In this document: positions 1-33,491 of the stretch, one piece after another
Layout: every line of letters starts with the position of its first letter
How positions within the stretch are numbered: position 1 is the first letter of the stretch
Origin: Lachnospiraceae bacterium
GTDB taxonomy: Bacteria > Bacillota > Clostridia > Lachnospirales > Lachnospiraceae
NCBI GenBank assembly: GCA_020860645.1
Contig: JAJBTX010000111.1
Span: 1-33,491 of the forward strand
Length of the DNA: 33,491 bases
Direction of reading: 5' to 3'
Position numbers and translations under genes: made by a program
Notes under the pieces: generated by a model
What the model was told of the DNA's origin: nothing
Databases searched by the model: none
Seen by the model: the letters and a program-made list of their open reading frames with translations, nothing else

Positions 1-1
1 A

Positions 2-820
2 AAGGACAGTGTCCGGCTTCTGCCGTTTCTGTTCCTAACCTACCTGCTCATTGAGCTGCTCGAACACCGGGCGGGCGCGGCGGGACGAAAGAAGCTCGGT
101 GCGGCGCGGCGTTCCGGTCCCTTCTGGGGAGCGCTGTTCGGCCTGCTCCCGCAGTGCGGTTTCTCGGCGGCAGCGGCGAGCCTGTATGCGGGGCGCGTGA
201 TCACGCTGGGAACGCTCTTTGCGGTCTATCTGTCGACTTCGGATGAGATGCTGCCGGTGCTGCTCTCGGAGACAGCAGAGCCGGGCGTGATTGCCAGGAT
301 GCTCGCGATCAAGGCGGTCGTCGGGATGCTGAGCGGCTTTCTTGTGGATCTGGTGATCCGGGACGGGAGAAAGAAGCAGGAGAGTAAGCTTTCCGGAAGT
401 CATCATGACCATGATGGGGAGAGCGGCTGCGGCAGACAGCTGGCGCTGGCCGCGCTGCGGCATACGGCGGAGGTTTTCTGCTATATTCTGCTCGTCTCTT
501 TTGTACTGAATCTGGTGATTGCGCTGGTCGGGGAGGAGACGCTCGCGGGTCTTCTGAGCGGCGTGCCGGTGCTGGGACAGTTCCTGTGCGCTCTGGTCGG
601 CCTGATCCCGAACTGCGCTTCGTCGGTCGTACTGACAGAGCTTTATCTCGCGGGAGTTTTAAGTCTCGGCGCGGTGATGTCGGGCCTGCTGGTGAACGCC
701 GGGGTTGGCCTGCTCGTGCTGCTGCGCCAGAACCGGGATCGGAAGGAGACGGCGAGGATCATCGGCGTGCTCTATGCGCTCGGCGTATTCTGGGGACTGG
801 TGATTGAGTTCTTGTTTTGA
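2..820 (+). CDS. putative 10-TM heavy-metal/manganese exporter, 5'-truncated by the window edge
   Basis: The open frame runs in from the window edge with no stop, so the N-terminus is missing. The remaining ~272 residues are very hydrophobic with several membrane segments. Two similar blocks, LLPQCGFSAAAASLY (about residues 48-62 of the visible part) and GLIPNCASSVVLTELY, are the internally duplicated signature of the putative 10TM heavy-metal exporter family (ArsP_2-like, often labelled putative manganese transporter). A polar His/Asp loop (SHHDHDGESGCG) between the two halves could bind metal. The Fur-family gene starts 12 bases after the stop, so a metal-regulated pair is likely. The substrate cannot be read from sequence. 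An ATG at 197 is an internal Met, not the start, because family-like sequence continues upstream of it. Confidence 0.75.
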   Translation, partial: KDSVRLLPFLFLTYLLIELLEHRAGAAGRKKLGAARRSGPFWGALFGLLPQCGFSAAAASLYAGRVITLGTLFAVYLSTSDEMLPVLLSETAEPGVIARMLAIKAVVGMLSGFLVDLVIRDGRKKQESKLSGSHHDHDGESGCGRQLALAALRHTAEVFCYILLVSFVLNLVIALVGEETLAGLLSGVPVLGQFLCALVGLIPNCASSVVLTELYLAGVLSLGAVMSGLLVNAGVGLLVLLRQNRDRKETARIIGVLYALGVFWGLVIEFLF

Positions 821-832
821 GGAGGAGCTATG

Positions 833-1246
833 ATGGCCGGAGGAACATCCTACGCGACGGTCAGCCGCAGGAAAATACTGGAGATTTTAAAGGAAAACCG
901 TGACAGGACGCTGACGGTCTCCGAGATCGGTGAGCTGCTGAAAAAGCAGGGAGCGCCGGTCAACATCACGACGATTTACCGTTATCTTGACCGGCTCGAG
1001 GAGGACGGCACGGTGCTGCGCTATCCATCGGAGCAGAACGGAAAGGCGCTCTATCAGTATGCGGGGCAGGACAGGCACTGTCGGGACCATCTTCATATGA
1101 AATGCGTGAAATGTGGGCGCATTTATCATCTGGACTGTGACTTTATGGAAGAAATTGCGGAGCATATACAAAAAGACCACGGGTTTTCTCTGCAGTGCAG
1201 AAATTCGATTCTGTACGGCGTATGCCGGAACTGCAGCCGGGTCTGA
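833..1246 (+). CDS. Fur-family metal-responsive transcriptional regulator
   Basis: A 137-residue protein with an N-terminal winged helix (about 1-85; ITTIYRYLDRLEEDG is the recognition-helix/wing region) and a C-terminal dimerisation domain holding the HxHxxCxxC element (HLHMKCVKC) and a second CxxC (CRNC) near the end, which together form the structural zinc site of Fur/Zur proteins. Two ATGs are adjacent at 830 and 833. GGAGG at 821-825 is better spaced (7 bases) for 833. Coupling to the upstream exporter suggests control of metal homeostasis; Zur-, Mur- or Fur-like specificity cannot be decided by eye. Confidence 0.85.
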   Translation: MAGGTSYATVSRRKILEILKENRDRTLTVSEIGELLKKQGAPVNITTIYRYLDRLEEDGTVLRYPSEQNGKALYQYAGQDRHCRDHLHMKCVKCGRIYHLDCDFMEEIAEHIQKDHGFSLQCRNSILYGVCRNCSRV

Positions 1247-1265
1247 GGAAGAAGAGGAGAGAAAT

Positions 1266-1874
1266 ATGGATATTTATCTGATGCGTCATGGAGAGACCGA
1301 CTGGAACCGGATTCGCAGATTGCAGGGAATCACGGATATTCCACTGAATGAGAAGGGCATCGAGGAGGCACGGCAGGCGGCCGAATGGCTGCGGGACGTT
1401 CCCTTTGATCGCATCTATACAAGTCCGCTTGTCCGCGCGAGGCAGACCGCGGAGATTGTCCGCAGGGAACGCCCGATTGAGATTGTTGAGACGGAGGGGC
1501 TGAAGGAAATCAGCTTTGGAGAGTATGAGGGCCTGATCTGCCAGAAGGAGGGGTACAATATTCCGGATCCGGAATTTCCACGCTTTTTCGAGGATCCGGA
1601 GCACTATCGCACGGCGCCGGGCGGTGAGTCAATTCAGCATCTGCGGGAGCGGACGCTGCGTTTTGTGCACAGTATTATGGACGATCCGCAGAACGAGGAG
1701 ATGACCTTTCTGATGACGACGCATGGCGCAGCGATCCACGGGATTCTCTCCGGTCTGCTGGAGCTGCCGCTGAAGGATTTCTGGAGCGGAAGAGTACATA
1801 AGAACTGCGGCGTGACAAAGATTCACGTGGAGGGCGGTTCCTTCCGTATTGAATTTGAGAATAAAACATGTTAA
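1266..1874 (+). CDS. histidine phosphatase family protein (phosphoglycerate mutase-like)
   Basis: A 202-residue protein opening with MDIYLMRHGETDWN, where RHG (residues 7-9) contains the phospho-accepting histidine of the branch-1 histidine phosphatases. A later TTHGAAIHG block supplies the second catalytic His and a GxxxG-rich C-terminal half follows, as in the cofactor-dependent mutase/phosphatase fold. The start is placed at this Met because the reading frame extends 51 codons upstream into the Fur gene and a purine-rich GAGGAAGAAGAGGAG site lies just before it. The family includes alpha-ribazole phosphatase (cobalamin synthesis), which would suit a corrinoid-dependent locus, but nothing here distinguishes that from a general sugar-phosphate phosphatase. 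Confidence 0.85.
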   Translation: MDIYLMRHGETDWNRIRRLQGITDIPLNEKGIEEARQAAEWLRDVPFDRIYTSPLVRARQTAEIVRRERPIEIVETEGLKEISFGEYEGLICQKEGYNIPDPEFPRFFEDPEHYRTAPGGESIQHLRERTLRFVHSIMDDPQNEEMTFLMTTHGAAIHGILSGLLELPLKDFWSGRVHKNCGVTKIHVEGGSFRIEFENKTC

Positions 1875-1880
1875 AACCGC

Positions 1881-1909
1881 TTGAAAAATGCCCCACAGGG
1901 GGATATAAT
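1881..1909 (+). promoter_or_regulatory. sigma-A promoter P1 of the methylene-THF reductase operon, with C4/G5 palindrome in the spacer
   Basis: TTGAAA (1881-1886) and TATAAT (1904-1909) are separated by exactly 17 bases. The spacer carries CCCC-ACA-GGGGG directly upstream of the -10. The -35 begins 6 bases after the phosphatase stop. Promoter P2 at 5469-5497 has the same layout and a matching palindrome, so the element is probably a shared operator. Confidence 0.8.
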
Positions 1910-1944
1910 GAAAAAAATCTCTGAGAGGGATTTTACATTTTTAA

Positions 1945-1962
1945 TCGTTAAAAATATAACGA
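1945..1962 (+). promoter_or_regulatory. perfect inverted repeat, Rex-like operator in the MTHFR leader
   Basis: TCGTTA-AAAATA-TAACGA is a perfect 6+6 inverted repeat in the leader about 30 bases after the expected start of transcription from P1. It matches 11 of 14 half-site positions of the clostridial Rex pattern TTGTTAA-N4-TTAACAA. Rex senses the NADH/NAD ratio, which would suit an NADH-linked MTHFR operon. This is inferred by eye only. Confidence 0.4.
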
Positions 1963-1987
1963 GCCAATTACACAAGGAGGTGAGCGT

Positions 1988-3949
1988 TTGGAGGACTACA
2001 CCAGATACAGGCTGAAAAGCCGCGAAGAACTGGCGTCGTTGTTGTCAGACACGGATCACCTGTTCGTGATCGCCTGCAACAAGTGCTTCAAAGAGTTTAC
2101 GGCCGTCGACGAACCGGATTGTTCAGAGTTTGAAAAAATTGCTGCAGAAGAGGGAAAGACAATCACGGGGAGCGCGAGGGTCGATTTTTTGTGCAATCAG
2201 ACGCAGACAGAGCGGAAGCTTCAGGACATGATCCCGGAGGGGACGGAGCATGTCTTTGTGGTGTCCTGCGGCCTGGGCGTGCAGACGGTCGCGGATATGC
2301 TGGATCTGCCGGTCTGCGCGGCGGCGGACTCGCTGAATTATACAGGGCATCACGGCATGGCGCTGACGAAGAGGCGCTGCGACGCCTGCGCGCAGTGCTA
2401 TCTGAATATTACCGGAGGCATCTGTCCGATCGTCGACTGCTCCAAGAGCCTGGTGAACGGGCAGTGCGGCGGCGCGAAGAACGGAAAGTGCGAGATCGAC
2501 AAGGACAAGGACTGCGCCTGGGAGAAGATTTACCGCAGGCTGGAGAAGCAGGGCAGACTTGAGGAGTTCCTGGCGCAGCCGGTGCAGCTGCGGGATTACT
2601 CGAAGGTTGACGTTAAGTTTGTGAACGAGTATGTGAAGTCGATTCGCGGGAACCGGCTCGAGGGCTATTACGGCGGCGTTCACCCGCTGGAGCGAAAAGG
2701 TTTTACCGAGCATCTTGCGCTGGAGCGTTTCCCGGAGCCGGAGATCGTGGCGATCCCGCTTTCGATGCATGCGGGCGCGCCGGCGAACCCGGTGGTGGCC
2801 GTGGGCGACACGGTGAAGGTCGGACAGAAGATTGGCGAGGCGGCCGGATTTATCAGCAGTCCGGTGCATTCGAGCGTCAGCGGCACGGTCATCGCGATCG
2901 AGACGCGCGCGCACGCGACGAGGGGCGAATGTCCTGCCGTCGTGATTCGCTCCGACGGGAAGGATACAATCGACGAGTCCGTGAAGCCTCACGCTTCCCT
3001 GGAGGAGCTGACGCCGGAGGAGATCATCGATATCGTGAAGGAGGCCGGTATCGTCGGTATGGGCGGCGCAGGCTTCCCGACCTCCGTCAAGCTGAAACCC
3101 GCGAAGCCGGTGGATACGATTCTTCTGAACGGCTGCGAGTGCGAGCCGCTGCTGACCGCGGATCACAGAGTAATGCTCGAGTTCGCGGACGACGTGGTCT
3201 TCGGTCTGCGGGCAATTGTAAAGACGGTCGGCGCGGAGCGCGGACTGATCGTCATCGAGGACAATAAGCCCGACGCGATCGAGCTGATGAAGGCGAAGAC
3301 CGCTCCCTATGAAAATCTGGATGTTGTGACGGCAAAGACGAAGTACCCGCAGGGCGCGGAGAAAATGCTGATTAAACGCGTGATGAAGCGGCAGGTGCCG
3401 AGCGGCGGGCTGCCGGCTGACGTCGGCTGCGTCGTGAGCAATATCAGCACCACGAAGGCGATTTCGGACGCGATTCAGAAGGGCATGCCGCTGATCTCCC
3501 GCGTCGTGACAGTGACCGGCGAGCGCCTGAAGCGCCCCGGAAACTATATCGTGAAGATCGGCACGGACACGCAGGCGATGATCGACTACTGCGGCGGTGC
3601 GGAGGGAGACGACATTACCTACAAGGCCGGCGGACCGATGATGGGCTTCCCGCTTTCCGATCTGCACGTTCCGATTATGAAGGGCTCGAACGGGATTATC
3701 GCGGTGGACACCGACCACACGGCGGAGCAGTCCTGTATCAAGTGCGGGCGCTGCGTGGACGTCTGTCCGATGGAGCTCTCCCCGCTGTATTTCGCGAAGT
3801 ACGCGGATGAAGAGAACTGGCAGGGCATGAAGGAAAAGAGCGTCATGGACTGCATCGAGTGCCGCTGCTGCGAATATATCTGTTCCTCGAAGATTCCGCT
3901 TGTGACGAAGATCAAGGCCGGAAAAGCCGCGGTAAGGGGGATGAAGTGA
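1988..3949 (+). CDS. rnfC2: MetV-RnfC fusion protein, electron-entry subunit of methylene-THF reductase (RnfC2-like)
   Basis: 653 residues. Residues ~1-205 are a MetV-like zinc/Fe-S domain with many cysteines (CACAQCY...CGGAKNGKCE), closely similar to the separate MetV encoded next. Residues ~220-325 resemble the RnfC N-terminal barrel-sandwich domain and ~345-520 the NADH/FMN-binding and SLBB region (GMGGAGFPTSVKL). Two ferredoxin-type [4Fe-4S] motifs follow at C583-C586-C589-C593 and C622-C625-C628-C632. In Acetobacterium woodii the MTHFR is a MetF-MetV-RnfC2 heterotrimer, where RnfC2 brings electrons from NADH; the gene order here fits that type. The start is TTG at 1988 behind AAGGAGGTG (1975-1983); no better-placed ATG exists. 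It is coupled to metV, with one base between stop and next start. Confidence 0.85.
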   Translation: MEDYTRYRLKSREELASLLSDTDHLFVIACNKCFKEFTAVDEPDCSEFEKIAAEEGKTITGSARVDFLCNQTQTERKLQDMIPEGTEHVFVVSCGLGVQTVADMLDLPVCAAADSLNYTGHHGMALTKRRCDACAQCYLNITGGICPIVDCSKSLVNGQCGGAKNGKCEIDKDKDCAWEKIYRRLEKQGRLEEFLAQPVQLRDYSKVDVKFVNEYVKSIRGNRLEGYYGGVHPLERKGFTEHLALERFPEPEIVAIPLSMHAGAPANPVVAVGDTVKVGQKIGEAAGFISSPVHSSVSGTVIAIETRAHATRGECPAVVIRSDGKDTIDESVKPHASLEELTPEEIIDIVKEAGIVGMGGAGFPTSVKLKPAKPVDTILLNGCECEPLLTADHRVMLEFADDVVFGLRAIVKTVGAERGLIVIEDNKPDAIELMKAKTAPYENLDVVTAKTKYPQGAEKMLIKRVMKRQVPSGGLPADVGCVVSNISTTKAISDAIQKGMPLISRVVTVTGERLKRPGNYIVKIGTDTQAMIDYCGGAEGDDITYKAGGPMMGFPLSDLHVPIMKGSNGIIAVDTDHTAEQSCIKCGRCVDVCPMELSPLYFAKYADEENWQGMKEKSVMDCIECRCCEYICSSKIPLVTKIKAGKAAVRGMK

Positions 3950-3950
3950 T

Positions 3951-4568
3951 ATGCTGATAACACAGTTAAAGGATAGAGATACCATCCGTTCCCTGACGGC
4001 AGGGAAAAAGGTTTTCATCATCAACTGCCATGGCTGCAGGGAGGTTTATTTTCCGCTGGAGGAGGCGGCTGATCTGCAGACGGAGCTTGCGTCGGCGGGA
4101 CAGGTATGCGGCGTCGTGACGACCGACTATATCTGTAATCCTGAGAACATGGAGCTGCGTTTCTCGAAATATAAAGAGCAGATTGAGGCTGCGGATCTGG
4201 TCATGGTCTTTTCCTGCGGCGTCGGCGTACAGACGGTCGCGGCTTATCTGGAGGAGAAGACCGTCCTGGCGGGCTGCGATACGGTGAGACTGCCGGGCGC
4301 GCAGGGCGTCACGCCGCTTGAATACGACTGCGGCCAGTGCGGCGAGTGCTACCTCAATCTGACCGGCGGCATCTGTCCGATTACCGCCTGCTCCAAGAGC
4401 CTGGTCAACGGCCAGTGCGGCGGTGCGAAGCATGGAAAATGTGAGGTGGACAGCGATATGGAATGCGGCTGGGAACGCATCTACCGGCGTCTCGAGAAGA
4501 TCGGCCGGCTGGACGCGCTGAACTGTCCGACCCAGATCCGGAACTATGCGACTGACGATGAAGTATAG
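3951..4568 (+). CDS. metV: MetV, zinc/Fe-S subunit of methylene-THF reductase
   Basis: 205 residues, cysteine-rich, of the MTHFR C-terminal/MetV family (DUF5981-type). Key blocks are NCHGC near residue 26, FSCGVGVQTVAAY, CGQCGECYLNLTGG and CSKSLVNGQCGGAKHGKCE. MetV bridges the RnfC-type subunit and MetF and is needed for MetF activity in acetogens. The N-terminal domain of the upstream fusion protein is a paralogue of this whole protein, pointing to a local duplication. The ATG lies 1 base after the preceding stop and the next gene follows within 11 bases, so the three genes form a tight operon. Confidence 0.85.
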   Translation: MLITQLKDRDTIRSLTAGKKVFIINCHGCREVYFPLEEAADLQTELASAGQVCGVVTTDYICNPENMELRFSKYKEQIEAADLVMVFSCGVGVQTVAAYLEEKTVLAGCDTVRLPGAQGVTPLEYDCGQCGECYLNLTGGICPITACSKSLVNGQCGGAKHGKCEVDSDMECGWERIYRRLEKIGRLDALNCPTQIRNYATDDEV

Positions 4569-4579
4569 GAGTGAAAAAG

Positions 4580-5458
4580 ATGAAGATAACAGAATTATTT
4601 GAACGGGGTGAATTTGTAGTTTCCGCGGAGGTCGGCCCGCCCAAGGGTATCCACATTGAGCATCTTCTTGAGGAGGCGAAGACCTACTTAAGCGGTATCA
4701 CGGCGGTCAACGTGACCGACAACCAGTCGTCGGTCATGCGTCTCGGCTCGCTCGCCACCTGCAAGGCGCTGCTGGACGAGGGTCTGACGCCGATTTTCCA
4801 GCTGACCTGCCGCGACCGGAACCGGATCGCGCTGCAGTCTGATCTTCTGAGCGCCGCGATGCTCGGCATCGAGAACGTGCTGCTGCTGACCGGCGACCAC
4901 ACGAAGCTCGGCGATCATCCGCAGGCGAAGCCGGTCTTCGACCTCGACTCCGTCTCGCTGCTCCATACGGCGTGCCTGCTCGAGCAGGGCGTCGACCTGG
5001 GTGGAAATGAGCTGGTCGGCGAGCCGCCGAAATTCGCGAAGGGCGCGGTCGTATCGCCGTGCAGCGACTCGGTCGACGCGCAGCTTTCCAAGATGGAGCG
5101 GAAGGTGCGCGCGGGCGCGGATTATTTTCAGACGCAGGCGGTCTATGAGCCGGAGAAATTTATTAAATTTATGGAAAAGGCAAGTCAGTTCGGCAAGCCG
5201 GTGCAGCTCGGTATCGTGATTCCGAAGTCGGCGGGCATGGCGAAATACATGAACGATAATGTCGCCGGTATTCATGTCCCGCAGGAGATGATCGATGAGC
5301 TGAAGGCGGACAAGGAGAAGACGAAGGCGGGCATCACCGGTGTGGAGATTGCGGCGCGCATCATCCGTGAGTGCAGACCTTACTGCCAGGGCGTGCATAT
5401 CATGGCGCTCGGCTGGGAGTCGAAGGTGCCGGCGCTGCTTGAGCAGGCAGGAATTTAG
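4580..5458 (+). CDS. metF: methylenetetrahydrofolate reductase catalytic subunit
   Basis: 292 residues, a short TIM-barrel MetF lacking the extra regulatory domain of eukaryotic MTHFR. It reduces 5,10-methylene-THF to 5-methyl-THF using FMN or FAD. Visible hallmarks are the N-terminal FVVSAEVGPPKG with the catalytic Glu, NVTDNQ, LTGDH with the conserved Asp, and a FQTQAVYEPEKF segment. ATG 4580 is preferred because AGGAGTG (4567-4573) is its Shine-Dalgarno site at 6-base spacing; the in-frame GTG at 4571 lies inside that site. It acts with the two upstream subunits and hands methyl-THF to AcsE. P2 begins 10 bases after the stop. Confidence 0.92.
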   Translation: MKITELFERGEFVVSAEVGPPKGIHIEHLLEEAKTYLSGITAVNVTDNQSSVMRLGSLATCKALLDEGLTPIFQLTCRDRNRIALQSDLLSAAMLGIENVLLLTGDHTKLGDHPQAKPVFDLDSVSLLHTACLLEQGVDLGGNELVGEPPKFAKGAVVSPCSDSVDAQLSKMERKVRAGADYFQTQAVYEPEKFIKFMEKASQFGKPVQLGIVIPKSAGMAKYMNDNVAGIHVPQEMIDELKADKEKTKAGITGVEIAARIIRECRPYCQGVHIMALGWESKVPALLEQAGI

Positions 5459-5468
5459 TATTTCCCTC

Positions 5469-5497
5469 TTGCCAAAATCCCCCCATGGGGGTATAAT
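5469..5497 (+). promoter_or_regulatory. sigma-A promoter P2 of the nickel/CODH unit, with C6/G5 palindrome in the spacer
   Basis: TTGCCA (5469-5474) and TATAAT (5492-5497) are separated by 17 bases. The spacer contains CCCCCC-AT-GGGGG abutting the -10, giving ATCCCCCCATGGGGGTAT overall. This resembles the GC-tract palindromes bound by CsoR/RcnR/InrS-type Cu/Ni sensors and matches the element in P1. No such regulator is encoded in the window. Confidence 0.8.
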
Positions 5498-5507
5498 GTG
5501 TAAAACA

Positions 5508-5525
5508 ATGTCAAAAAATTAACAC
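5508..5525 (+). promoter_or_regulatory. Rex-like operator at the P2 transcription start
   Basis: ATGTCAA-AAAA-TTAACAC matches 11 of 14 half-site positions of TTGTTAA-N4-TTAACAA and lies 11-28 bases after the P2 -10, where a repressor would block initiation. The surroundings are A+T-rich, so chance resemblance is possible. Confidence 0.35.
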
Positions 5526-5588
5526 ACACCGATTCTTACACCATGATTTTGGGTGTGAAATTTGACGATGGAAAGGAGGATTTTGCCA

Positions 5589-5963
5589 ATGCACATGACG
5601 AATGAAGACCACAGCCATTGTGGGTGCGGATGCGGCGGGCATGAGCACGACCACGACCACTGCCATGAGCACACCCATGAGCACAGCCACGGTGATGTGA
5701 CGCATTCTCATCCACACTGTCACGAGGAAGAACATGAGCACGATCATGATCATGTCCACGGTGAGCAGCCGAAGGATGAGGATACCGCAGTTCTCGCCTA
5801 CATGCTGGATCACAACCGGCATCATGCGCAGGAGCTGTCCGCGATCGCACAGCATCTGAGAGAGGCCGGTAAAGAAGAGGCGGCTGTGCAGGTAGAGAAG
5901 GGCGTAGAGGATTTTGAAAAGGGCAATATGAGGCTCTCGATCGCGCTCTCTCTGATACAATAG
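5589..5963 (+). CDS. histidine-rich metal-binding protein, likely nickel store/chaperone for CODH
   Basis: 124 residues. Residues 1-58 contain 21 His and 5 Cys in alternating HxH and CGCGCG patterns, an obvious Ni/Zn-binding region. The C-terminal ~60 residues (LAYMLDHNRHHAQELSAIAQHL onward) form a predicted helical domain with a few further His. It sits first in the unit, 13 bases before cooT and upstream of cooC and the Ni-enzyme CooS, so it probably plays the part of CooJ in Rhodospirillum rubrum. Its layout (His-rich N-terminus, helical C-terminus) is the reverse of CooJ, so it is an analogue rather than a proven homologue. ATG 5589 is chosen for AAAGGAGGA (5572-5580) at 8-base spacing; an in-frame TTG at 5562 has no such site. 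Confidence 0.8.
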   Translation: MHMTNEDHSHCGCGCGGHEHDHDHCHEHTHEHSHGDVTHSHPHCHEEEHEHDHDHVHGEQPKDEDTAVLAYMLDHNRHHAQELSAIAQHLREAGKEEAAVQVEKGVEDFEKGNMRLSIALSLIQ

Positions 5964-5976
5964 GAGGCTGATTTTT

Positions 5977-6171
5977 ATGTGTCTTGCAACGGTATATGGA
6001 AGGAAGCAGGAGGAAGAGAGTATCCTGATTCGAAACGCGAGCAGGATTGATGTGGAGGGTACCGCCATTCGTATCCGCGACATCATGGGAGCCGAGATTG
6101 TCGTGGAAGGTGCGATCACCATGGTCGACCTGGCAAATTCGGTTGTGAAGATCAACTGTTCGGAGGACTGA
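5977..6171 (+). CDS. cooT: CooT-family nickel-binding protein
   Basis: 64 residues beginning MCLATVY. A Cys at position 2 followed by a small beta-rich protein is the hallmark of the CooT family, in which dimeric CooT binds nickel through that N-terminal Cys and assists maturation of the CODH C-cluster. The remainder (ILIRNASRIDVEGTAIRIRDIMG) fits the small SH3-like barrel. AGGAGG precedes the ATG. It is sandwiched between the His-rich protein and CooC, giving a complete nickel-delivery set. Confidence 0.85.
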   Translation: MCLATVYGRKQEEESILIRNASRIDVEGTAIRIRDIMGAEIVVEGAITMVDLANSVVKINCSED

Positions 6172-6270
6172 CCGGAAAGGTCGCGTAAGAGAAAGCAGGG
6201 GTGATTCACGGGGAAACAAAAGGAGAAGGAAAAAGGGATTCAACAAACTTAACAGACAGGAGGTGACAAT

Positions 6271-7041
6271 ATGCCGCAGACAATCGCAGTGGCGGGGAAG
6301 GGCGGCGTCGGCAAGACAACGCTGACCGGAATGCTCATCCAGTATCTCGCGGAGCAGAAAAAGGGTCCGATTCTCGCGGTCGACGCGGATGCGAACTCGA
6401 ATCTCAACGAGGTGCTCGGCGTTGAGGTCGAGATGACGCTCGGCGATATTCGCGATGAGCTGGAAAATTCCGAGACAGCCAAAGTGAGCCCGATCCCGAA
6501 GGGCATGTCCAAGCAGGATTACACGGAGTTCCGTTTTGATTCTGCCCTGGTGGAGGAAGACGACTATGATCTGCTGGTCATGGGCCACACGCAGGGAAAA
6601 GGCTGCTACTGCTTTGTAAATGGCCTGTTGTCGACACAGGTCGCGAGGCGCGCGCAGAATTACAATTATGTGATCGTGGATAATGAGGCGGGGATGGAGC
6701 ACATCAGCCGCGGAATTCTCCCGAATGTGAATATTGTGATTCTGGTGAGCGACAGCTCCCGCCGTGGAATCCAGGCGGTCGGGCGCATCGCGAAGCTCAT
6801 ACCGGAGTGCGGGCTGAAGCCGCAGAAGGTCGGCCTGATTGTGAACCGGGCGCCGAAGGGCGTTCTCACAGATGGGATTCAGGAAGAGATTGAGAAACAG
6901 GGCCTGACGCTTCTGGGGGTCGTGCCGCAGGACGACGAGGTGTTCGAGTACGACAGCGAGGGAACGCCCACCACGGAGCTCCCCGCCGACAATCCGGTGA
7001 AATCCGCGCTTCGTAAGATCGTGGATCAATTGCAACTGTAA
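6271..7041 (+). CDS. cooC: CooC-type nickel-insertion ATPase (first copy)
   Basis: 256 residues, MinD/ParA-fold P-loop ATPase. GKGGVGKTT (about residues 9-17) is a deviant Walker A with the signature lysine, and DADANSNL follows as Walker A'. The CxC metal motif of CooC is at C112-C114 (GCYCFVN), and VIVDNEAGMEH gives the switch-II region. CooC dimers bind Ni(II) and use ATP hydrolysis to drive nickel into CODH. The 99-base gap from cooT shows no clear promoter. AGGAGGTGAC precedes the ATG. A second family member is encoded after CooS. Confidence 0.9.
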   Translation: MPQTIAVAGKGGVGKTTLTGMLIQYLAEQKKGPILAVDADANSNLNEVLGVEVEMTLGDIRDELENSETAKVSPIPKGMSKQDYTEFRFDSALVEEDDYDLLVMGHTQGKGCYCFVNGLLSTQVARRAQNYNYVIVDNEAGMEHISRGILPNVNIVILVSDSSRRGIQAVGRIAKLIPECGLKPQKVGLIVNRAPKGVLTDGIQEEIEKQGLTLLGVVPQDDEVFEYDSEGTPTTELPADNPVKSALRKIVDQLQL

Positions 7042-7073
7042 ACAAAGACAAAACTGTTATTAGGAGAAAAAGC

Positions 7074-8969
7074 ATGAGTGAAGAATTCAGACTGACATAT
7101 GTGCACGAGATGGCAGAGGCAGTGCAGAAGCTGCAGGCCACCCGTGATAAGGTTGGCGCAGATTCCTGGGAGCTGCGTGTAAAGAACCAGACTCCCCACT
7201 GTAAATTCGGTGAGCAGGGTATCTGCTGCTGTATCTGCACGATGGGACCCTGCCGTATCACCCCGAAGGCGCCCAGAGGCATCTGCGGCTGTGATGTACA
7301 CGGCATCGTGGGACGTAACTATCTGAGATTTACCGCGGGCGGCGCGGCGACGCACTCCGATCACGGCCGCGAGATCTGCCACACCCTGTACGCTTCCAGC
7401 AAGGACGGCGCTTACAAGGTAAAAGACCCCGAGAAGCTGATCCGCATCGCGAAAGAGTGGGGTATCCAGACCGAGTATCGCGATATCTATGAGGTGGCGC
7501 ATGAGGTCGCGGAGATGGCTCTCATGGAGTACGGCAAGCCCTTTGGCGTATCCCGTTGGCTAAGCCGTGCGCCGCAGCACACCAGAGAGCTCTGGCACAA
7601 GGCGGAGATCGAGCCACGCGCGATTGACCGCGAAGTGTCCTGCTCGATGCATATGACCCATATGGGATGTTCTTCCAAGCCGGAAGCTCTGGTGCGTCAG
7701 TCTCTGCGCGCGGGCCTTGGTGATGGCTGGGGCGGCTCCATGTGCGGCACGGAGTTCTCAGACGTTCTGTTCGGCACGCCGAAACCGATCGAGACTGAGG
7801 CGAATCTTGGCGTCATGAATGCGGAGAACGTCAATATCGTTGTACATGGACATGACCCGTCGCTTTCCGAGATGATCTGCGAGTACGTGGAGGACCCGGA
7901 TCTGATCGCCTACGCGAAGTCCTTTGGCGCAAAGGGCATCACCGTATCCGGCGTCTGCTGTACTTCTAATGAAGTTGCAATGCGCCGCGGCATCCCGATG
8001 GCAGGAAACTTCCTGCAGCAGGAGAACGTGGTCCTGACCGGAGCCTGCGAGGCGATTGTCGTCGACGTGCAGTGTATCTTCCCGGCACTTGGACCCTTAA
8101 GCAAATGCTTCCATACGAAATTTATCACGACCTCTCCGATCGCGCAGATGCCGGATTCCGAGTTCGTTCGCTTCGACGTAGGAACCGCAGCCGAGAAGGC
8201 GAAATCGATCGTGAAGATGGCAATCGAGAACTTCCAGAACCGCAAGCCGGAGCTGGTGTACATACCGGATCTGAAGCGTCATGCGACGGTTGGCTATTCC
8301 GTCGAGGCGATCAAGAAGACGCTCGATACAGTTACAAACAGTCAGGTCGACGAGCTCGGCACGCTGAAGCCGCTGGTCGAGTGCGTGCGCTCCGGCGTCC
8401 TGCGCGGCGCGGTCGCGATGGTCGGCTGCAACAACCCGAAGGTGCGTCCGGACCGCTCTCACATCGAGCTGATGAAGAAGCTGATCGCGAACGATATCAT
8501 CGTCGTGGCTTCCGGCTGCTCGGCGCAGTCTGCTGCCAGAGCCGGCCTCATGGACAAGCGCGCGAAGAAGTACTGCGGTGCGGGTCTTAAGAGAGTCTGC
8601 GAGCTGGCGGACATCCCGCCGGTGCTGCACATGGGTTCCTGCGTGGATATCAGCCGCATGATGATTCTGGTATCTGATCTGGCGAAGGATTCCGGCTGGA
8701 ACATCGGTCAGCTGCCGGTTGTTGGCTGCGCGCCGGAGTGGATGTCTGAGAAGGCAGTTTCCATCGGCAACTATGTTGTTTCCACCGGTATTGATACCTT
8801 CCTCGGCATTGATCCCTATGTGGCGGGTTCCAGCGAGATGCTCTACTGGCTGACCGCGGGCGTGCGCGACTGGGTTGAGGCTGCCTTTACGATTGAGACC
8901 GACATGGAGAAACTCGAGAATGGCATCATTGAGCGTATCGAAGCCAAGAGAACGGCATTAGGTATCTAA
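7074..8969 (+). CDS. acsA: anaerobic carbon monoxide dehydrogenase catalytic subunit
   Basis: 631 residues, full-length CooS/AcsA. It interconverts CO2 and CO and, in acetogens, passes CO to acetyl-CoA synthase. C43 and C51 fit the D-cluster ligands; C52, C55, C60 and C71 fit the B-cluster (CKFGEQGICCCICTMGPC...GICGCD). C-cluster ligands are all visible in order: His in VVHGHDP, Cys in VCCTSNE, VQCIFP, VGCNNP, SGCSAQ and MGSCVD. The acid-base Lys lies in CAPEWMSEK near residue 560. TTAGGAG precedes the ATG. It is flanked on both sides by CooC-type ATPases, as expected for a nickel enzyme that needs maturation. Confidence 0.95.
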   Translation: MSEEFRLTYVHEMAEAVQKLQATRDKVGADSWELRVKNQTPHCKFGEQGICCCICTMGPCRITPKAPRGICGCDVHGIVGRNYLRFTAGGAATHSDHGREICHTLYASSKDGAYKVKDPEKLIRIAKEWGIQTEYRDIYEVAHEVAEMALMEYGKPFGVSRWLSRAPQHTRELWHKAEIEPRAIDREVSCSMHMTHMGCSSKPEALVRQSLRAGLGDGWGGSMCGTEFSDVLFGTPKPIETEANLGVMNAENVNIVVHGHDPSLSEMICEYVEDPDLIAYAKSFGAKGITVSGVCCTSNEVAMRRGIPMAGNFLQQENVVLTGACEAIVVDVQCIFPALGPLSKCFHTKFITTSPIAQMPDSEFVRFDVGTAAEKAKSIVKMAIENFQNRKPELVYIPDLKRHATVGYSVEAIKKTLDTVTNSQVDELGTLKPLVECVRSGVLRGAVAMVGCNNPKVRPDRSHIELMKKLIANDIIVVASGCSAQSAARAGLMDKRAKKYCGAGLKRVCELADIPPVLHMGSCVDISRMMILVSDLAKDSGWNIGQLPVVGCAPEWMSEKAVSIGNYVVSTGIDTFLGIDPYVAGSSEMLYWLTAGVRDWVEAAFTIETDMEKLENGIIERIEAKRTALGI

Positions 8970-8994
8970 ATCTGATAAGTAAAGAGGTGTGGAC

Positions 8995-9756
8995 ATGAAG
9001 ATTGCGGTTACCGGTAAAGGAGGAGTCGGCAAGACGACCTTTGCGGCGACGCTCGCAAGACTCTACGCGGACGAAGGAAAATCAGTTCTGGCCGCGGACG
9101 TGGACCCGGACGCGAACCTGGGGCTGGCCCTGGGATTTCCGGAGGACGTGCTGGACTCGATCATCCCGATTTCCAAGATGCGAAAGCTCGTAGAGGAGCG
9201 GACCGGCGCAGGCCCGGACAATACCTTTTACAAACTGAATCCGAATGTGAGCGATATTCCTGATACTTACAGCAAGACTTATAATGGAGTCAAGCTGCTG
9301 ACGCTCGGGACGGTGGAGACCGGAGGCGGCGGATGCGTCTGCCCGGAGCACGTGATGCTGCGGCGGATTCTCAGCAACCTGGTGATTCACCGGGACGAGG
9401 TGGTCATCATGGATATGGAGGCCGGTCTGGAGCATTTAGGCCGCGGCACCTGTGAGGTCATGGAACAGTTTGTGGTGGTTATCGAACCGGGGGCGCGCAG
9501 TGTGCAGACCTACAAAAATGTAAAACGACTTGCTCTGGATCTGGGAATCCGTCAGGTGCGCGTGGTGGCCAACAAGGTGCGCGGCGCGGAGGATGAGGAG
9601 TTTGTGCGCTCCCGGATTCCGGCGGAGGATCTGCTCGGCTTTATTCATTACAATGCCGAGGTGATCGACGCGGACCGGCAGGGAAAGGCTCCCTACGACG
9701 TGAGCCCGACCGCTACCGAGGAGATCCGGAGAATTAAGGAGATACTGGAACAATAA
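8995..9756 (+). CDS. CooC/AcsF-type nickel-insertion ATPase (second copy)
   Basis: 253 residues, with deviant Walker A GKGGVGKTT near the N-terminus, DVDPDANLGLALG as Walker A', and a CVC motif at C114-C116 (GGGGCVCPEH), the metal-binding CxC of CooC proteins. It differs clearly from the first CooC in the middle region, so it is not a recent duplicate. Lying between acsA and acsB1, it may serve acetyl-CoA synthase (AcsF-like) rather than CODH, but this is positional inference. ATG 8995 is preferred because GAGGTG (8984-8989) sits 5 bases upstream; the in-frame GTG at 8989 overlaps that site. Confidence 0.85.
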   Translation: MKIAVTGKGGVGKTTFAATLARLYADEGKSVLAADVDPDANLGLALGFPEDVLDSIIPISKMRKLVEERTGAGPDNTFYKLNPNVSDIPDTYSKTYNGVKLLTLGTVETGGGGCVCPEHVMLRRILSNLVIHRDEVVIMDMEAGLEHLGRGTCEVMEQFVVVIEPGARSVQTYKNVKRLALDLGIRQVRVVANKVRGAEDEEFVRSRIPAEDLLGFIHYNAEVIDADRQGKAPYDVSPTATEEIRRIKEILEQ

Positions 9757-9780
9757 ACCAATACGTATGGAGGTAACATC

Positions 9781-11919
9781 GTGACATTATTTGACAGAGT
9801 ATTTGGCGGCTCGCAGGAAATGTATGCGTGGGCCGAGAAAGCTGTTACGGAAGCAGTCGAGAAATATGGCGTTGACAAAGAAGTTTCTCTTCCGCAGACG
9901 GCATACTGCCTGCCCTGCTACTATGCAGTGACCGGCGAGAAGCTGACGAAGCTGGGCGAGGTACAGGAAGCGCTCGGCGGCAGAATCAAGAGTATGATGG
10001 AGCGCAAGGAGCGTCTCCACAACGTCTTCCAGGCGGGCATCGGCACCGCGCTGGCGGCGGAGATCATTGAGGCCATGAAGTATATCGACGGCGCGGAGCC
10101 CTATGCGGAGCCCTATGTCGGAAGCTTCTCCGACGCCTGGATTCGTGAGCTGGGCGTGCCGCTGGTCACCGGCGACATCCCGGGCGTGGCGGTTCTGATC
10201 AACGCGGCTCCGACGAAAGAGGAGGCTGTGGCTCTGGTCAAGAGCTATCAGTCCCAGGGTATCTTTGTAACCTGTACCGGAGGCATCTGTCAGCAGCTGA
10301 TCGACGCCGGCTATAAGACCGGATTCAACGTGCGTGTGACGCTGCTCGGCGACGAGATCACTTCCGTCATCCACGTCGTATCCGTGGCTCTGCGTGCAGC
10401 ACTGATCTTCGGCAACATCACGCCGGGCGATCTCGATAGCCTGATGGAGTACACGAAGGACCGTGTGTTCGCGTTTGTCAATGCCTATGCTCCGGTCGAT
10501 GATCTGACTGTGGGCTGCGGCGGCGGCGCGATCGCCTTCGGCTTCCCGGTCATCTCAAACGACCTGGTCAGCCTCAAGGACATGAACGTGCCGAAGAGCC
10601 TGATTCTGCAGGGCGATACATCCAAATTCAACGCGACGTCGCTTGACGCGCGCGATATCAAGATCAAGATCGCGCAGGTCGATATCCCGGTTTCCTTTGC
10701 TTCCGCATTCGAGGGCGAGATCATCCGCCGCGGCGATATGCAGGTTGAGTTCGACGGCTCCAGAAAGGACTGCTTCGAGCTGGTCTGCACGAAGGAAGCG
10801 GGCGACGTCGTCGATCACGGCTTCGAGCTTATCGGACCGGACTTCGATGCGATGGAAGTTGGAAGCAAGCAGCAGATTGCCTATATCGTCAATGTGGCGG
10901 GCAAGAATATGCAGTCCGACTTCGAGCCGGTGTTTGAGCGTAAGTTCCACAGCTACATCAACTGCATCGAGGGCGTGATGCACACCGGACAGCGCGACAT
11001 GATCCGCGTCCGTATCAGCAAGAGCACCTTCGAGGCGGGCTTCCGCGCGAAGGATCTGGCGGAAGTGCTGTATGTCAATATTAAGAATGAGTTCGATGCG
11101 GTTGTCGACAAGTGTTCTGTGACGATTGTGACCGATCCGGCACAGTGCACAAAGCTTCGCCATGAGCTGGCGACGCCGGCTTACGATGCGCGTGATGAGA
11201 GACTGACATCCCTGACTGACGAGTCCGTGCCGGTTTACTACAGCTGCATCATGTGCCAGGCCTTCTCGCCGAGCCATGTGTGCGTGGTTACCCCGGAGCG
11301 CCTCGGACTCTGCGGCGCCGTTTCGTGGCTTGACGCGAAGGCGACGAACCAGCTTGACCCGCAGGGACCCTGCCAGGTTATCACCAAGGAGCGCGTGATC
11401 GACGAGAACCTTGGACGCTATGAGGATGTCGATGAGGCGGTCAACAAGTTCTCTCAGGGTGCTCTGGAGCACGTGACGCTCTACTCCATCATGGAAGACC
11501 CGATGACCTCCTGCGGCTGTTTCGAGTGCATCTGCGGTATCGAGCCCTTCTCGAACGGCGTGATTATCGCGAACCGTGAGTATGCGGGCATGACGCCTCT
11601 GGGCATGACCTTTGCGGATCTCGCCTCCATGACCGGCGGCGGCGTGCAGACCCCGGGCTTCATGGGCCACGGCAAGCACTTCATCTCTTCCAAGAAGTTC
11701 ATGAAGGCAGAGGGCGGCGTGGAGCGCATCGTCTGGATGCCGAAGGATCTGAAGGATCAGGTGAGCGAGCGTCTGAACGAGACCGCGAAGGAGCTCTACG
11801 GCATCGACAACTTCTGCGATATGATCGGCGATGAGACCGTCTCCACTGACCCCGAGTCTCTGCTCGAGTTCCTGACCGAGAAAGGCCACCCGGCGCTTGG
11901 CATGGAGCCCATGATGTAA
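9781..11919 (+). CDS. acsB: CO-methylating acetyl-CoA synthase, copy 1
   Basis: 712 residues. It condenses CO, the corrinoid methyl group and CoA. The A-cluster is complete: [4Fe-4S] ligands C489, C492, C501 and C511 (CIMCQAFSPSHVC...GLC), and the C578-G-C580 motif that holds the distal nickel. Residues ~1-310 are the CODH-docking/gas-tunnel domain, ~311-475 the middle domain and the rest the A-cluster domain. The N-terminal domain is less canonical than that of copy 2 and has extra cysteines, including C43xxC46 (AYCLPC) where other ACS proteins have no CxxC. The C-terminal half is almost identical to copy 2. GTG start behind GGAGGT at 7-base spacing. Confidence 0.93.
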   Translation: MTLFDRVFGGSQEMYAWAEKAVTEAVEKYGVDKEVSLPQTAYCLPCYYAVTGEKLTKLGEVQEALGGRIKSMMERKERLHNVFQAGIGTALAAEIIEAMKYIDGAEPYAEPYVGSFSDAWIRELGVPLVTGDIPGVAVLINAAPTKEEAVALVKSYQSQGIFVTCTGGICQQLIDAGYKTGFNVRVTLLGDEITSVIHVVSVALRAALIFGNITPGDLDSLMEYTKDRVFAFVNAYAPVDDLTVGCGGGAIAFGFPVISNDLVSLKDMNVPKSLILQGDTSKFNATSLDARDIKIKIAQVDIPVSFASAFEGEIIRRGDMQVEFDGSRKDCFELVCTKEAGDVVDHGFELIGPDFDAMEVGSKQQIAYIVNVAGKNMQSDFEPVFERKFHSYINCIEGVMHTGQRDMIRVRISKSTFEAGFRAKDLAEVLYVNIKNEFDAVVDKCSVTIVTDPAQCTKLRHELATPAYDARDERLTSLTDESVPVYYSCIMCQAFSPSHVCVVTPERLGLCGAVSWLDAKATNQLDPQGPCQVITKERVIDENLGRYEDVDEAVNKFSQGALEHVTLYSIMEDPMTSCGCFECICGIEPFSNGVIIANREYAGMTPLGMTFADLASMTGGGVQTPGFMGHGKHFISSKKFMKAEGGVERIVWMPKDLKDQVSERLNETAKELYGIDNFCDMIGDETVSTDPESLLEFLTEKGHPALGMEPMM

Positions 11920-11944
11920 CAATTATTGTTTTTATCACCCGACG

Positions 11945-11978
11945 AAGGGGAGCCCTGAAATTTTCAGGGTTTCCCTTT
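11945..11978 (+). terminator. stem-loop after acsB1, probable weak terminator or processing hairpin
   Basis: The core CCCTGAA-ATT-TTCAGGG (11953-11969) is extended by AAGGG/CCCTT outside, giving a long hairpin 26 bases after the acsB1 stop. A solid U-run does not follow (CGGAGCGTGCG), so it may act as a 3'-end stabiliser. A new promoter starts 18 bases downstream. Confidence 0.55.
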
Positions 11979-11996
11979 CGGAGCGTGCGAAAAGCT

Positions 11997-12024
11997 TTTA
12001 CTTTTCTTTTATTTGTGTTATAAT
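11997..12024 (+). promoter_or_regulatory. promoter of the corrinoid protein/methyltransferase unit
   Basis: TTTACT (11997-12002), a 16-base spacer and TATAAT (12019-12024) with the extended -10 element TGT immediately upstream. It lies 35 bases before the acsD start and its AAGGAGG site. TTGTGTTATAATTTACGG over the -10 has only a weak Rex resemblance (9 of 14). Confidence 0.65.
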
Positions 12025-12058
12025 TTACGGAGATATTTTTTAAGGAGGATACATACCA

Positions 12059-13000
12059 ATGCCATTCAATGGAAAATCAGGAAAATTCAATGCTTCCATC
12101 AACACAGTCGAGATCGGCTGCGGCGAGAAGGCAATCAAGATTGGCGGCGAGAACGTTTATCCGTTCTACACCTTTGACGCGCCGATCGAGAACGCGCCGA
12201 AGATCGGTGTCATGATTTCCGACCTCGGCCTGGAGAATGAGCCGGCGGGCGTGAAGGCCTACTATGAGGGCTGCAGCAGCTTCGCTGAGATCGCGCAGAA
12301 GGCTGCCGCGATGCCGGGAGCAGATTTCGTCTGCCTGAAGCTTGAGGGAGCGGATCCCAACGGCGAGAACAAGTCCACCGAAGAGTGCATGACCATTCTG
12401 AAAGAGGTCGTTGACGCCATCGACGTACCGCTTGTCGTGTACGGCTGCAAGAACGTGACGAAGGATGCCGAGCTTTTGACGAAGGCGGCAGAGGTTGCTC
12501 AGGGAAAGAATGTCCTGATCCTGGCGGCGAAAGAAGAGAACTACAAGGGTATCGGCGCAGCCGCGGGCCTTGCCTATAATCAGAAGGTCGGTGCGGAATC
12601 CGCCGTTGATATCAACCTTGCAAAGCAGCTTAACGTATTGATTTCCCAGCTCGGCGTAGCCCCGGCGAACGTTGTGATGAACGTCGGTACCGCGGCTGTC
12701 GGATACGGTTTTGAGTACGTGGTTTCCACGATGGATCGTGTCAAGGCGGCGGCTCTGTCCCAGGGCGACGCGCAGCTTCAGATGCCGATTATTACGCCGG
12801 TTGCCGATGAGGCATGGAGCACCAAGGAGGCGATTGCCTCTGAGGAAGATATGCCGGAGTGGGGCGATCAGGAAGCCCGCGGCATCGGCATGGAGGTATC
12901 CACGGCCGCTTCTGTACTGGCGTCCGGTTCCAACGCAGTCATTCTGAAACATCCGACTTCCGTTGCGACCATATCTGCATTGATCAAAGAACTGGTGTAA
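12059..13000 (+). CDS. acsD: corrinoid iron-sulfur protein small subunit (ACDS delta subunit)
   Basis: 313 residues, near the usual ~320 for AcsD. A TIM-barrel-like protein without Fe-S cysteine motifs. The N-terminus contains EIGCGEKAIKIGGENVYPFY, typical of the CdhD/AcsD family, followed by VCLKLEGADPNGENKS and VVYGCKNVTKD. It pairs with AcsC to carry the cobamide that moves the methyl group from AcsE to AcsB. AAGGAGG is placed 12 bases before the ATG. acsC follows after 21 bases. Confidence 0.93.
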   Translation: MPFNGKSGKFNASINTVEIGCGEKAIKIGGENVYPFYTFDAPIENAPKIGVMISDLGLENEPAGVKAYYEGCSSFAEIAQKAAAMPGADFVCLKLEGADPNGENKSTEECMTILKEVVDAIDVPLVVYGCKNVTKDAELLTKAAEVAQGKNVLILAAKEENYKGIGAAAGLAYNQKVGAESAVDINLAKQLNVLISQLGVAPANVVMNVGTAAVGYGFEYVVSTMDRVKAAALSQGDAQLQMPIITPVADEAWSTKEAIASEEDMPEWGDQEARGIGMEVSTAASVLASGSNAVILKHPTSVATISALIKELV

Positions 13001-13021
13001 TCGAGGAGGAGGAATCATACC

Positions 13022-14368
13022 ATGGCTTTAAAAGGATTAGATATTTTCAAACTGACACCCAAGACGAACTGCAAGGAGTGCGGCAGCCCGACCTGCATGG
13101 CCTTCTCGATGAAGGTGGCGCAGGGCGCGGTGGATCTTTCCAAGTGCCCGCATATGTCGGAGGAGGCTCTTGCGACGCTGTCCGAGGCGACGGCTCCGCC
13201 TATGAAGACGATCAAGGTCGGTACCGGCGACGCCGAGTACAGCCTGGGCGGTGAGACCGTTCTGGCCAGACATGAGAAGACCTTTGTCAGCAGACCGCGT
13301 TTCGCGGTGAACCTGACCGCAGACATGGATATCGACGTGGTGATGGCGGAAGTAAAGAAGGTAGATTATGACCGTATCGGCGAGCAGATGCACGCGGAGA
13401 TGGTCTACGTGGAGTATACCGGTGACAGCGCGGCTTATGTTGAGGCTGTGAAGAAGGTCTGTGGCATCGGCAAGACGATCATCCTTGGCTGCAAGGACGT
13501 CGCGGCGGCGAAGGCAGCCCTCGAGGTATGCAAGGCTGAGAAGCCGATCCTGGATGGAGCGGACGCTTCCAACTATGCGGACATGGTTGCCGCTGCAAAG
13601 GATGCGGGCGCGGTGCTCGGCGTGACCGGAGCGGATATCAATGAGCTCTACGACACGACTGCTGCGATTGAGAAGCTGGGTTACAAGGAACTCGTGCTCG
13701 ACACGACCGGAGCGGATATCAAGACAACCTTCGCGACCACGGTGCAGGTGCGCCGTGCCTGCCTGGCAAAGACCCCGGACAGAACCTGCGGCTATCCGTC
13801 GATCGTAAATCTTTCGAAGATTGCGCCGAACGATGAGCCGATGCAGATCGCGCTCGCGTCCATGTTCGTGCTGAAGTACGGCTCCATCATCGTGATGGAT
13901 ACGATGAACTATGCCAGAGCGCTTCCGCTGTATGGCCTGCGTCAGAACGTTTACACCGATCCGCAGAAGCCGATGAAGGTGGAGCCGGGCATCTATCCGC
14001 TGAACGGCGGCGATGAGAATTCGGTTGTGCTGACGACGGTTGACTTCGCGCTTACCTACTTCGTGGTTTCCGGCGAGCTGGAGCGCTCCGGCGTGCCCTG
14101 CAACCTCGTGATCAGCGACGCGGGAGGACTTTCCGTGCTGACGTCCTGGGCGGCCGGCAAATTCTCCTCGACCTCGATCTCGAAGTTCATCATCGAGAAT
14201 GTTGAGCCGAAGATTAAGTGCAGGAAGCTGATCATCCCCGGAAAGGTCGCCGTGCTGAAGGGCGATGTGGAAGCGAAGCTTCCGGGCTGGGAAGTGATCG
14301 TGGCTCCGAACGAAGCGGTGCAGCTTGTAAAATTCCTGAAGGACATGCAGGCGGCCGGAGAGATTTAA
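13022..14368 (+). CDS. acsC: corrinoid iron-sulfur protein large subunit (ACDS gamma subunit)
   Basis: 448 residues. The N-terminal [4Fe-4S] domain has C17, C20, C25 and C42, the same positions as in the Moorella protein. A TIM barrel follows, and the C-terminal ~130 residues form the corrinoid-binding domain (LVISDAGGLSVLTSWAAGKF). The Fe-S cluster reductively reactivates Co(II). It partners with AcsD. GGAGGAGG precedes the ATG. A hairpin and acsE follow, consistent with a shared transcript. Confidence 0.94.
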   Translation: MALKGLDIFKLTPKTNCKECGSPTCMAFSMKVAQGAVDLSKCPHMSEEALATLSEATAPPMKTIKVGTGDAEYSLGGETVLARHEKTFVSRPRFAVNLTADMDIDVVMAEVKKVDYDRIGEQMHAEMVYVEYTGDSAAYVEAVKKVCGIGKTIILGCKDVAAAKAALEVCKAEKPILDGADASNYADMVAAAKDAGAVLGVTGADINELYDTTAAIEKLGYKELVLDTTGADIKTTFATTVQVRRACLAKTPDRTCGYPSIVNLSKIAPNDEPMQIALASMFVLKYGSIIVMDTMNYARALPLYGLRQNVYTDPQKPMKVEPGIYPLNGGDENSVVLTTVDFALTYFVVSGELERSGVPCNLVISDAGGLSVLTSWAAGKFSSTSISKFIIENVEPKIKCRKLIIPGKVAVLKGDVEAKLPGWEVIVAPNEAVQLVKFLKDMQAAGEI

Positions 14369-14379
14369 ACTGTGAATGG

Positions 14380-14402
14380 CCCCGTCGCCTTCCGCGGCGG
14401 GG
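14380..14402 (+). other. intercistronic hairpin between acsC and acsE
   Basis: CCCCGTCGC-CTTCC-GCGGCGGGG forms a 9-bp GC-rich stem with one T-G wobble, 11 bases after the acsC stop. The following bases (TACAAATAAATAATC) are not a U-run, so an RNA-stability or processing element is more likely than a terminator. Confidence 0.55.
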
Positions 14403-14435
14403 TACAAATAAATAATCAAAAAGGAGAACATGACT

Positions 14436-15221
14436 ATGGCAAAATTTGTAGTAATCGGTGAGAGACTGTCCACGACCGCACCGAGCGTCAACAAGGCTTT
14501 CACCTCGAGAGATCCGGAGCCGATCATTCAGCGCGCGAAGCAGCAGCTGGACGCGGGCGCGACCTATCTGGATGTCAACATCGGACCGGCTGAAAACGAT
14601 GGACCCGATCTGATGAAGTGGGCGGTGCAGCTGCTTCAGAGCGAGTTCGACAATGTCCCGCTGGCGCTTGATACGGCGAACAAGGCCGCGATCGAGGCGG
14701 GCATCTCCGTCTACAACCGCGCGAAGGGTAAGCCGATCGTCAACTCCGCTGACGCTGCGGGCAGAATCGAGTACATAGACCTCGCCGCCGCAAATGACGC
14801 CATTGTCATCGCTCTGTGCAACGGCGAAGGCATCGCGAAGGACAACGACGAGCGTATGATGTACTGCCAGACCATGCTTGAGAGAGGTATGGAGCACGGC
14901 ATGGATCCGTCCGATCTCTGGTTTGATCCGCTGTTCCTTGTCATCAAGGGCATGCAGGACAAGCAGATGCAGATTCTGGAATGCATCAAGATGATTTCCG
15001 ATATGGAGCTGAACTCCACCGGCGGTCTTTCCAATAACTCGAACGGCATGCCGAAGCACATTCGTCCGATCATGGACTCCGCGATGGTTGCCATGGCTAT
15101 GATGTGCGGCCTGACCTCCGCGATCGTGAATCCGAACGACCTGCGTCTGATGGAGACGATCAAGTCCTGCGATATCATCAAGAATAACAATCTGTATGCA
15201 GACTCCTATCTGGAGATCTGA
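14436..15221 (+). CDS. acsE: 5-methyl-THF:corrinoid iron-sulfur protein methyltransferase
   Basis: About 261 residues, the length of Moorella AcsE (262). Pterin-binding TIM barrel: YLDVNIGPAEN (first conserved Asp/Asn), LALDTAN, WFDPLF with the third Asp, and GLSNNSNGMPKHIRP with the Asn that assists N5 protonation. It transfers the methyl group of methyl-THF to Co(I) of AcsCD. Two Met codons, 14430 and 14436, are possible; AAGGAG (14421-14426) is 3 bases from the first and 9 from the second, and MAKFVVIGE looks like the natural N-terminus. Confidence 0.93.
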   Translation: MAKFVVIGERLSTTAPSVNKAFTSRDPEPIIQRAKQQLDAGATYLDVNIGPAENDGPDLMKWAVQLLQSEFDNVPLALDTANKAAIEAGISVYNRAKGKPIVNSADAAGRIEYIDLAAANDAIVIALCNGEGIAKDNDERMMYCQTMLERGMEHGMDPSDLWFDPLFLVIKGMQDKQMQILECIKMISDMELNSTGGLSNNSNGMPKHIRPIMDSAMVAMAMMCGLTSAIVNPNDLRLMETIKSCDIIKNNNLYADSYLEI

Positions 15222-15236
15222 TCAGAGAGAGATAAG

Positions 15237-15259
15237 GAGGCACAAACATTTTGTGCCTC
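15237..15259 (+). terminator. perfect 10-bp hairpin between acsE and acsB2
   Basis: GAGGCACAAA-CAT-TTTGTGCCTC is a perfect inverted repeat followed by TTTGTATATAA, a weak U-run. It lies 15 bases after the acsE stop and can act as a partial terminator that lowers transcription into acsB2. No convincing promoter is visible between it and acsB2. Confidence 0.6.
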
Positions 15260-15300
15260 TTTGTATATAAGCAGACATATAAACAGGAGGTAATTGTAAA

Positions 15301-17436
15301 ATGGGTGCTTTGACAGATTTAATCTATGGGGGTTCCAATGCGGTGGCGGGCCTGACAGAGGGTGCTGTGAACGACGCGATCGCGAAACACGGGGAGGATG
15401 CGAAGGTATCTTTTGGCGATACGGCGTATTTCCTTCCGACCATCTACGCGGCCACGGGCGTAAAGGTCGCGAAGCTCGGCGATCTGCCGGCCTGTGTAGG
15501 CGTGCTGAAAAGCCTGATTACCAATGAGGAGGATCTGGGGGCGGCTCTGAACGCAGGTCTTGCGACGGCAGTCGGCGCGGAGATTCTCGAGGCTCTGAAG
15601 TATGTGGAGAGCGAGAATCCTTATGCGGAGGACAGCGGCATCGGCTTTGTGCCGGATCCGATCATCCGTTCCCTCGGTGTTCCGCTTGTGACGGGCGATA
15701 TCCCCGGTGTGGCGGTTATCCTTGGTAAAGCGGACAATGCGGCGGACGTGGCGAAGATTGTGAAGGATTACCAGAGCAAGGGTATCATGTCCTTCCTGGT
15801 GGGCGATGTCATCGAGCAATGTATGGAGGGCGGCGTGAAAATTGGCCTCGATTATCGTGTCGTTCCGCTCGGACATGATGTGACGGCTGTGATCCATGTT
15901 GTGACGGTCGCGATCCGCGCGGCACTGATCTTCGGCAATGTGAAGCCGGGCGACCTGGCGGGACTTCTCGCCTACACGAAGGAGCGTGTACCGGCCTATG
16001 TGAATACCTTCGGAGCACTGGATGCAGTGACCGTATCCGCGGGCGCAGGCGCGATTGCACTGGGCTTTCCGGTGATCGCGGACATCGATCTCGGCGATCT
16101 GCAGATCGCGGGGGCGCTGGAATCCGTGACCGACCATGACGCGACGGTGAAGAAGAGCCTTGAGCTTCGCAATATTAAGATTAAAGTAACAGAGATTCCG
16201 ATTCCGGTAGCATTCGCCTCCACCTATGAGGGCGAGATCATCCGCCGCGGCGATATGCAGATCGAGTTTGACGGTTCCAGAAAGGACTGCTTCGAGCTGG
16301 TCGTCACGAAGGACGCCTCTGAGATCGAGGATCATGAGTTCAAGCTCATCGGACCGGATTTCGACGCGATGGAAGAGGGCAGCAAGCAGAACATCGCCTA
16401 CATCGTGAGTGTTGCGGGCAAGAACATGCAGTCCGACTTCGAGCCGGTCTTCGAGCGCAAGTTCCACAGCTATATCAACTGCGTGGAGGGTATTATGCAC
16501 ACCGGACAGCGTGACATGATCCGCGTCCGTATCAGCAAGGACACCTTTGCAGCGGGCTTCCGCGCCAAGGATCTGGCGGAGGTGCTGTACTGCAATGTCA
16601 TGAACGAGTTCGACGCGGTTGTCGACAAGTGTTCTGTGACGATCGTGACCGATGCGGCAGAGTGCACGAAGCTTCGTCACGAGCTGGCGGTTCCGGCTTA
16701 TGACGCGCGTGATGAGAGACTGACCTCTCTGACTGACGAGTCCGTGCCGGTCTACTACAGCTGCATCATGTGCCAGGCATTTTCGCCGAGCCATGTGTGC
16801 GTTGTCACCCCGGAGCGCCTCGGACTTTGCGGCGCTGTGTCGTGGCTTGACGCGAAGGCTACGAACCAGCTCGATCCGGAAGGACCCTGCCAGGTCATCA
16901 CCAAGGAGCGCGTGATCGATGAGAACCTCGGCCGTTACGAGGATGTCGATGAGGCTGTGAACAAGTTCTCGCAGGGCGCTCTTGAGCATGTGACGCTCTA
17001 CTCCATCATGGAAGACCCGATGACCTCCTGCGGCTGCTTCGAGTGCATCTGCGGTATCGAGCCCTTCTCGAACGGCGTGATTATTGCAAACCGTGAATAC
17101 GCGGGCATGACGCCTCTGGGCATGACCTTCGCGGATCTGGCCGGTATGACCGGCGGCGGCGTGCAGACCCCGGGCTTCATGGGCCACGGCAAGCATTTCA
17201 TCTCCTCCAAGAAGTTCATGAAGGCAGAGGGCGGCGTGGAGCGCATCGTCTGGATGCCGAAGGATCTGAAGGATCAGGTGAGCGAGCGTCTGAACGAGAC
17301 CGCGAAGGAGCTCTACGGCATCGACAATTTCTGCGATATGATCGGTGACGAGACCATCGCGACTGAGCCCGAAGCGCTGCTCGAGTACCTGACCGAGAAA
17401 GGACATCCGGCGCTGGGGCTGGAGCCGATGATGTAA
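15301..17436 (+). CDS. acsB: CO-methylating acetyl-CoA synthase, copy 2
   Basis: 711 residues, with a complete A-cluster: C488, C491, C500 and C510, and C577-G-C579. The N-terminal domain is the more canonical of the two copies: TAYFLPTIYAATG...KLGDLP and VEQ-type helix ...GGVKIGLDYRVVPLG resemble the Moorella protein, as remembered, better than copy 1 does. From about residue 310 the two copies run nearly identical, including a 122-base stretch without a single nucleotide change (17206-17327 versus 11689-11810). AGGAGGT precedes the ATG. It lies after acsE and before the corrinoid activator gene. Confidence 0.93.
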   Translation: MGALTDLIYGGSNAVAGLTEGAVNDAIAKHGEDAKVSFGDTAYFLPTIYAATGVKVAKLGDLPACVGVLKSLITNEEDLGAALNAGLATAVGAEILEALKYVESENPYAEDSGIGFVPDPIIRSLGVPLVTGDIPGVAVILGKADNAADVAKIVKDYQSKGIMSFLVGDVIEQCMEGGVKIGLDYRVVPLGHDVTAVIHVVTVAIRAALIFGNVKPGDLAGLLAYTKERVPAYVNTFGALDAVTVSAGAGAIALGFPVIADIDLGDLQIAGALESVTDHDATVKKSLELRNIKIKVTEIPIPVAFASTYEGEIIRRGDMQIEFDGSRKDCFELVVTKDASEIEDHEFKLIGPDFDAMEEGSKQNIAYIVSVAGKNMQSDFEPVFERKFHSYINCVEGIMHTGQRDMIRVRISKDTFAAGFRAKDLAEVLYCNVMNEFDAVVDKCSVTIVTDAAECTKLRHELAVPAYDARDERLTSLTDESVPVYYSCIMCQAFSPSHVCVVTPERLGLCGAVSWLDAKATNQLDPEGPCQVITKERVIDENLGRYEDVDEAVNKFSQGALEHVTLYSIMEDPMTSCGCFECICGIEPFSNGVIIANREYAGMTPLGMTFADLAGMTGGGVQTPGFMGHGKHFISSKKFMKAEGGVERIVWMPKDLKDQVSERLNETAKELYGIDNFCDMIGDETIATEPEALLEYLTEKGHPALGLEPMM

Positions 17437-17752
17437 GCTGCCGGGACTGCGTATGCAGTCCCAGCGGATTTCCCATAGGGAAAGTCGCGTAAGGCTCCGA
17501 AGGAGACTGGCAGCTTAACGACAGAAATGCGAAGCATTTCTGGAGTCTGAAGCTTTCACCCGACCGATCAGCGACAGAATCTTTTAGCGGCGTCAGCTGC
17601 GACAGACGTGCGAAAGCACGGCTGGATTCTGGAGCCTTCTTAGTAAGGGAAATAAGCGTAAAATTTAATACCTGAACCCTGGTCTACGGGGCACCGGTTT
17701 TCTGATGCCCCGTAGTTAACCGAAAAAGCCTTTTTAATGGAGACAGAATATT
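17437..17752 (+). other. 316-base structured intergenic region between acsB2 and the activator gene
   Basis: No gene is visible. It contains a series of hairpins: GGGACTGC-GTAT-GCAGTCCC (17443-17462), TTTCCC-ATA-GGGAAA (17469-17483), AGAAATGC-GAA-GCATTTCT, CGTGC-GAAA-GCACG nested inside CAGAATC...GATTCTG, and CTACGGGGCA...TGCCCCGTAG (17684-17715). The middle part has repeated CGACAGA...TTCTGGA motifs and looks like a palindromic intergenic element or structured RNA. A weak -10 (TAAAAT, 17659-17664) without a good -35 is the only promoter candidate. Confidence 0.5.
17684..17715 (+). other. perfect 10-bp hairpin in the activator leader
   Basis: CTACGGGGCA and TGCCCCGTAG flank a 12-base loop, 37 bases upstream of the activator ATG. 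A T-run occurs only 15 bases later (17731-17735), so this is either a leaky terminator or a leader structure that affects translation of the next gene. Confidence 0.5.
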
Positions 17753-19684
17753 ATGCCCAATGTAACATTTCGATATGAAGACGGCGCTGCGACGACCGTC
17801 GCGGTGACAACCGGAGAGAACCTGTTGGAGGTGGCGCGCAAAGCGAATGTAGCCATTGATGCACCTTGTTCAGGCAACGGGTCCTGCGGGAAATGCAGAG
17901 TAAAATATATCAGTGGCGATTTGAAGACAGAACAGACAAGACACATTTCCGACGAGGATTTCAGGGAGGGCGTTCGCCTGGCCTGCGCCAGTACCATCGA
18001 AGGAGATGTGGAGATCCTGGTACCGGACATCGCGTCCGCCTACAAGAGCCGCATGAAGGTGGCCGATTTGAGCTCGAAGGAAGAGGTTGCCATCTTTGAG
18101 CAGGCGAAGCAGGACGTGGCGGAGGCCGGTATTCCCTTTGAAAATAATTTTCAGGTCGTGGAGCTGTCGATGGAGGAACCGACGCTCGACGACACTATGC
18201 CCGACAATGAGCGGCTGATCCGTGCCATTCAGGCCGTAGCGGGCGTGGAGAAAGTGAAACTGACTTATCAGGTGCTGAAGAAGCTGGCGGACGCGCTGCG
18301 CGACAACGCTTTCCACGTGAATGCCGTACTGAAAAAGGGCGCTCATGGCGTGCTGGTCTATGATGTGCTGCCGCCGGATGACGACCGTATCTTCGGTCTT
18401 GCGGTGGATATCGGTACGACGACCGTGTCGGCGGTCATCCTGAATCTGAAGGACGGCAGTCTTGTGGCAAAGGCTTCTTCCGGAAACGGACAGATTCGCT
18501 TCGGCGCGGACGTGATCAACCGGATCATTGAGTCCCGGAAGCCCGGCGGCAGCGCGAAGCTGCAGCGGGCCATTGTCGAGGAGACGATCAACCCGATGAT
18601 TCACAATATGTGCCACAGCGCCGGTATCCATGGAAGCCATATTTATCATATGTGCATTGCGGGCAACAGCACGATGAACCATCTGCTGATGGGCGTCAAC
18701 GCGGATCCGCTGCGCATGGAGCCCTACATTCCGACCTTCTTTGAGACGGACAATGTGGACGCCTATGACCTTGGTCTGCATGTGCATCCGGACGCACGGG
18801 TCATCATTTCGCCAAATATCGGCAGCTACGTGGGCGGTGATATCACGGCGGGTACGCTGGTCAGCATGATCTGGAACAAGCCGGAATTTAACCTTTTTAT
18901 CGATCTTGGGACAAACGGCGAGATCGTGTTCGGCAATTCAGACTTTATGATGAGCTGCGCCTGTTCCGCGGGACCGGCCTTTGAGGGCGGCGACATCAGC
19001 TGCGGCATGCGTGCGACGGACGGCGCGATCGAAGCCTGCACGATTGATGCGCACACGATGGAGCCGACGCTCACGATTGTCGGTGATGAGGGGCAGAAGC
19101 CGGTAGGTCTCTGTGGCTCCGGCATCATCGACGTGATTGCGGAGCTGTTCCGCTGCGGCATCATCAGCCCGAAGGGCAAGTTCATCCGTGAGGGTGAGAG
19201 AGTGCGGCACGACGCCTACGGCGTCGGCAGCTATGTGCTCGCATTTAAAGAGGACGCGGCGGGGCACAAGGACGTTGTGATCAACGAGGTCGACATCGAC
19301 AACTTTATCCGCGCGAAGGGCGCGATTTTCTCGGCGGTCTGCACGATGCTGCGCTCGCTTGACTTTGACGTGTCGATGATCGAGAATGTGTACGTCGCGG
19401 GCGGCATCGGAAGCGGCATCAATATGCGCAATGCTGTGGTGATCGGCATGTTCCCGGATATCGAGCTTGACAAGTTCCATTATATCGGCAATTCCTCGCT
19501 GACCGGCGCCTACTGCATGACGCTCTCGGACGCGGCGGAGGAGAAGGTGCATGAGCTCTCTCACAATATGACCTACATGGAGCTCAGCACGGAGCCGGGC
19601 TATATGGACGAGTTTGTGGCGGCCTGCTTCCTTCCGCATACCGATACTTCGCTCTTCCCGAGCGTGAAACAGGAGGAAATCTGA
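17753..19684 (+). CDS. reductive activator of corrinoid protein (RACo-like, [2Fe-2S] plus ASKHA domain)
   Basis: 643 residues. The N-terminal plant-type [2Fe-2S] ferredoxin domain has C39, C45, C48 and C78 (APCSGNGSCGKC...LACAS). A linker follows, and from about residue 215 an ASKHA-type ATPase (DUF4445-like) with AVDIGTTTVSAV, FIDLGTNGEI and GLCGSGIIDVIAEL. RACo uses ATP to drive electrons uphill to inactive Co(II) corrinoid, and this one lies directly beside its expected substrate genes. GGAGA at 17739-17743 is a modest ribosome site. It is also known as AcsV or Orf7 in other acetogens. Confidence 0.9.
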   Translation: MPNVTFRYEDGAATTVAVTTGENLLEVARKANVAIDAPCSGNGSCGKCRVKYISGDLKTEQTRHISDEDFREGVRLACASTIEGDVEILVPDIASAYKSRMKVADLSSKEEVAIFEQAKQDVAEAGIPFENNFQVVELSMEEPTLDDTMPDNERLIRAIQAVAGVEKVKLTYQVLKKLADALRDNAFHVNAVLKKGAHGVLVYDVLPPDDDRIFGLAVDIGTTTVSAVILNLKDGSLVAKASSGNGQIRFGADVINRIIESRKPGGSAKLQRAIVEETINPMIHNMCHSAGIHGSHIYHMCIAGNSTMNHLLMGVNADPLRMEPYIPTFFETDNVDAYDLGLHVHPDARVIISPNIGSYVGGDITAGTLVSMIWNKPEFNLFIDLGTNGEIVFGNSDFMMSCACSAGPAFEGGDISCGMRATDGAIEACTIDAHTMEPTLTIVGDEGQKPVGLCGSGIIDVIAELFRCGIISPKGKFIREGERVRHDAYGVGSYVLAFKEDAAGHKDVVINEVDIDNFIRAKGAIFSAVCTMLRSLDFDVSMIENVYVAGGIGSGINMRNAVVIGMFPDIELDKFHYIGNSSLTGAYCMTLSDAAEEKVHELSHNMTYMELSTEPGYMDEFVAACFLPHTDTSLFPSVKQEEI

Positions 19685-19686
19685 TT

Positions 19687-20319
19687 TTGGAGATTGAGAA
19701 TCATAAGGAAGAAGTGCCCTTCGAGCATTATCTGGAAAAATACAGCTCGCTCGACCCGCAGGAGGCTGCAGGAAGATTGAACATTGTGTATGATGCGGAG
19801 GGCAGGTTCCATTTCCGGTTCATGGGGTACGCCTATGAGGCGGCCTGGCCGGAGTTCGAGATCACCTCGCAGGATGCGGACGCTGGAGATCTGCTGATGA
19901 CGAGTCTTCCGGCAAAGACCTTCATTCTGCGCTATCTTCTCGAAGGGCAGTATGTCCGTTCGAGCGGACGATTTATGACCTTCCGGGAGGTGCCGGTCTA
20001 CGGCGAGCTGTACAACAAGCCTTTCGACGGTCGCTGCATCAAGCGCCTGACCTATGGTTTCGGTTACAAGCTGTCGGTTTTCGCCGCGGCGATGGAGCGG
20101 ATCCCCGGTGCGCTGCGGATCAAGATGGGCGACATCGCCTATGAGTTTGAGCTGATCGACGGCTACCGGATGCGCTTCATCTTCTGGGAGGGCGACGACG
20201 AATTTCCGCCCTCGGCGCAGATCCTCTACAGCGACAATTTCCAGTTCGGCTTCCACGCCGAGGACATGGTCGTGGCGGGAGATCTGTCCATCACGACGTT
20301 GAAGAAGCTCTGCGCATAG
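19687..20319 (+). CDS. DUF3786 domain-containing protein
   Basis: 210 residues, soluble, no signal peptide or membrane segments. The sequence (YDAEGRFHFRFMGYAYEAAWPEFEI..., RYLLEGQYVRSSGRFMTFREVPVYGELY) matches my recollection of DUF3786, a family that recurs near corrinoid/CODH genes in anaerobes but has no assigned reaction. TTG start 2 bases after the activator stop, with AGGAGG 10 bases upstream, so it is translationally coupled to the activator. A role in corrinoid activation or cofactor handling is plausible from context only. The fhs gene follows after a 161-base regulatory gap. Confidence 0.75.
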   Translation: MEIENHKEEVPFEHYLEKYSSLDPQEAAGRLNIVYDAEGRFHFRFMGYAYEAAWPEFEITSQDADAGDLLMTSLPAKTFILRYLLEGQYVRSSGRFMTFREVPVYGELYNKPFDGRCIKRLTYGFGYKLSVFAAAMERIPGALRIKMGDIAYEFELIDGYRMRFIFWEGDDEFPPSAQILYSDNFQFGFHAEDMVVAGDLSITTLKKLCA

Positions 20320-20345
20320 GAATGCGGAATCCTACAAAGTGTATG

Positions 20346-20374
20346 ATGTGAAATATTTATCAAAGTCGTATACT
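20346..20374 (+). promoter_or_regulatory. fhs promoter region with Rex-like operator A
   Basis: ATGTGAAATATTTATCAA (20346-20363) matches 11 of 14 half-site positions of the Rex pattern TTGTGAA-N4-TTCACAA, and 15 of 18 of the form with ATAT in the centre. It lies just upstream of a possible -10, TATACT (20369-20374), covering the -35/spacer. No good -35 hexamer is visible, so the promoter call is tentative. Confidence 0.4.
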
Positions 20375-20403
20375 GCGGGAGGAAGCAGGGGAAATACATT
20401 CCT

Positions 20404-20421
20404 TTGTTAAAAAGAAAACAA
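20404..20421 (+). promoter_or_regulatory. Rex-like operator B in the fhs leader
   Basis: TTGTTAA-AAAG-AAAACAA matches 12 of 14 half-site positions of the clostridial Rex consensus TTGTTAA-N4-TTAACAA. It lies between the putative -10 at 20369 and the fhs ribosome site, 60 bases before the ATG. Confidence 0.45.
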
Positions 20422-20480
20422 TGCGCAGACGCGCGGCCTTCCGCGGATACCCTGTCCGTGGATGAGAAAGGAGAAAAACG

Positions 20481-22169
20481 ATGGGATTCAAGAGCGACAT
20501 TGAGATTGCACAGGAATGCGAGATGAAGCCGATTACCGAGATCGCTGCGGCGGCCGGTATCGACGACAAGTATCTGGAGCAGTACGGAAAGTACAAGGCG
20601 AAGATTGATTACAATCTGCTGAAGGATACGGATGCGGAGAATGGCAAGCTGATTCTTGTGACCGCGATCAACCCGACTCCGGCGGGCGAGGGCAAGACGA
20701 CGACCTCTGTGGGTCTCGCGGACGGCCTGAAGAAGATCGGCAAGAATGTTATGGTAGCGCTGCGTGAGCCGTCCCTCGGACCGGTCTTCGGCGTGAAGGG
20801 CGGAGCGGCCGGCGGCGGATATGCGCAGGTGGTTCCGATGGAGGACATCAACCTTCACTTCACCGGCGACTTCCACGCGATTGGCGCGGCGAACAACCTG
20901 CTTGCGGCGATGATCGACAACCACATTTTCCAGGGCAACGAGCTGAACATTGATCCGCGGAAGATCACCTGGAGAAGATGCGTGGATATGAACGACCGTC
21001 AGCTTCGTAATGTAGTGGATGGTCTTGGCGGCAGGACGAACGGCACGCCGAGAGAGGATGGCTATGACATTACCGTGGCGTCCGAGATTATGGCGGTGCT
21101 CTGTCTGGCGAGCGATATCAATGATCTGAAGGAGAGACTTTCCAGAATTATCGTCGGTTATACATATGGAAAGCCTTCCGAGCAGAAGCCGGTCACCGCT
21201 GGTGATCTGAATGCGCAGGGCGCAATGGCGGCTCTTCTGAAGGACGCTCTGAAGCCGAACCTGGTACAGACGCTCGAGGGAACCCCGGCGATCGTGCACG
21301 GCGGACCTTTCGCGAACATCGCTCACGGCTGCAACTCCGTGACCGCGACCAAGATGTGCCTGAAGTTGGCGGACTACACCGTGACGGAGGCGGGCTTTGG
21401 CGCTGACCTCGGTGCTGAGAAGTTCCTCGATATCAAGTGCCGTATGGCGGGACTCAAGCCGAACGCGGTTGTCATCGTGGCGACGGTTCGCGCGCTGAAG
21501 TACAACGGCGGCGTGCCGAAGGCAGAGCTGAACAGTGAGAATCTCGAAGCGCTGGAGAAGGGTCTTCCGAACCTTCTGAAGCATGTGAGCAACATCACGA
21601 ATGTCTACAAGCTTCCGTGCGTGGTCGCGATCAACGAGTTCCCGACCGACACGCAGGCAGAGGTCGACCTTGTCGAGAGAAAGTGCAAGGAGCTCGGCGT
21701 CAATGTCGTCCTGTCCCAGGTATGGGCGAAAGGCGGCGAAGGCGGTGTCAAGCTGGCCGAGGAAGTTGTACGTCTCTGCGAGCAGCCGAACGATAGCTTC
21801 AGCTTCGCCTATGAGCTTGAGGGCAGCATCGAGGAGAAACTCGATCAGATCGTGAAGAAGGTCTACGGCGGCAAGGGCGTGGTTCTGACCGCGAACGCAA
21901 AGAAGCAGGCGAAGCAGCTTGAGGATCTTGGCTTTGGCAATTGCCCGATCTGCGTGGCGAAGACGCAGTACAGCCTGACTGATGATGAGAAGAAGCTCGG
22001 CGCTCCGACCGATTTCGAGGTTACGGTGCGCAATCTGAAGATTTCCGCAGGCGCGGGCTTCATCGTGGCGCTGACCGGCGAGATCATGACGATGCCGGGT
22101 CTGCCGAAGGTACCGGCGGCCGAGAAGATCGACGTCGACGAGAACGGAAAGATCACCGGACTGTTCTAA
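20481..22169 (+). CDS. fhs: formate--tetrahydrofolate ligase
   Basis: 562 residues, full-length. It makes 10-formyl-THF from formate, THF and ATP, the first THF step of the methyl branch. The P-loop-like [15 protein letters not shown] is at residues 61-75, followed by [24 protein letters not shown] and HFTGDFHAI, all characteristic of FTHFS. AAGGAG is well placed before the ATG. It is followed by fchA and folD, giving formyl-THF through to methylene-THF in order. No formate dehydrogenase is present, so formate must come from elsewhere. Confidence 0.97.
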
Positions 22170-22229
22170 GTCGGATAACAGCAAAATGTTGGTGCTGTAT
22201 GCTTGTCAGGATGCCGCACCACCAGCGAA

Positions 22230-22256
22230 GGCAGGGGACCCTAAAAGTTCCCTGCC
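22230..22256 (+). terminator. 10-bp hairpin between fhs and fchA
   Basis: GGCAGGGGAC-CCTAAAA-GTTCCCTGCC has 10 pairs including one wobble, 61 bases after the fhs stop, with no following U-run. A second smaller hairpin, GTGAA-ACTGC-TTCAC, follows near 22295-22309. They may stabilise the highly expressed fhs message. The remainder of the 185-base gap shows nothing clear. Confidence 0.5.
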
Positions 22257-22354
22257 CGAATCCATGCATATGACGATATCAGGATTCCGGGATAAGTGAA
22301 ACTGCTTCACGGAAATCCAGGGCATTGCATAACAGATCTTATATGGAGGAAATG

Positions 22355-22984
22355 ATGGGATTTACGACCAATACCTGTGAGGAATTTGTGGATGTGCTGG
22401 CGTCGAAGGCGCCGGTACCGGGCGGCGGCGGTGCGTCGGCGCTCGTCGGCGCGATTGGCATGGCGCTCGGCAACATGGTCGGCAGCCTGACCGTTGGAAA
22501 GAAGAAATACGCGGACGTGGAGGCCGATATTGTCGCACTGAAAGAGAAGGCGACCGCGCTGCAGGCGGATTTTCTGCGTCTGGTGGAGGCTGACGCCAAG
22601 GCTTTTGAGCCGCTTTCGAAGGCTTACGGCATGCCGCGTGAGACGGAGGAAGAGAAGGCCGAGAAGGCCCGCGTGATGGCGATCGTGCTGAAAGACGCCT
22701 GCGCGGTGCCGATGGAGATTATGGAGAAGTGCTGCGAGGCGATCGACGTGATCGAGGAGTTTGCAGCGAAGGGCTCGGCGCTGGCAATCTCCGATGCGGG
22801 CGTCGGCGTATGCTTCTGCAAGGCGGCGCTTCTGGGAGCGTCCCTCAATGTCTATATCAATACGAAGTCGATGGCGGATAAGGAATACGCGGCGTCGCTC
22901 AATGAAAAAGCGGATAAAATGATCGCGGACTACAGCAAAAAGGCGGATGAGATTTTCGCGGCTGTGAACGCGAGACTGAGATAG
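22355..22984 (+). CDS. fchA: methenyl-THF cyclohydrolase (FchA, cyclodeaminase family)
   Basis: 209 residues, all-helical family shared with formiminotransferase cyclodeaminase. The N-terminal region has the diagnostic APVPGGGGASALVGAIGMALG, followed by MVGSLTVGKKKY; GSALAISDAGVGVCF is the second conserved block. It converts between 10-formyl-THF and 5,10-methenyl-THF. ATG 22355 is chosen for the TGGAGGA site at 22344-22350; further in-frame ATGs lie at 22352 and 22325. The neighbouring FolD lacks cyclohydrolase residues, so this protein is probably the pathway's only dedicated cyclohydrolase here. Confidence 0.93.
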   Translation: MGFTTNTCEEFVDVLASKAPVPGGGGASALVGAIGMALGNMVGSLTVGKKKYADVEADIVALKEKATALQADFLRLVEADAKAFEPLSKAYGMPRETEEEKAEKARVMAIVLKDACAVPMEIMEKCCEAIDVIEEFAAKGSALAISDAGVGVCFCKAALLGASLNVYINTKSMADKEYAASLNEKADKMIADYSKKADEIFAAVNARLR

Positions 22985-23000
22985 GAGGAGCGAAGATAAG

Positions 23001-23852
23001 ATGGCGAAGCAATTACTGGGAAAAGAAGTGACAGCGGCTCTCAATGAGCGGATCAAGGCCGATGTGGCCGCGCTGAAGGAGAAGGGCGTGAATCCGACGC
23101 TTGGTATCATCCGTGTGGGCGAGAGACCGGACGATCTTTCCTATGAGAGAGGCGCGACGAAGCGCTGTGAGACCCTAGGCGTGGAGTATAAGAAATACCT
23201 GCTTCCGGCTGATGTCAGCCAGGAAGAACTGCTGAAGGTGATCGATGAGGTGAACAAGGACGACGGCATCCACGGCGTTCTGATGTTCCGTCCGCTGCCG
23301 AAGCACATCAACCAGGCCGTGGTCGAGAACGCGCTCTGCCCGGATAAGGATGTGGACTGCCAGACGGATGCATCCCTCGGCGGCGTCTTCACGGGCAAGC
23401 AGGTTGGATTCCCGCCCTGCACGCCGCAGGCCTGCATGGAGATTCTTGACCACTACGGCATCGACTGCACGGGCAAGAAAGCGGTCGTCATCGGCCGTTC
23501 GCTGGTCGTCGGCAAGCCGGCCGCGCAGATGCTGATCAAGAAGAACGCGACGGTGACGACCTGCCACACGAAGACGATCGACATGCCGTCCGTGACGCGG
23601 GAGGCTGAGATTCTGATCGTGGCCGCGGGCCGCGCGGGCGTTGTGGGAGCGGAGTACGTCTCCCCGGGACAGATTGTTATTGATGTTGGCATCAATGTGA
23701 ATGCAGAAGGTAAGCTCTGCGGCGACGTCGACTACGCGGCGGTGGAGCCGATCGTCGACGCGATCACGCCGGTGCCGGGCGGCGTCGGCAGTGTGACGAC
23801 CTCCGTGCTGGTCGGTCACGTCGTGGAAGCTGCCAAGAGAAAGTTTGCTTAA
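23001..23852 (+). CDS. folD: methylene-THF dehydrogenase (FolD family, apparently monofunctional)
   Basis: 283 residues. The two-domain FolD fold is clear: substrate domain with GVLMFRPLP and PDKDVD, and Rossmann domain with VVIGRSLVVGKPAAQML, ending in TPVPGGVG. Aligned on E. coli FolD from memory (offset 2), Tyr50 is kept as Y48 and Asp121 as D119, but the cyclohydrolase Lys54 is A52 and Gln98 is F96. The dehydrogenase may therefore work without cyclohydrolase activity, matching the separate FchA upstream. Monofunctional NAD-dependent enzymes are established in acetogens such as A. woodii and Blautia producta. GGAGG precedes the ATG. Confidence 0.93.
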   Translation: MAKQLLGKEVTAALNERIKADVAALKEKGVNPTLGIIRVGERPDDLSYERGATKRCETLGVEYKKYLLPADVSQEELLKVIDEVNKDDGIHGVLMFRPLPKHINQAVVENALCPDKDVDCQTDASLGGVFTGKQVGFPPCTPQACMEILDHYGIDCTGKKAVVIGRSLVVGKPAAQMLIKKNATVTTCHTKTIDMPSVTREAEILIVAAGRAGVVGAEYVSPGQIVIDVGINVNAEGKLCGDVDYAAVEPIVDAITPVPGGVGSVTTSVLVGHVVEAAKRKFA

Positions 23853-23855
23853 TCT

Positions 23856-25391
23856 ATGCGTATCAGTATGCAGATTCTGGCGGACCGTGTCCGCCAGAAT
23901 TATCCAGACTGCCGCGCGGGAGAGCTGTCAGACGAGATGAATCTCAAGCGGCCGCTTTTTTATCAGAACGGTGCCAGTCTCCGGAAAAATAAAGTTTATA
24001 TTACCCATGAGAGCGAGCTGTCACAGGAGGTTCTGGAGTCGCACGGCGATAACCTGCTGCTCGTGGTGGAGGACGCCGGGCATGGGGAGACGGAGCCGCC
24101 GCCGGGCGTTGTCTTTTTTGCGGAAGACTGCGATCCAGAGGTGCTCTTCAACACCGTACAGCGCGCTTTTGACACCTACGATGCCTGGGATGAGCGGATG
24201 CAGAGTATGGCGCTGTCCGAGAGCACGATGAAGGCGCTGCTCGACGCTTCTTACCGGATTTTCCACAATCCGATCATGGTCACCACAAAGGAGGGCTTTG
24301 TGGTGGATCACAGCTCCCTGATGGATTCCGTCGCGGAACTGCAGAGTGTGCTGCAAAACAGCCGGATTCCGGAGGAAACCTCTGATGGGGCTTTCTGGCC
24401 GGTGCAGCGATATCAGGACGCGGAGAGTGGAAGAAACGGCCTGTTTACAGAGATTTACGACAAGAACAGGAACGCCTACCGGGTTATTCTGCTGGAAATC
24501 TCACGCCGGCTGAAGACCTCCGATGAACACCTGCTGCTGCATCTGTCCAAGTACATTGAGCAGATGGTGGAGCGCTTCACGGTGGTGCAGCCGGAGGTCA
24601 GTTATACGCTCGACCGCCTGCTGTCCAATGTCCTGACAGACGACAAAATTGAGAAATCCTCTCTGCGCGCGCGTTTTCAGAGTTTTCACTGGGAGGAAAG
24701 CCACAGCTATTTCTGCATGAACATCCATATGTCGACGGTTGACCGGCAGAATCTGACGGTGATTCGCTTTCTCTGTAATCGGATTGAGGGATTGATAAAA
24801 GAAAGCTGTGCGTTCTTTATGGATGAGCGCATCGTGGTCTATGTGAATCTGTCACTGGGAGAAACCACGCTTGATGAGGCGCTGGAAGCGGTGAGCGCTT
24901 TTCTGAAGGCCAGTTATCTGAAGGCGGGTATCAGCTATGCCTTTACCGGGCTTAGCCCGATGAAGCAGTATTATCTGCAGTCCCGTATCGCGCTGGAGGA
25001 GGGGATGAAGCGCTATCCGTTGCGCTGGGTGAACCGTTTTGAGGATATTGCCCTCGATTATCTGATGGGGAAGTGCACGGAGCTGCTCGACCCGGAGGTT
25101 GTCTGCAGCCGCGCAGTGCTGACCTTAAGGGAGTACGACCGGGAGCACAAGACCGATTACTATGAGACGCTGCGCACCTATATTTCCTGTCAGATGAACG
25201 CGGTGCAGGCGGCAAAAACGCTTTTCATCCATCGCAGTACCTTCCTGTACCGGATGGCGCATATCAAAGAGCTGATTCAGATCGATCTCGACGATCCAAA
25301 CCAGCTCCTGTATCTTCTGCTGACTTATCGGCTGCTGGAGCCGGAGGAGGAGAAATCCGCCAGTTCCGACAGCGATTCCCATTCTTCATAG
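23856..25391 (+). CDS. PucR-type helix-turn-helix transcriptional regulator
   Basis: 511 residues. The N-terminus (RISMQILADRV) and the long sensory region match the clostridial PucR-like family. A GGDEF-like/CdaR middle part follows, and the C-terminal PucR HTH is at about residues 430-495 (ISCQMNAVQAAKTLFIHRSTFLYRMAHIKEL). The start is 3 bases after the folD stop, with no strong Shine-Dalgarno site, so translation is probably coupled. A perfect 12-bp inverted repeat lies within the first 15 codons. It is the only regulator attached to the acetogenesis genes and may sense a one-carbon or redox signal; the ligand is unknown. The last 67 bases overlap the convergent ABC-F gene. Confidence 0.85.
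   Translation: MRISMQILADRVRQNYPDCRAGELSDEMNLKRPLFYQNGASLRKNKVYITHESELSQEVLESHGDNLLLVVEDAGHGETEPPPGVVFFAEDCDPEVLFNTVQRAFDTYDAWDERMQSMALSESTMKALLDASYRIFHNPIMVTTKEGFVVDHSSLMDSVAELQSVLQNSRIPEETSDGAFWPVQRYQDAESGRNGLFTEIYDKNRNAYRVILLEISRRLKTSDEHLLLHLSKYIEQMVERFTVVQPEVSYTLDRLLSNVLTDDKIEKSSLRARFQSFHWEESHSYFCMNIHMSTVDRQNLTVIRFLCNRIEGLIKESCAFFMDERIVVYVNLSLGETTLDEALEAVSAFLKASYLKAGISYAFTGLSPMKQYYLQSRIALEEGMKRYPLRWVNRFEDIALDYLMGKCTELLDPEVVCSRAVLTLREYDREHKTDYYETLRTYISCQMNAVQAAKTLFIHRSTFLYRMAHIKELIQIDLDDPNQLLYLLLTYRLLEPEEEKSASSDSDSHSS
23874..23900 (+). repeat. perfect 12-bp inverted repeat at the start of the PucR-type gene
   Basis: ATTCTGGCGGAC-CGT-GTCCGCCAGAAT, beginning 19 bases into the coding sequence. 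It could be a folD 3'-end hairpin that sits inside the next gene, an autoregulatory operator, or an mRNA structure limiting regulator synthesis. No U-run follows, so it is not a normal terminator. Confidence 0.7.
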
Positions 25392-27277
25392 AGGCTGTCC
25401 AGCTCCTGCCGGACGGCTTCTTTTTCTGTGGAGAGCTCCGTTACCTTTGCAACATCGGTGAAAATCTCCTCGCGCGCGAGAAGCCCGTCGATCTCGCCAT
25501 CGCGCTGCTCCAGCTCCTCAATACGGCGCTCCACGCGCTTCAGATCATTCTGCAGCTTTCGCAGACGCGCCTGTTCTTCCTTCTGCTGCTGCCAGTCGAG
25601 CTTCGCGCCGCTCCCGGAAGGCGCGGGCGCGGCTTCATCGGGAACGGTCGATGTGCCGGTGAAATTTGTCATGCTTTCCTTTTTTTCCAGGTAATAATCA
25701 TAATTCCCGAGATATTCCGTCAGCGTTCCTTCATGCAGGTCCAGCACGCGCGTGGCGACTGCGTTGATGAAATAGCGGTCGTGGGAGACGAAGAGGACCG
25801 TGCCCGTGTAGTGGTTCAGCGCGTCCTCGAGTACCTCCTTCGACACGATATCGAGGTGGTTGGTCGGCTCGTCGAGAATCAGGAAATTCGCCTCGGAGAG
25901 CATCAGCTTCGCGAGGGAGACGCGGCCCCGCTCGCCGCCGCTTAAGGCGCTGATGCGCTTGAACACGTCGTCGCCCGTGAAGAGAAAGGCGGCCAGTACG
26001 CTGCGGATCTTCGTATTGTTCAGCGTCGGATAGGCGTCGGACATCTCCTCAAAGAGTGTCTTTTCCATATGAAGAACATGGTGCTCCTGATCGTAGTAGC
26101 CGATCTGCACGCGGGAGCCGAGATGTACCTCTCCGGCGTCCGCGGGAATCACGCCGTTTAAGATCTTCAGGATCGTCGTCTTGCCCGTCCCGTTCGCGCC
26201 GATCAGTGCGACGCGTTCGCCCCGTTTGATCTCAAAATTCAGATCGGAGAACAGCGTCTGCGGTGGGAAGGCCTTTGCAAGATTCAGCACGGTCAGCACG
26301 TCATTTCCACTCGTGATGCGCGGTTCGAGGCGGATGCGCATATCCGACCGGGTCTCGGAAGGACGGTCGAGTACTTCCATCTTGTCCAGCATCTTCTCGC
26401 GGCTCTCGGCGCGCCGGATGGACTTCTCACGGTTGAAGGACTTCAGCTTCGTGATGACCTCCTCCTGATGCCGGATCTCGCGCTGCTGGTTCAGCCAGGC
26501 GTGCATACGCGCCTCGCGGATCTGCGCCTTTTTCTGCGCGTACTGCGCGTAATTGCCGGAGAAAACCGTGACCTCGCCCTGGTCGATCTCGATAATTTTG
26601 GTGACGACGCGGTTCAGAAAATAGCGGTCGTGGGAGACGATGAGCACTGCGCCGGGGTAATTCATCAGAAAGGTCTCAAGCCAGGTGATCGAGCCCATGT
26701 CGAGATGGTTCGTCGGCTCGTCCAGCAGGATGAGATCCGGGCGGGTGAGCAGAAGCTTGCCGAGCGCGACGCGTGTCTTCTGACCGCCGGAGAGGGTAGA
26801 CACATGTTTCCCGAAATCCTCCTCGCCGAAGCCCAGCCCTTTCAGCACGCCGGTGATCTCGCTCTTCCAGGCGTAGCCATTTTTCTGCTCAAACTCACGG
26901 TTCAGCTCGGCGTAGCGCTCCATCAGCGCCTGCAGCTCTCCGCCCTGCGCGCGCTTCATCTCCATTTCAGCGTTTCGCATGCACTCTTCCAGTTCGAGGA
27001 CGTCCTGTCTGGCCGTCAGCAGCTCGTCGAAGATCGTGCTGTCGCTCTCCATCTCCTGGTACTGCGCGAGGTAACCGATGCTGCAGCCCCGCGTGAGGGC
27101 AGCCTGTCCCTCGTCTGCGGGCATTTCCCCCATAATAATCTTCAGAAGCGTGGATTTCCCGGCTCCGTTGATGCCGACGATCGCGGCTTTCTCTCTTTCT
27201 TCTATATGAAAAGAGGCGCTTTTCAGAACCTCGTGGTCCCCGAACGCCTTGCTGATATGCTGGCAGGATAAAATCAT
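25325..27277 (-). CDS. ABC-F family ATP-binding protein (ribosome-associated)
   Basis: 650 residues, two ABC domains and no membrane segment. Domain 1 has Walker A GINGAGKST (residues 35-43) and LSGGQKTRVALGKLLLTRPD with DEPTNHLD; domain 2 has GANGTGKTT and LSGGERGRVSLAKLML with DEPTNHLD. Between them is a charged linker, and a coiled-coil tail (QQQKEEQARLRKLQNDLKRVERRIEELE) ends the protein. ABC-F proteins act on the ribosome; whether this is housekeeping or antibiotic protection is not visible. The start at 27277 follows CAGGAG; the longer frame to 27391 passes through the promoter and is rejected. The 3' end overlaps the PucR-type gene. Confidence 0.92.
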   Translation of the reverse strand: MILSCQHISKAFGDHEVLKSASFHIEEREKAAIVGINGAGKSTLLKIIMGEMPADEGQAALTRGCSIGYLAQYQEMESDSTIFDELLTARQDVLELEECMRNAEMEMKRAQGGELQALMERYAELNREFEQKNGYAWKSEITGVLKGLGFGEEDFGKHVSTLSGGQKTRVALGKLLLTRPDLILLDEPTNHLDMGSITWLETFLMNYPGAVLIVSHDRYFLNRVVTKIIEIDQGEVTVFSGNYAQYAQKKAQIREARMHAWLNQQREIRHQEEVITKLKSFNREKSIRRAESREKMLDKMEVLDRPSETRSDMRIRLEPRITSGNDVLTVLNLAKAFPPQTLFSDLNFEIKRGERVALIGANGTGKTTILKILNGVIPADAGEVHLGSRVQIGYYDQEHHVLHMEKTLFEEMSDAYPTLNNTKIRSVLAAFLFTGDDVFKRISALSGGERGRVSLAKLMLSEANFLILDEPTNHLDIVSKEVLEDALNHYTGTVLFVSHDRYFINAVATRVLDLHEGTLTEYLGNYDYYLEKKESMTNFTGTSTVPDEAAPAPSGSGAKLDWQQQKEEQARLRKLQNDLKRVERRIEELEQRDGEIDGLLAREEIFTDVAKVTELSTEKEAVRQELDSLYEEWESLSELADFSSSGSSSR

Positions 27278-27288
27278 GGCGGCTCCTG

Positions 27289-27351
27289 TTATGTTTTGAA
27301 AGCCTTTAAGGCCGGGCTTTCGGTGTAAATTGCGCCCGCGTAAGCGGACAT
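27289..27351 (-). CDS. possible 20-codon leader peptide upstream of the ABC-F gene
   Basis: A minus-strand ORF beginning MSAYAGAIYT and ending FKT-stop, 11 bases before the ABC-F ATG; the Shine-Dalgarno site of the ABC-F gene lies in that gap. Its ATG sits only about 5 bases from the expected transcription start, inside the palindrome CGGACATGTCCG (27345-27356), with no ribosome site of its own. The leader can also form GAAAGCC...GGCTTTC (27298-27321). Short leader ORFs with attenuation are known for resistance ABC-F genes. A chance ORF is possible. Confidence 0.4.
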   Translation of the reverse strand: MSAYAGAIYTESPALKAFKT

Positions 27352-27362
27352 GTCCGTCTGCT

Positions 27363-27391
27363 ATGATACCCGAAAGAGAAAAAAAAGGCAA
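27363..27391 (-). promoter_or_regulatory. promoter of the ABC-F gene
   Basis: On the minus strand TTGCCT (27386-27391), 17-base spacer, TATCAT (27363-27368). It lies back to back with the EF-G-like promoter in the 189-base divergent gap. The palindrome CGGACATGTCCG (27345-27356) falls on the expected start of transcription. Confidence 0.6.
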
Positions 27392-27407
27392 GAGCTTTTG
27401 CTTTCAC

Positions 27408-27436
27408 TTGCTATTTACGGATTATTCTAGTATAAT
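27408..27436 (+). promoter_or_regulatory. promoter of the EF-G-like gene
   Basis: TTGCTA (27408-27413), 17-base spacer, TATAAT (27431-27436), then TTTGGAGGAGG 13 bases later and the ATG at 27467. A near-consensus housekeeping promoter. Confidence 0.75.
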
Positions 27437-27466
27437 TTAAAAAGAATGTTTTGGAGGAGGTACATA

Positions 27467-29542
27467 ATGAACGTTTACACAACAGACAGCATCCGCAATG
27501 TGGTAATTCTGGGGCACGGGGGCAGCGGAAAGACCAGCCTGGTGGAAGCGATGGCGCATGTATCCGGCCTGACCAGCCGTCTCGGCAAGGTCGCGGACGG
27601 CACGACCATCAGCGATTACGATAAAGAGGAGATTAAGCGCAAGTTTTCGATCAACACTTCAGTCGTCCCGCTCATCTGGGAAAACGCGAAGATCAATATC
27701 CTGGACACGCCGGGCTACTTCGATTTCGTGGGAGAGGTCGAGGAGGCGGTTGCGGTCGCGGACGCCGCGGTCATCGTCGTATCCGGCAAGGCTGGCGTCG
27801 AGGTCGGCACGGAGAAGGCCTGGGAGTACTGTGAGAAATATAAGCTGCCGCGCATGTTCTTCGTCTCCGACATGGATGTGGACAATGCGTCCTTCCGCGC
27901 GGTCGTCGAGCGTCTGACCGAGCTCTATGGCAAGAAGATCGCGCCCTTCTATCAGCCGATCCGTGAGAACGAGAAGTTCGTCGGCTATGTGAATGTCATG
28001 AAGATGGAGGGCCGTCGCTTCACCGGTATTGGAAAGAGAGAGACCTGCGATATCCCGGATTACTGTAAGCCGAATCTTGAGATCTACCGCGAGGCCATGA
28101 TGGATGCGGTCGCGGAGACCAGCGAGGAATTCATGGAGCGCTATTTTGAGGGCGACGAGTTCTCCGTTGCGGAGATTCGCTCCGCGATGAAGACGAATGT
28201 CATGGACGGCAGTATCGTGCCGGTGACGATGGGCTCCAGCGTCGAACTGCGCAACATCCACAATGTGATGAACGATATCGTGGAGCTGTTCCCCTCACCG
28301 GACAAGAAGAGCTGCGTGGGCGTCAATATGAAGACAAACGAGATCTTCCAGGCGGACTACAATTTCTCAAAGGCGAAATCCGCATATGTTTTCAAGACGA
28401 TCGCGGATCCCTTTATCGGAAAATATTCTCTGGTCAAGGTCTGTTCCGGCGTGCTGAAATCAGACGATGTTCTGTACAACAGCAGCACCGAGAGTGAGGA
28501 GAAGGTAGGCAAACTCTATGTGATGCGCGGCAATAAGCCGGAGGAGATCGCGGAGCTGCACGCAGGCGACATCGGCGCGCTCGGTAAGGCGAGCTGCAGG
28601 ACCGGAGACAGCCTCTCGACGAAGGCCACGCCGGTCGTCTATGGAAAGACGGAGATCTCGCAGCCCTATACTTACATGGCCTATCGCGCGAAGAAGAAGG
28701 GCGAGGAGGACAAGATTGCCCAGGCGCTCGCAAAGATCATGGACGAGGATCTGACGGTCAGGACGGTCAACGACGGACAGAACCGCCAGACGCTCCTCTA
28801 TGGGATGGGCGACCAGCATCTGTCGGTCATCGTCAGCACGCTGCAGGAGAAATACAAGGTAGAAGTAGAGCTCGTAAAGCCGAAGGTGGCCTTCAAGGAG
28901 ACCATCCGCAAGAAATCCGATGTGGAATACAAGCACAAAAAGCAGTCCGGCGGACATGGCCAGTACGGTCACGTCAAGATGACCTTCGAGCCCTCCGGCG
29001 CTCTCGAGACTCCCTACATATTCGAGCAGAAGGTCGTCGGCGGTGCGGTGCCGAAGAATTACTTCCCGGCAGTCGAGAAGGGTATTCAGGATTCTGTCCT
29101 TGCAGGTCCGCTGGCCGGTTATCCGGTCGTCGGCGTGCGTGCAACGCTCTACGACGGTTCCTATCATGCGGTTGACTCGTCCGAGATGGCTTTCAAGACC
29201 GCGTCGGTGCAGGCCTTCAAGAAGGGCTTTATGGATGCGTCCCCGATCCTTCTCGAGCCGATCGAGACTGTGACCGTCCTTGTGCCGGATAAATATACCG
29301 GCGACGTGATGGGCGATCTCAATAAGAGAAGAGGGCGTGTGCTCGGCATGAACCCGGCGGGCGGCGGAAAGACCGAAGTCGTGGCAGAGGTGCCGATGAT
29401 GGAGCTCTTTGGATACTCGACGGATCTGCGCTCCATGACCGGCGGCAGCGGCGTCTACTCTTATGAATTTGCGCGCTACGAGCAGGCTCCGTCCGATGTG
29501 CAGGAGAAGGAGGTTGCGGCGAGGGCCGCGGCCGAGGCATAG
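27467..29542 (+). CDS. EF-G-like translational GTPase (EF-G-2 type)
   Basis: 691 residues with the domain order of EF-G: GTPase, beta-barrel, and the C-terminal domains (GGHGQYGHVKMTFEP...MTGGSGVYSYEFARY). G1 is GHGGSGKT (16-23). G3 is DTPGYFDF (80-87), with Tyr where canonical EF-G has His. G4 is SDMD (134-137) instead of NKxD. This pattern resembles the EF-G-2 paralogue group (Thermus EF-G-2 has DAPGYGDF), so it is probably not the main elongation factor. The start with GGAGGAGG is clear; an upstream in-frame ATG at 27446 lies before that site. A strong terminator follows. Confidence 0.9.
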   Translation: MNVYTTDSIRNVVILGHGGSGKTSLVEAMAHVSGLTSRLGKVADGTTISDYDKEEIKRKFSINTSVVPLIWENAKINILDTPGYFDFVGEVEEAVAVADAAVIVVSGKAGVEVGTEKAWEYCEKYKLPRMFFVSDMDVDNASFRAVVERLTELYGKKIAPFYQPIRENEKFVGYVNVMKMEGRRFTGIGKRETCDIPDYCKPNLEIYREAMMDAVAETSEEFMERYFEGDEFSVAEIRSAMKTNVMDGSIVPVTMGSSVELRNIHNVMNDIVELFPSPDKKSCVGVNMKTNEIFQADYNFSKAKSAYVFKTIADPFIGKYSLVKVCSGVLKSDDVLYNSSTESEEKVGKLYVMRGNKPEEIAELHAGDIGALGKASCRTGDSLSTKATPVVYGKTEISQPYTYMAYRAKKKGEEDKIAQALAKIMDEDLTVRTVNDGQNRQTLLYGMGDQHLSVIVSTLQEKYKVEVELVKPKVAFKETIRKKSDVEYKHKKQSGGHGQYGHVKMTFEPSGALETPYIFEQKVVGGAVPKNYFPAVEKGIQDSVLAGPLAGYPVVGVRATLYDGSYHAVDSSEMAFKTASVQAFKKGFMDASPILLEPIETVTVLVPDKYTGDVMGDLNKRRGRVLGMNPAGGGKTEVVAEVPMMELFGYSTDLRSMTGGSGVYSYEFARYEQAPSDVQEKEVAARAAAEA

Positions 29543-29587
29543 TTAATCAATAGACAGTTTCGCATATTTGTTTGCTCATGAGGATAA

Positions 29588-29626
29588 GGAAAAAGGCATT
29601 GTCTCAGGAAGGCGATGTCTTTTTCC
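29588..29626 (+). terminator. intrinsic terminator after the EF-G-like gene
   Basis: GGAAAAAGGCATTG / CGATGTCTTTTTCC, 14 pairs including two wobbles, with an 11-base loop. The core stem GGCATTG/CGATGTC is followed directly by TTTTT (29620-29624), and the A-run on the left arm makes it functional on the other strand too. It lies between the EF-G-like stop and the CLC start. Confidence 0.75.
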
Positions 29627-29646
29627 GAGTAAGAGGGGATAAAAGT

Positions 29647-30891
29647 ATGAAGAAATACCTGAAAATCTGTCTGGAACGGGTGTGGCTTCTGCTCCGCTGG
29701 CTGCTGGTGGCGGGGCTGACGGGGGTTCTGCTGGGAATCCTGGGCGGTCTGTTCGGGCGCTGCATCAGTCTGGTGACGGCCTTTCGCACGGCACATCCCT
29801 TTATGCTGTATCTGCTCCTGGTCGCGGGACTTCTGATTGTGGCGCTTTATCGCCTTGATCCCTATAAATCCAGTACCAATGTCGTGCTGGAGGGCGTCAG
29901 CTCGGATTCCTACGTGCCGCTTCGCATGGCGCCGCTGATCACGGCGGCGACGGTGCTGACGCACGCCTGCGGCGGTTCCGCCGGGCGTGAGGGCGCGGCG
30001 CTGCAGCTCGGCGGCAGCATCGGCGGGACGCTGGGCAGAGTGCTGAAGCTTGATGAATATGACCGTCGGCTGATGATTATGTGCGGCATGAGCGCAGGCT
30101 TTTCAGCGCTGTTTGGCACACCGCTGACCGCGACGGTCTTTTCGATGGAGGTCATCAGCGTCGGCATCATGCAGTATGCAGCGATCGTTCCCTGTGCGCT
30201 TGCCTCGCTCACGGCTGCCGCGGTCGCGGGGATGGTCGGAGCGGAGGGGGAACACTTTGTGATCGCGAATATTCCGGAATTCACGTTTTCGAGCGCGGGC
30301 TTCGTGCTCCTCTTCGCGGTCGCCTGCGCCGCGGTCAGCATCCTGTTCTGCCTGATTCTGCACAGGACAGAGCATCTTTATCACAAATATATTCCGAATG
30401 AGTGGCTGCGTGTGGTCGCGGGCGCGCTGCTGATTATCCTGATGACCCGGCTGCTCGGGACGACCGACTATCTCGGCACCGGCATGGGCGTGATCGAGCG
30501 CGCCGTCGGGGGAGAGACTGTGGCCGCCGCTTTTCTGATCAAGATGGTGTTCACGGCCGTCACGCTCGGCTGCGGCTTCAAGGGCGGGGAGATTGTCCCG
30601 ACGCTCTTCGTTGGCGCGACCTTCGGCTGCCTTATCGGGCAGATTTTCGGCTTTTCGCCCTCCCTCGCCGCGGCCTGCGGCATGGCGGCTCTGTTCTGCG
30701 GCGTGACGAACTGTCCGCTTTCGTCGCTGTTTCTCAGCTTTGAGCTCTTCGGCTTCGAGGCGATGCCTTATTTTCTGCTGGTTGTTGCGGTGAGCTATAT
30801 GGAATCCGGTTACTTCGGTCTCTATCACAGCCAGAAAATCCTGTACTCGAAGACGAAGCTTCAGTTTATCAACCGGAAGACAAGGGAGTGA
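29647..30891 (+). CDS. CLC-family anion channel/antiporter, possibly fluoride type
   Basis: 414 residues, about ten hydrophobic segments. The GREG motif with the gating glutamate is at G113-R114-E115-G116 (GGSAGREGAALQLGG), and GCGFKGGEIVPTLFVGATFG (about 300-320) is the second selectivity block. The KGGE-x-x-P form of that block is more like the fluoride-exporting CLC-F group than the chloride type, but the substrate is not certain. ATG 29647 is chosen for AGAGGGGAT upstream; the in-frame ATG at 29572 precedes the terminator hairpin. It is followed after 6 bases by the DUF4317 gene, so these two are probably cotranscribed. Confidence 0.85.
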   Translation: MKKYLKICLERVWLLLRWLLVAGLTGVLLGILGGLFGRCISLVTAFRTAHPFMLYLLLVAGLLIVALYRLDPYKSSTNVVLEGVSSDSYVPLRMAPLITAATVLTHACGGSAGREGAALQLGGSIGGTLGRVLKLDEYDRRLMIMCGMSAGFSALFGTPLTATVFSMEVISVGIMQYAAIVPCALASLTAAAVAGMVGAEGEHFVIANIPEFTFSSAGFVLLFAVACAAVSILFCLILHRTEHLYHKYIPNEWLRVVAGALLIILMTRLLGTTDYLGTGMGVIERAVGGETVAAAFLIKMVFTAVTLGCGFKGGEIVPTLFVGATFGCLIGQIFGFSPSLAAACGMAALFCGVTNCPLSSLFLSFELFGFEAMPYFLLVVAVSYMESGYFGLYHSQKILYSKTKLQFINRKTRE

Positions 30892-30897
30892 AAAAGT

Positions 30898-31515
30898 ATG
30901 AGGAAAGAGGGAAAGATTGATCGGGAAGACATGCTCGAACTCACCAGGCGGATGACCTTAAGCCGCAACTGTTTCAGCCGGATCGCGGGGGCGTATTTTG
31001 ACGAGGAGGGCTATGTGGACGGCAGCTTCAACCGCCATTTTAAGCGGCTGACAGAAGCGGAGCAGAAGGCAAACCTCGAGATCGCGAAGACCATTCCTTT
31101 TTCAGAGACAAATGTGCAGCTGAAGGAGTATGTGTTCGATGCGGCGGAGCGAAAGCCCGGCGGCGTCTGGCAGATGCTGATGGCGCTGAAGGACTGCGGG
31201 CTGAAAAATGACGCACTACTCGAGACACTGTATGAGATCACGGGCGAGCGGTATCAGATGGGCAGCCCCTACGCTTTCTATCTTTTTTATGGCAGCTATG
31301 ACATTCCGCGAAAAGGCACGGACAAGGAGAGCCAGTGGGAGTCGGAGGAGGTCTACTCCTTCCTGGTCGGCGCCTACTGCCGGGTCAGCGGGGACTACGA
31401 GCCGCAGAAGCCGCAGAGCGGCTTCCTCTTCCCGGCCTTCCGGAATCGCTGCGGGGACAGCGACAGGATTGAGATCTTCGGGGACGGGGGCGCACTACCG
31501 CTTCTGTTGAAATAG
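30898..31515 (+). CDS. DUF4317-like protein, apparently C-terminally shortened
   Basis: 205 residues. The sequence LELTRRMTLSRNCFSRIAGAYFDEEG, the SYDIP block and GFLFPAFRNR resemble the N-terminal half of DUF4317 proteins, which as I recall are usually 350-400 residues. Here the frame ends shortly after GFLFPAF with a divergent tail (IEIFGDGGALPLLLK), so the C-terminal half is missing. It overlaps the convergent gene by 21 bases. Either a truncation by rearrangement or a short family form; no function is known. Confidence 0.7.
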   Translation: MRKEGKIDREDMLELTRRMTLSRNCFSRIAGAYFDEEGYVDGSFNRHFKRLTEAEQKANLEIAKTIPFSETNVQLKEYVFDAAERKPGGVWQMLMALKDCGLKNDALLETLYEITGERYQMGSPYAFYLFYGSYDIPRKGTDKESQWESEEVYSFLVGAYCRVSGDYEPQKPQSGFLFPAFRNRCGDSDRIEIFGDGGALPLLLK

Positions 31516-31785
31516 CTGCTGCGCTTTCTCGAGCGTGCGATCCATCTGCGCCTGCTCCTCGGCGGACTTTCCTTCCTTCATAATGCGGAAGATGAGGTCA
31601 AACTCTTCCCTGGAAAAGCTTAAGCCCCGATGGCTCGCGGAGGCCGCCGCACCCATCAGGATGGGCAGCATTTCCTTCTGAGAGGTTTTTCCCTCGAGCT
31701 GCTGCGCCAGGCTCATGAGAAGCCTGAGCTTTTCGGGCGCGATCTTCTGCACGCGCTCATCGTAAAACCATTCCGGTGTGTTCAC
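31495..31785 (-). CDS. small conserved-looking hypothetical protein
   Basis: 96 residues, highly charged and probably helical, no membrane segment or metal motif. Begins with GTG, overlapping the stop of the upstream minus-strand gene by 4 bases (GTGA), a typical sign of translational coupling. I do not recognise the family, although paired small proteins of this kind seem common in Lachnospiraceae. Its 3' end overlaps the DUF4317-like gene tail by 21 bases. Confidence 0.7.
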   Translation of the reverse strand: MNTPEWFYDERVQKIAPEKLRLLMSLAQQLEGKTSQKEMLPILMGAAASASHRGLSFSREEFDLIFRIMKEGKSAEEQAQMDRTLEKAQQLFQQKR

Positions 31786-32117
31786 AGGTCACCTTCTTTC
31801 TGACCGGGCATGTCAAAAGCGGAAAAGCTCTCGAACATTTCCCGGTACTGATCCATATTTTCAAAAATATCCATAAACTGTTCCATCTGCGAGAGCTCTC
31901 CGGGCGGCAGAATATCCTTCAGGCACTTCAGCAGACTTTCCGTGTCGGGATTTTGCTGCCGGGGCGGGTTCTGCTCATAGTAGCGGACCGTGCCGACGAG
32001 TTCCGTCCACTTGAGGAAGACCGCCAGCACTTTCTGCGCGTCGGCGGGCAGAAAGGGGAGGAGGATTTTAAATAATTTAAGCTCTGGTGGGAGAATAGTA
32101 TCATCGAGTGAAGTCAT
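31782..32117 (-). CDS. small hypothetical protein, partner of the following gene
   Basis: 111 residues, beginning MTSLDDTILPPELKLFKILL, with an acidic, helical C-terminal half (MEQFMDIFENMDQYREMFESF). No recognised domain. The ATG has no visible Shine-Dalgarno site; the upstream sequence is A+T-rich with TATATT 5 bases before the start. It is coupled to the next minus-strand gene by a 4-base overlap. Confidence 0.7.
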   Translation of the reverse strand: MTSLDDTILPPELKLFKILLPFLPADAQKVLAVFLKWTELVGTVRYYEQNPPRQQNPDTESLLKCLKDILPPGELSQMEQFMDIFENMDQYREMFESFSAFDMPGQKEGDL

Positions 32118-32315
32118 AGTAAAATATATGAATAAATATCGTTAATCATGCATTTTGCGTGCAACTAAGCCTGTATGAGCACACAGGCCGGGGCGAATAC
32201 GGCGGCGATTGCGGGATGAGTGCACCTATGTGCAACTGTGCTGAAAGCACGTTTCATGGATGGTAAGGCGTCGTAACAGCGGAGCAGAGGAGACTATGCT
32301 GGACAAAAGGGGGCG

Positions 32316-32340
32316 GGGCTGCCGGGAGTCCCGGCAGCCC
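32316..32340 (-). terminator. terminator of the Cys-rich mini-protein gene
   Basis: A perfect 11-bp stem, GGGCTGCCGGG-AGT-CCCGGCAGCCC, 18 bases after the stop of the minus-strand gene. On that strand it is followed by CGCCCCCTTTTG, giving a short U-run. Confidence 0.6.
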
Positions 32341-32357
32341 GCAGAGAGCGTCGCGCG

Positions 32358-32591
32358 TCAGCAGCAGGAGCTGCCGCAGCCGCCGAAGCCGTTCCCGCAG
32401 AACAGGAGCAGAAGGATGATCCAGATGCAGCTGTTGTCACCACAGCCACAGCCGTCGCCGCCGAAGAGGCCGTTCCCGTTTCCGCAGCATTCGCTCAGAA
32501 GAATCAGGATGCAGATCCAGGTGCAGCAGGAGCTTCCGCCGAAGAGCCCGCCACTGCAGCCGCAGCCGTTTCTCGAACTTAAATCAGCCAT
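32358..32591 (-). CDS. Cys/Gly-rich small protein (HCB-type)
   Basis: 77 residues with 14 Cys and many Gly, carrying two imperfect repeats: a Gly/Cys stretch followed by a short hydrophobic segment (CTWICILILLSECCGNG and SCIWIILLLLFCGNGFG). It resembles the small high-cysteine proteins annotated in clostridia as chorion-class HCB protein; the name is historical and no role is known. GGAGGTTATC precedes the ATG on the minus strand and a strong hairpin follows the stop. It is divergent from the phospholipase-like gene. Confidence 0.75.
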   Translation of the reverse strand: MADLSSRNGCGCSGGLFGGSSCCTWICILILLSECCGNGNGLFGGDGCGCGDNSCIWIILLLLFCGNGFGGCGSSCC

Positions 32592-32645
32592 ATGATAACC
32601 TCCAAAATCTATTTACACTTCATCATATGCAGGAAATTTATTTTG

Positions 32646-32654
32646 TGTTATACT
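32646..32654 (+). promoter_or_regulatory. extended -10 promoter of the phospholipase C-like gene
   Basis: TGTTATACT, an extended -10 element (TGn then TATACT, 32649-32654), with a weak -35 TATGCA 17 bases upstream (32626-32631). It lies 40 bases before the ATG in the divergent gap. Confidence 0.5.
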
Positions 32655-32694
32655 GGGGACGTCAGTGGGAAATCTATAGAAGAGGAGTAAGGAA

Positions 32695-33489
32695 ATGCCC
32701 GCAGCTTATGCACATTATCGATTTGGAAAAAAGGTTTACGGGGAGCTTCCCGAGAAGGAGCGGCAGGTCATCCGGCAGGCGAAGGACGCCTTTCTGCTCG
32801 GACTGCACGGCCCGGATCTTCTGTTTTACTACCTTCCCATCTGTAAAAACCGGATCAATCAGCAGGGAAGGCGGATTCACCATGAGATTGCGGCGGATTT
32901 TTTCGAGCGCGGCAGAGAGGAATACCGGAGGGAGCCGGATGCGGCGCTGCGGGCCTATCTGTACGGATATATCTGTCACTTTATTCTGGACAGCGAGTGC
33001 CACCCCTATGTCAGCTATTATATGGAGGAAAAACAGGTCGGGCATATTGAGATCGAGACCGAGCTGGACCGCTATCTGAGGGAGCTGGACGGGCGCGATC
33101 CGCTCCATTATGTGCCGATTCACCATCTGATCAGCCGCGCGCACACGCGGGAGCAGATTTCCAGGATGTATAAGCGCGTTTCTCCTTGCCAGATCGCTGT
33201 TTGCATCCATGGTTTTCGCCGGACGCTGCGCTTTTTTACCTGCGAGAATCCTTGTAAGGCAAGAGTGCTGAAAAGCATTTCCCATGGGCTGCGGCTGGAG
33301 CGGGGGCTTGGCGGCCTCATCATGAACGGCGAGGTGAACCGGTTCTGCCAGGAGAGCGATCTGTTTCTGGAGGAGAGGCTGGAGAGGGGCGTCGCGCTGG
33401 CCGCGGCGGAGATTCGGAATTACAGCCGCGCGCTCGATGAAAACGCGCTTTTGTCGGCGCGGCTTTATCGGAATTACGATGGATTCTAA
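32695..33489 (+). CDS. zinc-dependent phospholipase C family protein
   Basis: 264 residues, complete. Helical, with a series of His/Asp metal ligands as in the Zn_dep_PLPC family: AHYRFG, LGLHGPDLLFYY, RRIHHEIA, YGYICHFILDSECHPYV and HIEIETELDRYL. There is no signal peptide, so a cytoplasmic hydrolase is more likely than a secreted toxin-like phospholipase. GAGGAG lies 9 bases and AAGGA 1 base upstream of the ATG. The stop is at the end of the window. The reaction is unknown; these intracellular members are common in Lachnospiraceae. Confidence 0.85.
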   Translation: MPAAYAHYRFGKKVYGELPEKERQVIRQAKDAFLLGLHGPDLLFYYLPICKNRINQQGRRIHHEIAADFFERGREEYRREPDAALRAYLYGYICHFILDSECHPYVSYYMEEKQVGHIEIETELDRYLRELDGRDPLHYVPIHHLISRAHTREQISRMYKRVSPCQIAVCIHGFRRTLRFFTCENPCKARVLKSISHGLRLERGLGGLIMNGEVNRFCQESDLFLEERLERGVALAAAEIRNYSRALDENALLSARLYRNYDGF

Positions 33490-33491
33490 GG

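Follow-up and report, generated by a model that had tools for sequence, protein, structure and literature searches.

The acs locus and its two acetyl-CoA synthase genes

The window, by which we mean the whole stretch of 33,491 nucleotides that was analysed, carries a run of acs genes on the + strand that includes two genes for acetyl-CoA synthase (ACS). The sole CODH found in the genome is encoded by acsA (7074–8969; family match) and lies between genes for two maturation ATPases, CooCa (6271–7041) and CooCb (8989–9756). CooCa matched P-loop ATPase relatives only, none over cut-off, and both are putatively of the CooC type, going by gene position. CooCb is directly upstream of acsB1 (9781–11919), which is followed by the genes for the small and large subunits of CFeSP, acsD (12059–13000; NF040759, 496.3 bits) and acsC (13022–14368; NF003195, 505.6 bits), for the methyl-THF:CFeSP methyltransferase, acsE (14430–15221; NF040758, 462.7 bits), for the second ACS, acsB2 (15301–17436), and for the corrinoid reductive activator, acsV (17753–19684; NF040756, 980.5 bits). 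An earlier sequence-only reading had placed the two acsB reading frames correctly. Between acsE and acsB2 a 10-pair hairpin (15237–15259, unstranded) was scanned as terminator-like on the − strand only; it is kept in five of five genomes examined from the window's clade, and acsB2, beside the methyl-branch genes, may be its own transcription unit. The region's five terminator-like sites do not exceed chance expectation (10.7 in shuffles), and promoter-like sites number 12 (6.7 in shuffles). Between acsB1 and acsD, a site at 11997–12024 (+ strand) is promoter-like by consensus match only, agreeing at 10 of 12 positions.

AcsB1 (712 aa, GTG start) and AcsB2 (711 aa, ATG start) both match the ACS family NF040764 over nearly their full length, at 999.9 and 1025.7 bits (cut-off 800 bits), and both contain PF18537, PF03598 and PF19436, corresponding to the A1, CdhC middle and C-terminal A-cluster domains. 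The motifs CIMCQ, HVCVV, LCGAV and SCGCFEC, whose cysteines are presumably the A-cluster ligands, begin at residues 489, 499, 510 and 577 of AcsB1 and 488, 498, 509 and 576 of AcsB2. The best PDB match of both proteins is 6ytt (949.9 bits for AcsB2, 888.0 bits for AcsB1), which we take to be the Clostridium autoethanogenum ACS; likewise, we take 7zkj to be from Carboxydothermus and 1mjg/1oao from Moorella. PMC11321310 gives the CO alcove in Moorella as G145, I146, V149, F229 and F512. Its segments GVPLV, ALIFG and CQAF are common to AcsB1 and AcsB2, and both have Val in place of I146, a substitution shared with C. autoethanogenum. The alcove Phe (F209 of C. autoethanogenum) is kept in all 145 aligned rows. 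With their three domains at full length, A-cluster motifs, alcove Phe and gating motif, both proteins resemble the AcsB of these bacterial structures; unlike them, the window has a second copy, the two being near-identical in A2-A3 and different in A1. To our knowledge, bacterial CODH-ACS structures hold one ACS type per complex.

Probable different histories of the two halves

The sequence-only reading had described the two genes as sharing a catalytic half and differing in the docking half, and the alignment bears this out: AcsB1 and AcsB2 are 44.9% identical in the N half (AcsB1 residues 1–299) and 91.5% in the C half (the remainder). Sliding 30-column windows show uneven divergence, with amino-acid identity of 30–60% up to alignment column 300 and 73–100% thereafter, the change being abrupt and close to the boundary between the A1 and A2 domains. 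The dS between the genes is 1.95 in the N half, which is near saturation, and 0.46 in the C half.

Could assembly have duplicated part of acsB? The genome is a draft in 133 contigs. However, six of the genus's 17 genomes, that of the window among them, have both acsB types, three other loci of the clade (L028, L029 and L030) have both genes on a single contig (the acsB2 end of L028 is cut off by the contig end), and the C-half dS between paralogues is 0.46–0.71 in the four genomes tested. With the pair also present in relatives' separately named assemblies, the artefact that the sequence-only reading had allowed for is refuted, and we give it practically no weight.

Phylogenies of the separate halves, built after setting aside genome-repeating loci (L152, L155, L156 and L171), identical sequences and ACS reading frames below 600 aa, conflict strongly. 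In the N-half tree, the window's AcsB2 falls in the B2-type clade and its AcsB1 in the N1 clade, and an AU test rejects the window clade's B1 and B2 as a single clade (p = 3e-43). In the C-half tree, AcsB1 and AcsB2 are sisters within the genus. The AU test of the C half did not reject, at 0.05, a single clade of all rows with a B2-type N half, the window's included (43 log units, p = 0.053); perhaps the long B2 branch is able to move to the window. Diagnostic sites tell the same story within each gene. AcsB2 has B2-type residues at 66 of 71 N-half sites and native ones at 0 of the 71, but native residues at 44 of 46 C-half sites; AcsB1 is N1-type at 38 of 41 sites and then native at 17 of 20. 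Each gene switches once, save for a single stray site in its C half. In acsB1 the switch zone spans codons 280–285 (10618–10635, + strand), from the last N1-donor-type site at 280 to the first native-type site at 285, and three native-type sites precede residue 300. In acsB2 it spans codons 298–324 (16192–16272, + strand), from the last B2-type site to the first native-type one. The switch position differs between the genes.

By their tree placements, the N halves represent two old Lachnospiraceae types known from further genera, and the C halves of both genes are native to the genus; the B2-type genes of other genera are about 60–68% identical to the window's in the C half. Trees, diagnostic sites and change points thus support recombination as the cause of the catalytic-half likeness, and very probably acsB1 and acsB2 are mosaics that arose by recombination near the A1/A2 boundary. 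Family and domain matches, trees and diagnostic sites together describe acsB1 as an N1-type A1 and acsB2 as a B2-type A1, each on a genus-type A2-A3 half. Three ancestral pieces would be involved, the N1-type A1, the B2-type A1 and the genus's A2-A3 half, joined by homologous recombination near the A1/A2 boundary before the species of the clade split. The mosaic history and the division of function proposed below form, as a whole, our best explanation, with a probability of about 0.68.

A recent duplication with fast N-half divergence, or just a C half that evolves more slowly, would be another account. Sixteen CODH-adjacent/B2 pairs without overwriting do show N halves 37–57% and C halves 59–71% identical, as slow C-half evolution would have it. 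Their best change points, however, lie at residues 376–574 instead of at residue 311 as in the window pair, the N halves of the window pair are not sisters (the AU result above), and the diagnostic sites flip from B2-type to native. Conflicting trees and diagnostic sites refute this account, which we hold to be very unlikely. The suggestion that one duplicate's docking half had later diversified fails too, the N halves being two old types from different lineages.

Direction and timing of the probable exchange

The sequence-only reading had invoked gene conversion maintaining the catalytic half. Several observations would suit ongoing conversion between acsB1 and acsB2: pS of the window pair is low near the 3′ end (0.085 in columns 640–680), its C-half dS of 0.46 is lower than that of L028, L029 and L030 (0.57–0.71), and the longest identical run of the C half, at 11689–11810 and 17206–17327 (+ strand), extends over 122 bases. 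None of 2000 codon shuffles reached 122. As a sign of recent conversion the run counts for little, since six complete copies in relatives (two cut by contig ends were excluded) differ from the window's acsB1 at only 2–6 of 123 positions, making the stretch a slow region. Moreover, C-half trees give B1 and B2 each their own clade across species, and among six pairs of four genomes, C-half agreements are no commoner within genomes (49) than across them (47; p = 0.92). This lack of excess allele sharing since the clade's species split gives concerted evolution through ongoing conversion no support, and we consider it improbable. On sequence grounds, the exchange is older than the species split within the clade; afterwards, purifying selection, rather than repeated conversion, would have kept the halves alike.

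Which half moved is a closer call. Foreign A1 domains may have been acquired by horizontal transfer and then joined, through recombination, to acsB copies of the genus's type: the A1 of acsB1 shares about 80% identity with the N1 genes of other genera and about 62% with congeners, whereas its C half, acsD, acsC and cooCa are all congener-like, and congeners have one full-length, standard-type acsB. Against this, acsB2 sits between acsE and acsV, a usual B2 locus, which fits a resident B2 gene with an overwritten C half, and neither acsA nor cooCb shows donor affinity. We regard movement of the A1 halves as a serious contender that falls somewhat short of even odds. Transfer of acsA, cooC and acsB1 as one block was considered and dropped, acsA and cooCb being equally distant from congeners and N1 donors, so that no block could be drawn. 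When three clade members were compared with 16 chosen genomes, 23 of the 414 acsA sites invariant in the 16 were changed in the three.

Possible roles of the two synthases and recurrence of the pattern

Each of six clade genomes has one CODH (in G008 split in two contig-end pieces), so the two ACS share that CODH, and the idea that they serve two CODHs is ruled out for the clade. Both would be working ACS, using the same CFeSP and CoA through their common A2-A3 half, with A1 as a variable cassette that would face CODH and contain most of the alcove as well as the CO tunnel. AcsB1, whose gene lies with those for CODH and CooC, would be the channelling CODH-ACS subunit. AcsB2 would be a second ACS, either seated on that CODH but differing in properties, or detached and acting on dissolved CO or in the cleavage of acetyl-CoA. 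Gene neighbourhoods within 600 bases, counted without L144_B2_36 (a very long branch that sits after CooC), separate the types: N1 genes follow CooC or acsA in 29 of 29 cases, while none of 18 B2 genes follows a CODH or cooC gene; acsE is upstream of 12 of the 18 and acsV downstream of 10.

The earlier suggestion of one CODH-bound and one free ACS agrees with these neighbourhoods and the single CODH, but the C. autoethanogenum-like A1 of B2 and the lack of significant covariation with AcsA in 15 genomes speak against it. Across 84 loci with AcsA, AcsC, AcsD and a CODH-adjacent ACS of set lengths, the N half of the CODH-adjacent ACS covaries with AcsA (partial r = 0.46, p = 0.001), whereas its covariation with AcsC is not significant (0.04, p = 0.25), relatedness being controlled via the other subunits only. 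In 15 genomes with both types, neither the CODH-adjacent N halves (r = −0.14) nor the B2 N halves (r = 0.05) covary significantly with AcsA. Covariation of the AcsA leader with A1 is likewise not significant (r = 0.15, p = 0.07). The A1 of B2 is 57.8% identical to that of C. autoethanogenum, against 49.0% for B1, and conserved A1 sites are retained about equally (N1 0.851, B2 0.845; four single-ACS N1 rows counted apart, L213 and L214 copies left out). Because of this closeness and equal retention, AcsB2 may still dock to CODH. That B2 is mainly not a tight CODH partner is a tentative view, to which we give a little under half the weight, and CODH-free work by AcsB2 is a plausible hypothesis.

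AcsB1 and AcsB2 might instead fill one ACS site each on a single CODH dimer, or exchange by condition, with A1 tuning channel or affinity. A clade with a single CODH and two ACS, the 25 of 29 N1 rows that come from genomes with a second ACS, and the C. autoethanogenum-like A1 of B2 would all suit such a heteromer. B2-type genes, however, adjoin CODH genes in 0 of 18 cases, and 17 of 124 conserved A1 positions, which may or may not face CODH, are lost in most of them; we think this arrangement possible but less likely than not.

Dehalococcoides has a CODH-less ("incomplete") Wood-Ljungdahl pathway, and ACS with CFeSP may act without CODH there, as three genomes (G235, G339 and G419) might suggest, in which a B2-type gene is the only ACS and no CODH was matched. 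A CODH is present in the window's genome, and the three are incomplete assemblies (79–90% complete). Congeners of G235 have the CODH/N1 locus and B2 on different contigs, G420, one such congener, has the reverse pattern, and in G339 the contig ends upstream of acsD.

Two acsB per genome is already known. The window resembles reported Lachnospiraceae acs clusters with a second acsB, such as TWA4, whose copies are 63.38% identical; the available portions of those reports deal with partial acsB sequences and gene order and describe no differing N- and C-half histories. In the literature searched we found no description of a mosaic acsB. The name acsB1 is already in use in three acetogen papers. 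According to PMC12449052, acsB serves as a marker gene for acetogens. That the marker can be mosaic calls for caution in acetogen surveys, as short-amplicon trees may put one gene in different lineages depending on the half sequenced. PMC11321310 also notes that the homologous methanogen subunit is without the N-terminal half of bacterial ACS. For the role of that half the window offers a natural experiment, in which an organism with a single CODH has two docking halves on one kind of catalytic half; comparing AcsB1 with AcsB2 would separate channelling from catalysis.

The pattern recurs. Best change points fall at residues 287–311 in 13 of 32 within-genome ACS pairs (L144_B2_36, L224 and L225 left out), comprising four of four window-clade pairs and nine of 11 tandem pairs from elsewhere, the latter with an identity step at residues 287–298. 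In the C tree only three of these 11 come out as supported sisters, and the case for recurrence therefore draws mainly on change points and identities. More speculatively, and with the odds against it, A1 in Lachnospiraceae might be an exchangeable docking cassette, swapped repeatedly near residues 280–325 onto the local catalytic half, such that one CODH and two ACS isoforms would split channelled from non-channelled CO, and in two genomes a lone cassette that has lost the alcove Phe would cap the CODH. Those two genomes, G003 and G074, have stand-alone A1 genes beside acsA that end at residue 296.

Two acsB genes beside one CODH gene

The window genome carries two complete ACS genes of mosaic origin, both with conserved active-site motifs, and a single CODH. 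It is a draft (133 contigs, 2.49 Mb) and belongs to the Lachnospiraceae, judged from named relatives; genome-wide searches returned acsB1 (9781-11919, forward strand) and acsB2 (15301-17436, forward strand), no third ACS gene, and one CODH gene. The Wood-Ljungdahl cluster runs from an RnfC-like protein with a MetV-type domain through MetV, MetF, CooCa, acsA (CODH), CooCb and acsB1, and continues with acsD, acsC, acsE, acsB2, acsV, a DUF3786 protein, fhs, fchA and folD, where the names CooC, MetV, fhs, fchA and folD are presumptive. The DUF5981 domain (MetV-like, C-terminal) occurs in tandem at 1988-4568, in the RnfC-like fusion and then in the next, separate gene.

The near-identical catalytic halves and dissimilar first ~310 residues described by the sequence-only reading were borne out: AcsB1 and AcsB2 are 91.5% identical beyond residue 299, compared to 44.9% over residues 1-299. 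The step is sharp (30-column windows of 30-60% before alignment column 300 and 73-100% after it), and the CdhC domain starts at residue 301-302 in both proteins. A dS comparison, which that reading had proposed, also shows the step, falling from 1.95 in the N half (residues 1-299 of AcsB1, the A1 domain) to 0.46 in the C half (the remainder, catalytic A2-A3). The 122-base run of complete identity between the genes is real, as none of 2000 codon shuffles equalled it; however, because relatives differ at only 2-6 of 123 bases across six complete copies, it is mostly the mark of a slow region. Two copies cut by contig ends (57 and 66 differences, gaps scored as differences) were excluded from this comparison.

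Duplication of part of acsB by the assembly can be ruled out, as both ACS types are present in 6 of the 17 genomes of the genus, and named assemblies including BH.2_9, C.10_6 and AH.13_1 carry both genes on one contig in the same order. The remaining 11 have one full-length standard-type acsB each, with an N half 61-64% identical to that of AcsB1; one of them, G003, has a short extra ORF besides its acsB. A-cluster motifs and the gating motif GVPLV are retained in both window proteins, as is the alcove phenylalanine, with F at that position in all 145 aligned sequences (gating helix and alcove residues as defined in PMC12289521 and PMC11321310, respectively).

Ancestry of the two halves

Separate phylogenies of the halves, another check proposed earlier, conflict for 125 ACS sequences, and a second, careful set (55 rows, rooted on C. 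autoethanogenum) agrees. In the N-half tree the two proteins lie apart: AcsB2 falls within a B2-type clade spanning many Lachnospiraceae genera (100/99), and AcsB1 joins the N1 clade with genome G029, Merdisoma and 1XD21-13 (100/100). In the C-half tree they are sisters (100/98) nested in their own genus (100/99). A tree constrained to group the B1 and B2 rows of the window clade (genus members with both types) is 307 log units worse for the N half (p 3e-43). The C-half constraint, which places all rows with a B2 N half in one clade, costs 43 log units with p 0.053, above 0.05 and so not rejected, and is a weak point of the tree evidence.

On the origin of the halves, diagnostic sites are clearer than the tree tests. 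At positions where five congeners agree, six B2-type genes agree and the two groups differ, the AcsB2 N half is B2-type at 66/71 and native (as in the congeners) at 0/71, and its C half is native at 44/46 and B2-type at 1/46. At positions separating congeners from five N1 genes, the AcsB1 N half is N1-type at 38/41 and native at 3/41, and its C half native at 17/20 and N1-type at 1/20. Apart from a single stray site of donor type per C half, each gene switches once. The AcsB1 switch falls between residues 280 and 285, as defined by three native sites (285, 288, 297), and that of AcsB2 between 298 and 324. Because these zones do not overlap, we infer at least two crossovers.

C-half dS is 0.16-0.45 for orthologues between clade species, 0.46-0.71 for paralogues inside one genome and at least 0.85 to the tested single-copy congeners, an order that places the exchange before the species split of the clade, inside the genus. 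The proposal that gene conversion maintains the catalytic half finds no sign since that split: 49 sites agree between paralogues within a genome and differ between genomes, versus 47 with the reverse pattern.

Recurrence in tandem pairs

Tandem acsB pairs occur in 11 genomes, immediately 3' of cooC and followed by acsD where the contig continues, with N halves 57-73% and C halves 84.5-94% identical. The best change point lies at residues 287-298 in nine pairs, the outlying ones being G277 (369, range 301-374) and G731 (478); the four window-clade pairs have theirs at 311, and 16 pairs of CODH-adjacent and B2 genes without overwriting at 376-574, with the range reaching down to ~300 in G326 and G185. 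Ranked against cross-genome pairs of comparable N-half similarity, C-half identity lies above the 96th percentile in nine of the 11; G046 (0.72) and G731 (0.86) do not stand out. The careful C tree recovers three tandem pairs as supported sisters (G277, G243, G149), groups four Blautia-like pairs by lineage with the copies separate, and leaves the others unresolved or apart; in the N tree, second copies cluster across genera (10 rows, 96/97). Repeated exchange thus has good support in a few lineages and is likely in the rest. Titles and abstract openings of the open-licence literature searched contained no description of mosaic acsB genes.

Blautia parvula (loci L223, L054) has two acsB genes far apart on one chromosome (99.3% N-half and 99.8% C-half identity), the second near an acsA of its own.

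The A1 domain and CODH

CooC or acsA lies directly upstream of 29/29 N1 genes, 65/68 standard genes and 0/18 B2 genes; B2 genes have acsE upstream in 12/18 and acsV downstream in 10/18. G066, G170 and the genus of G235 keep their CODH-ACS genes apart from the CFeSP-B2 genes. A second ACS is present in the source genome for 25 of 29 N1 rows (exceptions: three related genomes and G211) and, by whole-genome search, in 4 of 43 genomes carrying a standard-type gene. Three genomes (G235, G339, G419; loci L148, L147, L222) have B2-type ACS and CFeSP genes and no CODH match, which could be due to missing sequence, given completeness of 79-90%.

In a set of 84 loci, with the C half, AcsC and AcsD controlled for, AcsA covaries with the N half of the CODH-adjacent ACS (partial r 0.46, p 0.001). 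That N half does not covary with AcsC (0.04, p 0.25), and the C half covaries with both AcsA (0.47) and AcsC (0.29). This pattern fits the published roles, in which A1 faces CODH and CFeSP is met by A2-A3. Among the 15 genomes also carrying B2, neither the CODH-adjacent nor the B2 N half covaries significantly with AcsA.

Standard genes conserve 124 A1 positions. By one and the same cut, 17 of these are missing from most B2 genes and 4 from most N1 genes, but on average the two types retain about the same share (B2 0.845, N1 0.851). A1 identity to C. autoethanogenum is 57.8% for AcsB2 and 49.0% for AcsB1, so by that measure the A1 of the CODH-adjacent AcsB1 is the more derived, which counts against a simple loss of docking by B2.

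AcsB1 would be the channelling partner of CODH. AcsB2, with its different A1, may share that CODH in other states or act detached from it; a detached ACS is chemically reasonable, since, according to PMC12289521, dissolved CO can reach the A-cluster and binds with high affinity. The acsB2 gene is set among methyl-branch genes with predicted hairpins on both flanks; terminator-like sites in its region are not above chance.

Two genomes, G003 and G074, each encode one 297-residue A1-only protein adjoining acsA (L153:11120-12103, reverse strand, and L167:2249-3142, forward strand; length from the MTLFD methionine). Both terminate level with AcsB1 residue 296, the A1/A2 boundary. Compared with the A1 of their own genome's AcsB they show 71 and 80% identity and a dN/dS of ~0.08-0.09 (in G003 dS is close to saturation), and the alcove phenylalanine is replaced by S and L. 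The congeners searched yielded no counterpart. These proteins suggest a role for A1 by itself in serving CODH.

A 1153-residue ACS from another family of the same order (L224:2947-6408, reverse strand) resembles, by eye, an ACS with an AcsD-like C-terminal fusion. The window clade has a rewritten AcsA leader (residues 1-33, 7074-7172) in place of the one common among relatives, MGDFKLTTVEEFEAATARLLETGAKVGAD. Comparison of three clade members with 16 other genomes shows 23 altered sites among 414 AcsA positions that are invariant in the latter, and 10 of the 23 fall at residues 2-33 (the start Met among them); comparable counts are 0-3 for other acs subunits and 0 for AcsA of congeners. Unusual AcsA leaders also occur at loci L140, L151, L216, L218 and L144.
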